Origin: Rhodothermales bacterium
Lineage (GTDB): Bacteria; Bacteroidota; Rhodothermia; Rhodothermales; JAHQVL01
Direction: 5' to 3'
NCBI GenBank assembly: GCA_034439735.1
Contig: JAWXAX010000070.1
Coordinates: forward strand, 1 to 48,964
Length of the DNA: 48,964 bases
Below are positions 1 through 48,964 of this stretch, piece by piece. The notes beneath the pieces are model-generated. The model worked only from the letters and a program-made list of their open reading frames with translations. It was not told where the DNA came from and ran no database searches. A program made the translations under genes and the position numbers. Within the stretch, counting starts at the first letter, position 1. Each line of letters begins with the position of its first letter.

Positions 1-118
1 ATCTCAACAGTTTCTCAAGGTTTAATGTGGCTTCCCTCAGCCTCTAACCTTGAACGGTCGTCGCAGCCATTCAACGGATTTACCGTGATGATACTTAGTC
101 TTACTCACCAAAGAAACT

Positions 119-190
119 CGTCATCCCCCGGTCAAAGCCGGGGGCAGGCTCCCGCGAACGCGCGGAACCATGCGAGCTTCAACGATGACG
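119..190. repeat. Dispersed palindromic repeat (CGTCATCC-type), copy 1
   Basis: The segment begins with CGTCATCCC and ends with GATGACG, its inverted counterpart. It contains internal G/C-rich complementary blocks such as CCCCCGG...CCGGGGG, so it can fold as an imperfect hairpin. Related elements with the same ends occur near 238, 4661, 14914 and 37133. The family is defined here only by similarity within the window. Confidence 0.55.
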
Positions 191-237
191 AAGTTACGAG
201 AAAGGAGCAGCAAGTGAGCTATTCTCGAGTGTTCAAT

Positions 238-264
238 GGGTCCCCAATCAAGTTGGGGATGACG
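238..264. repeat. Dispersed palindromic repeat, partial copy 2
   Basis: TCCCCAATCAAGTTGGGGATGACG forms a short hairpin (TCCCCAA/TTGGGGA) followed by the GATGACG end shared with the other copies. It looks like one half of the longer element at 4661-4736, whose first half reads CCCCAACTCGATTGGGG. Confidence 0.5.
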
Positions 265-321
265 ACCATGGAGTGTGTAGTGGAAACCGGCTTGTGTCGT
301 ACTTCAACTCCTGATTCGCAT

Positions 322-356
322 TAATCGCTAATGGCTAATCGCTATTCGCTAATCCG
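322..356. repeat. Heptamer tandem array overlapping a gene end
   Basis: Five consecutive seven-base units can be read: taatcgc, taatggc, taatcgc, tattcgc, taatccg. The array supplies the last codons and the stop (complement of 342-344) of the leftward DUF1080 gene and continues about 20 bp beyond it. Two other arrays, at 39686-39706 and 37196-37243, also abut stop codons of leftward genes. Confidence 0.6.
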
Positions 357-1541
357 CAGGTCGCGATACCACGCCTCCGCCGCCGGCCCGCCATGGATCT
401 GGACGCAGAGTATGCCGGAAGTGTCGACATGTGTCTGCTCGGTATAATCCGTCGTCTGCTGGCCATTGATCCATATCTGGATGCGGGGGCCGCGGGCGAC
501 GAGGCGGTAGTCGTTCCACTCGGTGTAGCTGGAGAACGACGCCAGGCCTTCCACCGCCGGCACGATGAACCGGTCGCGCCGGCTCTCGTCGTACAGGGCG
601 CCCCAGACGGGGATCGGGCTTTCGTTGGAGCCGATGGCGCCGATGTCCGCCTGGTAGCCGGACACCTCATGGTGGTCGGGAATGCGCTTCGTCCGGAACT
701 GGATGCCGCCGTTGTTGACGTTGCCGGCCATCTTCGACTGGAGCGTCAGCTCAAAATCCCCAAACTCCTTTGTGGTGCAGAGGAATTCGTTGTTGGGGAT
801 GGCGCGGTCCAGCCGGCCGGCGACGATCGATCCATCCTCCACCCGGAAATACTCCGGATTTCCCTCCCAGCCGGTCAGTGTCTGGCCGTCGAACAACGGA
901 TAACTCAGCGGCTTGATGCGGATGTTTTTGTGCCACACCTCGGCGGCCGGCCCGCTGTGTATCTGGGCGCAGATGCGGCCCGTGCCGGGCACAGACTGCG
1001 TCTCGGTGAAGTCGGTCGTGAGCACATCGTTTACCCAGATCTGGATCCGCGGGCCGTCGGCGAGGACGCGATAGGTGTTCCAGTCGGTGATGTGGACGAA
1101 GTCTGGGATGTCCTCCCGGGCCGGCGAGAGGTATTTGTTGCGGCGGGTTTCGTCGTACATCGCGCCCCAGACGAACTTCGTGTTTTCGGGCGGCCACTCG
1201 CCGATGTCGGCCTGGTAGCCGGAGACCTCGTAGTGGAGCGGGACACGTTCGGTGCGGATCTGAATGCCGCCGTTGTTACGCCGGCCGTTCATACGCACGT
1301 CCAGGCGGAGATCGAAGTTGCCGAACCGCTCGTCGGTGCACAGGAAGTTGTTATGGGGGATCTCGCGGTCGAGCCGGCCCGAGATCAACACCCCATCCTG
1401 CACCCGGAAGTACTCGGCGTTGCCCTCCCAGCCGGCGAGGGTCTGGCCGTCGAAGAGCGGTCGGAAGCCATCGTCCTGTGCGACGGCGGGGAGGATGGGC
1501 AGGAGGAGAAGGAGTACGAGGTAGCGTCGGAGGAGAGGCAT
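342..1541 (-). CDS. Exported two-domain DUF1080 (3-keto-disaccharide hydrolase-like) protein
   Basis: The product is 399 aa with an N-terminal signal peptide (MPLLRR, a leucine-rich core, then AVAQ). Two similar DUF1080 units follow, about residues 27-210 and 214-398. Each opens with an LFDGQTLxGWEG motif and contains YFRVxDG, NNGGIQxRT, YQADIG, a WGAxYDE stretch and a C-terminal IxPL or LRISE strand. DUF1080 (concanavalin-like fold) is found in enzymes and binding proteins acting on glycans; some members hydrolyse 3-keto-glycosides, so a periplasmic or surface role in sugar breakdown is likely. The tandem duplication is the main peculiarity. The gene is divergent from the DUF5916 gene, and its stop lies within a heptamer array. 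Exact substrate unknown. Confidence 0.88.
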   Translation of the reverse strand: MPLLRRYLVLLLLLPILPAVAQDDGFRPLFDGQTLAGWEGNAEYFRVQDGVLISGRLDREIPHNNFLCTDERFGNFDLRLDVRMNGRRNNGGIQIRTERVPLHYEVSGYQADIGEWPPENTKFVWGAMYDETRRNKYLSPAREDIPDFVHITDWNTYRVLADGPRIQIWVNDVLTTDFTETQSVPGTGRICAQIHSGPAAEVWHKNIRIKPLSYPLFDGQTLTGWEGNPEYFRVEDGSIVAGRLDRAIPNNEFLCTTKEFGDFELTLQSKMAGNVNNGGIQFRTKRIPDHHEVSGYQADIGAIGSNESPIPVWGALYDESRRDRFIVPAVEGLASFSSYTEWNDYRLVARGPRIQIWINGQQTTDYTEQTHVDTSGILCVQIHGGPAAEAWYRDLRISE

Positions 1542-1643
1542 GGAGGTGTTGGGGTGGATGGCGGGGGGTCTCGGGGAAGATAGGCATCGTTAAGAAGATG
1601 TAAAACAAGGCGGCACAAGGCCCCGCATCCGGGCATTTTCCTG

Positions 1644-1651
1644 TACTTTTG
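1644..1651 (+). promoter_or_regulatory. Bacteroidota-type -7 promoter element (TACTTTTG)
   Basis: TACTTTTG matches the TAnnTTTG -7 consensus of Bacteroidota housekeeping promoters exactly. Transcription would start a few bases downstream, after the ATG at 1653. This favours the second ATG at 1680 as the start of the following gene. No convincing TTG -33 element was found at the usual distance, so the call is moderate. Confidence 0.45.
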
Positions 1652-1679
1652 GATGCATTTTCCACCGATCGCCGCCCTC

Positions 1680-3911
1680 ATGATCCGACGTGTCACCCCT
1701 TCGTCGCCCTTGATTCCCGGGATGCTCTGGTATATCCTCCTGTTGATGACGTTCGAGCGCGTCGCCGAGGCGCAGGATCGACGGATGCGCGCGCACCGGT
1801 TGGGGGAGGGCGACCGAGTCCAGCTCAACGGCCGGCTCGACGAGCCGTTCTGGCGCCTGGCCGAGCCGGCGACGGATTTCCTCCAGCGGTTCCCCGTCGA
1901 GGGCCAGCGCTCGTCCGAGCCTTCGGAGGTGTTTGTGGTGTACGACAGCGACCATCTCTATATCGGCGCGATGCTGCACGACAGCGAGCCGGACGGCGTG
2001 ATCGGCCATCAACTCCAGCGCGACGCGTCTCTGGCGTCGGACGACCGATTTATGTGGATACTGGATACCTTCCACGACGGGCGCACCGGCTATTTTTTCG
2101 AAATCAACCCGGCCGGCCTGATGGGGGATGGGCTGTTGATCACCGGCGGGGTCAATAAGGCGTGGGACGGCATCTGGGAAGCCCGCGTGTACCGCGGCGA
2201 GCACGGGTGGTCCGCCGAGATCCGCATCCCCTTCCGAACCCTCAACTTCAACCCGGACAATGACACCTGGGGGATCAACTTCCAGCGCACGATCCGCCGC
2301 CAGAACGAGGAGACACTCTGGAACGGCCACCGGCGCAACCAGAGCCTGTTCGAGGCCGTTTTTGCGGGCGATTTGACGGAACTTCGGGAGATGTCGCACG
2401 GCGCCGGCCTTGAAATAAAGCCGTACGGTGTCGGGGGCTGGCGCTACGTGCCGGCGCAGGACCGCCCGACCCGGTACAGCGGGGATTTTGGGGTCGATCT
2501 CACCTACAGCATCACGCCGAGCCTGCGCGGGGCGTTGTCGATCAACACCGATTTCGCGGAGGTGGAGGTGGACCAGCGCCGCGTCAACCTGACGCGTTTT
2601 CCGCTTGTTTTTCCAGAGAAGCGGGACTTCTTCCTCGAAGGATCGAACCTGTTTGAATTCGCGCCGCGCAACGCCGCCAACCTCTTTTTCAGCCGACGTA
2701 TCGGCCTCGACGGCGGTCAGCAGATACCCATCGTCGCTGGCGCGCGCGTAGCTGGTCAGCAGGGACGGTTCGATATAGGCGTGCTGCAGGTCCGCACCGC
2801 CCGGGCCGACGCGCTTCCCGCGGAAGATTTCTCCGTCGCCCGCGTGAAACGAAACTTCGGGGAGCAGTCGAGCCTCGGCGTGATGGCTACGCGTCGCGCC
2901 TCCGACCGCTTCGAGGGCGCCGCGTTTGCGCCCGACCGCTATTCCCTCGGGGCCGACCTCGAGCTCACCACCCGGCGGTTTCTGGGGCTGGATAAAAACT
3001 TCAACTTCCAGGCCTTCTGGGCCTGGCATAACGACAATGTCTTTGCGGACACCTCCAGCGGCCTGGATCGCAGCGTCCGTGGCCTCCGGTTCCGCTACGC
3101 CAACGATCCGGTCGTCTTCCAGACGTCCTTCCGGCAGTTCGGCTCCGTCTACAATCCGGCTGTAGGATTCGTGACACGGAATAACTTCAAGCGGCTCGAA
3201 CCCCAGGTCGAATACCAGCCACTGATGCGGCGGAGCGCCGCGATCCGCAACCTGCGTTTCCAGGTGGCCTACGAAACCATCTGGAGCCTTCAGAATGCCG
3301 TTTTGACACGCGGGCTCAGCGCCGAGGTGTTCGGGATGGAGTTGGAGAGCGGGGATGAATTCGCGCTGACGTACGAGCGCGCGCGCGAGGTGTTGGAGCG
3401 CGATTTTACGATCTACCAGGACCTGACAATTGTGGCCGAGACCTACGATTTCCAGACGATCGGCTTCCAGGTCGAGTCCGCCAGCCGGCGAGACGTGTCC
3501 GTGGCAGGTGGGGCGTCCTACGGATCGTTCTGGACGGGCACCCGCGGCTCCGTCGCCGGCGCGCTGACCGTCCGCCCCCGCGCCGGCATGAGCACGACCC
3601 TGTCGTGGGAGCACAACGACGTCGACCTGGACGAGGGCGCGTTTATCACCAACCTCTACGAGTTCACCCTCGGCTGGCAGTTCAGTCCCTGGACCTCCCT
3701 CACGGCCATCACGCAGTACGACGACGTCTCCGAGCGCCTCACTCTCTTCACCCGCTTCCGCTGGACGATTCGCCCCGGGAACGACCTGTTCTTCCTCTTC
3801 ACCCGGAACTGGGAAAACGAGTTCGTCCAGACGCCAAACGCCAACCGGTTCATGCTCCGGGCATTCGAGACCGGCGCTGCGTTTAAAGTGAACTACACGC
3901 ATCGGTTGTAA
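1680..3911 (+). CDS. DUF5916 / CBM9-like outer-membrane beta-barrel protein
   Basis: The product is 743 aa from the ATG at 1680, which suits both the promoter at 1644 and a signal peptide (MIRR, hydrophobic MLWYILLLM, cleavage near AEAQ). An upstream in-frame ATG at 1653 is possible. The N-terminal part (about residues 25-215) is a family 9 carbohydrate-binding-like beta sandwich: IxLNGRLDEPFW-type opening, DHLYIGAML, DGRTGYFFEINPAG, WSAEIRIPFRTLNF. The rest resembles the DUF5916 barrel, with the characteristic FPEKRDFFLEGSNLFEF and FFSRRIG motifs and many alternating beta strands ending in a short C-terminal strand. Proteins of this class sit in the outer membrane of Bacteroidota and are often next to peptidase or glycan genes; the substrate is not known. 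Confidence 0.87.
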   Translation: MIRRVTPSSPLIPGMLWYILLLMTFERVAEAQDRRMRAHRLGEGDRVQLNGRLDEPFWRLAEPATDFLQRFPVEGQRSSEPSEVFVVYDSDHLYIGAMLHDSEPDGVIGHQLQRDASLASDDRFMWILDTFHDGRTGYFFEINPAGLMGDGLLITGGVNKAWDGIWEARVYRGEHGWSAEIRIPFRTLNFNPDNDTWGINFQRTIRRQNEETLWNGHRRNQSLFEAVFAGDLTELREMSHGAGLEIKPYGVGGWRYVPAQDRPTRYSGDFGVDLTYSITPSLRGALSINTDFAEVEVDQRRVNLTRFPLVFPEKRDFFLEGSNLFEFAPRNAANLFFSRRIGLDGGQQIPIVAGARVAGQQGRFDIGVLQVRTARADALPAEDFSVARVKRNFGEQSSLGVMATRRASDRFEGAAFAPDRYSLGADLELTTRRFLGLDKNFNFQAFWAWHNDNVFADTSSGLDRSVRGLRFRYANDPVVFQTSFRQFGSVYNPAVGFVTRNNFKRLEPQVEYQPLMRRSAAIRNLRFQVAYETIWSLQNAVLTRGLSAEVFGMELESGDEFALTYERAREVLERDFTIYQDLTIVAETYDFQTIGFQVESASRRDVSVAGGASYGSFWTGTRGSVAGALTVRPRAGMSTTLSWEHNDVDLDEGAFITNLYEFTLGWQFSPWTSLTAITQYDDVSERLTLFTRFRWTIRPGNDLFFLFTRNWENEFVQTPNANRFMLRAFETGAAFKVNYTHRL

Positions 3912-3916
3912 GGCAG

Positions 3917-3955
3917 GGCAGGCAGGTTGCTTATGATATACCCTTTCTGCCTGCC
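3917..3955 (+). terminator. Possible stem-loop terminator after the DUF5916 gene
   Basis: GGCAGGCAG (3917-3925) can pair with CTGCCTGCC (3947-3955) across a 21-base loop, starting 6 bases after the stop codon. There is no T-run after the stem, so intrinsic termination is unproven; it may only protect the mRNA 3' end. Confidence 0.35.
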
Positions 3956-3990
3956 AATAATGCACAAAAAACGCTTGTCATTGTGACACT

Positions 3991-4047
3991 TCGATCGCTT
4001 GCGATCGAATAGCCTGTCATGGTGAGCCATCGATCGCTTGCGATCGA
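3991..4047. repeat. Pair of identical short hairpins (TCGATCG-CTTG-CGATCGA)
   Basis: The 18-base perfect hairpin TCGATCGCTTGCGATCGA occurs at 3991-4008 and again at 4030-4047, separated by 21 bases. Each has a 7-bp stem and a CTTG loop. Function unknown; they sit at the left end of the larger repeat block. Confidence 0.55.
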
Positions 4048-4066
4048 AGTGTCGAACCACCTACAG

Positions 4067-4243
4067 GCCGACCGCGTTTTTGTCTGGAGGTAAGTGCGGT
4101 CGTCCTCGAGGTCGTTCGACACGGGCCGATTCCATCGTCCCGGCTCACGAAGACACGATGGCCGACCGCGTTTTTGTCTAGAGGTAAGTGCGGTCGTCCT
4201 CGAGGTCGTTCGACACGGGCCGATTCCATCGTCCCGGCTCACG
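4067..4243. repeat. Two 84-bp direct repeats
   Basis: The 84-base segment beginning GGCCGACCGCGTTTTTGTCT and ending CCCGGCTCACGA occurs at 4067-4150 and 4160-4243, separated by 9 bases. Inspection shows one clear difference (TCTGGAGG versus TCTAGAGG). Such near-identity points to recent duplication. It contains no recognisable gene. Confidence 0.75.
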
Positions 4244-4297
4244 ATGGCGGTGGATTTTATCTTCCAGAGGGTATATCCGGCCAGGCAACTACGTCTA

Positions 4298-4318
4298 GAA
4301 GGAGAAATAACCTCCTTC
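4298..4318 (+). promoter_or_regulatory. Leader hairpin before the GIY-YIG gene
   Basis: GAAGGAG (4298-4304) pairs perfectly with CTCCTTC (4312-4318) across a 7-base loop, ending four bases before the ATG at 4323. The left arm resembles a Shine-Dalgarno sequence but lies too far from the start for a normal one. It could occlude the start region. No regulator is implied by the sequence. Confidence 0.35.
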
Positions 4319-4322
4319 AGAC

Positions 4323-4613
4323 ATGGCGCGGACCTTTCACGTGTATATCCTCAGCAATCGCCGGCGGACGGTGCTCTACACCGGAATCACGAACAATCTA
4401 CCCGTGCGTCTTGAAATGCATCTGGCCGGCATGGGGAGTGTTTTCGTTAGCCGGTACAAGGTATTTGATCTCGTATACTTCGAGGCCTTCGAAAGATCGG
4501 AAGAAGCCATCGCTCGGGAAAAACAGATCAAGGGGTGGCGGCGTGAGAAAAAGCTGACGCTGATTCTCCGCGCCAACCCCAAAATGATCGATCTGAAAAG
4601 TCAGCTGATATGA
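4323..4613 (+). CDS. GIY-YIG nuclease family protein (small, YhbQ-like)
   Basis: The product is 96 aa, the usual size of stand-alone single-domain GIY-YIG proteins of the UPF0213/YhbQ type. The N-terminal strand VYILSN and the LYTGITNNL stretch correspond to the GIY and YIG elements. The conserved Arg (after NNLPV) and a His in the following helix, plus the ExxxAIxREKQIKGWRREKK segment, fit the family. The C-terminus is basic. Such proteins are common in Bacteroidota and often lie next to repeats, and their biological role is poorly defined. The gene stands alone between two repeat-rich regions. Confidence 0.85.
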   Translation: MARTFHVYILSNRRRTVLYTGITNNLPVRLEMHLAGMGSVFVSRYKVFDLVYFEAFERSEEAIAREKQIKGWRREKKLTLILRANPKMIDLKSQLI

Positions 4614-4660
4614 GCTTTGGTCTTTGAGAAATGGTTGAGAAATAGTCGTTACTCCCTTCT

Positions 4661-4736
4661 CGTCATCCCCAACTCGATTGGGGATCCAAGCCATTCATGC
4701 AGCATTGCATGGATCCCCGCTTTCGCGAGGACGACG
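4661..4736. repeat. Dispersed palindromic repeat, copy 3
   Basis: This 76-base element starts CGTCATCCCC and ends GGACGACG. It contains two hairpins: CCCCAACTCGATTGGGG and a longer one centred on ATGCAGCATTGCAT. It matches the partial copy at 238-264 in its first half. It provides the last codons and the stop of the minus-strand frame that continues the decayed permease. Confidence 0.6.
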
Positions 4737-4749
4737 AACCGGGAGAATT

Positions 4750-5284
4750 GCCGGGTCTTGCGCATTCGGTAGAGAGTCGGCAGCCCGAAGAGCGCACCGA
4801 ATGCCCCGAAGGCGTAGACGAGGCCGCGGCCTTTGATGAGGATCGTCTTCTCGAAATCCGGCTGGATGTCGTACAGATGGCACCACAGGGCCATGACGCG
4901 CGCCGCGTTGTACAGTTACTCGTCGGCCGGGCAGGCGTGGCCGTACTGGCCGCGAGAGCTGCCGGCGTGGCGATGAGGTCCTCCTGGCGGACTGGTTTCA
5001 TATCCACCACATTCCGCTCGTTCAGGAATTGCATAGGACGTGGATCGGCTGCGATCCCCGCCTATCAGGATGCCTGACAAGATGGCGCCGCTCACCGGGG
5101 AGACTTCCCCGATCACCCCGATGCCGTTAAATAGCCCGAAATGGGTGAAATGGCAGAGGGCAATGCCGGCGAAAGCGCCGACGGCCTGAAGCCAGAAGGC
5201 CTGCGCGGTCTCGATGGTGAAGGAGAGCCCCAGCGCGGTGGTGAGTAACAGCAAGAACCGGAGGAAGTCGCTTTGTTCGAGCAT
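4750..5284 (-). pseudogene. Probable remnant of an LptF/LptG-like permease
   Basis: Reading leftward from 5284, about 78 residues (to GILIGGD) look like the last transmembrane part of an LptF/LptG lipopolysaccharide-export permease: LLLLTTALGLSF, a hydrophobic GAFAGIALCHF segment, then GVIGEVSPVSGAIL, matching the family's GxxPPxxGAxLP loop by eye. The frame then loses its protein character and stops at 4916. A different frame around 4750-4894 again looks membrane-like (LVYAFGAFGALFGLPTLYRM) and runs into the repeat at 4661. The LptF/G core is absent upstream. Known family members are about 350-400 aa in two transmembrane bundles. I infer a truncated, frameshifted gene; a small unrelated membrane protein is the alternative. 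Confidence 0.35.
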
Positions 5285-5451
5285 GGTGAGCGGCGTGTGA
5301 GCGGGGGATGGGTGTAAGTAGAAAATTACGGAGTGCGAGTCAATACGCGTTTGGATTGCCCGCCTTGCCGGCTGGCATTTAATGTCACGCGCTCCTATTC
5401 TGACGCATCAAGCCATCAACGCTCCGCCAAACCTGCCCCCGGCCTCCTGCC

Positions 5452-6567
5452 ATGCCTGCGTCAATTCGTACTTCCCGCCGTCATTTTCTTCAATTGATCG
5501 CCGGCGCCTCGGCCGTCGCCGCGTTGCCCCGCAGTGCCCACGCCGCGCCGGCGGATCTCGTCTGGCGCGATGTCCGTGATTGGGGGATCGAAGGGAAGGG
5601 GTGGATGGATACAAAACGGTACTTCGACCGGCTGCCCGGCAAGGCGGAGGGGGTCGTGCGGCCGCCGGTGTGGGACCTGTCGCGGCACTCCGCCGGCCAG
5701 TCGGTCCGGTTCGTGACCGATGCGCCGGCCATCCACGTGCGCTACACGTTGCTGTCCGACCGCCTCGCGATGCCGCATATGCCGGCGACGGGGGTGAGCG
5801 GACTCGATCTCTACGCTACCGACGACCACGGCGTCGACCGGTGGGCCGCCGTGGTGCAGCCGGAGGCGCAGACGGTGGAGAAACCGGCCGCCGAGGGATT
5901 GCGGCCCGGTAAACGGCGGTACACGGTGTATCTTCCCCTGTACAACGGCGTCGAATCCCTCGAAATCGCCGTCGATGCCGGGGCGTCGTTTGAGCCACTC
6001 GCTCCCCGGGCGGAGCGGCCGATCCTGTTTTACGGGACGTCGATCATGCACGGCGCCTGCGCGTCACGGCCGGGGATATCGATTTCGGCCATCCTGGGCC
6101 GCCGGCTCAACCGGCCCGTCATCAACCTGGGCTTTTCAGGCAACGGCCGCATGGAGCCCGAGGTCGGTGCGTTGCTGGCCGAGCTCGACCCGTGTGTGTT
6201 CGCCCTCGACTGCCTGCCCAACATGGACGCCGCCGGCGTCGACGAGCGCGCCGCCCCGCTGGTCCGCCAGCTCCGGGCCGCGCATCCGGATACCCCCGTG
6301 CTGCTCGTCGAGGACCGGTCGTTCACGAACACTCGTTTCTTCCCGGCGCGCGAGGAGCACCACCGCAACAGCCGCGAGGCATTACGGCGCACCTACGCCC
6401 GCCTGCTGGACGACGGGGTCGACCGCCTGTATTATCTCGACGGCGAGCAGCTTCTCGGCGACGACGGCGAGGCCGCCACCGATGGATCCCATCCGAACGA
6501 CCTCGGGATGGTACGGTATGCCGATGCCTACGAGCCGGCCCTTCGCGCGGCGCTCGGGCAGTATTGA
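5452..6567 (+). CDS. Tat-exported SGNH/GDSL hydrolase
   Basis: The 371-aa product starts with a twin-arginine signal (SRRHFLQLIAGASAVAAL, cleavage near AHA), so it is probably exported folded. A jelly-roll-like domain typical of the N-terminal SGNH_hydro_N region occupies about residues 40-180. The SGNH hydrolase domain follows. The nucleophile is in YGTSIMHG (Ser197), an NLGFSGNG motif supplies the Gly and Asn oxyanion residues, and DGSHPND near the C-terminus gives Asp344 and His347. Family members deacylate or deacetylate carbohydrates and similar esters; the substrate is not determinable here. The gene faces the leftward amidohydrolase gene, with the two stops four bases apart. Confidence 0.9.
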   Translation: MPASIRTSRRHFLQLIAGASAVAALPRSAHAAPADLVWRDVRDWGIEGKGWMDTKRYFDRLPGKAEGVVRPPVWDLSRHSAGQSVRFVTDAPAIHVRYTLLSDRLAMPHMPATGVSGLDLYATDDHGVDRWAAVVQPEAQTVEKPAAEGLRPGKRRYTVYLPLYNGVESLEIAVDAGASFEPLAPRAERPILFYGTSIMHGACASRPGISISAILGRRLNRPVINLGFSGNGRMEPEVGALLAELDPCVFALDCLPNMDAAGVDERAAPLVRQLRAAHPDTPVLLVEDRSFTNTRFFPAREEHHRNSREALRRTYARLLDDGVDRLYYLDGEQLLGDDGEAATDGSHPNDLGMVRYADAYEPALRAALGQY

Positions 6568-6571
6568 TGGA

Positions 6572-8350
6572 TCAAGGCGCGCGCGAATAAACCACCACCC
6601 CATCTACCACCGTCATATCGACCCGGACGCGGTGGATGTCGTGGGGCGGTATGGCGTACAGATCGCGCTCCAGCACCACGATATCCGCCTGTTTTCCGAC
6701 TTCGAGTGAGCCGTTTTCGCCGGCGTCGCCGGCGGCCATGGCCGCGTTGATCGTGTACATCCGCAGGAGCGTCGTGAGGTCCACCCGTTCCTGCGGGATC
6801 CACGCCGGCCCGGTCGAATCCTCCAGCGCCCGCCGGGTGATGCCCACCTGGATGGCGTCCAGCGGGTTCATGGACGAGACGTTCCAATCGCTGCCGCCGG
6901 CAACGACCGCGCCAGTAGCGGACAGCGACGCGATTGGGTACAACCACCGCGACCGTTCGGGGCCGAGCACCGGCTCGGTGAGCTCCGTGATATACGTGTC
7001 CGCGTACGCCCACAGCGGCTGGAAGCTGCCTACCACCCCCAGCTCGGCAAATCGAGGGAGGTCCGCGGGATCGATGAGTTGAATGTGGACGAGGATCGGC
7101 GGCGCGCTGTGTGAGCCGTCGCGGCGAGCGTGGGCGATGGCGTCCAGACTCATCCGGACGGCGCGGTCGCCGATGGCGTGGATGTGGATCTGGAAGTCCG
7201 AGACGTCCAGCGCCGCCACGAGCGTGTCCAGCTGACCGGGCCGATAGGTGGCCGGCCCAGTGACCGGTCCGGTGGCCGGCCCAGTGACCGGTCCGGTGGC
7301 CGGCCCAGTGACCGGTCCGGTGGCCGCCGCCACTTCCGCCACTTCCGCCGCCTCCGATGCCCCGAGATAGGGCGCCAGCAGCGCGGCCGTGCCCGATTCG
7401 ATCACCCCGTCGGCCATCAGTTTAGCCGCATCGATCCGGAAGAAGGGTGTCGCGGGATGCCGGGCGCGCACACTGATAAAGGAATCCACCTGCGCGAGCC
7501 CTCCTTCGGGCGAAACGAACAGAGCACCGATGACGCGGGCCGAGAGCCGTTGTTCAGCCGCCAGCGCGGCGTAGGCCTCGAGCGACTCCGGCGTCAGCGC
7601 GGCTTCGTGCACTGCGGTGATCCCGAACGAATTCGCGAGGCGGAGTGCGTCCTGGATGCCGGCGCGCCACTGGTCGGCCGTGTATGCGGGCAGCGCGCGG
7701 TTGACGAGGTCGACCGCCGCCTCGCGCAGCGTCCCCGACGGCGCGCCCGAGTTGTCGCGCTCGATCCGGCCGTTGGGCGGGTCCGGTGTGGCGCGGGTGA
7801 TGCCGGCGCGTTCCAGGGCGAGGCTGTTTACCCAGGCCGAGTGGCCGTCGGCCGCGAGGAGGAACGCGGGGTGGTCGGGCGTCGCGGCGTCCAGGGCGTC
7901 GCGGGTCGGGTTGGCCCGCGGGAACGCCGGCAGCGCCCATCCGCCGCCGCGGAGCCAGGCGCCGGCCGGCGTGGTTTCGGCGCAGGTCTGAATCTGTGCC
8001 AGGATGGCCTCGGCCATGGCCAGGTCGTCCAGCCGGCACTCGTTTAACTCCACCCCGCTGGTGGCCGGGTGGGCGTGCGTGTCGCGGAAGCCGGGCAGCA
8101 CCATCCGGCCGGCGAGGTCGACGACCCGCGTCGCCGGCCCCACGAAGCGCCCGACCTCGGCGTCGGCGCCGACAAAAACGATCCGCGTTCCCCGCACCAC
8201 GACCGCCTCGGCCCGCGCCGGCGATGCCATCGTATAGACGGAGCCCCCGCGTAGGACGAGGTCGGCCGGCGCCTCGCGGTAGCATCCCGGCGCCGCGAGC
8301 GTCAGCGTGCACAGCAAGCTGAAAGGCAGGATGAAGGTGCGTGTGCCCAT
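6572..8350 (-). CDS. Amidohydrolase family 3 (YtcJ-like) lipoprotein
   Basis: The 592-aa protein from the ATG at 8350 has a lipoprotein-type leader (MGTRTFILPF, hydrophobic core, APGC with Cys23). An upstream start at 8425 would add a non-signal extension. The sequence then matches amidohydrolase family 3: LVLRGGSVYTM opening strand, metal-site GFRDTHAHP (His92, His94), HSAWVNSLAL, a central IHAIGDRAV motif, GSDWNVSSMNPLDAIQVGITR, and the closing DIVVLERDLY strands. Such enzymes hydrolyse amide or cyclic amide bonds; substrate unknown. An unusual Gly-Pro-Thr-Val-Ala repeat of about 27 residues interrupts the middle of the barrel (see 7247-7318). No strong Shine-Dalgarno sequence is seen. Confidence 0.88.
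   Translation of the reverse strand: MGTRTFILPFSLLCTLTLAAPGCYREAPADLVLRGGSVYTMASPARAEAVVVRGTRIVFVGADAEVGRFVGPATRVVDLAGRMVLPGFRDTHAHPATSGVELNECRLDDLAMAEAILAQIQTCAETTPAGAWLRGGGWALPAFPRANPTRDALDAATPDHPAFLLAADGHSAWVNSLALERAGITRATPDPPNGRIERDNSGAPSGTLREAAVDLVNRALPAYTADQWRAGIQDALRLANSFGITAVHEAALTPESLEAYAALAAEQRLSARVIGALFVSPEGGLAQVDSFISVRARHPATPFFRIDAAKLMADGVIESGTAALLAPYLGASEAAEVAEVAAATGPVTGPATGPVTGPATGPVTGPATYRPGQLDTLVAALDVSDFQIHIHAIGDRAVRMSLDAIAHARRDGSHSAPPILVHIQLIDPADLPRFAELGVVGSFQPLWAYADTYITELTEPVLGPERSRWLYPIASLSATGAVVAGGSDWNVSSMNPLDAIQVGITRRALEDSTGPAWIPQERVDLTTLLRMYTINAAMAAGDAGENGSLEVGKQADIVVLERDLYAIPPHDIHRVRVDMTVVDGVVVYSRAP
7247..7318. repeat. Three perfect 24-bp tandem repeats inside the amidohydrolase gene
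   Basis: The unit GGTGGCCGGCCCAGTGACCG plus GTCC is repeated three times without a mismatch, and a fourth copy begins but diverges. Its length is a multiple of three, so copy number changes keep the frame. On the coding (minus) strand it encodes an eight-residue TGPVTGPA repeat. Confidence 0.9.
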
Positions 8351-8441
8351 CGGACAGAAAAATAGCGTAAGCGGGATGCGACCCGCGCTGACGGAGGCGG
8401 CCACGGTGGGATCGGGATACCGCATGGATCACTTTTTGGTC

Positions 8442-8876
8442 TCATCCGGCCGGTTTTGCGCGATATCCCACCCCCCGCATCGTTTCGATGACACGGTCGG
8501 CGCCCACCCGGGCGAGTTTCTGGCGGAGCGTATAGACCTGGACATCCACCACGTTGGTCCCGGGGTTAAATCCCAGCCCCCAGACCTGGGCGAGCAACTC
8601 GTCGCGTGTGAAATAGTGCCCCGGGTGGCGCATGAGCCACTCGAGGAGCGCGAATTCGCGCCGGCGAAGCCGCACGGGCTCGTGCCCGACCACCACTTCG
8701 CGATGCCTTCGGTTGAGGCGGATCGGACCGCACGTCATCCAGTCCGCCACGGGCTCGGGCGGATGCCGGTCGGTCGGCATCTGGTGGACCACCGCCTGCC
8801 CATCCCGGGGTGAGGCATGTGGTAATAGCCGCAGGGGGAAGGCCGGCGGGAGCGATAACGCATGGGACTGGGACAT
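8442..8876 (-). CDS. Stand-alone winged-helix (OmpR/PhoB-type) DNA-binding protein
   Basis: The C-terminal ~100 residues are a Trans_reg_C winged helix: VRLRRREFALLEWLMRHPG, FTRDELLAQVWG, NVVDVQVYTLRQKLAR and the wing RVIETMRGVGYR. No receiver domain precedes it, only about 45 residues of low-complexity sequence. The start is uncertain: ATG at 8876 (144 aa) is used, and ATG at 8963 (173 aa) is also open. The gene is divergent from the secretion ATPase gene at 9093, so it could regulate that operon, but this is inference. Binding sites were not identified. Confidence 0.75.
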   Translation of the reverse strand: MSQSHALSLPPAFPLRLLPHASPRDGQAVVHQMPTDRHPPEPVADWMTCGPIRLNRRHREVVVGHEPVRLRRREFALLEWLMRHPGHYFTRDELLAQVWGLGFNPGTNVVDVQVYTLRQKLARVGADRVIETMRGVGYRAKPAG

Positions 8877-9092
8877 GGCGAGGTCGGGCTGATGCGTGGG
8901 GGATCTTGTTTCTCCTTCTAGACGCGATCGCCCCCCGTCCGCATACCCTGTACGACCATCCAAGTTACGGGATCGTTACAAGTGGGCGACTGGCGATCCC
9001 GGACGTCGCATTTCATTTTCCGCTCATGTTTCTCCTGCCTCGCCGGGCGATTATGGGGTCGTCGAACCTGTATCCTCGTCTCCCATTTTGCC

Positions 9093-10511
9093 ATGCCGCT
9101 TTCGATCGCTGTCCTTCCCACCCCCGCGCCGGCCTTGCTGGCGCTCTTGCCGGCCGTGCTGGCGCATCGGCATCGCGTTGTTCCGCTGGCGCTTTCGGGG
9201 CGTGAACTGGAGGTGGGGGTAGAGGCGTTGCCCGAGCCGGCCGTGGCGCGCCGTCTGGCGTTGGTGACGGGGCGGCGGATCCGGCCGGTGCCGCTGCCGG
9301 CCGAGGATCTGGCCGAACTGCTGTCCGCGTGGTACCCGGAAGGGAGGCGCCAGGAGGTCCTGTCGGCCCCGCGCGAAGCCGGCCCGGTCGGAAGCGCCAT
9401 CCAGCATGTGGAGGTAATCGTGCAACGGGCGCAGGAACGCCGGGCGAGCGATATCCACCTGGAGCCAGCGGAGGAGGGCTTGCGAGTGCGGTACCGGATT
9501 GATGGGGCGTTGCGGGTCGATCGCGTCCTGCCGGCGCGAATGCAGGACGAGGTCGTTTCCCGCATCAAGATCCTCGCGGGTCTCGATATCGCCGAGCGTC
9601 GCCGGCCGCAGGATGGGCGGTTTCGGTTTTTAAGCCCCGCCGGGGAAGTCGATATCCGGGTCGCCACGCTGCCCTCTAGTCGCGGGGAAAAAGCCGTGCT
9701 GCGACTGCTCGACCGGGGCGGTTCGGGGGGAGGGCTTCCGTTCGACCTGGCCGCGCTCGGCCTGGCCGGCCGCGATCACACGAAGCTGCGAGAGGCTCTC
9801 GCTCGGCCATATGGGATGATCCTCTCCACGGGCCCGACAGGCAGCGGCAAAACGACGACGCTCTACGCAGCGCTACAGGCGCTTAATGCTCCCGACATCA
9901 ACATCGTGACCATCGAAGATCCCGTCGAATACGAGCTCCCTGGCGTCTGCCAGACGCACGTCCGGCCCGACATCGGGTATTCGTTCGCGCACGCGCTGCG
10001 TGCCATGCTGCGGCAGGACCCGGACGTGATCTTCGTCGGCGAGATCCGCGATGCCGAGACCGCCGAGCTGGCCGTCCGAGCGGCGCTCACGGGCCACTTG
10101 GTCCTCTCGACGCTCCACACAAACGACGCCGCCGGCGCGGCCGTCCGCCTCGTCGACCTCGGGGTGCCGCCGTTCCTGGTGGGATCGGCCCTGCGGCTCG
10201 TCATCGCCCAGCGGTTGCTGCGGAGGATCTGCCCCGCCTGCCGCATCCGCGCCCATCCGCACGCCACCGACGCCGGCTGGCGCGGGGCCGGCTGCCCCGC
10301 CTGCCACGACATCGGCTACCGGGGGCGCATCGCGGTGATGGAGACGATGCCGGTGTCGGAGCCGATCGCCAACCTGATCGTGCGGCGGGCCGACACCGCG
10401 GCCATTCGAAAACAGGCCCGCGCCGAGGGGATGCGCACGCTCCGGGATGCGGCGCACGATGCCATGAACGCCGGCATCGTCGCGGCCGAAGAAGTGTATG
10501 CCGAAACCTGA
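9093..10511 (+). CDS. gspE: Type II secretion/type IV pilus assembly ATPase (GspE/PilB family)
   Basis: The 472-aa product is the hexameric motor ATPase of a GspE/PilB machine. After a short, poorly conserved N-terminal segment come the N2 domain (ASDIHLEP, RYRIDGALR), Walker A GPTGSGKT (residues 247-254), the Asp box TIEDPVEYELPG, Walker B DPDVIFVGEIRD and the His box TGHLVLSTLHTNDA. A zinc-binding CPAC...CPAC tetracysteine motif near the C-terminus (RICPACR and GCPACHD) is typical of GspE and PilB rather than PilT. The ATG at 9093 is preferred over 8982 because the intervening residues have no family character. First gene of the operon running to 19085. Confidence 0.95.
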   Translation: MPLSIAVLPTPAPALLALLPAVLAHRHRVVPLALSGRELEVGVEALPEPAVARRLALVTGRRIRPVPLPAEDLAELLSAWYPEGRRQEVLSAPREAGPVGSAIQHVEVIVQRAQERRASDIHLEPAEEGLRVRYRIDGALRVDRVLPARMQDEVVSRIKILAGLDIAERRRPQDGRFRFLSPAGEVDIRVATLPSSRGEKAVLRLLDRGGSGGGLPFDLAALGLAGRDHTKLREALARPYGMILSTGPTGSGKTTTLYAALQALNAPDINIVTIEDPVEYELPGVCQTHVRPDIGYSFAHALRAMLRQDPDVIFVGEIRDAETAELAVRAALTGHLVLSTLHTNDAAGAAVRLVDLGVPPFLVGSALRLVIAQRLLRRICPACRIRAHPHATDAGWRGAGCPACHDIGYRGRIAVMETMPVSEPIANLIVRRADTAAIRKQARAEGMRTLRDAAHDAMNAGIVAAEEVYAET

Positions 10512-10523
10512 CCAGAAACGCCC

Positions 10524-12404
10524 ATGATCGCCTTGCACGTGATAATTGGCCTCTTCGCCCTGTTGTGCGTCACCACCGCGCAGGAACGGCCTCCGGCTGT
10601 CGTCGCGGCATTCGACAGGGACCAGCTTCCCGCCGGCGCACACGCGATGCTTGAGGACCTGAACACGCGGAACGCTGACCTGCGGGATGTCCTGCGGGCC
10701 ATCGCGCGGCAACACGACATCAACCTTTGGGTGGATGACCGGATCGAAACCTCGGTGACCGTCCGCCTCGCCGGCGTGCCCGTCCTGGAGGCGTTGCTGT
10801 TCCTGTGTGAACAGCACGGGCTGGCGCTGGAGCAATCGGGCGGCATCCTGCGAGTGGCGATACTGGAACCGCCGGCTTCTCCACTGGAGGTGCGCGTCGT
10901 GGACGGACGTCTTTTTCTCGATCTGCGCGACGCCCCCATCGAAGCGACCGCCCGAGCCTTGGCGGAAGCCGGCGAGACGCCGATCGTCGTGCGCCAGGGC
11001 GTCGCGGGTGTGCTGTCCGGCTACCTCCAGGATGTCCCGTTCGAAGTGGGGCTTCACGCGCTTCTCGACAGCAACGGGTTCGTCCTGCGGCAAGCAGACG
11101 GCATCTGGCAGGTTGATCGTCGCGGCCGTTCGGCCACGGAGGCCGGAGAAGATTCGGGGGCATGGATCGAGGAACGCAATGGCGCGATCGACCTCGACCT
11201 GCGCGACACTGGCATCGCGGAGGCGCTCCAGGCTGTGGCCGACCGGATGGGGTTCGACCTCGTCGTCTATGCTCTCCCCGAAGGTCGGATCACGGTGCGC
11301 GCCTCGGGACTCACCGTCGAGCAAGCGCTGAACTACCTGCTTCGGAACACCAGCCTCACCTATCGCCAGGAAGGCGGTGTGATTATCGTCGGCGACCGTC
11401 AGCTCTCCGGCATCGCTAGCACCCGCCTCCTTCCGCTTCGCCACATCCAACCCGAAGGCATCGCCGAGCGGATGCCAGATGCCATCCGACGAGCCGCAGC
11501 GTTTCAGACGGTCGAGGAGCAAAACGCGCTGCTCGTCACGGCCCCGCAAGACGTCATCGCCGAGGTGGAGGCGATCCTGGTCCAGATTGACGCGCCGACG
11601 CCGCAGATCCTCATCGAGGCGCTGGTGGTGGACTTCGAGAGCAGCGATCTCAGTCAGCTGGGGGTGACCTTTGGACGCGACGGGGGAGGCGAGCCGGGAA
11701 ACGGGCCGGCGGGCGAGACCTACTCTTTCGGCACCGGCGCGGATCAGGCCGGCGGGATCGACTTCGCCGGGGGCGCTCCCGATGCCGAGCGATACGTCAA
11801 CGCACTCGCCGGCCTGTTGGGTGTCGGCAGCATCACCCGGCTGCCGGATGACTTCTATCTCCGCATCCAGGCCCTCGAAAGGGAAGGCAAGGCCCACGTC
11901 CGCTCCCGCCCCCGCATCGCGACGCTAAATGGCCATACGGCCCACATAAGCGTCGGCACCACCCAGTATTACATCCTCAAGACCCTGCTGCCGTTCTCGT
12001 CGTCCGGCCAGGTCAACGAGGCCGAACATTTCGAACGCGTCGAGGCCAACGTATCGCTCGAAATCACTCCGTGGGTGGGCGCTTCCGGCGAGGTGACGGC
12101 GGAGATCCATCCGACATTCGCGACCCCCGTAGGCGTGCTTGACCCCCGTGTGCCGCCGACGATCAACAACCGGACGGTACGGACGACGGTCCGCCTTCGC
12201 GCCGGCGAGACCGTCGCCATCGGAGGGCTCATCCAGGAAAGCGAGTCGGAGGTCTTCAACAAGGTGCCCATCCTGGGCGATATACCCATCGTTGGTCGGC
12301 TGTTTAGAAACCGCCGGAAGGACATGCACCGGTCGGAACTGGTCATCTTCATCACCCCGCATGTCTTCACCGGCAACGTGCACGATATCGAGATCGAGCC
12401 ATGA
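10524..12404 (+). CDS. gspD: Type II secretion secretin (GspD family)
   Basis: The 626-aa product has a signal peptide (MIALHVIIGLFALLCVTTAQ) and is the outer-membrane channel of the machine. It contains three short STN/secretin N-like repeats (LNTRNADLRDVLRAIA, DLRDAPIEATARALAE, DLRDTGIAEALQAVA), then a secretin N domain. The secretin core is marked by HVRSRPRIATLNG, a VGTTQYY stretch and the C-terminal VPILGDIPIVGRLFR...SELVIFITPHV signature. The number of STN-like repeats resembles secretins of pilus systems as well as GspD. The start is 12 bases after gspE, and its stop overlaps the next start (ATGA). Confidence 0.93.
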   Translation: MIALHVIIGLFALLCVTTAQERPPAVVAAFDRDQLPAGAHAMLEDLNTRNADLRDVLRAIARQHDINLWVDDRIETSVTVRLAGVPVLEALLFLCEQHGLALEQSGGILRVAILEPPASPLEVRVVDGRLFLDLRDAPIEATARALAEAGETPIVVRQGVAGVLSGYLQDVPFEVGLHALLDSNGFVLRQADGIWQVDRRGRSATEAGEDSGAWIEERNGAIDLDLRDTGIAEALQAVADRMGFDLVVYALPEGRITVRASGLTVEQALNYLLRNTSLTYRQEGGVIIVGDRQLSGIASTRLLPLRHIQPEGIAERMPDAIRRAAAFQTVEEQNALLVTAPQDVIAEVEAILVQIDAPTPQILIEALVVDFESSDLSQLGVTFGRDGGGEPGNGPAGETYSFGTGADQAGGIDFAGGAPDAERYVNALAGLLGVGSITRLPDDFYLRIQALEREGKAHVRSRPRIATLNGHTAHISVGTTQYYILKTLLPFSSSGQVNEAEHFERVEANVSLEITPWVGASGEVTAEIHPTFATPVGVLDPRVPPTINNRTVRTTVRLRAGETVAIGGLIQESESEVFNKVPILGDIPIVGRLFRNRRKDMHRSELVIFITPHVFTGNVHDIEIEP

Positions 12405-13741
12405 CCGTCCCATTCCTGGATCGCACCGTCACAGGCCTACACGTGGACGACACGGCCATCCGGCGGGTCGATGTCGCACGCCGGCTCGGCCTGCTGAGGG
12501 TGCGCGCCGTCGATACCGAGCCAGTGGCGGACGATGGGCTTGAGGCGGCGCTGCGCCGGCTCGCCGACCGCCTGCCGCCTGGCAGGCGACCGGTGGCCGC
12601 GGCCCTCGACCCGGCCCACGTGTGGCGCGTGATGCTTCCGCCAACCGATGAGTCGGATCCCGAAGCCGAGGCGGACCGGGTGCGCGAGGAAGTACGCCGC
12701 AGCCTCCCCGAAGGCCTCCACCTGGAAGATGTCGTGCTCCGCTGGGCGCGGCTGCCGGCCATCGACGGAGAGCGTCTTTTTGTGGCCTGCGCGCGGCGAG
12801 ATGCGCTGGCGGATCATCTCGGGCTCTTGCGCGACGCTGGACTGGCGCCGGTCTCCGTGGGCTGTTTGACGCTTGAACTCGGCCACGCGTTTGCCTTCGA
12901 TCCTGCCTTCACGACCGGCCCCGCGGCGCTGCTGCGGCTGGAGGTCGGTGGGGCCGAATTGACACGGTATGCCGGTGGTGTCCTCGTCGGGGTTGAAGAG
13001 GTGTTCGACGGGCAGGACGGCTCGGCCGGGTCGTCACTTCCGCCCGGTACGGTGGTTGTCCCGCGCGCCGATAGGCCCAATGCGTTGAATTCGTTGGCGG
13101 CGGCCGCTCCGCTGAAGCCGATCCACGGCCATGCGATGGTGCCGGCGTTGGCGGCGCCGGCGGCGGCGCTGGCGGTTGCGCGCCTGTTTCCCGCGCTGCC
13201 GGCCATCGATTTTCTGGAGCCCGCCGAAGCTCGCCAGGCCCGCGATGTTACCGACCGGCGCGAGGCGGTGCGGGTAACCGCAATATTGGGGCTAATCCTC
13301 CTGCTTCTCGTCGCCGGCATCACCGGGGCGGAGGCCGTTCTCCGCCATCGCCTTGCCGAGGCCGAGGCGGCGGTGGTCAACCTCGCGCCCCAAAGCGACG
13401 CCCTCCGCGCCGGCCGCGCTGCGCTGGAGAACGACCGCGTCCGGTGGCTCCATGTCAACGAGTCGATAGCGGCTCCGACCGGCGCGGCCGGGGCGCTTGA
13501 GCGGATCGGGCGGTCCGTTCCAGCAGAGGTCTTGCTGGAAGGGATTGCGTGGGAAGCGACAGATGGGGAACGACTTGTTTTTTCCGTCGCCGGCCGCTCG
13601 CCTCAGGAAGCGGATTTCGCAGCGCTGATGGAGTTGCTGGAGGCCGGCGAACCGGGTCACCAGGTCTCTCTGGTGTCGGTTGGCGACGGGCGCTTTGTGG
13701 TACAGGTCTCGTTTCCATCAAACGGCCCGGGAGGGGGATGA
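12401..13741 (+). CDS. gspL: PilM-PilN-like fusion (GspL-like inner-membrane protein)
   Basis: The 446-aa protein combines an N-terminal actin-like PilM/GspL cytoplasmic domain (LDRTVTGLHVDDTAIRRVDV, AALDPAHVWRVMLPP, ERLFVACARRDALADHL) with a C-terminal PilN-like part. The latter has one transmembrane segment (AILGLILLLLVAGITGAEAV, about residues 294-313), a coiled coil (LAEAEAAVVNLAPQSDAL) and a ferredoxin-like domain. GspL has this architecture; in many pilus systems PilM and PilN are separate. It would bind GspE in the cytoplasm and GspM in the membrane. The start overlaps the gspD stop. Family assignment is from architecture and position. Confidence 0.8.
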   Translation: MTVPFLDRTVTGLHVDDTAIRRVDVARRLGLLRVRAVDTEPVADDGLEAALRRLADRLPPGRRPVAAALDPAHVWRVMLPPTDESDPEAEADRVREEVRRSLPEGLHLEDVVLRWARLPAIDGERLFVACARRDALADHLGLLRDAGLAPVSVGCLTLELGHAFAFDPAFTTGPAALLRLEVGGAELTRYAGGVLVGVEEVFDGQDGSAGSSLPPGTVVVPRADRPNALNSLAAAAPLKPIHGHAMVPALAAPAAALAVARLFPALPAIDFLEPAEARQARDVTDRREAVRVTAILGLILLLLVAGITGAEAVLRHRLAEAEAAVVNLAPQSDALRAGRAALENDRVRWLHVNESIAAPTGAAGALERIGRSVPAEVLLEGIAWEATDGERLVFSVAGRSPQEADFAALMELLEAGEPGHQVSLVSVGDGRFVVQVSFPSNGPGGG

Positions 13742-13742
13742 T

Positions 13743-14300
13743 ATGACGGTTTCCATCGACACGATCACACAACGGCCCTGGGCGGCCCTTGCACTGGGCA
13801 TCCTCATGGCGTTTCTGGGAATACTCGTATCGATCGTGGGGCCACGCGCAGCCGCTGTCCAGGCGCTGTATCGGGATGCCGTTGCCCTGGAGTCCGAGCA
13901 GGTAACCCTTGCTGGCTGGGAAGAAGGGATGGCCCGACTCGGGCGTGAGCGGGCCATCCTGGCGGCCGTCATGACGCGGGAAAGGGTCTACTTCCCGCGC
14001 CTCGACGAAGAGGCGGCGGTCATCCGCGCCATCGAGCAGGCCGCCGACTCCGCCGGCGTTTGCCTCACCCGCTGGCAACCCGGGGACCCTCGCCGACTCG
14101 AGGCCCACACGGAGCGGGCCTTCGGACTCGATGGGGTAGGCCCGTTTCATGCGGTGGGAGCACTCATCAGCCGGCTGGAACGGACCCCCGGGCGGTTGCG
14201 CGTGCCTGCCGGCTCGATCCGCGCGGTGCGGGCGGGTGCGGTCGAGGTCCGCCTCGAACTCGTCGCCGTTTTTGCCGACGAATCACAGGCTACGCCATGA
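13743..14300 (+). CDS. GspM/PilO-like inner-membrane assembly protein
   Basis: The 185-aa product has an N-terminal transmembrane segment (ALALGILMAFLGILVSIV), then a predicted coiled coil (ALYRDAVALESEQVTLAGWEEG) and an alpha/beta domain containing VIRAIEQAADSAGVCLTRW, typical of the GspM/PilO ferredoxin-like fold. Its place directly after the GspL-like gene supports this. The ATG at 13743 is chosen because it follows the previous stop by one base; a longer upstream frame reads through the previous gene. Sequence conservation in this family is low, so the name rests on topology and synteny. Confidence 0.72.
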   Translation: MTVSIDTITQRPWAALALGILMAFLGILVSIVGPRAAAVQALYRDAVALESEQVTLAGWEEGMARLGRERAILAAVMTRERVYFPRLDEEAAVIRAIEQAADSAGVCLTRWQPGDPRRLEAHTERAFGLDGVGPFHAVGALISRLERTPGRLRVPAGSIRAVRAGAVEVRLELVAVFADESQATP

Positions 14301-14740
14301 CTACACCTGCCTCCAATCAAAAGTGGCTGCCCGCCGGATTGGCCGTGGCGGCTATCGGGATCTGGGGATACAACGTCCTCCAAATCGTTATCGCCGTCGA
14401 ATACCCCCTCGAGGTTTCGGATGTCGCTGAGGCGCCGATCGACGCGGCGCCCGAGCGCCTCCTGCAAGCGCCGGCCCCACCTTACATCGGCGACTTCCGC
14501 GACCCTTTCCACCCGCTGAAAGCACCGTCGCGGCCGATGAAAGAAATACCGACTCCACTGGCTCAATACTCCCTCCTTGCCATCATTGGGGAAACGGCCA
14601 TTCTAGAGGATTCCACCGGCACTGCCCACGTCGCCGCCGCTGGCGATACGCTGGGTCCCTACACACTCCAAGTACCTGCCGCCAACGCCGTCCGGCTCTC
14701 TTCCGGCCGGTATACGAAAACAATTTACCTGCTCGAATAA
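14297..14740 (+). CDS. GspC/PilP-like periplasmic linker protein
   Basis: The 147-aa product has one transmembrane helix (LPAGLAVAAIGIWGYNVLQIV) and a periplasmic tail. DFRDPFHP precedes a small beta domain (YSLLAIIGETAILEDSTGTAHVAAAGDTLGPYTLQ) resembling the HR domain of GspC or PilP, which contacts the secretin N0 domain. DPF is a motif often seen near that domain. It overlaps the previous stop by ATGA. Function assigned from domain character and position; no PDZ or coiled-coil domain typical of full GspC is visible, so it is a short form. Confidence 0.68.
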   Translation: MTTPASNQKWLPAGLAVAAIGIWGYNVLQIVIAVEYPLEVSDVAEAPIDAAPERLLQAPAPPYIGDFRDPFHPLKAPSRPMKEIPTPLAQYSLLAIIGETAILEDSTGTAHVAAAGDTLGPYTLQVPAANAVRLSSGRYTKTIYLLE

Positions 14741-14745
14741 CCGTC

Positions 14746-15387
14746 ATGCATCCCTCAATTATAAAGAAGATCCTCTCCTCGCAAGAGGAGGGGCAACCCC
14801 CTTGCCAGCGGGGGTGGGGAGGAGTCACGAAAGGCAGCAAGACGCTTCCAATGGAGGCGCAACCCTGGCGCCAGTGGGGGTGGGGAGGAGTCACACGAAT
14901 CGGTGAGACACGGTGTCATCCCGCACTTGCTACGGGATCCAGTCGGATGAGTCATCCCTCTGGATCCCCGATTGGGGTCGGGGATGACGAGAAGTTGGAC
15001 GACGCCGGCTTCTCCCTCACCGAACTCATGGTTGTTGTCGTCATCGTCGGTATCCTGGCGATGCTGGCCATACCCCGCTTCCTCAACGTCACCACCGAGG
15101 CCAAGATGACCGAGGCGAAGATGATGCTCCGCCAGGTGCAGACCCTCCAACAGGCCTTTCGGTACGGGAATGACACCTTTACCGCCGACCTCGCGGCGAT
15201 CGGGTTTGAACAGATCGCCCTGCAGCCCGACGGCGGCACGGCACGCTACCGTATCGCCATCGAACAGGCCGACGCTGCCGGCTTTGTCGCTACCGCCACT
15301 TCGGTGGTGGATTTCGACCAGGACGGAATCTTCAACGTCTGGGCAGCCACCGCCGCCGGCGAAATCCGCCAGCGCACCCCGGACTGA
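14746..15387 (+). CDS. gspG: Major pseudopilin (GspG-like) with repeat-derived leader
   Basis: The mature part begins at the prepilin site AG/FSLTELMVV (Gly88/Phe89 numbered from ATG 14746), with Glu at +5 and a hydrophobic helix MVVVVIVGILAMLAIPRF, followed by a short globular domain. Normal leaders are about 6-25 residues. Here the frame stays open back to an ATG five bases after the gspC-like stop and runs through two 42-base repeats and a CGTCATCC element. In-frame alternatives are ATG 14947 (21-residue leader) and TTG 14995 (5-residue leader, similar to MTNDAG and MDDAG of the other prepilins in the operon). The true start is undetermined; the longest is listed. Confidence 0.82.
   Translation: MHPSIIKKILSSQEEGQPPCQRGWGGVTKGSKTLPMEAQPWRQWGWGGVTRIGETRCHPALATGSSRMSHPSGSPIGVGDDEKLDDAGFSLTELMVVVVIVGILAMLAIPRFLNVTTEAKMTEAKMMLRQVQTLQQAFRYGNDTFTADLAAIGFEQIALQPDGGTARYRIAIEQADAAGFVATATSVVDFDQDGIFNVWAATAAGEIRQRTPD
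14787..14894. repeat. Two 42-bp direct repeats (GGAGG...GGAGGAGTCAC)
   Basis: Copies at 14787-14828 and 14853-14894 start exactly 66 bases apart (22 codons) and share GGGGGTGGGGAGGAGTCAC. The first half varies (CAACCCCCTTGCCAG versus CAACCCTGGCGCCAG) while keeping internal complementarity, as in mobile palindromic repeats. Both are read in the same frame as the pseudopilin and encode xEAQP/EEGQP...WGGVT peptides. Confidence 0.75.
14914..14989. repeat. Dispersed palindromic repeat, copy 4
   Basis: The segment runs from TGTCATCCCGC to GGGGATGACG and contains CCCCGATTGGGGTCGGGG. It is related to the elements at 119, 238, 4661 and 37133. It lies directly before the mature pseudopilin coding region and stays open in that frame. 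Confidence 0.55.
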
Positions 15388-15408
15388 CAACGCCCACCTC
15401 GTACCCTC

Positions 15409-15849
15409 ATGTTAATCACGCTCGTCCTACTCGCCGCCGCCCTCCTCGATGCCCGCACCCGGCGCATCCCCAACCTGCTGACGGGCGCTGTAGCCGTCCT
15501 GGGTATGGCGATGGCGGCGACGGGGGGCCCTGAGGTGTTGGGCGCGCGGATCCTGGCCGGCCTCGCGGCTGCCGGATGTCTGGGCGCGCTGCGGGGTCTC
15601 GGGCAGGTCCTGTTCGGACAGCCGGGTATGGGGTTGGGGGATGTCAAACTGGCCGGCTCCGTGGGGCTTCTCGCCGGATGGTCGGCCCTCTGGGGGCTTT
15701 ACCTCGGGCTCCTCCTGGGGGGATTCCTGGCGCTGATCGGGCTTCTGTTGGGTGTCCTCCAGCGGGATTCCCGCATCCCGTTTGCCCCGTTTTTTGCCGC
15801 CGGCGCGCTGGCCGGCGCCACAATCTTACCGCCGGCTTTCTGGTTATGA
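15409..15849 (+). CDS. Prepilin peptidase (A24 family), catalytic domain only
   Basis: The 146-aa protein has several hydrophobic segments and the two aspartates of type IV prepilin peptidases: Asp14 in LDARTRRIPN and Asp78 in GMGLGDVK. It cleaves the leaders of the pseudopilins. Full GspO/PilD also has an N-terminal cytoplasmic methyltransferase domain with cysteine motifs; this one lacks it and is similar in length to TadV/CpaA-type enzymes. N-methylation of the pilins would then need another enzyme or be absent. The gene lies between the major pseudopilin and the GspK-like gene, with an ATGA overlap to the latter. Confidence 0.85.
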   Translation: MLITLVLLAAALLDARTRRIPNLLTGAVAVLGMAMAATGGPEVLGARILAGLAAAGCLGALRGLGQVLFGQPGMGLGDVKLAGSVGLLAGWSALWGLYLGLLLGGFLALIGLLLGVLQRDSRIPFAPFFAAGALAGATILPPAFWL

Positions 15850-17156
15850 AACATCCCATGCCTCCCAACGAGGGCTCGGCCCTGGCGCTGGTGCTCATGG
15901 TGTTCACGATCCTGACTGCCCTGTTCGGGACGGTGCTCATGGTCCAGGTTGCCCAGAGCCGGTTCGTCCGACGCGATGTCTTTCGCCTCCAGGCCCGGTA
16001 CGCCGCCGAAGGCTGCCTGGCCCGCGCCCTCGTGGCCTGGGCGGAGGCTCCCGGGGAGTCCGAGGATACCGAGCCGGATTGCCGGCGAACGTCGCGTCTT
16101 GTTGGTGGCTTCGTGCGGGTCCAACTCGAGGCCCGCGCCGGCCCGGCGCGCCACCGGATCGACGCTCTGGTCGGGTTCGAGCTACCCGAATCCTTGCGCG
16201 ACGCCATCCTTCACGCCGACGCGCACGGGCAGCTTCACCTCGCCGGCCGGACGATCGTCCGCGGATCCATTCGGGCCGGGTCGCAGGGGGTTCGGACCGG
16301 CGTGCTGGACGGGCGCCCCTTTTCAGGGGAGGTGGACGGGCCGATCCACCGGGTGGCCGTCCCGGCGCTGCCGGCGTTCGATTCTCGGGGAGTGATTGCG
16401 CAGCGCGACCGGCTTCGCGCCTGGGTTGCAGGCGACTCGCCTCCCGAAGACGGACCAGACGGCCCGACGCGCGTGCGTGGCGAAACGCTCCAATTCGGGA
16501 CGGTGGACAGCGCCTTATTTCGTAGTCCAGTGTTGCTCCTGTCACGCGACAACCTCCTCCTCGCCGGCTCCCTGCACCTCAAATCGGGTAGCATTCTCGT
16601 TGCGGGCGGAGCCCTGGAGATCAGCGGCGATGTACGCGGCGAAGGAGTGCTGGCCTACGCCGGCCGCACGATCGAAGTCACCGGCCGCGTCGAACTGGCC
16701 GCCCAGCTCGTGGCGGAAGAGGGCATCCGAGTCGCGGAACACACTCGATTGAACTATCCATCGGTCCTCCTTGTCATCGGGCAAGCCGGCGATCTCGAGG
16801 AGGCCGGCGAGGACGTGCCGGGTGCCGAGATCCGGCTGACGGGCGCAGCGGTAGTGGACGGATCGGTGATCGCTCCCAAAATCGACGGCGAGGCGGGAGG
16901 CCGGGTGATCGTGGAGGCCGGCGCCACGGTGCGCGGGTTGGTTTACAGCGCCGGCCAGTCGGAAATCGCCGGCCAGGTGCTCGGGACCGTGGCTACTCAC
17001 CGGTTTCATTTTTATGCTTCACCCACCCACTACGTCAACTGGCTGCGCGACACCAGGATCGACCTCCACGCCCGGCCGGCGCCGTTTCACCTCCCGCTCG
17101 GTTTCGAGGGGGCCACGACGCCGGAGGTCGTCACCATCCGATCATGGGGCAACTGA
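15846..17156 (+). CDS. GspK/PilX-like minor pseudopilin with beta-helical body
   Basis: The 436-aa protein starts with a prepilin-like N-terminus (NEG/SALALVLMVFTILTALFGTVL) that lacks Glu at +5, as known GspK proteins do, followed by a RYAAEGCLARALVAW helix. About residues 120-390 form many short repeated strands (LHLAGRTIVRGSI, SGSILVAGGALEISGDV, RTIEVTGRVELAAQLV, VVDGSVIAPKI, GATVRGLVYSAGQSEIAGQV) like the right-handed beta helix of bactofilins or polymer-forming proteins. The fusion is unusual, since GspK normally has an alpha-helical domain. The ATG at 15846 overlaps the previous stop. Probable role: a minor tip subunit with a large passenger. Confidence 0.72.
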   Translation: MKHPMPPNEGSALALVLMVFTILTALFGTVLMVQVAQSRFVRRDVFRLQARYAAEGCLARALVAWAEAPGESEDTEPDCRRTSRLVGGFVRVQLEARAGPARHRIDALVGFELPESLRDAILHADAHGQLHLAGRTIVRGSIRAGSQGVRTGVLDGRPFSGEVDGPIHRVAVPALPAFDSRGVIAQRDRLRAWVAGDSPPEDGPDGPTRVRGETLQFGTVDSALFRSPVLLLSRDNLLLAGSLHLKSGSILVAGGALEISGDVRGEGVLAYAGRTIEVTGRVELAAQLVAEEGIRVAEHTRLNYPSVLLVIGQAGDLEEAGEDVPGAEIRLTGAAVVDGSVIAPKIDGEAGGRVIVEAGATVRGLVYSAGQSEIAGQVLGTVATHRFHFYASPTHYVNWLRDTRIDLHARPAPFHLPLGFEGATTPEVVTIRSWGN

Positions 17157-17512
17157 CCGAATTCTGCCGCCAATGGATGGACGACGCCGGCTCGACGCTG
17201 GTCGAGGCGGTCGTCGCCGTCTCCCTCCTGATCGTCGTACTCACCCCGATGATCGGCGCCTTCGCGTACCAGGCCGGCCAGCACCGGTCCGAACGGCTCA
17301 CGCTGGCGCTGGCCGTCGGCAGGCGGCAACTGGAGGCCCTCGCTGCCATGCCCGAAGCCGCGCCCGACTCGGCTTCGACGTTCAAGGGGCGATGGCGGGT
17401 GGTGTCTACTGCCCGGCGCGATGGCCGGCTAATGGCGCTGGCGGTGGCCGTGTACGACGACCCCGCACCCACGCCGATCGTAACCCTCCAAACCCACCGG
17501 TTTGTGCCATGA
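17144..17512 (+). CDS. Minor pseudopilin (GspI-like)
   Basis: The 122-aa product has a leader MGQLTEFCRQWMDDAG followed by STLVEAVVAVSLLIVVLTP, with Glu at +5 of the mature protein. A short domain with LALAVGRRQLEALAAMP, a motif common in GspI, and a beta tail follow. It overlaps the previous gene by 13 bases and the next by ATGA, as is common for gspI-gspJ-gspK clusters. Assignment as I rather than H is based on the QLEAL motif and order. Confidence 0.75.
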   Translation: MGQLTEFCRQWMDDAGSTLVEAVVAVSLLIVVLTPMIGAFAYQAGQHRSERLTLALAVGRRQLEALAAMPEAAPDSASTFKGRWRVVSTARRDGRLMALAVAVYDDPAPTPIVTLQTHRFVP

Positions 17513-17973
17513 CTAACGATGCCGGCTTCACCCTGGTCGAACTGCTGGTCGCGATGGCCCTCACCCTGGTATCCGTCACCCTGGCCGGCTCCGCGTACCT
17601 GTTTCTGTCCCGCGCGGTCAACGGCTGGCAGGAGGATGTGCGCCTCGCGAACGCATTCCACACCACCCTGACCCGCCTGAGCGACGACCTGTACGATGCC
17701 GTGGCGGTGTACCGTAGGGCCGATTCGACCGTCGCGCTGGTACGTGTCGATGGCGATACGGTGGCTTATTCCTGGCGTGACGGAGCACTACGGCGGCTGG
17801 ACCACCCGATGCACGACTTTACGACAGTACTCGGGGTGACATTCGATCTCGCCGCCGATTCGTCGGGCGGGGCTCCCGGCTTTGAGGCCCACCTGGCCCT
17901 CGCCGGCCGGCGGCGAGTGCTCGAAACGACTACCCGCGTCAACCGGCGACATCCGTCGCCCTGGCCTCCATGA
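17509..17973 (+). CDS. Minor pseudopilin (GspJ-like)
   Basis: The 154-aa product carries a very short leader MTNDAG and the prepilin helix FTLVELLVAMALTLVSVTL. Its mature body has an LTRLSDDLYDAV segment and alternating beta strands ending in VLETTTRVNRR, resembling GspJ. It overlaps gspI-like and the next gene with ATGA. The order I-J-F with K upstream differs from the classical G-H-I-J-K arrangement. Confidence 0.73.
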   Translation: MTNDAGFTLVELLVAMALTLVSVTLAGSAYLFLSRAVNGWQEDVRLANAFHTTLTRLSDDLYDAVAVYRRADSTVALVRVDGDTVAYSWRDGALRRLDHPMHDFTTVLGVTFDLAADSSGGAPGFEAHLALAGRRRVLETTTRVNRRHPSPWPP

Positions 17974-19085
17974 GACCGCTCACCCTGGCATCTACCCCGG
18001 GCCGTCCCGCGCATCAGGGGGCCTGGCATCCGGCAAGGTGGATGTATCGCCGCGTCTCCCGTAAGGCGTTGGCCGCTTTCACGCGGAGCCTCGCCGTGCT
18101 GGTGGCCGCCCGGCTGCCGCTGCTGGAGGCCCTGGCTTCCGCCGGTCGTCAGACGCCAGCACCAGGGCTTCGCGCCGCGGCCGAGGCCGTGCTGGAATCC
18201 GTGCGCCGCGGTCAAAGCCTGTCGGCCGCGCTCGCCCGTCACCCGGATGCCTTCGATACCCTGTATGTGCAGCTCGTACGGGTCGGCGAAATGACCGGCC
18301 GGCTGGGTGACCTGCTGCTTCGCCTCGCGACCTATCAGGAAAAAGTGTACGCCCTGCGCCGCGCCGTGCGGCTCGCGATGGTCTATCCAGGCGTCATCGT
18401 CGCCCTGGCCACGGCCTGCGTGGCCTTCCTACTGGTCGTCATCGTCCCCACCTTCTCCGAGATGTTCGCCGATTTTGGGGCCGAGCTGCCGGCGCCGACA
18501 CGTGCGTTGCTGGCACTAAGCAAGGGACTGCGCGAGCACGCCGGGGTAGGAATCGCAGGTGGGCTTATTGTCGCCGCCGGTGCACGCCGGCTGCTCCGCA
18601 CCCCAGCCGGCTGGCGCTGGATGGACCGGGTGTCGTTGCGGATTCCGCTCGTGGGGCCGCTGTTGCGGAAGAGCCACGCCGCGCGGTTCTGCCGGACCCT
18701 CGGCACCCTGCTGGAGGGGGGCGTGCACCTCACCGAGGCGCTCGCAATCCTCGCGCGAACCAGCGGCCACAGCCAGGTCGAGGCCCTCGTCAGCCGGCTG
18801 GCGGTGCATGTAGAACGCGGCGGCCGGCTGGCCGAGCCTCTGCAGGGGAACGAGGTGTTCCCCGAGTTCGTGGTCCAGATGGTCGCCGTCGGCGAAGAGA
18901 CCGCCCACCTCGATGAGATGGTCCTCCACGCCGCGGGCTACTTCGAGCACGAGGTCGACGCCGCCGTGGAAACCCTGACTTCCGTGATCGAACCCATCCT
19001 GATCGCCGTCCTCGGCCTCGCGATCGGCGGATTCCTGGTGGCATTGTACCTTCCTTTGTTCGAGTTGAGCTCGGTCGTGCGATAA
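17970..19085 (+). CDS. gspF: Inner-membrane platform protein (GspF/PilC family)
   Basis: The 371-aa protein has two GspF domains, each followed by transmembrane helices. The first (about residues 30-150) contains FTRSLAVLVAARLPLLEAL and VRVGEMTGRLGDLL. A membrane segment VIVALATACVAFLLVVIVPTF follows, then the second domain (FCRTLGTLLEGGVHLTEALAIL, MVAVGEETAHLDEMV) and the final helix PILIAVLGLAIGGFLVALYLPLF. It would be turned by the GspE motor and push pseudopilins out. It is the last gene of the operon; 171 bases separate it from the giant-protein cluster. Confidence 0.93.
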   Translation: MRPLTLASTPGRPAHQGAWHPARWMYRRVSRKALAAFTRSLAVLVAARLPLLEALASAGRQTPAPGLRAAAEAVLESVRRGQSLSAALARHPDAFDTLYVQLVRVGEMTGRLGDLLLRLATYQEKVYALRRAVRLAMVYPGVIVALATACVAFLLVVIVPTFSEMFADFGAELPAPTRALLALSKGLREHAGVGIAGGLIVAAGARRLLRTPAGWRWMDRVSLRIPLVGPLLRKSHAARFCRTLGTLLEGGVHLTEALAILARTSGHSQVEALVSRLAVHVERGGRLAEPLQGNEVFPEFVVQMVAVGEETAHLDEMVLHAAGYFEHEVDAAVETLTSVIEPILIAVLGLAIGGFLVALYLPLFELSSVVR

Positions 19086-19256
19086 GGGTGTAGGGGTGGT
19101 AGAGCGAATAGAAAGGATTCCTCCCTGGCATGGAGACTCCTCCGATGGCGATGGACGGCTCCGTGATATTTTAAACCTGGCTTGTTTCAATCCGAGCATG
19201 GGTTTAGGTTGCGTGCATGGGCATCAGACCGACAAGCATGAACCCGGCCAACCCGT

Positions 19257-22200
19257 ATGCGGCTACTCTCCATCCCACTCAAACTGGATGTCCTACTTCT
19301 TGACCAGGACACCCCGGTGGTCGGGCCCCTCGTCCATTTCGAATGGATGCCCTACGTGGAGGATGGCCACGCGATCAACCCGGATGTCCCGTTTCTGAGC
19401 AGCGAGGTGCAGACGGAGCCCTTTAGTCCATCGCGATCCCTCCTCGGGAAAGGATGCCACCTCCACTGGGCCCTGCCGGCAGCCCTCACGCGCACCACCC
19501 CGCTCACTTCAAGCCAACGGGCGAGCGCGCCGGCGACACCTGACGACGAACCCCGATTTCCCCCCACGCCCGATCGCTGGCTCGTCCGACGGTCGCGCAA
19601 CAATCGAACAGATGCGTTGTGGCTGGTCGAAAGCGATTATTTCGCGCCGGCGCCGTCCGAGGGCATCCTCTACCCGATCCGCACCGACAGCGAACACGGG
19701 GTAAAAACCGTTTACCTGGGGCGGACGACCCGGCTGGACCTCCTGGCCCCGCGGCCGCCGACCCTCCCATCGGGCGACCAGGCCGGCTACCTTGGCTACC
19801 TGACGGCCATCGGGCACGGAGACCCGGCCTTCCACGCGTTTTATCCAAACTGCCGCTCCATCTTTGGTTTCTGGGACCCGGAGGTGACGGACGCGGACCG
19901 TGGATCGCTGCGGTACGAGATCGCCGGCTGGTACCATGCGGATGTGCTCGATCCTTTCGGTGGAAACGTGAAGGATAGGTGGGACCCCGCCATCCCCGAT
20001 GTGCAACGCGTGATTTCGGAAATAACACGCCAGTTTGGGTGGGATCTCACGTGCCTTTCGGCCGTCACGCAGCGGTCGGACCTCCCGGAACGGATCATCT
20101 GCCTGGCCCGCATCGACATCGTCGGCGAAAGCGCCCTTACCCTCCGCGATCAACCCGAGATACAACCTGCTACCGCCATCGCAAACACCGGCACGGAGGC
20201 GTTGTCAGCCCTCCTGTCCCGTACCGTGTATGGCGCTGATCGGGCAAAAGCCGGCCTGCTCGAAGAGCAACTCGATGCTCTCCATCTGGCCTCCCTCCTC
20301 GGAACGGATCAGCTCGACCTCGGCCCCCGATTCAAGGAGGCGCGCCATACCCGCGGCTTCTCGGCGCGGACCGGCCCCACGATCTGGCGCATCCGGCCGA
20401 GCCTGCCGGACGTGCGGGGAGACAAGGCGAATGCGGCTGTGCCGGACGCGGCCCTGCCCGATGGGCTGGCGGTTCGTCTGGACGAACTTAATAGCCTCCA
20501 ACAGGCGCTCGACGCTGTCACCGCGCGGCGCGAGGCGTCCGCCACGCAGCTCCACTCCGACTGGGTCAAGTACATGGAAGCCGCCTACCCGGTCGCCGGC
20601 GTGGCGGTGACGTATCCGAACATCGACGACATCGTCCGCTATATCGATGAAACGTCCCTGCCCGAAATCGACCAGCTCGTCCAGACTCAAAAGAGCCTCG
20701 CCGGCCAGATCGAACTAAAAAAAGCCGACATCGTCGCGCTCATCGCGCTATCGTCGCCAGAATTAGCACTCGAGCAACGACCGGGGCCCCGCTTCTGGCA
20801 ACCCAACGAGCCGGTCGTCCTCCTCAGCGGATACGCTGACGCCACCGACCGGCACGATAGCTCCGATATGCTGCCGTGCGCCTGTGTCGACGTCTCTGGA
20901 AGCGCCGATCTCAACACCTGGATCTGGGCGGGACCTTCGGCGGCGATGGAGACGCTCTTCAGCCAGGCCCCGCTAACGAGTCGATCCAACGGCTACTCGG
21001 TTTCCGACGGACGCACCGAGCACCCGTGCCTGCTCGAATGGGAGGTGGAGATGCGGCCCGTCGTCCAGCGCGACGCCCCGGACCCGGCGGGGCGGACGAT
21101 CGCGGCCGACTACTTGAACGCCAATTTCTCGTTCGATCCAGGAAGCGGAGACTGGATCGCTACGCAACCGACCCAGAACAGCACATCGCGCTACGCAGGC
21201 CGAAGTGTGCTCACGCCTCACGCATCGGAGAAGCTCCGACGCGAGCTGGAGGCCTTCTTCGCCGAGCGGGTCCCCGCCGGCAAGCGGGCGGCCTTCCGCG
21301 CCTGGGCCTCCGGCGCGCCGGCGGACCCCTTTCGATTGGCATGGCTCGCCCAGAACTGGACCGGTTTTGCCCACTGGTACCTGACCCTCGGCAGCCACCT
21401 CGCCGTATCGATGGGCGGCTCGTGGGTCGAGGCCTGCCTGGCCAGGCTCCAGGACATCATATCGCTGTACGACGAAAACCAGGCGCTCCGGTTGGATCAG
21501 GTCCGGCTTATCGCGACCGAAGGACTCCTGCGCGACGCGTTCGAGACGATGGACATCGACGAGGTCGACCCGGCGTCGCCATTGCCGGGTGCGCTTGGGC
21601 CGGCGTTTGTCCGCTGGTATCGCCGCGAGCTCCATCTGATCGAGTTTCTCGCGATCTACCGGGATCATGTCCACGACATGGACCACGTGTTATCCCAGGC
21701 CCTGAGCGGGTTTAACGACGCGCTGCTCATGCATTGGCAGGGCTACAATCTACCCATCGCGGACCCCATGGGGCTGCCGGATTACCAGGCGTTCACGAAG
21801 CGTGTCGCCGATGCCGTGGGGACGTCGCACCGCTCGATCCCGCAGCCCCTGGGCCGGCTCATGCCCCTGCACGCCGGCCAGCTCGACCTGCTCCGGTTGC
21901 GCCTCATCGATACCTTCGGGCGAGCGCGCATGCTGCCGGACGGGGATGTCGTCTACCCCTCCTCCTGGCGGGCCGACGACGACCTGTGCCACCTGCCGCC
22001 CCGGCTCGTCCAGCCTGCGAAACTCTCGTTGCGCTGGCTCTCGGCCTCCCACGCCGACCACCGCGAGACCACCGACGATCCGACTACCTCGCCCCTCTGC
22101 GGCTGGCTGATCGCGAACGATCTCGACGAAAGCATCGCCGTTTACACCGCGGACGGGAAGGTGCTCGGCGCGATCGATGACAGCGCCCGGCGCTGGACAC

Positions 22201-23039
22201 CCGTCCCGGGCGGCGGCCTCGCGGCCTCCGACGCCATCGAGAATCCCTACTTACGCGCGGTTGTCGGGCAGATCCAGGCGGCCGTGGACCGCGGATCGCT
22301 CCGCGATGTGCTGGACAATATGAACGAGGCGACAGCGGCCATCGACCCGGACACCTTCGAGCAGCACCAGGCGATCGCCCTGCTGATGAGCCGGCCGCTG
22401 GCGCTCGTACGCGTCGCCGTGGCCGTGCGCACGATGGGGCCACTGGCGATCGATCAGAGCTGGGACGATCTGGCCCGCGATATGTCGGCCGGCGCCTCGC
22501 TCGAGGAACGGAGTAACGCCGGCATGGATCGGCTACAGGTTCGGGTACAGATCGGCGACCGCGGCCGGCTGAACGACGGCGTGGTCGGCCTCTGGCCGGA
22601 GGGGGCGGACGATGACTCTGGCGCTGTCGTGCTGGAGCCGTACCAGCACCAACACGTGAGCACGGAGGCGCGTCCTGGTATTACGGTGACGCTGAACAGC
22701 CAGCAGCCGGCGCAGTTTGTCGCCTTGATGGATCCTCGCGCCGCCCTGTACGCCTTTACGGGCATCCTCCCGGCCAAATCCATCACGATACCCCCGATCC
22801 ATTTTTCCGACGCGCTCCAGTGCGTGGAGGTCTTTTTTCAGGCGTCGCCCGTGATTGCCGGGCTGGAGCTGATCGATCTCCCCCTGATGACGCTCGACGG
22901 CAAGGCCTGGACGTGGCTCGAAAAAGAAGGGGAGACCTGGAGCGAGCAGGAGATCGTGCCACCGGCTACCCAGCCGGCCTTCCAACAGACCCAGATGATC
23001 CGGGAAGGCTGGCTGAAGCTGCGGAATACGCCTGATTGA
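19257..23039 (+). CDS. Giant unrecognised protein 1 of the 19-34 kb cluster (1260 aa)
   Basis: I do not recognise a named family. The protein has no signal peptide or transmembrane segment. Distinct stretches include a FEWMPYVEDG/CHLHWALP N-terminal region, PDRWLVRRS (about residue 102), IFGFWDP, LEWEVEMRPV and YAGRSVLTPHA in the middle, an LLMHWQGYNLP motif, GWLIANDLDESIAVYTADG, QVRVQIGDRGRLNDGVVGLWP and FVALMDPRAALYAFTGILPAKSI near the C-terminus. About residues 405-498 are helix-rich with possible coiled coil. Aromatic- and proline-rich loops suggest a multi-domain beta-sheet structural protein. Starts at the first ATG in frame. It leads the cluster; its stop is 68 bases before the next start. 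Confidence 0.82.
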   Translation: MRLLSIPLKLDVLLLDQDTPVVGPLVHFEWMPYVEDGHAINPDVPFLSSEVQTEPFSPSRSLLGKGCHLHWALPAALTRTTPLTSSQRASAPATPDDEPRFPPTPDRWLVRRSRNNRTDALWLVESDYFAPAPSEGILYPIRTDSEHGVKTVYLGRTTRLDLLAPRPPTLPSGDQAGYLGYLTAIGHGDPAFHAFYPNCRSIFGFWDPEVTDADRGSLRYEIAGWYHADVLDPFGGNVKDRWDPAIPDVQRVISEITRQFGWDLTCLSAVTQRSDLPERIICLARIDIVGESALTLRDQPEIQPATAIANTGTEALSALLSRTVYGADRAKAGLLEEQLDALHLASLLGTDQLDLGPRFKEARHTRGFSARTGPTIWRIRPSLPDVRGDKANAAVPDAALPDGLAVRLDELNSLQQALDAVTARREASATQLHSDWVKYMEAAYPVAGVAVTYPNIDDIVRYIDETSLPEIDQLVQTQKSLAGQIELKKADIVALIALSSPELALEQRPGPRFWQPNEPVVLLSGYADATDRHDSSDMLPCACVDVSGSADLNTWIWAGPSAAMETLFSQAPLTSRSNGYSVSDGRTEHPCLLEWEVEMRPVVQRDAPDPAGRTIAADYLNANFSFDPGSGDWIATQPTQNSTSRYAGRSVLTPHASEKLRRELEAFFAERVPAGKRAAFRAWASGAPADPFRLAWLAQNWTGFAHWYLTLGSHLAVSMGGSWVEACLARLQDIISLYDENQALRLDQVRLIATEGLLRDAFETMDIDEVDPASPLPGALGPAFVRWYRRELHLIEFLAIYRDHVHDMDHVLSQALSGFNDALLMHWQGYNLPIADPMGLPDYQAFTKRVADAVGTSHRSIPQPLGRLMPLHAGQLDLLRLRLIDTFGRARMLPDGDVVYPSSWRADDDLCHLPPRLVQPAKLSLRWLSASHADHRETTDDPTTSPLCGWLIANDLDESIAVYTADGKVLGAIDDSARRWTPVPGGGLAASDAIENPYLRAVVGQIQAAVDRGSLRDVLDNMNEATAAIDPDTFEQHQAIALLMSRPLALVRVAVAVRTMGPLAIDQSWDDLARDMSAGASLEERSNAGMDRLQVRVQIGDRGRLNDGVVGLWPEGADDDSGAVVLEPYQHQHVSTEARPGITVTLNSQQPAQFVALMDPRAALYAFTGILPAKSITIPPIHFSDALQCVEVFFQASPVIAGLELIDLPLMTLDGKAWTWLEKEGETWSEQEIVPPATQPAFQQTQMIREGWLKLRNTPD

Positions 23040-23107
23040 GCCTCGTTGCTACTTCCCGATTGCGCCGCACCGCCACGCCTAACCGAAACCACCCTGACAA
23101 TCCCACC

Positions 23108-24889
23108 ATGCCGACTCACCCGCGCGAACATCCAATCCGTTTCACCCTGCTCAACCCCCAGCACGAGCCGTCGCTGCTCGTCTCGACGCGTGCCGAGGGG
23201 CACGTGATGCATCTGGCGCTGATCAACCGGACCGATCAGCCGCTCGTGGTGCCTGAACAGGCCACGTTCGAGCTGGTGTTTCACGACAACGTGCTGGTGG
23301 ATCGGCAATCCGTTGCCTGCCGCGTGCCCGATGGCTGGCGGTGGGAGCCCCTGCGCCTGACTGTCGTGCAGCCCGTGTCGCTGGCCGCCGGCGAGGCGCT
23401 GTCCTTTACCCTCACCCACGTGAAGGTGGATGAGCACCTCACAGCCAACGGCACCCGGGTGGAATTGAAGTATCAGCTGCCGGCCGGCGACGTACCGGCC
23501 CGCGCGGGCCTTTGTCTCCAGCACCTCGCCCTCGTGCGCCACCTCGGGCAGAAACTGCTACCCGTGCATATAGGCTTCGTGGGTGTGCGAACAATTCCGA
23601 CCGGCACGCCCCACCAGACCACCACCCTCCGGCTGCGCATCACGAACACAGGAAACGAGCCCCTGGCGTTTACGGCGGAGAGCCGGTTCACGTTTTCATT
23701 CGACGTGGGAGAGCCGAGCGTGGATTGGGCGCTCGGGACGGCGGACCAGGTGGCGGCTGTTGTGGTGAAGCGGGCCGATGGCGTCGATGCGCAGCGGACC
23801 ACGCAGGGAGGCGTGCCCTCCTGGACGGTGCTGCCGTTCACCGCGCCGGCCGCCCTGGCCCCCGGGCATTTCGTTGATATCCTGTTCAGTCATTTTGTCA
23901 GCCAGCATCCGCCCGGGGAAACCAATCTTTATATCGCCTACGAGGGCATTCCCGGCTTCTGGGACGGACGCCACGTGGTGGCCCTGGAGAAGGCCGCGCC
24001 GGCCGCCACCCAGAACGCCGTGGGCGGGCTCACCATGGAGCCCTCCGACCGGATCAAAGTCAACTTCAAGCCGGATTACTCAGACCACAACCAGACGTTT
24101 GTCGCCTTCGAGACCAACTACCTGGGCGATCCTTACCGGGGCCGGGCGCATCTCTACGCACCTACCGCCTACTACACAAACGAACCTGCCCTGACGCTGG
24201 CCGGCAACTACGGGGCCGGCGGGACGGTGGGGATCAACAAAACGACCCCCCAGGCCACGCTGCACGTAGGCGGGAATATCAAGACCGATAACAACCTCCT
24301 GCTCGAGCCAACGTCCAGCATCAAGGTCAATTTCCAGCCGGATTTCACGGACCACAACCAGACGTTTGTCGCCTTCGAGACGAACTACATGGGCGATAAA
24401 TACCGGGGCCGGGCGCATCTGTACGCCCCCACCGCCTATTACGCGAATGAACCCGCCCTTACGCTGGCAGGCAACTATGGGGCCGGCGGGACGGTGGGAA
24501 TCAACAAGACAACCCCGGAAGCCACCCTGCACGTCGGCGGAGACATCAAGGCCGACGGGACGATTTCGCCCGGCAGCGACAGAGCCTCGAAGGAAGACAT
24601 CTTACCCGTGGAGCCGGCCGACGTGCTCGCGAAAGTGCTCGACCTCCCCATTAACCACTGGCGCTTCAAGGCGGACGCCGGCGCGCGCCACATCGGCCCC
24701 ATGGCCCAGGACTTCCACGCCGCCTTCGACGTCGGCGCCGACGACCGGCACATCAGCGTCCTCGACGCCGACGGCGTCGCCCTCGCCGCCATCCAGGGCC
24801 TCCACGCCCTGCTCGTCCAGAAGGAAGAGCAGATCAATGCCCTCGAAGCACGCCTTGCCGCGCTGGAGCGCGGTGTGACCATCGCCTAG
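23108..24889 (+). CDS. Tail-fibre-like protein with C-terminal S74 chaperone domain
   Basis: The 593-aa product (ATG at 23108; a TTG at 23036 would overlap the previous stop) begins with about 300 residues of Ig-like beta sandwich, apparently two domains. Two 89-residue repeats follow (from residues 316 and 405), each with NQTFVAFETNY, RGRAHLYAPTAYY, NEPALTLAGNYGAGGTVGIN and ATLHVGG. The last 104 residues are a peptidase S74 intramolecular chaperone domain: SDRASKEDI, LPINHWRFK, RHIGPMAQDF, ADGVALAAIQGL, then a heptad-rich coiled coil. In phage tail spikes this domain trimerises the fold and releases itself by cutting before the Ser of the S-D motif (here Ser490, Lys495). A trimeric fibre is inferred. 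Confidence 0.88.
   Translation: MPTHPREHPIRFTLLNPQHEPSLLVSTRAEGHVMHLALINRTDQPLVVPEQATFELVFHDNVLVDRQSVACRVPDGWRWEPLRLTVVQPVSLAAGEALSFTLTHVKVDEHLTANGTRVELKYQLPAGDVPARAGLCLQHLALVRHLGQKLLPVHIGFVGVRTIPTGTPHQTTTLRLRITNTGNEPLAFTAESRFTFSFDVGEPSVDWALGTADQVAAVVVKRADGVDAQRTTQGGVPSWTVLPFTAPAALAPGHFVDILFSHFVSQHPPGETNLYIAYEGIPGFWDGRHVVALEKAAPAATQNAVGGLTMEPSDRIKVNFKPDYSDHNQTFVAFETNYLGDPYRGRAHLYAPTAYYTNEPALTLAGNYGAGGTVGINKTTPQATLHVGGNIKTDNNLLLEPTSSIKVNFQPDFTDHNQTFVAFETNYMGDKYRGRAHLYAPTAYYANEPALTLAGNYGAGGTVGINKTTPEATLHVGGDIKADGTISPGSDRASKEDILPVEPADVLAKVLDLPINHWRFKADAGARHIGPMAQDFHAAFDVGADDRHISVLDADGVALAAIQGLHALLVQKEEQINALEARLAALERGVTIA
24053..24559. repeat. Two 89-residue (267-bp) tandem repeats in the S74 fibre gene
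   Basis: The first copy begins near ATCAAAGTCAACTTCAAG (24053) and the second near ATCAAGGTCAATTTCCAG (24320), 267 bases apart. They share long blocks including NQTFVAFETNY, RGRAHLYAPTAYY and NYGAGGTVGIN. The DNA has diverged mainly at third positions, so the duplication is not recent. Confidence 0.85.
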
Positions 24890-24903
24890 ATCTCTAGAGC
24901 TCA

Positions 24904-26058
24904 ATGCCTTTTCTGAATGAGATACTCGCCCTGGACGTTGCGCCGGCGAACATTCAATTTGTCCCACCGGGCATTGCGCCCACTCGTTCGGTATCAGATC
25001 GCATTACTACCCTGGCAGGGGCCAGTGATGCGTATAAAGCCTTCCTTGAGGCGTTCTCAAGCTTCCTGCAGCCGCCGCATACCCTGTTTGTTGCGGGGCT
25101 CTCGTCGATTGAGCTACGCATGCGGCAGGAGGTGTTGAGCCGGGCCGGGCGAGCCGCATTCGGAGATCTGGTGACGTTGGATGCAATTGAGGGCGCATTG
25201 CTTGAAATCAAATCCGATCGCTCGGACGAAACCGGGCGGCTGGTCAATGGCTTGTTATCGAAAGTACTTACTGGAATTGAAAATGCGTTCATGTTTCCCC
25301 CGGGTGCCGATCGGGCACGGGCTGTGACCCTCACGGGATTCGTAGACCCCGCTGATTTTAGAACGAAACTGATCAAGGCTGGACGAACCTGGAAGGACCC
25401 CAGCGTGCCCTGGCAACACGGTGAGTTTACTCATCGCCTACAGTGGTGCGCCGGCATGCTGGCGCTTCCGGGGCCTATCCCGTGGAGGCAATATTTCATT
25501 GAGACGGGTCAATATGCGGACGATGCGCCTTTTGGCGCGGTAATGATAAATGGACTTTGGGACGCTCTGGCGGATCGCAACCAGTTTGAGGGTGTGTACA
25601 ACACACCGTATTTGACAATGACCGCTGACGATTTTCGGTCGCCAGAGAATTTACATGCCTGGTTAGTAGACAAATATCTGGACCCGGACTGGGACCATAT
25701 CCGCTTGCTAAGCACATTCATTTTCGCTCGCCAGACAAGGCGTGAGATCGACAAAAATAACGGGATTGCCTACGCCTACGCTACCACTGATTTTCCACCC
25801 GCTCGTCGAACCTGGGATGCATGGTCTCGTGTGTTATTTAATAACCGAAACGAGGGTGCACTTTCCCCGGCTGAAAAAGCTGTGCTCGCTCGTGCCTGGT
25901 ATCGATTGACTAAGTTAGTGGGAGGTGACCCCGTGAATGCAATTCTGGAAATCTCACCGGACGATGTTGCTATACCAGCGCCAGGCATCTATGTACCGGA
26001 CCGGCTGCTTCTCGCCTATCTCGATCTTGAATTAAATGGAGATGGCTCCTCTCCATGA
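24904..26058 (+). CDS. Unrecognised 384-aa protein, GC-poor relative to neighbours
   Basis: I recognise no family. The protein is soluble, with no signal peptide, and appears mainly helical (ASDAYKAFLEAFSSFLQ, SSIELRMRQEVLSRAG, LHAWLVDKYLD) with a central aromatic, acidic stretch (PWRQYFIETGQYADD). Base composition stands out: two 60-base lines I counted, 25201-25260 and 25621-25680, have 32 and 27 G/C (53% and 45%), versus 40 of 60 (67%) in a line of the next gene. Codons ending in A/T (GAA, TTT, AAA, AAT) are frequent. It sits 14 bases after the S74 gene and 22 bases before the DUF6603 gene, in the same direction. Possible recent acquisition. Confidence 0.78.
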   Translation: MPFLNEILALDVAPANIQFVPPGIAPTRSVSDRITTLAGASDAYKAFLEAFSSFLQPPHTLFVAGLSSIELRMRQEVLSRAGRAAFGDLVTLDAIEGALLEIKSDRSDETGRLVNGLLSKVLTGIENAFMFPPGADRARAVTLTGFVDPADFRTKLIKAGRTWKDPSVPWQHGEFTHRLQWCAGMLALPGPIPWRQYFIETGQYADDAPFGAVMINGLWDALADRNQFEGVYNTPYLTMTADDFRSPENLHAWLVDKYLDPDWDHIRLLSTFIFARQTRREIDKNNGIAYAYATTDFPPARRTWDAWSRVLFNNRNEGALSPAEKAVLARAWYRLTKLVGGDPVNAILEISPDDVAIPAPGIYVPDRLLLAYLDLELNGDGSSP

Positions 26059-26080
26059 GCAGTAAAATTCTTTCCAACAC

Positions 26081-29000
26081 ATGCCGACCCCACCCCGCGA
26101 CCTGCTCCAGCACCTGTCTCAACCTACTTCGGCCGACCTCCCCGTCACGGCCGACTGGGGGCCCGTCCATACATTCATCGCGGCCTGGATCCCCGCCGGC
26201 GTCGTCCTCCGCCAGCCGGCGGTGGAATCGTCCACGGCCGATGACCTGTGGCTGACGGGCACGCTCGCGCAGGCCACGACGGGCGAGCTGGCGTGGCCGG
26301 CCGGCGGAACCGTGCGCGTCCACCTCACCCTCCTGCCTCCCGCCGGCGACGCCGCCGAGACACTGAAGGGCGACCTCTTCCTCCAGGCCCCCGCCAACTG
26401 GAAATTCGGCGACAGCTTCCCGTTGATGCCGAAAACCACGGACCTGCGCGACCTCTCGAACCCGACCCAGACACCGATCCTCGACGGACTGGCCATCCGC
26501 CACGCCTGGCTCGTATTCTCCTCCCACAGCCTCAACGAAGCGCTCACCCTTGGCGGACAAGCCTTCGGCGCCGTCACGCTCGCGCCGGGCCTCAACGCCA
26601 TCATGCGAATGACCCCCGCCGGCGTCGTCGGGGCGCTGGGCATTCTCGCGGCGGAGGAGGTTACGCTCGCCGGCCCCATCGTCCGCGCCGGCGGCGAAAT
26701 GGGGCTCACGCTACCCGGGATCCGCTTTCCGTGGGAAGCGCCGCACCTCCCGGGCATCCACCTCACCGCCGCATTTTCGGCGGAAATCGCCATCGGCGCG
26801 AGCCTGAATTTCAGGCTCGGCTTTGGCGTCTACAGTCCACTCACCGCCGCCTGGCTGACGGACAACCCGGCGCTCGAACCGGTGATGGCTCTGTTCGGCG
26901 ACCTCGCGCTCCCACAGGCCGGCGTCACCGCGCGCCTCGCCGCCGAACGGATGCTGGGGCAGAGCGACACGGTGGAGTGGCTGGCGGAGTTCGCCGCCAG
27001 CGCCCACGAGGGGATCGACGTGGACCACCTCGCCGCACTCATCGGCGACGGCCACACGCCCGATTTTCTCAAGACGCACCTCCCCGATGTAGTCGCCCGC
27101 GCCCTCGCCGCCGTGAGCCTGAAAGGACTCACCATCGAGGTTGTCGCCGGCCCAAACGGCGCCCACCGCGTGGCCAACACGGGCTTCTATGTTGGCGTCG
27201 ATACCGGCAAGGTGACGCTCATCGAGGGCGTCCTCAGCCTCGACGCCATCGAGGTCGTCGAGGTCATCGTCCGCGATCCGTTTGGCTCCTCGCTGCCCAT
27301 CACGGATCGCCTCATGGGGGCCGTGGTCTTCAACGCCACGTTCCTCGATGCGTCGGTGCTGGGGATGGTTGCCCTGCCGGACTTCTCCATCGAGATCCAA
27401 CTCGCCGAGGCGAAGGCGATCCCCATCGGGAAGCTGTTCGAGGAACGGGGGCTGGACGCGAATCTGCGTCCGGCGGACCTCGTCGTCGAGGAATTCGTGG
27501 TCCGCGCGGACCTCGAGGGGACGTTCAGCATCGCCGCGAGCATCGCGGCTGTGCCGGCCTGGTCGGTCGTGGTCGGCGGGACGTCGGTGGCCCTCGAGGA
27601 GGTCGCGTTTAACGCCACTCGGTACAGCTGGGGCGACAAAGAGGCCTCGTTTTCAGCCCTGCTGCGCCTCGGCGACCCGGATCACCAGCCCTTCGAACTC
27701 CTCGTCTCCGCCGACGTGCGCACCGGCGCCGGCGCCGGCTGGCGCTTCCGGGGCGCCCTCCAACGCAACGAGGTCATCGCCGTCGGCGCCCTCGTCGAAC
27801 GGCTCGCGCACCACTTCGGCGTCGTCGCGGTCCCGAAAAGCATCAGCGATCTGGTGGTGGATGAATTCCACATCGACTTCGACACCGGCAAAAAGGACTT
27901 CAGCTGCGCTTTCGCCGTGAAATTCCCGCTCGATGGCGAGGAACGCCACGTCCGGCTCGGCCTGGAACTCCGCCACCGGCTCTCGGACGGCGGGTACGAC
28001 GCGACGTTTGATCTCACGCTCGGGACGCTGCGTTTCCAACTCATCGACCGGGCGGACCTCCTCCTGGCCCGGTATGCCGGAGACGTGACCCTCAATCCGA
28101 AACAACTCGCGGCTTCGCTCTCGGCTACCGTGGCGCAGGTCATCCCCGATGGCATCGAGCTGACCGTCAAAGAGGCCTTTTTTCTCCATCAAACCGATCC
28201 CCCTGCCGGCTCGGGCGGAGCGCCAATACCCACCGGGCGGTTTCTGTTCGGGATCGAACTGGGCGCCCGGCTGGATGTCAGCCGGCTGCCGCTCGTAGGC
28301 CAGGCGTTCTCCGGCGACACGCTCGTCGTGGATCGGCTCAACTTCCTGATGGCGTCCGCGGCGTTTACTTCGCCGGAGATCACCACGTACAACCAGTACC
28401 TCGCCCCCGATGGCGCCATCCCCGTCCCCGAGGCGCCGAAAGGCGAAGCCGCCGCGAGTGCCCGGCTGCCGGCCGGCCCATCGGTCTCCGCCCGACTGAG
28501 CTGGAGCGGGCACGACATCCCCCTGTTCATGGCCGCCGGAGCGCCTCAGGGGCTGTTGACAGGTTCGCCGGCCCCACCGGCGAATACGCCGCCGCCGGCA
28601 GAATCCGGAGCCCCGAAATGGTACACGGTCGAGCGCTCGTTCGGGCCCGTTCACCTGAGCCGGGTGGGGGCGCAGCTGAAGGCGAACGAGTTGCACATCC
28701 TCCTGGATGGTGGGCTCGGACTGGGCGATGTGACCCTCTCCCTCATGGGGCTGAGCGTGGGCTCACCGCTCGCCGCGTTTAAGCCGGAATACGACCTGCA
28801 GGGGCTGGGCCTGGCGGTCGATGTAGGCTCAGTGGGTATCAACGGCGCCTTTCTTCATATCCACCACGACGCCATCGCCGATCAACCTGCCTTCGACGAA
28901 TACGCCGGCGCCGCCGGGATTCGGCTGGCGTCGTTCGCGCTAGGCGCCATCGGCTCCTACGCCTCGCTCGACGGCCACCCGTCGCTGTTTGTCTACGCCG

Positions 29001-30601
29001 TGCTGGACATGCCCATCGGCGGGCCGGCGTTTTTCTTCGTCACGGGCCTCGCGGCCGGCTTTGGCTACAACCGCGCCCTGCGCATGCCGGGCATCGACCA
29101 GGTCGCGGCGTTCCCGCTCGTCCAGGAAGCCGTCAGCGGGGCGACGGGGAAAGACATCGCCACCGAACTGAAGGGGCTCCAGGCCTACCTCCCTCCGTCC
29201 TCCGGCGACCGGTTTTTTGCCATCGGCATCCGGTTTTCGTCGTTTAAGCTCATCGACTCGTTTGCCTTGCTGGCGGTAAGCTGGGGGCATCAGGTGGAGG
29301 TGGATGTGCTCGGGCTCTCCACCCTTGTCGTGCCCGTCGCCGAAAAGCCCGGCGAGCCGGATCCGCTGGCGCGGGTCCAGCTGGCCCTGAAGGCGACGTT
29401 CCTCCCCGATCCGGGTTTTCTGGGCGTCAGCGCGCAGCTCACGCCGGCCTCCTACATCCTCTCGAAAGCCTGCCAGATCACCGGCGGCTTCGGGTTCTAT
29501 AGCTGGTTCGGCGGCCCGCACGAGGGGGATTTCGCGCTTTCGATCGGCGGTTACCATCGGCACTACCAGCCGCCGGCGCACTACCCGCAGGTGCCCCGCC
29601 TCGGTTTTAACTGGCAGGTCAGCGACGAGCTTTCGCTGAGCGGCCAGGCCTATTTCGCCCTGGTGCCCTCGGCGATCATGGCCGGCGGCCGGCTCGAAGC
29701 CGTGTGGAAAAGCGACAACATAAAAGCCTGGTTCATCGCGGATGCCGACTTCCTCCTGGCCTGGAAGCCGTACCACTACGAGGCCGAAATCTATGTGGAT
29801 GTCGGGGTATCCTACACCTTCAACCACTTCGGAAGCCACACCTTCACGGCAGATGTCGGGGCGGACCTCTCCGTCTGGGGGCCCGACTTCGCCGGCACGG
29901 CGACGATCCACCTCGCCTTCGTGAGTTTTACGATTTCGTTTGGCCCGAGCCCCAGTACGAGCGGCAAGCCGATCGACTGGACGTCGTTTAAGACGATGCT
30001 GCCGGCTGAGGACGAGCGGATCACGTTCGGCGTCGCCGGCGGGCTCATCAAACAGGGCCCGAAACGGTCGAACGGCGTCCAGCACCTAGGCGTCATCCAC
30101 CCGAAAGACCTCGCGATCACCATCCAGAGCGCCGTGCCGGCGAGCCAGGTGACGGGCATCGAGCTTGTAGGCTCAACGCCGGCCTTCGGGATACCGCCGA
30201 TGGACGTCCGGTCGCCCGACTCCATGCTCTCCGTCACCTTCTCCGGTCCGACGCCCTTCACCACCTCCACGGCGCTGCTCAAACGGCAGCCCTCGGCGCT
30301 GTGGGGTTCGGACGGATTGGAAAACGCACGCAGCGGAGCCGGCCCGGAGATGACCGACCCGCTGCTCTGCGGGATCCGCGTCGCGGCGCCCTCGCCGGAG
30401 GTGCCGGACAGCACGCCAGCGATCACGCCCCGCCAATTGGGGTACCAGACGACGCTCCGGCCGGACGCCTTCGCCCCGACCGCCCCGATGCCCTGGTTGC
30501 CCGGACCCCTCGCCGCCGGTATACCCTCTTCCCCCTTCGCCGACTGGCCCACCGACACCGTCACCGCCGACTACTTCGAGGCCCTCATCCGGCCGGCCTG
30601 A
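26081..30601 (+). CDS. DUF6603 domain-containing giant protein (1506 aa)
   Basis: The C-terminal half (about residues 850-1320) carries DUF6603 features: FFFVTGLAAGFGYNRALRMP, ITGGFGFYSWFGG, YHRHYQPPAHYPQVPRLGFNW, SGQAYFALVPSAIMAGGRLEAVW, AWFIADADFLLAWKPYHYEAEI and ADLSVWGPDFAGTATIHL. The N-terminal half is a long succession of beta-rich segments rich in Ala, Gly and Leu, with no recognised domain. A proline-rich linker (about residues 825-845) joins the halves. No signal peptide or membrane helix is obvious. DUF6603 has no known function. The ATG at 26081 follows a non-coding 22 bases. A long beta-sheet structural protein is the likeliest reading. Confidence 0.85.
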   Translation: MPTPPRDLLQHLSQPTSADLPVTADWGPVHTFIAAWIPAGVVLRQPAVESSTADDLWLTGTLAQATTGELAWPAGGTVRVHLTLLPPAGDAAETLKGDLFLQAPANWKFGDSFPLMPKTTDLRDLSNPTQTPILDGLAIRHAWLVFSSHSLNEALTLGGQAFGAVTLAPGLNAIMRMTPAGVVGALGILAAEEVTLAGPIVRAGGEMGLTLPGIRFPWEAPHLPGIHLTAAFSAEIAIGASLNFRLGFGVYSPLTAAWLTDNPALEPVMALFGDLALPQAGVTARLAAERMLGQSDTVEWLAEFAASAHEGIDVDHLAALIGDGHTPDFLKTHLPDVVARALAAVSLKGLTIEVVAGPNGAHRVANTGFYVGVDTGKVTLIEGVLSLDAIEVVEVIVRDPFGSSLPITDRLMGAVVFNATFLDASVLGMVALPDFSIEIQLAEAKAIPIGKLFEERGLDANLRPADLVVEEFVVRADLEGTFSIAASIAAVPAWSVVVGGTSVALEEVAFNATRYSWGDKEASFSALLRLGDPDHQPFELLVSADVRTGAGAGWRFRGALQRNEVIAVGALVERLAHHFGVVAVPKSISDLVVDEFHIDFDTGKKDFSCAFAVKFPLDGEERHVRLGLELRHRLSDGGYDATFDLTLGTLRFQLIDRADLLLARYAGDVTLNPKQLAASLSATVAQVIPDGIELTVKEAFFLHQTDPPAGSGGAPIPTGRFLFGIELGARLDVSRLPLVGQAFSGDTLVVDRLNFLMASAAFTSPEITTYNQYLAPDGAIPVPEAPKGEAAASARLPAGPSVSARLSWSGHDIPLFMAAGAPQGLLTGSPAPPANTPPPAESGAPKWYTVERSFGPVHLSRVGAQLKANELHILLDGGLGLGDVTLSLMGLSVGSPLAAFKPEYDLQGLGLAVDVGSVGINGAFLHIHHDAIADQPAFDEYAGAAGIRLASFALGAIGSYASLDGHPSLFVYAVLDMPIGGPAFFFVTGLAAGFGYNRALRMPGIDQVAAFPLVQEAVSGATGKDIATELKGLQAYLPPSSGDRFFAIGIRFSSFKLIDSFALLAVSWGHQVEVDVLGLSTLVVPVAEKPGEPDPLARVQLALKATFLPDPGFLGVSAQLTPASYILSKACQITGGFGFYSWFGGPHEGDFALSIGGYHRHYQPPAHYPQVPRLGFNWQVSDELSLSGQAYFALVPSAIMAGGRLEAVWKSDNIKAWFIADADFLLAWKPYHYEAEIYVDVGVSYTFNHFGSHTFTADVGADLSVWGPDFAGTATIHLAFVSFTISFGPSPSTSGKPIDWTSFKTMLPAEDERITFGVAGGLIKQGPKRSNGVQHLGVIHPKDLAITIQSAVPASQVTGIELVGSTPAFGIPPMDVRSPDSMLSVTFSGPTPFTTSTALLKRQPSALWGSDGLENARSGAGPEMTDPLLCGIRVAAPSPEVPDSTPAITPRQLGYQTTLRPDAFAPTAPMPWLPGPLAAGIPSSPFADWPTDTVTADYFEALIRPA

Positions 30602-30648
30602 TCTCATTCCGCACCCAACCCACGCCCTAACTCCTCCACGAGACCCCC

Positions 30649-33600
30649 ATGCTGACCGCAGACTTCGGGATGATCGATGACGAAATCGGCAGTACGTCGT
30701 TCGGCGGACCTCGCTTTCTCCAGGCGTTTGTCGGAGGCTTCCCAACGACGGCGTTTACCGTGAGCCTGAAGGTCCGATCGACCTCCCCCGGCATGCTCAT
30801 TTCCCTGGGTGACGATGAGACCGGTAGTGTCGACTGGACCCAGGCGAGGTTCTCGATCGACATCTGGTCGCAGTCGGTCACGGTCGGCTTCGGGCAGACC
30901 CGAGGCGTGGTGGTCTCCCTGGCGACGAACCTGCTGGATGGCGCGACGCACCACCTGGCCGTCACGTGGAGCCAGTCGGCCGCCGGCGCAAACGGCGCTA
31001 CCGTCGTCGTGTATGTCGATGGCCGGCAGGTGGGACAGCGGTCGTGGGTGTTCACGGACGACGGCGTCGAACCGGGCTTTATCCCGCGCATCATCGCATC
31101 CGGCCCACTGTTTATCGGGTATCGCCCCGCGCAGCACAACGAACTGCAACCGAGCGGCATTTTCGCCGGCGCCCTCCGGGACCTGAGGGTGTGGGCGCGG
31201 GTGATGACGCCGGCCGAGGTCGCCAGCGACCAGACGGCCGTCGTGGCCGGTACGGAGCCCGGTTTGTACCTGTCGCTGCCGCTGGATCCTGCCTCGCGCG
31301 ACTATCCCTCCAACCGATTTGTCGACCAATCCCCCAACCGGTTCGAGGCCCTGGAAATCGTCATCCAGGACAACGCCGTGTCGATGGGCAGCGTCTGGTC
31401 GTTCAACGGGTTTCCCGTCGGCAGCCGGACGGTCACGATGTGGCTCCGGTGCGGCGGCGACGCGGGCGGGACGCATCTGTTCACCTATTCCGATTATTCG
31501 AACAGCGAGCCGATGGACAACGCCGGCGACCGCTGGTCGATCGCGGACCCGTCCGGCCTCCGGATCAGCTCGAGCGGTTCCGTCGGGGTCTCGGTCAACG
31601 ATGGAAAATGGCACCACGTCGCGGTCGTCTGCCACCGCGAGGCCGGCGAGCCGATCGAGGACATCGTCTATATCGACGGCGTGCAGCGCGCCAGGATGGC
31701 GGTCCACTCCGAGGGCACGCTGACCGACCACCAGCGCCTCATCCTGGGCGGATGGCTGGCGACGGATGCCACCGACAGCGTGTATCGTGGGGAGATGGCC
31801 GGCGTCGCGATCTGGTCCGGCCGGCGCTCCCACCAACAAATTGTCGATGAGATGCACGGGCATCTCGCGGCCTCTTCGCCCCAGGATCCGTTCCCGTCGA
31901 CCCTCGTGGCCTGGTGGCCGCTCGCGCCGGAATCCGTCGGTCTCGGCGTTGGTCAGGGCATCGGTGTCTCGATCGAAAGCAGCCGCTGGGGGAGCCGGCT
32001 CGTCCGTCCCACGAAGAGCGAGACCCCCGTGGACGAGCTGGATCGCCCCATCTATTTCGTCGAAAAACACGAACCCGCGCTTAAATCAGGCGCCTATTCC
32101 GTCCGCGTCCAGCAAACCATCCAGGGCGAACGCTTCGAGTCGACGGCGGATTTCCATGTGGCCGGCCCCCGGTTTCACCTCACGCCCAGCGATATCCAGG
32201 CGATGTTTCCTCCACCCGGCAGCATGGGAGACCACGCGCATGCCCTGCCCCACATCGTCCTTACCCGGAGCACGTTGCCCTGGGAGCGCCTGGCCATGGC
32301 ATCCACGCCGTGGCTGGCCGTACTGGTGTTTGATGAAGGGGAGATCAAGGACGCCGGCGTCAAACCCCTGAAGGCGCTCGCCCTGGTCGACGCCGCAGGG
32401 CGAGCGGTCGAGGCGGATAGCGAGGCAGGCGAATCCGGCGACGACCCGGTGACCTACATCACCGTCGCTGCCGACACGCTGAAGACCCTCCTGCCCTCCG
32501 CCGCTGATCTGAAACTACTCGCGCACGTGCGGCGGGACGAAGACGACAACGAACGCGCCGTCGTCCTGGGCAACCGGTTGCCGAAAGCGGATGCCCCCGG
32601 CATCGTGCACCTCGTCTCGTTGGAAGGACGCTACGCCGACGGCCGGCTCAGCCCCGCCGCGGGTGATGTGACGCTCATCAGCCTGGCGACATGGCGATTC
32701 AGCTGTGTCGCCGGCGGGCCGAGCCTGGCCGGGCAGCTCAACGCGCTCGACGTGGCCTCCGCACAGACGACCACCCCGCTGCGGCACCGCCTGCGCAATG
32801 GCCAGAAGTCGATCTCCTGGTATCGAAGCCCGTTTAGCCCCGAGCCGGCGGGGGTGGGGGATCCAGATGAAGCGATCCACGCCGATGCCCTGCTGGGCAT
32901 GGCGGCCGGCCGGATGGATGTCACCTACGCCGCCGCATGGGAGCTGGGCCGGCTGCTGACGCTGGCCAATAAGCATGTGGCTTCGCAGCTCTTCCTGTGG
33001 AAACGCTGGCATGCGCGGGACCTGATGGCCGTTCGGCGCCTGGTGGTGCACCACGGCCCCAACCATGGTTCTGCCCAGGCCGCCCTGCCGCCCGATCTGC
33101 CGGCGGTCATCGACGATTGGTTCGATACACTACGCCTCCTCCGGCCAGTCCCATTCCAGTACCTCATCCCCGACGAGGCCATGCTGCCGCCTGAATCGCT
33201 CCGGTTGTTTAAGGTGGATCGGCGCTGGCTGGCGCACCTGCTGCACGGGGCGTTCGCGGTGGGCCACGCGCCGACCCGGACACCGCCAGCGGATCTGCCC
33301 GAGGCGCCGGATCCCGATGACGCCCCGCTATGTGGATTTCTGCTCCGCTCGTCCGCCGTCACCCAGTGGCCCCATCTGACCATCCAGGCCAGCGGGAAAC
33401 GCGTCGACACCACGGACGGCGAACTGCCTGAACCGTTGACGCGGGTGCGCCTGGAGGTCCTCTCGCCGGGAATCCTGCTGGCCCTGTTCGAGGGCGAGCG
33501 TATCCGGTCCCTGGATGTCGGCCTGAAGCCTGCTACCCTGCACGCCGGCTTCGACGTGTCAGCCGCCGGCGTCGTCAAAAAGCGGCCCCGGGATGCCTCG

Positions 33601-33780
33601 GGTCAGCCCCAAACGGCCGTCGACATCGCGCTTACGCCGATGCGCCGATTCCAGGCCGAGGCGTTCAAGGCCACCCTCGAATCCCTCAACCTGTTCGACG
33701 GCCCCATCACCTCCGCCGAATTCGCGCTGGCCCTGATCGATGGGGTCGAAAGGGTGCGGATCGTGGCGAAGAACGAGTAA
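30649..33780 (+). CDS. Double LamG-domain giant protein (1043 aa)
   Basis: Two concanavalin/LamG-like domains occupy about residues 1-205 and 228-410. They show FTVSLKVRS, HHLAVTWSQS, VVVYVDGRQVG, FAGALRDLRVWARVMTPAEV in the first, and TVTMWLRCGG, HHVAVVCHRE, DIVYIDG, GEMAGVAIWSGRRS in the second. From about residue 500 a separate unrecognised region begins with FHVAGPRFHLTPSDIQAMFPPPG and LPHIVLTRSTLPWERL, with later HHGPNHGSAQAALP. No signal peptide or transmembrane segment is seen. LamG domains bind carbohydrates or proteins, so this subunit may mediate surface contact. Last gene of the cluster; 47 bases after the DUF6603 stop, with a clean end before the MazE remnant region. Confidence 0.85.
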   Translation: MLTADFGMIDDEIGSTSFGGPRFLQAFVGGFPTTAFTVSLKVRSTSPGMLISLGDDETGSVDWTQARFSIDIWSQSVTVGFGQTRGVVVSLATNLLDGATHHLAVTWSQSAAGANGATVVVYVDGRQVGQRSWVFTDDGVEPGFIPRIIASGPLFIGYRPAQHNELQPSGIFAGALRDLRVWARVMTPAEVASDQTAVVAGTEPGLYLSLPLDPASRDYPSNRFVDQSPNRFEALEIVIQDNAVSMGSVWSFNGFPVGSRTVTMWLRCGGDAGGTHLFTYSDYSNSEPMDNAGDRWSIADPSGLRISSSGSVGVSVNDGKWHHVAVVCHREAGEPIEDIVYIDGVQRARMAVHSEGTLTDHQRLILGGWLATDATDSVYRGEMAGVAIWSGRRSHQQIVDEMHGHLAASSPQDPFPSTLVAWWPLAPESVGLGVGQGIGVSIESSRWGSRLVRPTKSETPVDELDRPIYFVEKHEPALKSGAYSVRVQQTIQGERFESTADFHVAGPRFHLTPSDIQAMFPPPGSMGDHAHALPHIVLTRSTLPWERLAMASTPWLAVLVFDEGEIKDAGVKPLKALALVDAAGRAVEADSEAGESGDDPVTYITVAADTLKTLLPSAADLKLLAHVRRDEDDNERAVVLGNRLPKADAPGIVHLVSLEGRYADGRLSPAAGDVTLISLATWRFSCVAGGPSLAGQLNALDVASAQTTTPLRHRLRNGQKSISWYRSPFSPEPAGVGDPDEAIHADALLGMAAGRMDVTYAAAWELGRLLTLANKHVASQLFLWKRWHARDLMAVRRLVVHHGPNHGSAQAALPPDLPAVIDDWFDTLRLLRPVPFQYLIPDEAMLPPESLRLFKVDRRWLAHLLHGAFAVGHAPTRTPPADLPEAPDPDDAPLCGFLLRSSAVTQWPHLTIQASGKRVDTTDGELPEPLTRVRLEVLSPGILLALFEGERIRSLDVGLKPATLHAGFDVSAAGVVKKRPRDASGQPQTAVDIALTPMRRFQAEAFKATLESLNLFDGPITSAEFALALIDGVERVRIVAKNE

Positions 33781-33794
33781 GAACGTGATCAAAG

Positions 33795-33857
33795 TCAGGG
33801 CGAAAACAGTTCGGATAAAACGCGAAATACCTGCTCCTGGGTGGCCGCATCAATCCG
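33795..33857 (-). pseudogene. MazF/PemK C-terminal scar
   Basis: Starting inside the end of the antitoxin gene but in another frame, the minus strand encodes RIDAATQEQVFRVLSELFSP followed by TGA. This matches the usual last helix of MazF/PemK toxins (a conserved Asp/Thr cap, then V..L..L). The toxin core with its catalytic arginines is absent. I infer that an internal deletion removed almost all of mazF and left its tail fused just behind mazE. Confidence 0.45.
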
Positions 33858-34059
33858 TTAACACATCGTCTCCTTGCTCAGCCATGCTGGCAAACGCTGC
33901 ATCCCAATCTTTCCGAGGGCGACTGACCGCCTGGATGACGATCGTGTTATTGGCTACTTCTAGCTCGACCTCGCCCGAAAGGCCGCTTTCTAGTAGGGGC
34001 TTCGGAATCCGAATGCCCTGCGAGTTGCCGATTTGTATGATGCTTGTTTTGATGGTCAT
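33850..34059 (-). CDS. MazE/AbrB-type antitoxin (orphan)
   Basis: The 69-aa product has a SpoVT/AbrB swapped-hairpin DNA-binding domain: IIQIGNSQGIRIPKPLLE followed by VELEVANNTIVIQAV. The C-terminal tail (RPRKDWDAAFASMAEQGDD) is the normal toxin-neutralising extension of MazE. It has a clear Shine-Dalgarno sequence (GGAGGT, complement of 34065-34070) five bases before the ATG, unusual for this window. No toxin gene follows; only a short MazF-like tail remains (33795-33857). The antitoxin may still autoregulate its promoter. Confidence 0.82.
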   Translation of the reverse strand: MTIKTSIIQIGNSQGIRIPKPLLESGLSGEVELEVANNTIVIQAVSRPRKDWDAAFASMAEQGDDVLTD

Positions 34060-34064
34060 CGGTT

Positions 34065-34070
34065 ACCTCC
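34065..34070 (-). promoter_or_regulatory. Strong Shine-Dalgarno site of the mazE-like gene
   Basis: GGAGGT on the minus strand lies five bases before the antitoxin start. Most other genes in the window lack such a site, so it fixes this start and hints at a gene acquired from an SD-using organism. Confidence 0.6.
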
Positions 34071-34133
34071 ATACAGGGTGCATACCATGTAGATACGCTC
34101 GTTAAGCATCCCTCACGTCCTGGATCCATGAAA

Positions 34134-35213
34134 TCAATGATGCTTACCTCCAGGGTTCGGCCGTCGCTCGATGGCTACCCGCACCGGCCGGCCCTGGCGG
34201 ACCGACTCGTACGCTGCCATCGCCGCGGCAAATGAGTTAAGGGCTTCGTGGAGCGTGGCGAGTGGGGGGTGGCCCTGCTCCAGGCAGTCGATCAGATGCG
34301 CGATCGGGCCCGGGAGCACCGGCCCGAACTGTTCGCCGGCTTTCCGCTCGAACACCCAGTTTTCAGCTCCCGCCGCCAGCACGGCCACGCCGGGGTCCCG
34401 GAAGAACTGCGTCATGATCTCGCCCCGCGACCCGATCACCTCGAGGCGGACCACGGCGTTTTGCTTCGGCGACGGACCCGTAGTCCGCGGGGCATTAATC
34501 GTCCAACTCCCCTCCAGCGTTGCCACCACGCCGTTCGCCAGCGTAAACGTGGCCATCCCCCAGTCTTCTACCTGGATATCCTTATGCACCAGGTTCGCCA
34601 CCCGTGCCTCCACCTCCACGATCGGGCTCTGCGCCAGCCAGCTGAATAACTCGATCGCATAAATCCCCTCGTCGATCAGCGCGCCGCCCGGCACGTGCTT
34701 CGGATCCACGAACCAGCCCGGCTTGCCGGAACGAGGCCAGTCCTCGGCTATCGACCACCGGCTCGTCTGGTGCATCACGAGCACCTCGCCGATATCTCCC
34801 CGGTCGATCCGCTGCTTCACGCCCATCGCGCCCAGCCGGGTGATCACCTGGAAGGGGACACACACCACGCCGGCCTCCTCGATGACCCGCACCATCCGGT
34901 CGGCCTGCTCCAGGGTCATGGCCATCGGTTTTCCGAGCACGATGTGTTTGCCGGCACGAGCCGCCTGCTCGGCGCAATCGGGAATCTCGGAGACCGGGGA
35001 AGCGATGACTACGATGTCGACATCCGCCTTTTCAAGCAGCTCGGCGTAGCTCGAATACGCGTCGATGCTGAACGTCCGGGCGAACGCTTCCAACTTGCCG
35101 GCGTCCGGACTCGCGACCGCCACGAGCCGGGCCTTCGGGTACTCCACGAGGCCCCGCGCCATTCCGTATGCCGAATACCAGTGCCCCAATCCTAAAATGC
35201 CTACGCGGTACAT
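34134..35213 (-). CDS. Gfo/Idh/MocA family oxidoreductase
   Basis: The 359-aa protein begins with a Rossmann fold (VGILGLGHWYSAYG, a GxGxxxxxxG variant) and contains the conserved lysine motif GKHIVLGKPMAM (the family's EKP). The C-terminal alpha/beta domain holds PGGALIDEGIYAIEL, the equivalent of the GGGxLxDxGxH motif, with Tyr replacing the usual His. It probably oxidises or reduces a sugar or inositol-like substrate with NAD(P). The ATG at 35213 is chosen for the Rossmann start; a longer frame to 35294 adds an unrelated extension. It follows the DUF5060 gene by 59 bases in the same direction, so the two may act on the same glycan. Confidence 0.9.
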   Translation of the reverse strand: MYRVGILGLGHWYSAYGMARGLVEYPKARLVAVASPDAGKLEAFARTFSIDAYSSYAELLEKADVDIVVIASPVSEIPDCAEQAARAGKHIVLGKPMAMTLEQADRMVRVIEEAGVVCVPFQVITRLGAMGVKQRIDRGDIGEVLVMHQTSRWSIAEDWPRSGKPGWFVDPKHVPGGALIDEGIYAIELFSWLAQSPIVEVEARVANLVHKDIQVEDWGMATFTLANGVVATLEGSWTINAPRTTGPSPKQNAVVRLEVIGSRGEIMTQFFRDPGVAVLAAGAENWVFERKAGEQFGPVLPGPIAHLIDCLEQGHPPLATLHEALNSFAAAMAAYESVRQGRPVRVAIERRPNPGGKHH

Positions 35214-35272
35214 GGTTGTTTCCTCGCTTCGTGACGTTGAATTTGATGATCGCGACCCAGGCCATTCCCTCC

Positions 35273-37129
35273 TCACTGCAGCAGCGCCACCCAATCCCCC
35301 TCCGTATCCGGCGCTTTGAGCGTCCGGTACTGCCCGAACGGTTGCGCCGGGTCGCCGCGACCGACGAGCCGGGCCACGGCCGGCGCAAACTCCCCCGTCC
35401 GCGGGTTGAACCAGCGTACGCGCACCATGCCGTCTTTATCGTTCAGATCGATCCTGACCGATCCTCCCGCCGGCGCATACACCGCGTACACCTCACCCGC
35501 TACAGCCAGCACCCAGGCGTCGGTCCCGGGTTCGAGCAGGTCGTTTTTGGGGACCATCCGGTCGAAAGGCAGGTGCTCCCGGAAAAACGCGAGAGCGTGG
35601 CGCGTGTAATCCCAGAACGCGTCGCGGGAGCGAAAATCCTCCAGATTTAAATCGGTGTGGGGATGTTCATACCCGAAATACCACTCCACGCCGGCTCCTC
35701 CCGCCATCAAATTCCCCCATAACGCGTGCCGGCGCACGGCGTCGTGGTTGTTGCCGGGGCCGTCCGGGGTGACGCCGTCGGTGTGCGGACCGATTTCGTC
35801 CAGGCTTACCACCCACGGCCGGCCGGCCTCGGCGCTTCGGGCAATCCACTGCTGCGTCTCGGCGTACGTCCGGGTCATGTCGCCCATCTGGAGCGAGGGC
35901 CCGTCGATCCCGTCGAACCCGAGCAACGGGGCGTAGACGGCGTCGTACTCGCCGGGAAAGGTGTGGATGACGATCGGATGATCGTACGGATCGAGCGCGC
36001 GCAGGTAGCCGGCAAACGCCTTGCGCTGAGCGTCGGTATTGGTGTTTTCTTCGCCTAGGTTCCAGACGAGCGCGGGGTGGTGCGCGAAGCGGGCGATGGA
36101 CTCTCGGTAATACAGCCGGCGCTCCGGCCCAAGCTCGCCGCCATCCAACAGCTGGTCATTCTCGGTTTCCTGGGTGACGACATGCAGCATCAACCCGAGG
36201 CTATCCATGTGACTGAAAACGATTTCCCACTGCTCGAGCTTGCTGACGTCGAATCGCGTCCGTTCACTTTTTGAGGTATAGGGGAAGACATCGTCGCCGT
36301 CGCCTTCCACGTTCATCGTGAGGAAATAGACGCTGTTGAGGCCTTCACTCGCCAGGTAATTCAGCGCGCCGATCAGGCCCTTCCCCTTTTCGCCGCGCCA
36401 GGTAGGATCGCCTTCCCGCCAGTCGGCCACGTGGGGCGTGTACCGGTGGAGAATCGCCTTGCCGGCCGTCGTGTTGTCGAAATCGGCATACGCCAGCAGG
36501 TTTTCGGGGCTGTCGGTGCCGCCTTTTAGGAAGTACTCCCCATTCCCCGCGAACCGGAAATACCGCTCGCCGGCGTATTCGAGCCGGCCCTTGCCCCGGA
36601 AGTCGCGCCCGGTTTTGTCGCTGGGCCCGACCTCGAAGGAGCCTGTCTGCCCATCGAAGGCGCCCGGTTGGCCGACTGCCGGATCGTCCGCGACGGCTAC
36701 GCCCGGTCCTACTCGGAAGGATACGGCATAGGTCCATGTCCCCACCATGTCCGGCGCGAAGTGCGCGCGCCACACCCCACCGGCCTCGGCGCCCGTTTCC
36801 GCCGCGTCGCCATCACCCGCGTAGAAGCCCGGGACGACGAACCGGGTGTCGCCGTGCTGAAAGGTGACGTCCATCCGGTAATCCATGAACGGATTGGGAG
36901 GTCCGGTCTCGGATGCCGCCGGCCCATCGAACGACAGGGTAACCCGGTGCCACGCCTTCAGCTCGCCGGTGATCGCGACCGTACCCGTCGAACGCTGAGC
37001 CTCAACGCCGGCCGAAGGCTGCGCCTGGCAGCCAGAAACAATAAACAACAGCACAAAAAACAATGAAGCCATCAGAAGTCGACCTTGAAACTGATTATAA
37101 ACCGTTGTGGTGTTCCTAATGCCACTCAT
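35273..37129 (-). CDS. DUF5060-containing glycoside hydrolase-like lipoprotein
   Basis: The 618-aa product (ATG at 37129) has a lipoprotein signal ending in FIVSGC; the alternative ATG at 37072 removes the basic n-region. After a DUF5060-type beta sandwich (WHRVTLSFDGP, GFYAGDGD, GTWTYAVSF, YAGERYFRFAGNGEYFLKGG) comes a TIM-barrel clan GH-A-like core: LNSVYFLTMNVEGDGDD, LVWNLGEENTN (Glu360/361, probable acid/base) and WVVSLDEIGPH (Glu445, probable nucleophile). The C-terminal VYAVYAPAGGSVRIDL...WFNPRTG segment resembles the collagen-binding-like domain common in this family. Exact glycan unknown. A palindromic repeat lies directly upstream. Confidence 0.86.
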   Translation of the reverse strand: MSGIRNTTTVYNQFQGRLLMASLFFVLLFIVSGCQAQPSAGVEAQRSTGTVAITGELKAWHRVTLSFDGPAASETGPPNPFMDYRMDVTFQHGDTRFVVPGFYAGDGDAAETGAEAGGVWRAHFAPDMVGTWTYAVSFRVGPGVAVADDPAVGQPGAFDGQTGSFEVGPSDKTGRDFRGKGRLEYAGERYFRFAGNGEYFLKGGTDSPENLLAYADFDNTTAGKAILHRYTPHVADWREGDPTWRGEKGKGLIGALNYLASEGLNSVYFLTMNVEGDGDDVFPYTSKSERTRFDVSKLEQWEIVFSHMDSLGLMLHVVTQETENDQLLDGGELGPERRLYYRESIARFAHHPALVWNLGEENTNTDAQRKAFAGYLRALDPYDHPIVIHTFPGEYDAVYAPLLGFDGIDGPSLQMGDMTRTYAETQQWIARSAEAGRPWVVSLDEIGPHTDGVTPDGPGNNHDAVRRHALWGNLMAGGAGVEWYFGYEHPHTDLNLEDFRSRDAFWDYTRHALAFFREHLPFDRMVPKNDLLEPGTDAWVLAVAGEVYAVYAPAGGSVRIDLNDKDGMVRVRWFNPRTGEFAPAVARLVGRGDPAQPFGQYRTLKAPDTEGDWVALLQ

Positions 37130-37132
37130 TGT

Positions 37133-37161
37133 GTCATCCCGGATCGGAGGCCGGGATGACG
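37133..37161. repeat. Dispersed palindromic repeat, copy 5
   Basis: GTCATCCCGGATCGGAGG followed by CCGGGATGACG forms a near-perfect hairpin (GTCATCCCGG/CCGGGATGAC, 10 bp). It lies four bases upstream of the DUF5060 start and shares its ends with the other repeats in the window. Confidence 0.65.
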
Positions 37162-37195
37162 TGATGCTTTGTGATTGGTGGAGATTCACCTTGGC

Positions 37196-37243
37196 CCGCC
37201 AACACGCCAACCTGCCAACCCGCAACCTGCCAACCTGCAACCC
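37196..37243. repeat. Short tandem array after the HerA-like gene
   Basis: Units of seven or eight bases of the form GCCAACCT/GCAACCT are repeated about six times (GCCAACAC, GCCAACCT, GCCAACCC, GCAACCT, GCCAACCT, GCAACCC). The array ends two bases downstream of the stop codon of the leftward HerA-like gene (complement of 37245-37247). It parallels the arrays at 322-356 and 39686-39706. Confidence 0.6.
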
Positions 37244-37244
37244 A

Positions 37245-39623
37245 TCACACCGGCACCCACACCAGCGACATGCTCGCAATCCGGATGTCGGACTTTTCGA
37301 GATTGACGGCGATCTCCTCGATCTCCCGCGCGACCCCATCCCAGGTCTCGTCCAGCTTCAGCAGGGCATCGCCCAGTTCTTCCTCCAGGGATTGCAGTTC
37401 CGCGAGCTGGCCGGCCACCTTGTCCTCGGCGAGATCGAGTCGGGAGGATACCTTGCTCGTCTGTGTTCGTTTTGAACTCGCCCGGCGGAGGTCCGTTGCG
37501 ATGCCGCGCGCCGTTTTGCGGCCGCCGAGGAAGACGGACAGCAGCGATCCCACACCCGAAAGCATCTCGTCGGTTTTGCGGGTGCTGTGGTCCTGTTTGA
37601 GCTGTTCGAGCTGGTCCTGCGCCTTGTCGACGAGTTCGCCGGCACGGGCGATGCGCTTGTTGTACGTCTCCCGGAGTTTCGCGGCCTCTTCGTCCGCCCG
37701 GCTCTGCGCCGCTGCCTGGCAGCGGGCGTCGAAGTCGGCCTGCGCCTCGCCAGGGCGGGAGAAGAGCTTCAGCTTCGGGTTGGCGTAGATGGTAAGGGCC
37801 TGGCTGCGGAACAGGTGGTCGGAGAGGGAATCGGTGAGGGCTTTAAAAAACGCCGGCTTCTGGATGTCCGCCTCGGGCAGCACGAACTGCGCGCCATCGG
37901 GTGGGCTGGGCAGGAGGTCGCGGTCGTCGTAGTCGATCGCGATGGCGTCTTCGCCCGTCAGCTGGTTGGTGAGGGGATGGAAGACGGCCTCCCACTCCTC
38001 GGTGTGCCGAATGCCGGCCTTGCTGTCGTCGTACATGAGATGGACGCGGGCGGCGACGGCGGCGGCGAAGGTGGCGCCCCTCGGGTTGAACCCGGGCACG
38101 GCCCGCCAGTCGGCCGCCGGATGCAGGAAGTAGGCGCGGACGCCCGGTGCTACATCGGGAGCGACGGTGCTGGCAATGGAAGAAAACGCGACGGACGAGG
38201 CGGCGGCCGCGGGTTTCGCCGCTCCGCTCCGCTCGGGCGCCTGCTGCGTCAGCCGGCCGATCTCTTCCCGCGTCATCGGGCCGCGAAGGTACGACATCGC
38301 CCAGCGGGTGGTAAACAGGGACGGCGCGGCGTTTTTAGTCGAGTGTAACACGAATTGCCGTTTTTGCAGCCCGCTGATCTGTTTGTCGAGCAGCTTGATA
38401 TCCACCCCGCCGCTGGCGGACGAGAGGCCGTCCATCAGCCGGCCCTTGTCGCGCTCGGTCTGCAGCCGGCCGATCATCCACAGGCCGGTATTCGATAGCG
38501 CCTTGTAGTCGATATCCACCGGGTTCTGCGTCGCCAGCACCATCCCCACGCCAAACGCGCGGGCCTGTTTGAGGATGGTCAGGATGGGCTTTTTGCTGGG
38601 GGGCGCGGCGGTGGGGGGGACGAAGCCGAACACCTCGTCCATGTATACGATCGCACGCAGGTCCTCGGACCCCGGCTGCCCGCGCATCCAGGTGATGAGT
38701 TTGGCCAGGACGAGGGTGACGACGAACTGCCGCTCGTCGTCGGAGAGGTGACCGAGCGACAGGATGGCCGCGCGCGGCTTACGCTCGGGGGTGAAGAGCA
38801 ACGCGTCGATGTCGAGCGGCGGCCCCTCCATCCAGGCGCTGAACGACGGCGAGGCGAGCAGGCCGTTTATACGCATCGCGAGCTGCCGGCGGTCTTTCTC
38901 GGGGAAAAACGCGTCCAACTCGATGACGCCCAGCTTCCGCATGGGTGGATTGAGAATCTGGCCGACGAGCATCGCCAGATCCAGGTCCTGCCCCTGATTC
39001 CAGGCGTGCTCGATGAGGTTGGCGAGCAGGATGTGCTCGCGGCTGCTGATGGGATCTCCGGTGACGCCGACGAGCGCCAGGAGGCTCGACACAAACCCCT
39101 CGATCTCGTCCCGCATGATCTCGACGCCGCCGGGCGTCTTCGGGGCCTGGAGGGAGCCGACGATGTTCATCGGCACGCCGGCCGTCGACCCCGGGGTGTA
39201 GAGCGTGAACTCGGCCTTCTCCCGCAGCGCCTTCACCCGCTCGGGCAGGATGCCCCACGACGCCAGCCCGTCCCGCCAGTTCTGCGCGGTTCCGTCGGCG
39301 AAGTCCTCGGGGGTTTTGCCGGCTTTCTCCGCTTCTTCCTTACTCACCCACGGCAAGAAATCGGCCCCGGCCAACTCCGGAAACGCGAGCAACAGGTTGC
39401 CCATGTCGCCCTTCGGATCTAAGATCAACGCCGGCCGGCCGGACAGCAGCACTTCTTCGAGCAACACAATTCCGAGGCCGGTCTTACCCGACCCCGTCAT
39501 GCCGACGATCACGCCGTGCGTCGTCAGGTCCCCGGTCTTTATAAACACCGGAGCCGACGCCCCGCCTTCAGGAGAACCACCCAGAAACAGCCGGCCGTCC
39601 GGTACTTGAATCGCTTGCGCCAT
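37245..39623 (-). CDS. HerA/DUF87-type ATPase
   Basis: The 792-aa protein has an N-terminal HerA-like barrel (RLFLGGSPEG, FIKTGDLTTHGVIVGMTGSGKT, Walker A at residues 41-48) and the ALILDPKGDMGNLLL strand typical of DUF87/DUF853 ATPases. Walker B appears as AIVYMDEVFGFVPP. An FGVGMVLATQNPVDIDYKALSN segment is sensor 1, and FVLHST and FTTRWAMSYLRGPMTREEI mark the end of the core. The C-terminal 250 residues include a long coiled coil (QAAAQSRADEEAAKLRETYN onwards). HerA proteins translocate on DNA, usually with NurA, but no NurA is present here. The start at 39623 places LFLGG near the N-terminus as expected. Confidence 0.85.
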   Translation of the reverse strand: MAQAIQVPDGRLFLGGSPEGGASAPVFIKTGDLTTHGVIVGMTGSGKTGLGIVLLEEVLLSGRPALILDPKGDMGNLLLAFPELAGADFLPWVSKEEAEKAGKTPEDFADGTAQNWRDGLASWGILPERVKALREKAEFTLYTPGSTAGVPMNIVGSLQAPKTPGGVEIMRDEIEGFVSSLLALVGVTGDPISSREHILLANLIEHAWNQGQDLDLAMLVGQILNPPMRKLGVIELDAFFPEKDRRQLAMRINGLLASPSFSAWMEGPPLDIDALLFTPERKPRAAILSLGHLSDDERQFVVTLVLAKLITWMRGQPGSEDLRAIVYMDEVFGFVPPTAAPPSKKPILTILKQARAFGVGMVLATQNPVDIDYKALSNTGLWMIGRLQTERDKGRLMDGLSSASGGVDIKLLDKQISGLQKRQFVLHSTKNAAPSLFTTRWAMSYLRGPMTREEIGRLTQQAPERSGAAKPAAAASSVAFSSIASTVAPDVAPGVRAYFLHPAADWRAVPGFNPRGATFAAAVAARVHLMYDDSKAGIRHTEEWEAVFHPLTNQLTGEDAIAIDYDDRDLLPSPPDGAQFVLPEADIQKPAFFKALTDSLSDHLFRSQALTIYANPKLKLFSRPGEAQADFDARCQAAAQSRADEEAAKLRETYNKRIARAGELVDKAQDQLEQLKQDHSTRKTDEMLSGVGSLLSVFLGGRKTARGIATDLRRASSKRTQTSKVSSRLDLAEDKVAGQLAELQSLEEELGDALLKLDETWDGVAREIEEIAVNLEKSDIRIASMSLVWVPV

Positions 39624-39685
39624 GAGGAGGAAAAGAGGGTAATGTTGAATAAAGAATCGAGCCCGCCAATATAGGAAGCAGATCG

Positions 39686-39706
39686 ATTTTCAATTTTCAA
39701 TTTTCA
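39686..39706. repeat. Heptamer tandem array overlapping the NRAMP-like gene end
   Basis: ATTTTCA is repeated three times perfectly (39686-39706) and begins a fourth unit. The stop codon of the leftward NRAMP-like gene (complement of 39697-39699) lies inside the array. Same arrangement as at 322-356. Confidence 0.7.
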
Positions 39707-40893
39707 ATCATCTCGTAAAGTCCCACCACTGCCTGGTACGCCATGAAACTCGTAAACACCAGTGCAATCCCACACATCACGTTCATCGCCGGCGAATTCG
39801 TGTGCTCGCCGACGACGTCTTTGCGGTTCAGGAGGATGAGCATCAAGATCACCAGCACCGGCATGAACAGTGCCTGCACGGCCAGGGAGGCGATCTGGAT
39901 GAACACCGGCCGGCCGCCGGTCAGCGGCGCGATCAGGCCGGCCGCGCAATACGCCGCGGCGATCAGACGGAAGTGGAGGGCTTGCGGGCTCCGGCTCAAC
40001 TGAAAGTAGTCCGATATCGTCCAGATCGACACTAGCGCGTTCGGGAAGGCGGACGACACGCCGGCGGCCACGATCCCCACCACAAACAGCGAGGCCGCAA
40101 ATCGACCCGCGAGCGGCTCCAGCGTAAAGGCCATATCGATCGCCTTTTCCACCCGGATACCCTGAGCATGCAGGGTCGCCGCGGCGCATGTCATCACAAT
40201 CCCCGAGACCACAAACACCAGCACGGCGGAGACGAGTGCATCCCGGCGTTCGTGCTTCAGCTCCGCCAATCCCCACCCTTTGTCTGCCACCACAAACGAG
40301 CGCATGACGACGATGCTGCCGGCGAGGGTCGTCCCCACCATCGCAGCGACCACGACGGCCCCGCCGGGCGGGATCGAGGGGGTCAGGCCCGCAAGGATGG
40401 CTGCCGGTGAGGCACCCACAAAAAACAACTCGGCGAAAAAACTCAACGCCAGCAACGCCACGAGCAGGGTCAGCATGGTTTCGAACCGCGCGTACGATCC
40501 GAAATAGATCATGGCGTAGACCAGACTGCACCAGAAAAGCGCCGACCCCAGGAAGCTCACGCCCAGCCACGACGCCACGGCCTCGGAGACGATTCCCAAC
40601 ACGCCGATGTTGGACGAAAACTGCCCGATCACGATGGCGATCACGATATAAAACGCCGCTGGCTTCCCGATATGCCGCCGCACGGCGGCTACGAAGGTGT
40701 CTCCGCTCGCGAACGTAAGCCGGCTCATGGCGCTGACCAGCACCCAGAAAAACACGCACGACAACGCCAACGCCCACAACAGCGCCGTCCCATGATCGGC
40801 CCCGGCAATGACAAGAGACGACACGCTGCCCGTGCCAATGGTGGCGCCGAGCATAAACAGTGCGGGGCCGAACGAGGAAAGTTTGCTGCGCAT
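39697..40893 (-). CDS. NRAMP-family transporter with altered metal-site motifs
   Basis: The 398-aa protein is composed of about ten or eleven transmembrane helices and aligns by eye with NRAMP proteins: FGPALFMLGATIGTGS near the N-terminus, AGADHGTALLW, MRSFVVADKGW in helix 6 and several conserved small-residue helices. In classical NRAMPs helix 1 holds DPGN and helix 6 holds MPHN/xNL. Here helix 1 reads GTGS (residues 20-23) and helix 6 reads AGSIVVMRS (about 191-199), so the metal ligands are missing. It may carry another substrate, as known for divergent NRAMP-related groups. The ATG at 40893 was chosen over 41253. Gap of 71 bases to the upstream kinase gene. Confidence 0.83.
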   Translation of the reverse strand: MRSKLSSFGPALFMLGATIGTGSVSSLVIAGADHGTALLWALALSCVFFWVLVSAMSRLTFASGDTFVAAVRRHIGKPAAFYIVIAIVIGQFSSNIGVLGIVSEAVASWLGVSFLGSALFWCSLVYAMIYFGSYARFETMLTLLVALLALSFFAELFFVGASPAAILAGLTPSIPPGGAVVVAAMVGTTLAGSIVVMRSFVVADKGWGLAELKHERRDALVSAVLVFVVSGIVMTCAAATLHAQGIRVEKAIDMAFTLEPLAGRFAASLFVVGIVAAGVSSAFPNALVSIWTISDYFQLSRSPQALHFRLIAAAYCAAGLIAPLTGGRPVFIQIASLAVQALFMPVLVILMLILLNRKDVVGEHTNSPAMNVMCGIALVFTSFMAYQAVVGLYEMIEN

Positions 40894-40964
40894 GGGGCCG
40901 CGGGGAAGGTGGAGAACGCTTCGCGGCAAGATACGAGATTGGGATTCGGAACCCGAACCTCTGC

Positions 40965-42713
40965 TTACCGCTTCACCCGCACCAGAATATCCTTCATCTG
41001 ATCCAGCGTGAAGGGGGCGGTAAAGGTGCCGTCGAAGCGGGCGCTCGCGAAGCGCGGCGTATGTGGGGTGGTTACGCCCATACCGATCGCGAAGAGCGGC
41101 GGGGTGGCCGGACCCAGGGCCTCGCGCAGACGGATGGCGGCCGTGCAGCCGTCCGGCTCGAGGATGTTGGCGTTGATCAACACGGCATCGAAGGCGCCGG
41201 CGGACACAACGCCGGCCAGCTTTGCCCCGCTCGTGGCAAGGGTCACGCGGCATCCGAGCCGCTGGAACATCTGGCCAACGATCCGCTGGTTCACGGGGTG
41301 CTGGTCTACCAGTAGAATCTGTGGCCCGGGCCGGGTCTCGAGCGGCGGTGTCGGGGATGGTGTCAGGGTTCGGGAGATGGGCTCGCGCTTCCGACGCTCC
41401 TGCTCCAGCGCGAACGTGAAGTGAATCGCGTCGAGCAACACGGATGCCCAGATCGGATGCGCAACGGTTGCGGCGACACGGCCGCGTAGGTCGGGCGGGA
41501 TCTGCTGGCCCGGGCGGGACAGGCCCACCACGGGCAACCCGGCCGGCAACTGGCTGAACAGCGTTGTGAGGGCGATATCGTCCGCCGGCAGATCTATCAG
41601 TACCATGGATGTCTCCGTCCCGTCGCGATGGGCCTCGGCGAGGGCTGCGGGTCCGGAAAAGATGGGGATCGGGATCCGCCAGCGCTCGGCGAGGGCCTCG
41701 ATGTGATCGCCCACTGCCGGGTTGTCGGTGATCGCGGCGAATCCGCCGGTAGCAAGGAGCGTGTCGAGCACCGGAGGGACGACCGCCAGCGCCGGGACCT
41801 CGATCTCAAACGAAAATCGGGAGCCGGCGTTCGGGGTACTGCTCACCGCCAACTCGCCGCCGAGGGTGCGCACCAGCTGCCGGGCCAGCGCCAGGCCGAT
41901 CCCGGTGCCGCCGTAGGCGCGCGTGTCGGAGGAGTCGGCCTGGTAGAAGAGGTCGAAGATGTGCGCCTGCTGGGCGGGGTCTATCCCGACACCGGTGTCG
42001 CTCACGGCGAAATGCAGTCGGGCTCGAGCCGTGCCCAACTCCACCACCGCGGCATGCAGGGTGAGCGATCCCGTTGCGGTGAACTTGACGGCGTTGCTCA
42101 ACAAGCACTCGAGGATCTTCTGGAGTCGCGTAGGATCGGTTTCAATGGCGGCCGGCAGTTTCGGATCGAGCCGAGCATACACCTGGAGCCCTTTCTGGAA
42201 CGCCTCATGAAACGCATCCGCGGCGACCTCCGCGAGTAGGGGTTCGAGGTCGGTCCATACCCGGTCTGGCTCCGATCGTTCGGAATTGAGCTCGCTGTAG
42301 TCCAGCACGTTCCGGACGATAGACAGCAGGTTCGTACCGCTTTCCTTGACGGTCTGTACGTAGTCCAGTTGCTCGTCGTTGAGGGGCGTGCCGGCCAGCA
42401 ACTCGGCCATGCCCAGAATGCCGTTCAGCGGCGTTCGGAGTTCATGGCTCATGATCGCCAGAAAGTCCTGCTTGGCCTCGTACGCGTCGGTGCGACCGCC
42501 TTCGAGGCGGGCCAGCTGCTCGGTAAGGGTGCGGTTGCGCGCCTTTTCGCGCTGGAGCGATTCGCTCACCTCGTCCAACTTCGCACCGAGCGACCCGGCC
42601 TCGCGCTCCAACTCGGCGACGGCTTCCCGCAAGGCTCGCAACGGCTCAAGCACGCCGTCGGCCTCTGCCGACGTGCCGCTTGTGACGCGTGAGAACGTGC
42701 GGGATTCGCTCAT
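40965..42713 (-). CDS. Soluble hybrid histidine kinase with degenerate receiver
   Basis: The 582-aa protein has no signal peptide or membrane helix. It has an N-terminal coiled coil (about residues 20-80), an H-box (MSHELRTP, His90), and an ATPase domain with the N-box LLSNAVKF (Asn207), SDTGVGIDP (Asp239) and GGTGIGLALARQL. The middle region (about 315-440) resembles a degenerate receiver. A further receiver-like domain from about residue 455 (ILLVDQHPVNQRIV, AVLINANILEPDG) has Asn where the phosphoacceptor Asp should be, and Gln in the second acidic position. The kinase is probably active while the receiver cannot be phosphorylated normally. No membrane sensor is visible, so the stimulus is unknown. 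Confidence 0.88.
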   Translation of the reverse strand: MSESRTFSRVTSGTSAEADGVLEPLRALREAVAELEREAGSLGAKLDEVSESLQREKARNRTLTEQLARLEGGRTDAYEAKQDFLAIMSHELRTPLNGILGMAELLAGTPLNDEQLDYVQTVKESGTNLLSIVRNVLDYSELNSERSEPDRVWTDLEPLLAEVAADAFHEAFQKGLQVYARLDPKLPAAIETDPTRLQKILECLLSNAVKFTATGSLTLHAAVVELGTARARLHFAVSDTGVGIDPAQQAHIFDLFYQADSSDTRAYGGTGIGLALARQLVRTLGGELAVSSTPNAGSRFSFEIEVPALAVVPPVLDTLLATGGFAAITDNPAVGDHIEALAERWRIPIPIFSGPAALAEAHRDGTETSMVLIDLPADDIALTTLFSQLPAGLPVVGLSRPGQQIPPDLRGRVAATVAHPIWASVLLDAIHFTFALEQERRKREPISRTLTPSPTPPLETRPGPQILLVDQHPVNQRIVGQMFQRLGCRVTLATSGAKLAGVVSAGAFDAVLINANILEPDGCTAAIRLREALGPATPPLFAIGMGVTTPHTPRFASARFDGTFTAPFTLDQMKDILVRVKR

Positions 42714-42982
42714 GATAGTCGCACGCCCGAGGGCGGGTGGTCAGATCGCAAAAGGCATGGAGGATGCACGCTAGGGCTGGCCCTGGCGAAACGGCCGATT
42801 CGCGGCAAAAGATAACAAGCCGGCGGAAAAGGGTGCCGGAATACTGGACCTCGGAACGCCGGAAGCCTCGTTGGAGGACGTGTTCGCCAACGCCGTGCCG
42901 GCGTGCCCTTTTAATCGGCCCCGGATGTTCGTATGTTCATCGCACTCTGTCGACTATGCGCGCCTTCGATGCGCCGCCCAAT

Positions 42983-43195
42983 ATGACACATACCATGGTT
43001 TCGCAGCAGGATCGCGATCGCCTCATCGCCGAGATCGATGCGCTGAATCGGCTTTACGAGGACACGAAGGAGTACCTGGAAAATGGTCTGCAAGACCCGT
43101 CAATTTCGCAGGAGGACTTCGCCGAAGGTGCCATGCGCGCCATGCGGCTCCTGATCCGGCTCAAAGTGATGCTGGACGATTACGCCGCGCTCTGA
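42983..43195 (+). CDS. Small helical protein of unknown function (70 aa)
   Basis: The 70-aa product (ATG at 42983; ATGs at 42956 and 42995 also in frame) is rich in Leu, Glu, Asp, Arg and Met and appears wholly helical (LIAEIDALNRLYEDTKEYLE, EGAMRAMRLLIRLKVMLDDY). No family is recognised. It is convergent with the leftward kinase-TPR run, whose terminator lies at 43208-43243. Start selection is uncertain. It could be a small cytoplasmic regulatory or assembly protein, but its coding status is supported only by good amphipathic character and lack of a competing frame. Confidence 0.6.
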   Translation: MTHTMVSQQDRDRLIAEIDALNRLYEDTKEYLENGLQDPSISQEDFAEGAMRAMRLLIRLKVMLDDYAAL

Positions 43196-43207
43196 CTCAT
43201 CGTCACA

Positions 43208-43243
43208 TAAAAAAACAACGCCCGATCCGAAGACCGGGCGTTG
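43208..43243 (-). terminator. Strong intrinsic terminator with UUCG loop
   Basis: On the minus strand the sequence CAACGCCCGGTC-TTCG-GATCGGGCGTTG is followed by at least seven T. The stem has about 12 pairs (one G-U) and a UUCG tetraloop, one of the most stable known loops. It lies about 215 bases after the stop of the leftward TPR gene. It would end transcripts of the kinase-TPR run or a separate small RNA. On the plus strand the same hairpin lacks a T-run. Confidence 0.88.
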
Positions 43244-43257
43244 ACCCACCACAGAAA

Positions 43258-43315
43258 GAGGTCCACCCTTGCGGGTGTTCTCATGCTATTGACACCTGCC
43301 GGAGCAGGTGACCTC
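43258..43315 (-). ncRNA. Candidate structured RNA (three-way junction)
   Basis: On the minus strand GAGGT (complement of 43311-43315) pairs with ACCTC (complement of 43258-43262). This closing stem encloses two perfect hairpins: CACCTGC-TCCG-GCAGGTG (complement of 43293-43310) and CACCC-GCAA-GGGTG (complement of 43264-43277), the second with a GNRA loop. A 15-base linker joins them. The strong terminator lies directly downstream. No open frame fits. It could be a 3'UTR element or an independent small RNA; no promoter was found. The known family, if any, was not recognised. Confidence 0.55.
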
Positions 43316-43455
43316 GAAGGGAGTATCGGCCCGTAAGGTCCAATCCTTAAGTGATGGTGCTATTGGTTATTGGCAGCAACCCGTCATCCTGAGACCCATA
43401 GCCCCGCGAAACTGAGCAATGGGTCACATGAGGTGTGAGCAATGCTTGTGCGCAC

Positions 43456-44097
43456 TCACTGCCCCCCCGGCCGGCCGATAGGCGTCGCAAAGTCCGGTTC
43501 CTCCAGAGGCGGTTCGTCGCCTCCCCCGCTCAACAGAACGGCCGTGGCCACGCCGGCCGCGGCGACAGCGGCGCCGCCACCAAAGAGCAGGCCGCGTCGA
43601 CGTGAGCTGCGAGGCCCGGGTTCCGGAGTGGCCATGGTGAGGGTGTCGGGCGGTGCGATCGGCGGATTCTCGGTCTGGACGATGGGCGCGGCCGGCGGGG
43701 TGAGCCGGCCGTCGGCGAGCATGCCGGCCTTTACTTCGTCGATGAAGGCCCGAAAGGGAGGTGGCAAGCGCCGATCGGGCGTATACGACGGGGCGTGCTC
43801 AAACAGCGCGACAATCAGAGCGCGCGCCTCGTCGGTGGCGCCGAGCACATAGTGCGAGCGAGCGGCGAGCGTATACGGCGACGCGGCGTTTGCACCCGTA
43901 TAGGCGCCGGCCTCGATGCACGGCGTGAACAGTTGAATGGCCCGCTCGAAGTCGCCATTGTAATAGGCGCTCTCTGCGGCATTCCGTTGGCGCTGGCAAT
44001 ACGCGGTATCCTGCCCGAATGCCACCAGGGGCGACATCATAAGGATCGAGGCGAGCGCGAGGGCGCGGGTCAGCCAGCCGGTGGAAATGTACTTCAT
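43456..44097 (-). CDS. Small TPR-like membrane/periplasmic protein
   Basis: The 213-aa product has a signal peptide (ALALASILMMSPLVAFGQ), a helical repeat region resembling one or two TPR units (RNAAESAYYNGDFERAIQLFTPC and SPYTLAARSHYVLGATDEARALI), a proline-rich linker and a second hydrophobic stretch near the C-terminus (GLLFGGGAAVAAAGVATAVLL) preceded by SSRRRG. A membrane-anchored accessory protein is likely. It starts five bases after the stop of the Ser/Thr kinase and is probably co-transcribed. FERAIQLF and TDEARALI are the clearest TPR elements. Confidence 0.75.
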   Translation of the reverse strand: MKYISTGWLTRALALASILMMSPLVAFGQDTAYCQRQRNAAESAYYNGDFERAIQLFTPCIEAGAYTGANAASPYTLAARSHYVLGATDEARALIVALFEHAPSYTPDRRLPPPFRAFIDEVKAGMLADGRLTPPAAPIVQTENPPIAPPDTLTMATPEPGPRSSRRRGLLFGGGAAVAAAGVATAVLLSGGGDEPPLEEPDFATPIGRPGGQ

Positions 44098-44102
44098 CAG
44101 CG

Positions 44103-45965
44103 TTACCCGTCTTCGGGCAGTTTGCGGAGGATGAAACGAAGGGGGCCGGATACAGAACCGTCGAAGTTTCTAGCTTCGATGGGATAAGCGGGCTCGTACC
44201 CTTCGATACGAGCCTCCAAACGGCGCACACCGATGGGGATGTCGACCGGCCCGGGGGTATATGAACCGGTCGGCTTGTCGTCCAGCATGATCTCCGCGCT
44301 TTCCACGCGATTCCCGTCGAGATCGAATGTGGTGACGATCAGGCGGATCGTCTGCGTGAAATCTACCGACATCACCTTCGGATCGCCGGGCGTCACGATG
44401 ACCGTGCTGCGCCACTCGCCGAAGTCGGGGTTGCGGACGGAAACGAGGTGGGTATCCGGCGGAAGGTGGAGCTCCAGCGAATCCTGAACGCCGGCTTGGA
44501 CCAACTCGCCACCGACATACACATCGCCGAACGGGCGGACGCTCAGCGAAATGGTCCCCTGCACGGGTAGCAACGTCGTGCGGCTCGTGCGGACAACGCC
44601 GGCTTCAATCCGGTCCTCGACCACAACCGGCATGTAACCCTGCCGTTCGAGCGAGATCCGAAGGGGACCGGCTGGGAGCTCGTTCAGGTTGGCCGGCGTT
44701 CGGCCGTAATACCGCCCATTGATCCGGATGCTCGCACCGGTGGGCTCCGTCCGAATCCGCATGCCGCCGGTCTCGGCGGTGATGGGGATCGCTACAAGGG
44801 CGCTGGTGTCTACCGGCGCCGCGAGGGAGTCAAGGATGTCGCCAGGGATCACCGTGACGCCGTCGTTCGGATTGACGAGCGTATCGGACGGCTCCATCGG
44901 GGGATAGGAAGCGATCGGCGTCGGGTCTCCGTTGAGCCCGCTGTCGGCGTTGGAAGCCCGGTTGGGGCGATAAAACACGAGCAACGCCAGCGCCAGGCAC
45001 ACGGTGCTTGCGGCGACCAGACTGTAGAGCTTACCCCGCGAGGACCGCAACGTCACGCCAGGCATCTGCGAACCCTGAACGTACAGGGTCGTCGCCCCGC
45101 TCATGTGCTGCTCATTTTCGAACTCCTCGATGGCCGCCTTCATCTCGGCGGCGGACTGGTACCGCTTGTCGGGGTCCTTCTCCAGCGCCTTCATGATGAT
45201 CTTCGCCAGCGCGCGCGGGATCTCCGCGTTGTTCTTCCGGATATCCGGGAACGGCTCCTCGACGATGATCTTCTGGATGGTGTAGCCGCTGGCATTTTTG
45301 TCGAACGGCAACGTCCCGGTGAGCGATTCATACATCGACATCCCCAGCGAGAACAGGTCCCCACGGTGATCGACGTTTTTTAGCCCGCGGATCTGTTCCG
45401 GCGGCATGTAATGGATCGTCCCCCCGGTAGCCACGGTAACCGTGGTGTCGTGCGCGAACGCGGCCCCTTCCTGCACGACCTTGGCCAACCCGAAGTCGGT
45501 GATCTTTACGACATTGTTCGGCGCCAGCAGGATGTTGCGGGGCTTGATGTCCCGGTGAATGACGCCGGCGCTGTGTGCGAAGTGGAAGGCCGAAAGCATC
45601 TGCTTGAGCAAGAAGACGGATTCGTTCCACGACAGGGCGCCGTTGGCTTCGAGGTACTCGGCCAGGGTGGGGCCGTGTACGTACTCCATCGAAATATAGT
45701 ACCCGAAGTCGAACGGCCGGAAAGCGTAGACCAGGACGATGTTCGGATGATGGATCTGGGCCAGCGCCCGGGCCTCAAGCCGAAAACGTCGGATGAACGA
45801 ATCGTCCTGTGCCAGCGCCGGGTTGATGATCTTCAGGGCCACCGTGCGTGAAAGCTCGATATTCTCCGCCTTGAATACAATGCCCATACCGCCGCGCCCG
45901 AGCACCGCATCGATACGGTGCCCGTCCACTTCTTTCCCTATGAAGGATTCCGGACGCGGATACAT
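44103..45965 (-). CDS. Ser/Thr protein kinase with PEGA domains
   Basis: The 620-aa protein has a Hanks-type kinase domain at residues 1-285: glycine loop LGRGGMGIV, Lys45 in VALKII, catalytic HRDIKPRN (Asp139), DFG at 157 and MPPEQI. A single transmembrane helix follows (about 313-332, LYSLVAASTVCLALALLVFY). The extracellular or periplasmic part contains at least three PEGA-like beta domains (RIRTEPTGASIRINGRYYGRTP, ISLSVRPFGDVYVGGELV, AEIMLDDKPTGSYTP). PEGA domains are found in surface and envelope-associated proteins. The kinase could therefore sense envelope state and signal inward. It lies 53 bases after the T9SS protein gene and five before the TPR gene. Confidence 0.92.
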   Translation of the reverse strand: MYPRPESFIGKEVDGHRIDAVLGRGGMGIVFKAENIELSRTVALKIINPALAQDDSFIRRFRLEARALAQIHHPNIVLVYAFRPFDFGYYISMEYVHGPTLAEYLEANGALSWNESVFLLKQMLSAFHFAHSAGVIHRDIKPRNILLAPNNVVKITDFGLAKVVQEGAAFAHDTTVTVATGGTIHYMPPEQIRGLKNVDHRGDLFSLGMSMYESLTGTLPFDKNASGYTIQKIIVEEPFPDIRKNNAEIPRALAKIIMKALEKDPDKRYQSAAEMKAAIEEFENEQHMSGATTLYVQGSQMPGVTLRSSRGKLYSLVAASTVCLALALLVFYRPNRASNADSGLNGDPTPIASYPPMEPSDTLVNPNDGVTVIPGDILDSLAAPVDTSALVAIPITAETGGMRIRTEPTGASIRINGRYYGRTPANLNELPAGPLRISLERQGYMPVVVEDRIEAGVVRTSRTTLLPVQGTISLSVRPFGDVYVGGELVQAGVQDSLELHLPPDTHLVSVRNPDFGEWRSTVIVTPGDPKVMSVDFTQTIRLIVTTFDLDGNRVESAEIMLDDKPTGSYTPGPVDIPIGVRRLEARIEGYEPAYPIEARNFDGSVSGPLRFILRKLPEDG

Positions 45966-46018
45966 GATTCAAACAGGGGGGAATAAAAAACAGCGGCGGG
46001 AGGTGGCCCGTCGCAACG

Positions 46019-48964
46019 CTAACGTATGACCGTCATGGAACGTACGACATGCACATCTCCCGCTTCAAGTCGATACAGATAGAGACCACTGCGTACGGGA
46101 TACGACGCTCCGCCTGTTCGGTCCCATCGGATCGTGTGAAATCCGGCTTCACGTTCGGCATCCACCAGTACCTGGACGAGCCGGCCAAGCGTATCGTAAA
46201 CGACCAGCTTGACGCGCATCGGTTCCGGTAGTGCGTACTCAATAATGGTGCCACTCGAGAAGGGGTTGGGGTAGTTTTGCGTCAAGACAACGCCGGCCGG
46301 GGCCAATGCGCGCACCGACTCGGAAATATACGCATCGGAGCCGATCAACAGGATCAGTTCGGTCTGGTGGGAGCCGGCACTCAGATGAACCGTCGGCTCC
46401 ACATCGAGGTCGTACCGTTTTCCCAGCCGCGGGTCCACGAGCGCAATGCGCTGGCCGGTGAAGAGATCGACGTTTTCGGCCTCAAGTGTGAGGGGCACGC
46501 CGGGCCAGCTTCGTAGCGAGAGGTCAAACCGGTACCCCTCCTGGCCGCCGGTCTCGTAGGCCTCGACGAGCTCGCGCCGGCGCGTGAGCGTGTCTCCGGC
46601 CGCTCGTAGCAACCGGAGGCTGGTCGTCTCGAACCCGCGTGGGGGCGCCAGCTGGTCGGCATACGTTGCGCCCACGCCGGCCACGACCTGGCTCGGCGGT
46701 CCTTCGCCGGCGCGCGCCGTCAGGGACAACCCGCGCGGCGGCGCCTGGCCGGACACGGAGGCCGGCACGTACGGCAGCGCCAGCGTGGTCAGGGCGTCTG
46801 CGTTGAAGAAGTAATACGCCGTCCCACTCCGGGCCGACGCGAACGTGGTCGCGCCGGCGAACGCCCCGTTCCATGCAAAAAGAGACTCGTCGATCCCATT
46901 TCGCGTCTGAACATCGGTCCAGCGCAAATCGATGTCGAACGGGTTGGAGATGATGTTCCAGCCTTCTTGCAGCAGGATCGCGTATTCGTTTTCGGCGTCC
47001 AACGCTACGGTCGTGCGGGAATCCGAACGCGCCCAGGCCGCTTTCGACAGCAGCCAGAAACCCCGCCCCGGTCGGAATTCGAACAGAGCGCTGCCGTCGA
47101 ACTTTTGAAAAGCCTCCTGATCCTCTAGATCCGGATCGCCGCGGTCCCGATAGGCCACCCAATCCTCGTCAAACACGCCGGGAATCGCCTGGGCCAGGGG
47201 CAGCGCGACCTGCCCCGGGAGGCCGACGAGTCGGTAGCTGGTGGACCGCGTGGGGTCGCCGAAGGTGATGCTCACCGTTTCTGCGACGCTCTGCGGTGGG
47301 GTGATCCGATCTTCCTGAACGGTCACGTTAAACGCGGTGGAGACGCCGCTTCGCTTGTCGTCCGTCGCGGTCACGGTAATACGCGCCGTCCCGTGGTTCG
47401 CCGGCGTCACGCGGAGCGTCACTCCATCGCCCTCGATCTCCGCCGTCGCCACGCCCATGTTGTTCGAAACGACGCTATAGGTCAACGGGTCGGCATCGGA
47501 GAAAACGACCGACAGGCTCGTCGTGAAGGCTGTTCCGCCCTCGACGAGGGCCTGATCCGCAATCGGGGCCACCACCTGCGGCGGCACGTTTACGGTGAAG
47601 CTAAACACATCCTGTGTCGTGCCCCCTCGCGGATCCATGGCCGAGACGGTGATCTGTGCCCTCCCGACGACCCCTGGCGAGACGATCAGGGTGTCCCGAT
47701 CAATCGCCACGCTTGCCACGTCCGGCGCGTCCGACACTGCCGAGAACGTCAATACATCGGCCTCTGGATCGCTGAACACGGCGTTCAGCGCGATGCGCTC
47801 CTCCGGACTCCCCACCAGCAGCACCCGGTCCGCGATGGCCGATTGCACAAACGGAGGGGTGTTGTTGACGCTGCGTTTGAGGGCAATCGATCGGGGTTCG
47901 CTGAGCGTTATCAGACTCCCGTCGGTCACGGCGACGCCGTGGAAGAGAGTCGCTGTCTCCCCGGGTGCGACGCCGCGAGAGGCCAGGAAGGCGTCGAGGA
48001 TGGCGTGGCTGATCGACACCGAGGGCGTCTGCTCCGTCCTGAGGATACCATCCACGGAAGCAAAACTCGCTTCCCGGCTGTACGCCCACAGGAAAGCGGT
48101 GGGATGCCCGTCTGGATCCGGCTCGGCCGTCCACGTCACCGTCAACGCGCCGGCGTCCGCCAGGTCGATGGAAGCGCCGTTGGCCGGCGCCGTGAGTGTC
48201 GCGGCAGGCGGAGGCCGGTTTGGGGTCGGGTAGAAATGCCCACGCATCTCCTGCTGCACGGCAGACTGGGCGTCCGTGCGGGTGGTGAAGAGAACGGTGT
48301 ACAACCGCTCGGCCAGCAGGGCGTCGGCCAGATTCGTGGTGAGGGGAATGCTGTTCAGTTCGGCTTCAAACACGCCCCCCGTGCCGCTCAGTGTGGCGGT
48401 TAACGTCGTTACCTGGATCCCGTTCTCATTCGGCTGGCCGATGTACAGCGCGGCGCCCGAGTAGGGGTTCGCCAGGTCCTTGAACGTTCCTGTCACCACC
48501 AGCCGGCTATCCGTCAGTACGGCCGTGAACGCGCCGGAGGCAGGTGAGAAAAAGGGGGGCAAGACATTCAGGCTCCGCAGGTTGGCGTCGAACCGTTCTG
48601 ACGTGTTCACCGCCACGCTCACCGGCAGGCTGGTGAGCGTAAGGCCTACGACCGTGGTGTTCGTGACGCGGAGGGTGTACACCCCGGCATCGGACGACAC
48701 GGCCGCCAGCCGGGAGAACACCCGGCTCGTCGCGCCATCGATCACGACCCCGTCCTTGAGCCAGACGTACTGATTTTGCGCTCCGCCTATGGGGAGGTCG
48801 ATCGTCAGGGCTTCCCCTTCGTCGATCGAAATCGTGGCGGCTTCGCCGAAATTGGCCTGGGGGATATATTCATATCCGATAATCCCCACGTTCGGCTCCA
48901 GGTCCTCGAAGGTGAATCGGTTGGTATGCACGCGCAGGCTCGTCATCCGGTCGGCCGCGGCCGA
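46019..48964 (-). CDS. T9SS-sorted surface protein with LRR-like, Ig-like and cadherin-like repeats (5' end outside window)
   Basis: The frame is open to the window edge, giving 981 visible residues without a start or signal peptide. The first residues (RMTSLRVHTNRFTFEDLEPN) resemble the end of a leucine-rich repeat array. They are followed by an Ig-like segment (YVWLKDGVVIDGAT, DAGVYTLRVTNT), an Ig-like VTWTAEPDPDGH region and two cadherin/CalX-like repeats (PFVQSAIADRVLLVG, VVAPIADQALVEGG). The C-terminus is a type A sorting signal of the type IX secretion system: LTQNYPNPF, an alternating beta core LRVKLVVYDTLGRLVQ-like, and GLYLYRLEAG. It is probably anchored at the cell surface through T9SS. 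Confidence 0.9.
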   Translation of the reverse strand, partial: SAAADRMTSLRVHTNRFTFEDLEPNVGIIGYEYIPQANFGEAATISIDEGEALTIDLPIGGAQNQYVWLKDGVVIDGATSRVFSRLAAVSSDAGVYTLRVTNTTVVGLTLTSLPVSVAVNTSERFDANLRSLNVLPPFFSPASGAFTAVLTDSRLVVTGTFKDLANPYSGAALYIGQPNENGIQVTTLTATLSGTGGVFEAELNSIPLTTNLADALLAERLYTVLFTTRTDAQSAVQQEMRGHFYPTPNRPPPAATLTAPANGASIDLADAGALTVTWTAEPDPDGHPTAFLWAYSREASFASVDGILRTEQTPSVSISHAILDAFLASRGVAPGETATLFHGVAVTDGSLITLSEPRSIALKRSVNNTPPFVQSAIADRVLLVGSPEERIALNAVFSDPEADVLTFSAVSDAPDVASVAIDRDTLIVSPGVVGRAQITVSAMDPRGGTTQDVFSFTVNVPPQVVAPIADQALVEGGTAFTTSLSVVFSDADPLTYSVVSNNMGVATAEIEGDGVTLRVTPANHGTARITVTATDDKRSGVSTAFNVTVQEDRITPPQSVAETVSITFGDPTRSTSYRLVGLPGQVALPLAQAIPGVFDEDWVAYRDRGDPDLEDQEAFQKFDGSALFEFRPGRGFWLLSKAAWARSDSRTTVALDAENEYAILLQEGWNIISNPFDIDLRWTDVQTRNGIDESLFAWNGAFAGATTFASARSGTAYYFFNADALTTLALPYVPASVSGQAPPRGLSLTARAGEGPPSQVVAGVGATYADQLAPPRGFETTSLRLLRAAGDTLTRRRELVEAYETGGQEGYRFDLSLRSWPGVPLTLEAENVDLFTGQRIALVDPRLGKRYDLDVEPTVHLSAGSHQTELILLIGSDAYISESVRALAPAGVVLTQNYPNPFSSGTIIEYALPEPMRVKLVVYDTLGRLVQVLVDAEREAGFHTIRWDRTGGASYPVRSGLYLYRLEAGDVHVVRSMTVIR

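What the first reader, a model, noticed from the sequence alone, without database searches (positions are those of the whole stretch)
19257..33780. Five-gene cluster of giant, signal-less, beta-rich proteins: candidate undescribed system
Five collinear genes (1260, 593, 384, 1506 and 1043 aa), with gaps of 14-68 bases, encode unrecognised proteins plus an S74-terminated fibre, a DUF6603 protein and a double LamG protein. None has an obvious signal peptide or membrane segment. Several long motifs (for example PDRWLVRRS, YAGRSVLTPHA, FHVAGPRFHLTPSDI) look like conserved family signatures rather than random sequence, so the set may recur elsewhere. The combination (fibre with self-chaperone, adhesive LamG, long beta proteins) suggests a multi-subunit extracellular or particle-like assembly. 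What it does is inference.
Basis: partly seen in the sequence, partly recalled or inferred. Interest (0 to 1): 0.87.

Follow-up and report, generated by a model that had tools for sequence, protein, structure and literature searches.

The report
Conserved operon with swappable toxin-like gene
Five neighbouring bacterial genes turn out to be one copy of an undescribed gene set found in at least ten bacterial phyla, in which three large proteins of unknown kind always travel with an adhesive fibre and with one interchangeable enzyme gene, which looks like a machine for carrying toxins to other cells, although that function is inferred and not yet tested.

Summary
The five genes exist as described, lack signal peptides, and form a recurring module. 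Of 84 related loci, 79 of 80 with room have P5 beside the DUF6603 protein P4, and all 48 with enough flank have P1. In 296 genomes of the phylum the P1 and P5 families occur only in genomes with DUF6603.

The third gene is a variable slot. Directly 5' of DUF6603, 66 loci carry 25 unrelated families: metallo-beta-lactamase, EEP nuclease, GIY-YIG- and HNH-like proteins, lipase, LCAT, trypsin, subtilase, M91, RIP-like, DUF4135, and here DUF5636. Sister modules with 74% identical DUF6603 proteins hold unrelated slot genes. P2 homologues share an N-terminus but carry changing binding domains (LamG, S74, tail collar, PLAT, lectin).

Best explanation (0.6): a polymorphic effector-delivery complex, with payload P3/X, receptor-binding fibre P2, and chassis P1, P4 and P5. 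It is not phage, contractile-injection or listed anti-phage defence machinery. P1 has no fold match in the PDB. P4 resembles amphipathic beta-barrel or beta-belt proteins only distantly. Delivery, assembly, target and release are all inferred. No paper in the searched library mentions DUF6603.

The parts
19257..23039 (+). P1, 1260 aa, chassis protein with no Pfam family; family consensus GxHLHWxLPDALT...PNRWLVxR...ESDxL
   Evidence: family in the module at all 48 loci with enough flank and only in DUF6603 genomes of the phylum; AF2 pTM 0.83, no PDB fold match at E<=1
23108..24889 (+). P2, 593 aa (617 aa from TTG 23036): conserved N-terminal region, fibre-like GIG(T/N)KTTPxATLHVGG repeats, C-terminal Peptidase_S74 chaperone (about 24575-24727)
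24904..26058 (+). P3, 384 aa: occupant of the variable slot (candidate payload), DUF5636 domain at residues 112-182
   Evidence: slot position compared; single copy in the genome
26081..30601 (+). P4, 1506 aa: DUF6603 protein (domain residues 850-1317, about 28628-30031), long amphipathic beta-meander
30649..33780 (+). P5, 1043 aa: two N-terminal LamG stretches (about 30739-31224 and 31573-31809) joined to the conserved P5 core (residues about 470-1043, 32056-33777)

Best explanation
The five genes are one copy of a widespread polymorphic effector-delivery module. P3 is the payload, an interchangeable toxin or effector enzyme, here of the DUF5636 kind. P2 is the receptor-binding fibre: a conserved base joined to changeable binding domains, here folded and trimerised by an S74 self-chaperone. 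P1, P4 and P5 are the constant chassis that holds the payload and brings it across the target membrane. P4, a very long amphipathic beta-sheet protein, is the best candidate for the shell or translocation pore. Here the two LamG domains on P5 add adhesion. The proteins would be made without signal peptides, assembled in the cytoplasm and released by lysis or an unknown route. SHOWN: gene set, order, co-occurrence, slot swapping, binding-domain swapping, absence of signals and of phage or eCIS parts. INFERRED: assembly into one complex, payload toxicity, delivery, pore role, target and release.
For: P5 lies beside DUF6603 in 79 of 80 loci, and P1 is present in all 48 loci with enough flank and on the same strand. 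In 296 phylum genomes DUF6603 occurs in 13, P5 in 10 and P1 in 7, as nested sets. P1 also occurs on all 7 plasmids that have DUF6603. The slot before DUF6603 has 25 unrelated families in 66 loci, with 8.4% of pairs homologous against 99-100% for P1, P4 and P5. Families found there include MBL, EEP nuclease, HNH, S8, trypsin, Lipase_3, LCAT, M91 'effector protein', RIP-like, DUF4135 and DUF5636, with key catalytic motifs present in most checked. Near-sister modules have swapped slots, with at least 34 slot changes on the P5 tree. P2 homologues carry LamG in 26, S74 in 9 and Collar in 4 of 44, plus PLAT and B_lectin, a set like that reported for eCIS fibres (PMC12923769). P4 and P5 are fused in L076. 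The slot gene sits a few bases from P4 with no immunity-sized gene between.
Against: No assembly, toxicity or secretion evidence exists. The commonest slot family, ComEC-like MBL (20 of 66), is not a classical toxin. The slot proteins share no detectable docking domain. No release or lysis gene is conserved in the neighbourhoods. P4 fold matches have TM scores of at most about 0.3. The DUF5636 function is unknown; its only paper hit lists it beside a T6SS VgrG.
Confidence: 0.6

Rival explanations
1. An intracellular conflict (abortive infection) system: P1, P4 and P5 sense or store an invader signal and unleash the variable enzyme inside the producing cell.
For: Effector-swapping modules without signal peptides are typical of such systems. 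Many carriers are filamentous or multicellular bacteria (Cyanobacteria, Herpetosiphon, Actinomycetota, Chitinophaga), as reported for NTP-dependent conflict systems (PMC7159879).
Against: No NTPase or nucleotide-signalling domain was found in P1-P5, and no PADLOC model matches them. P2 carries extracellular binding domains and fibre repeats. RIP- and M91-like slots point to targets outside the cell.
Confidence: 0.15
2. A secreted or surface-held degradative and adhesive complex: P2 and P5 bind a substrate or particle, the slot enzyme digests it, and P1 and P4 are the scaffold.
For: Lipases, proteases, nucleases and phosphoesterase-like MBL could be nutritional. LamG and lectin domains bind glycans. 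A T2SS-like operon lies just upstream in the window.
Against: No signal peptides. RIP-like, M91, GIY-YIG, HNH and DUF4135 slots are not digestive. No glycoside hydrolases were seen in the slot.
Confidence: 0.12
3. Substrates of the adjacent type II secretion-like system (8982-19085): the five genes are its dedicated cargo.
For: Same strand, 171-base gap; both are absent from the two sampled family relatives.
Against: None of the other sampled module loci has these T2SS genes nearby. The proteins lack Sec or Tat signals.
Confidence: 0.05
4. A remnant or domesticated phage tail or contractile injection system.
For: S74, Collar and Gp10_C domains in P2 homologues.
Against: No match in phages or viral contigs. 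No gp25 baseplate gene in the own genome. P1, P4 and P5 match no phage family of note.
Confidence: 0.03

Closest known systems
Extracellular contractile injection systems (eCIS: Afp, PVC, MAC)
   Same: Gene clusters without signal peptides, spread over many bacteria and some archaea, with variable toxin genes and tail fibres that swap S74, collar, laminin and lectin domains (PMC8213781, PMC12923769)
   Different: No baseplate gp25 gene in the own genome; no sheath or tube family recognised among P1-P5; the chassis proteins P1, P4 and P5 are unrelated to listed phage or eCIS proteins
Polymorphic toxin systems (Rhs, CDI, T6SS and MuF-linked)
   Same: Constant partner genes with many non-homologous enzyme toxins in one position
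   Different: The payload is a separate gene and not a C-terminal domain; no adjacent immunity gene is evident; no shared trafficking domain (100)
Tc (ABC) toxin complexes
   Same: Idea of a large signal-less multi-protein chassis with a variable payload
   Different: No Rhs, SpvB or TcA-type Pfam family in P1-P5 (9); P1 model has no PDB fold match
DUF6603 (PF20248)
   Same: P4 is a clear member (E 8e-142)
   Different: Only an annotation label: no paper in the searched library names it, and its neighbours are annotated 'hypothetical protein'
LptD, pilus ushers, ApoB beta-belt
   Same: Long amphipathic antiparallel beta-sheet; Foldseek E about 1e-5 to 1e-3 (98)
   Different: TM-scores at most about 0.3 and whole-fold rmsd over 20 A, so an analogy of local beta architecture and no proof of kinship

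Membership tests
DUF6603 (PF20248) | Match over the curated cut-off | tested here: met
   473.8 bits against cut-off 27
DUF5636 (PF18686) for P3 | Match over the curated cut-off | tested here: met
   33.4 bits against cut-off 25, partial coverage 48-112 of 193
eCIS | Baseplate gp25-type gene (PF04965) in the genome | tested here: not met
   No match in the own genome, 98% complete
eCIS | Sheath and tube proteins in the cluster | tested here: not met
   No such Pfam or PHROG match in P1-P5; no further gene conserved around the module (31, 32)
eCIS | Fibres with swapped receptor-binding domains | tested here: met
   P2 homologues: LamG_3 26, S74 9, Collar 4 of 44
Polymorphic toxin system | One position occupied by many unrelated enzyme domains beside constant partners | tested here: met
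   25 homology groups in 66 loci; 34 or more changes on the tree
Polymorphic toxin system | Constant trafficking domain joined to the toxin | tested here: not met
   No cross-family homology among slot proteins
Polymorphic toxin system | Adjacent immunity gene | tested here: inconclusive
   Gap between slot gene and P4 is mostly under 60 bases; distant immunity genes were not excluded
Polymorphic toxin system | Toxic activity of the payload | not testable with these tools
   Needs expression assay
Tc toxin complex | TcA/TcB/TcC (Rhs, SpvB) domains | tested here: not met
   No such Pfam match
Phage or prophage | Homologues of chassis proteins in phage genomes | tested here: not met
   No match for P4 or P5 in phage records, none for P4 in viral contigs
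Anti-phage defence systems (PADLOC) | Match to a defence model | tested here: not met
   None for P1-P5
T2SS substrate set | Sec or Tat signal peptides | tested here: not met
   Hydropathy scan only, no dedicated predictor

The most novel reading that the evidence does not exclude
A new class of toxin-delivery particle, unrelated to contractile, Tc or type III-VII machinery, spread over at least ten bacterial phyla and an archaeal MAG, whose payload gene and receptor-binding fibre are exchanged between lineages on a constant three-protein chassis.
Probability: 0.5. Interest if true: 0.95.

Novelty: categorically new. Interest (0 to 1): 0.86.

Why it matters
If right, it is a new kind of bacterial weapon or delivery device that sits in well-sequenced genomes as 'hypothetical protein', with a ready list of dozens of unstudied effector enzymes in its slot. 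The slot gives an easy rule for finding new toxins: read the gene just before DUF6603. Even if delivery is wrong, a constant three-protein set with a swapping enzyme gene across many phyla is an unexplained, testable pattern.

Tried and rejected
A single-sequence P1 scan of genome contigs found nothing; the DUF6603 alignment was needed. Sequence searches of the PDB with profiles of P1, P5 and P4 gave no credible relative, nor did slot representatives. Foldseek with P1: no hit at E<=1. Viral structure library with P4: only weak beta-protein hits. Profile comparisons show no detectable relation of P1, P4 and P5 to one another. Link with the T2SS operon rejected as a general feature. Phage origin rejected. 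A shared docking domain in slot proteins was looked for and not found. The flanks in two family relatives did not show a clean empty site. Slot assignments at L049, L050 and L069 were dropped as likely spurious frames in high-GC DNA. Slot genes were called by longest open frame, so a few may be mis-called.

Full report
1. What is in the window. All five ORFs are present as described. Pfam gives DUF6603 for P4 (E 8e-142), S74 for P2, two LamG stretches for P5, DUF5636 for P3 and nothing for P1. NCBIfam and PHROGs add no function. No signal-like or membrane segment appears in a hydropathy scan (no dedicated predictor was available). The genome is a 5.1 Mb, 304-contig assembly. It shares its class with G065, whose two modules match those of a Balneolaceae genome (L074, L081), so it lies in or near the Bacteroidota (Rhodothermia/Balneolia) by inference.

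2. The cluster recurs. DUF6603 was found in 13 of 296 genomes of the phylum (12 over the cut-off). Around those hits, P1 and P5 homologues lie beside DUF6603 in seven genomes, the window's included. A scan of genome contigs with a DUF6603 alignment brought 80 loci. They come from Cyanobacteria, Chloroflexota, KSB1, Aminicenantes, Actinomycetota, Bacteroidota, Kapaibacterium, Acidobacteriota, Myxococcota, Bacillota, Pseudomonadota, Verrucomicrobiota and a Methanoculleus MAG. In 84 non-duplicate loci of this type, P5 follows DUF6603 in 79 of 80 with room, and P1 is present in all 48 with 8 kb upstream and 7 kb downstream, always on the same strand. Two orders occur: P1-P2-X-P4-P5 (45 loci, the window's order) and X-P4-P5-P1-P2 (28 loci). 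Because those loci were picked by DUF6603, the reverse test matters. Searched on their own over the same 296 genomes, the P5 family rings in 10 genomes and the P1 family in 7, every one inside the DUF6603 set. On plasmids, all 7 records with DUF6603 also have P1.

3. The third gene is a slot. The gene directly 5' of DUF6603 is unlike the rest. Among 66 loci it falls into 25 groups with no detectable homology between them, and 8.4% of pairs match, against 98.8% for P1, 98.9% for P4, 100% for P5 and 87% for P2. Pfam names for slot proteins are metallo-beta-lactamase (commonest), Exo_endo_phos, subtilase, trypsin, Lipase_3, LCAT, Peptidase_M91 (named 'Effector protein'), HNH (sub-threshold), RIP (sub-threshold), DUF4135 and, in this window, DUF5636. 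A GIY-YIG-like motif is seen in G039. Most catalytic motifs checked are present: HxDxDH-type in most MBLs, HExxH in M91, GHSLGG in both Lipase_3 proteins, GDSGG in the trypsin, SDH in the EEP proteins; they were not found for LCAT, HNH or RIP. Close relatives swap the slot: Microcystis L037 and L044 have 74% identical DUF6603 proteins with unrelated slot genes, and L099 and L113 (67%) carry RIP-like and HHxVP-type proteins. On a P5 tree of 62 rows the slot family changes at least 34 times. This is the pattern of an exchangeable payload.

4. P2 swaps binding domains. P2 homologues share the N-terminal region and GIG-type fibre repeats. Their remaining domains vary: LamG_3 in 26 of 44, S74 in 9, phage Collar in 4, Gp10_C and Lactonase propeller in 2 each, and PLAT, B_lectin and others once. 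The eCIS literature reports S74, collar, laminin, lectin and lactonase domains on injection-system fibres (PMC12923769, PMC8213781).

5. The chassis. P1 models well (pTM 0.83) with a long central helical hairpin and mixed alpha/beta parts, and has no PDB fold match. P4 models as a long antiparallel meander of strands, many of them amphipathic, with moderate confidence (pLDDT 77.9, pTM 0.56). Its PDB matches are LptD, pilus ushers, porins and ApoB, at low TM-score. P4-type proteins also occur in Gram-positive bacteria and an archaeal MAG, so a resident outer-membrane role in the producer is unlikely. A shell, lipid-binding belt or pore acting on a target is more plausible (inference). P4 and P5 are fused in Actinophytocola (L076), which supports contact.

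6. What it is not. No DUF6603 relative is in phage records or viral contigs, the own genome lacks a gp25 baseplate gene, and PADLOC has no model for the five. The T2SS-like operon just upstream (8982-19085) is not near any other module, so it is probably only a neighbour here.

7. A sister module. The same genome (C301, L034) and five others carry DUF6603 with a different partner set (about 1100, 1800 and 600 aa proteins). The 1100-aa partner is a distant P5 relative in three genomes (E about 2e-4 to 5e-4).

8. Judgement. The module and its variable slot are shown by sequence. That it carries toxins to other cells is inferred from slot content, binding-domain exchange, lack of signals and lack of an evident immunity gene. 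DUF6603 and its accession appear in no paper of the searched library, which lacks most subscription journals and all preprints, so prior description elsewhere cannot be ruled out.

Noticed in passing
window 8982-19085 (+): Compact type II secretion / type IV pilus-like operon (ATPase, secretin, PilN-like, pseudopilins, GspF) that is not found in the two sampled family relatives (GspF search: one 22% hit, one none).
   Followed up: partly
window 33850-34059 (-): 69-aa MazE/AbrB-like antitoxin ORF (by eye) between P5 and the oxidoreductase gene with no toxin ORF beside it.
   Followed up: no
window 37245-39623 (-): HerA-like ATPase ORF (DUF87), with weak PADLOC matches to mad8 and HerA defence models.
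   Followed up: no
L034 (own genome C301) and G211, G217, G033, G111, G080: Second DUF6603 module type with partners of about 1100, 1800 and 600 aa; the 1100-aa partner looks like a distant P5.
   Followed up: partly
L021-L022 (G099): DUF6603 protein of 3227 aa, twice the usual size, in the same module context.
   Followed up: no
L040 and L064: Herpetosiphon aurantiacus DSM 785 carries two modules about 28 kb apart, both with metallo-beta-lactamase slot genes.
   Followed up: no
L118 (Paenibacillus polymyxa plasmid p-YT9A): The module lies about 9 kb from a cluster annotated as phage baseplate protein V with a GH-E nuclease.
   Followed up: no
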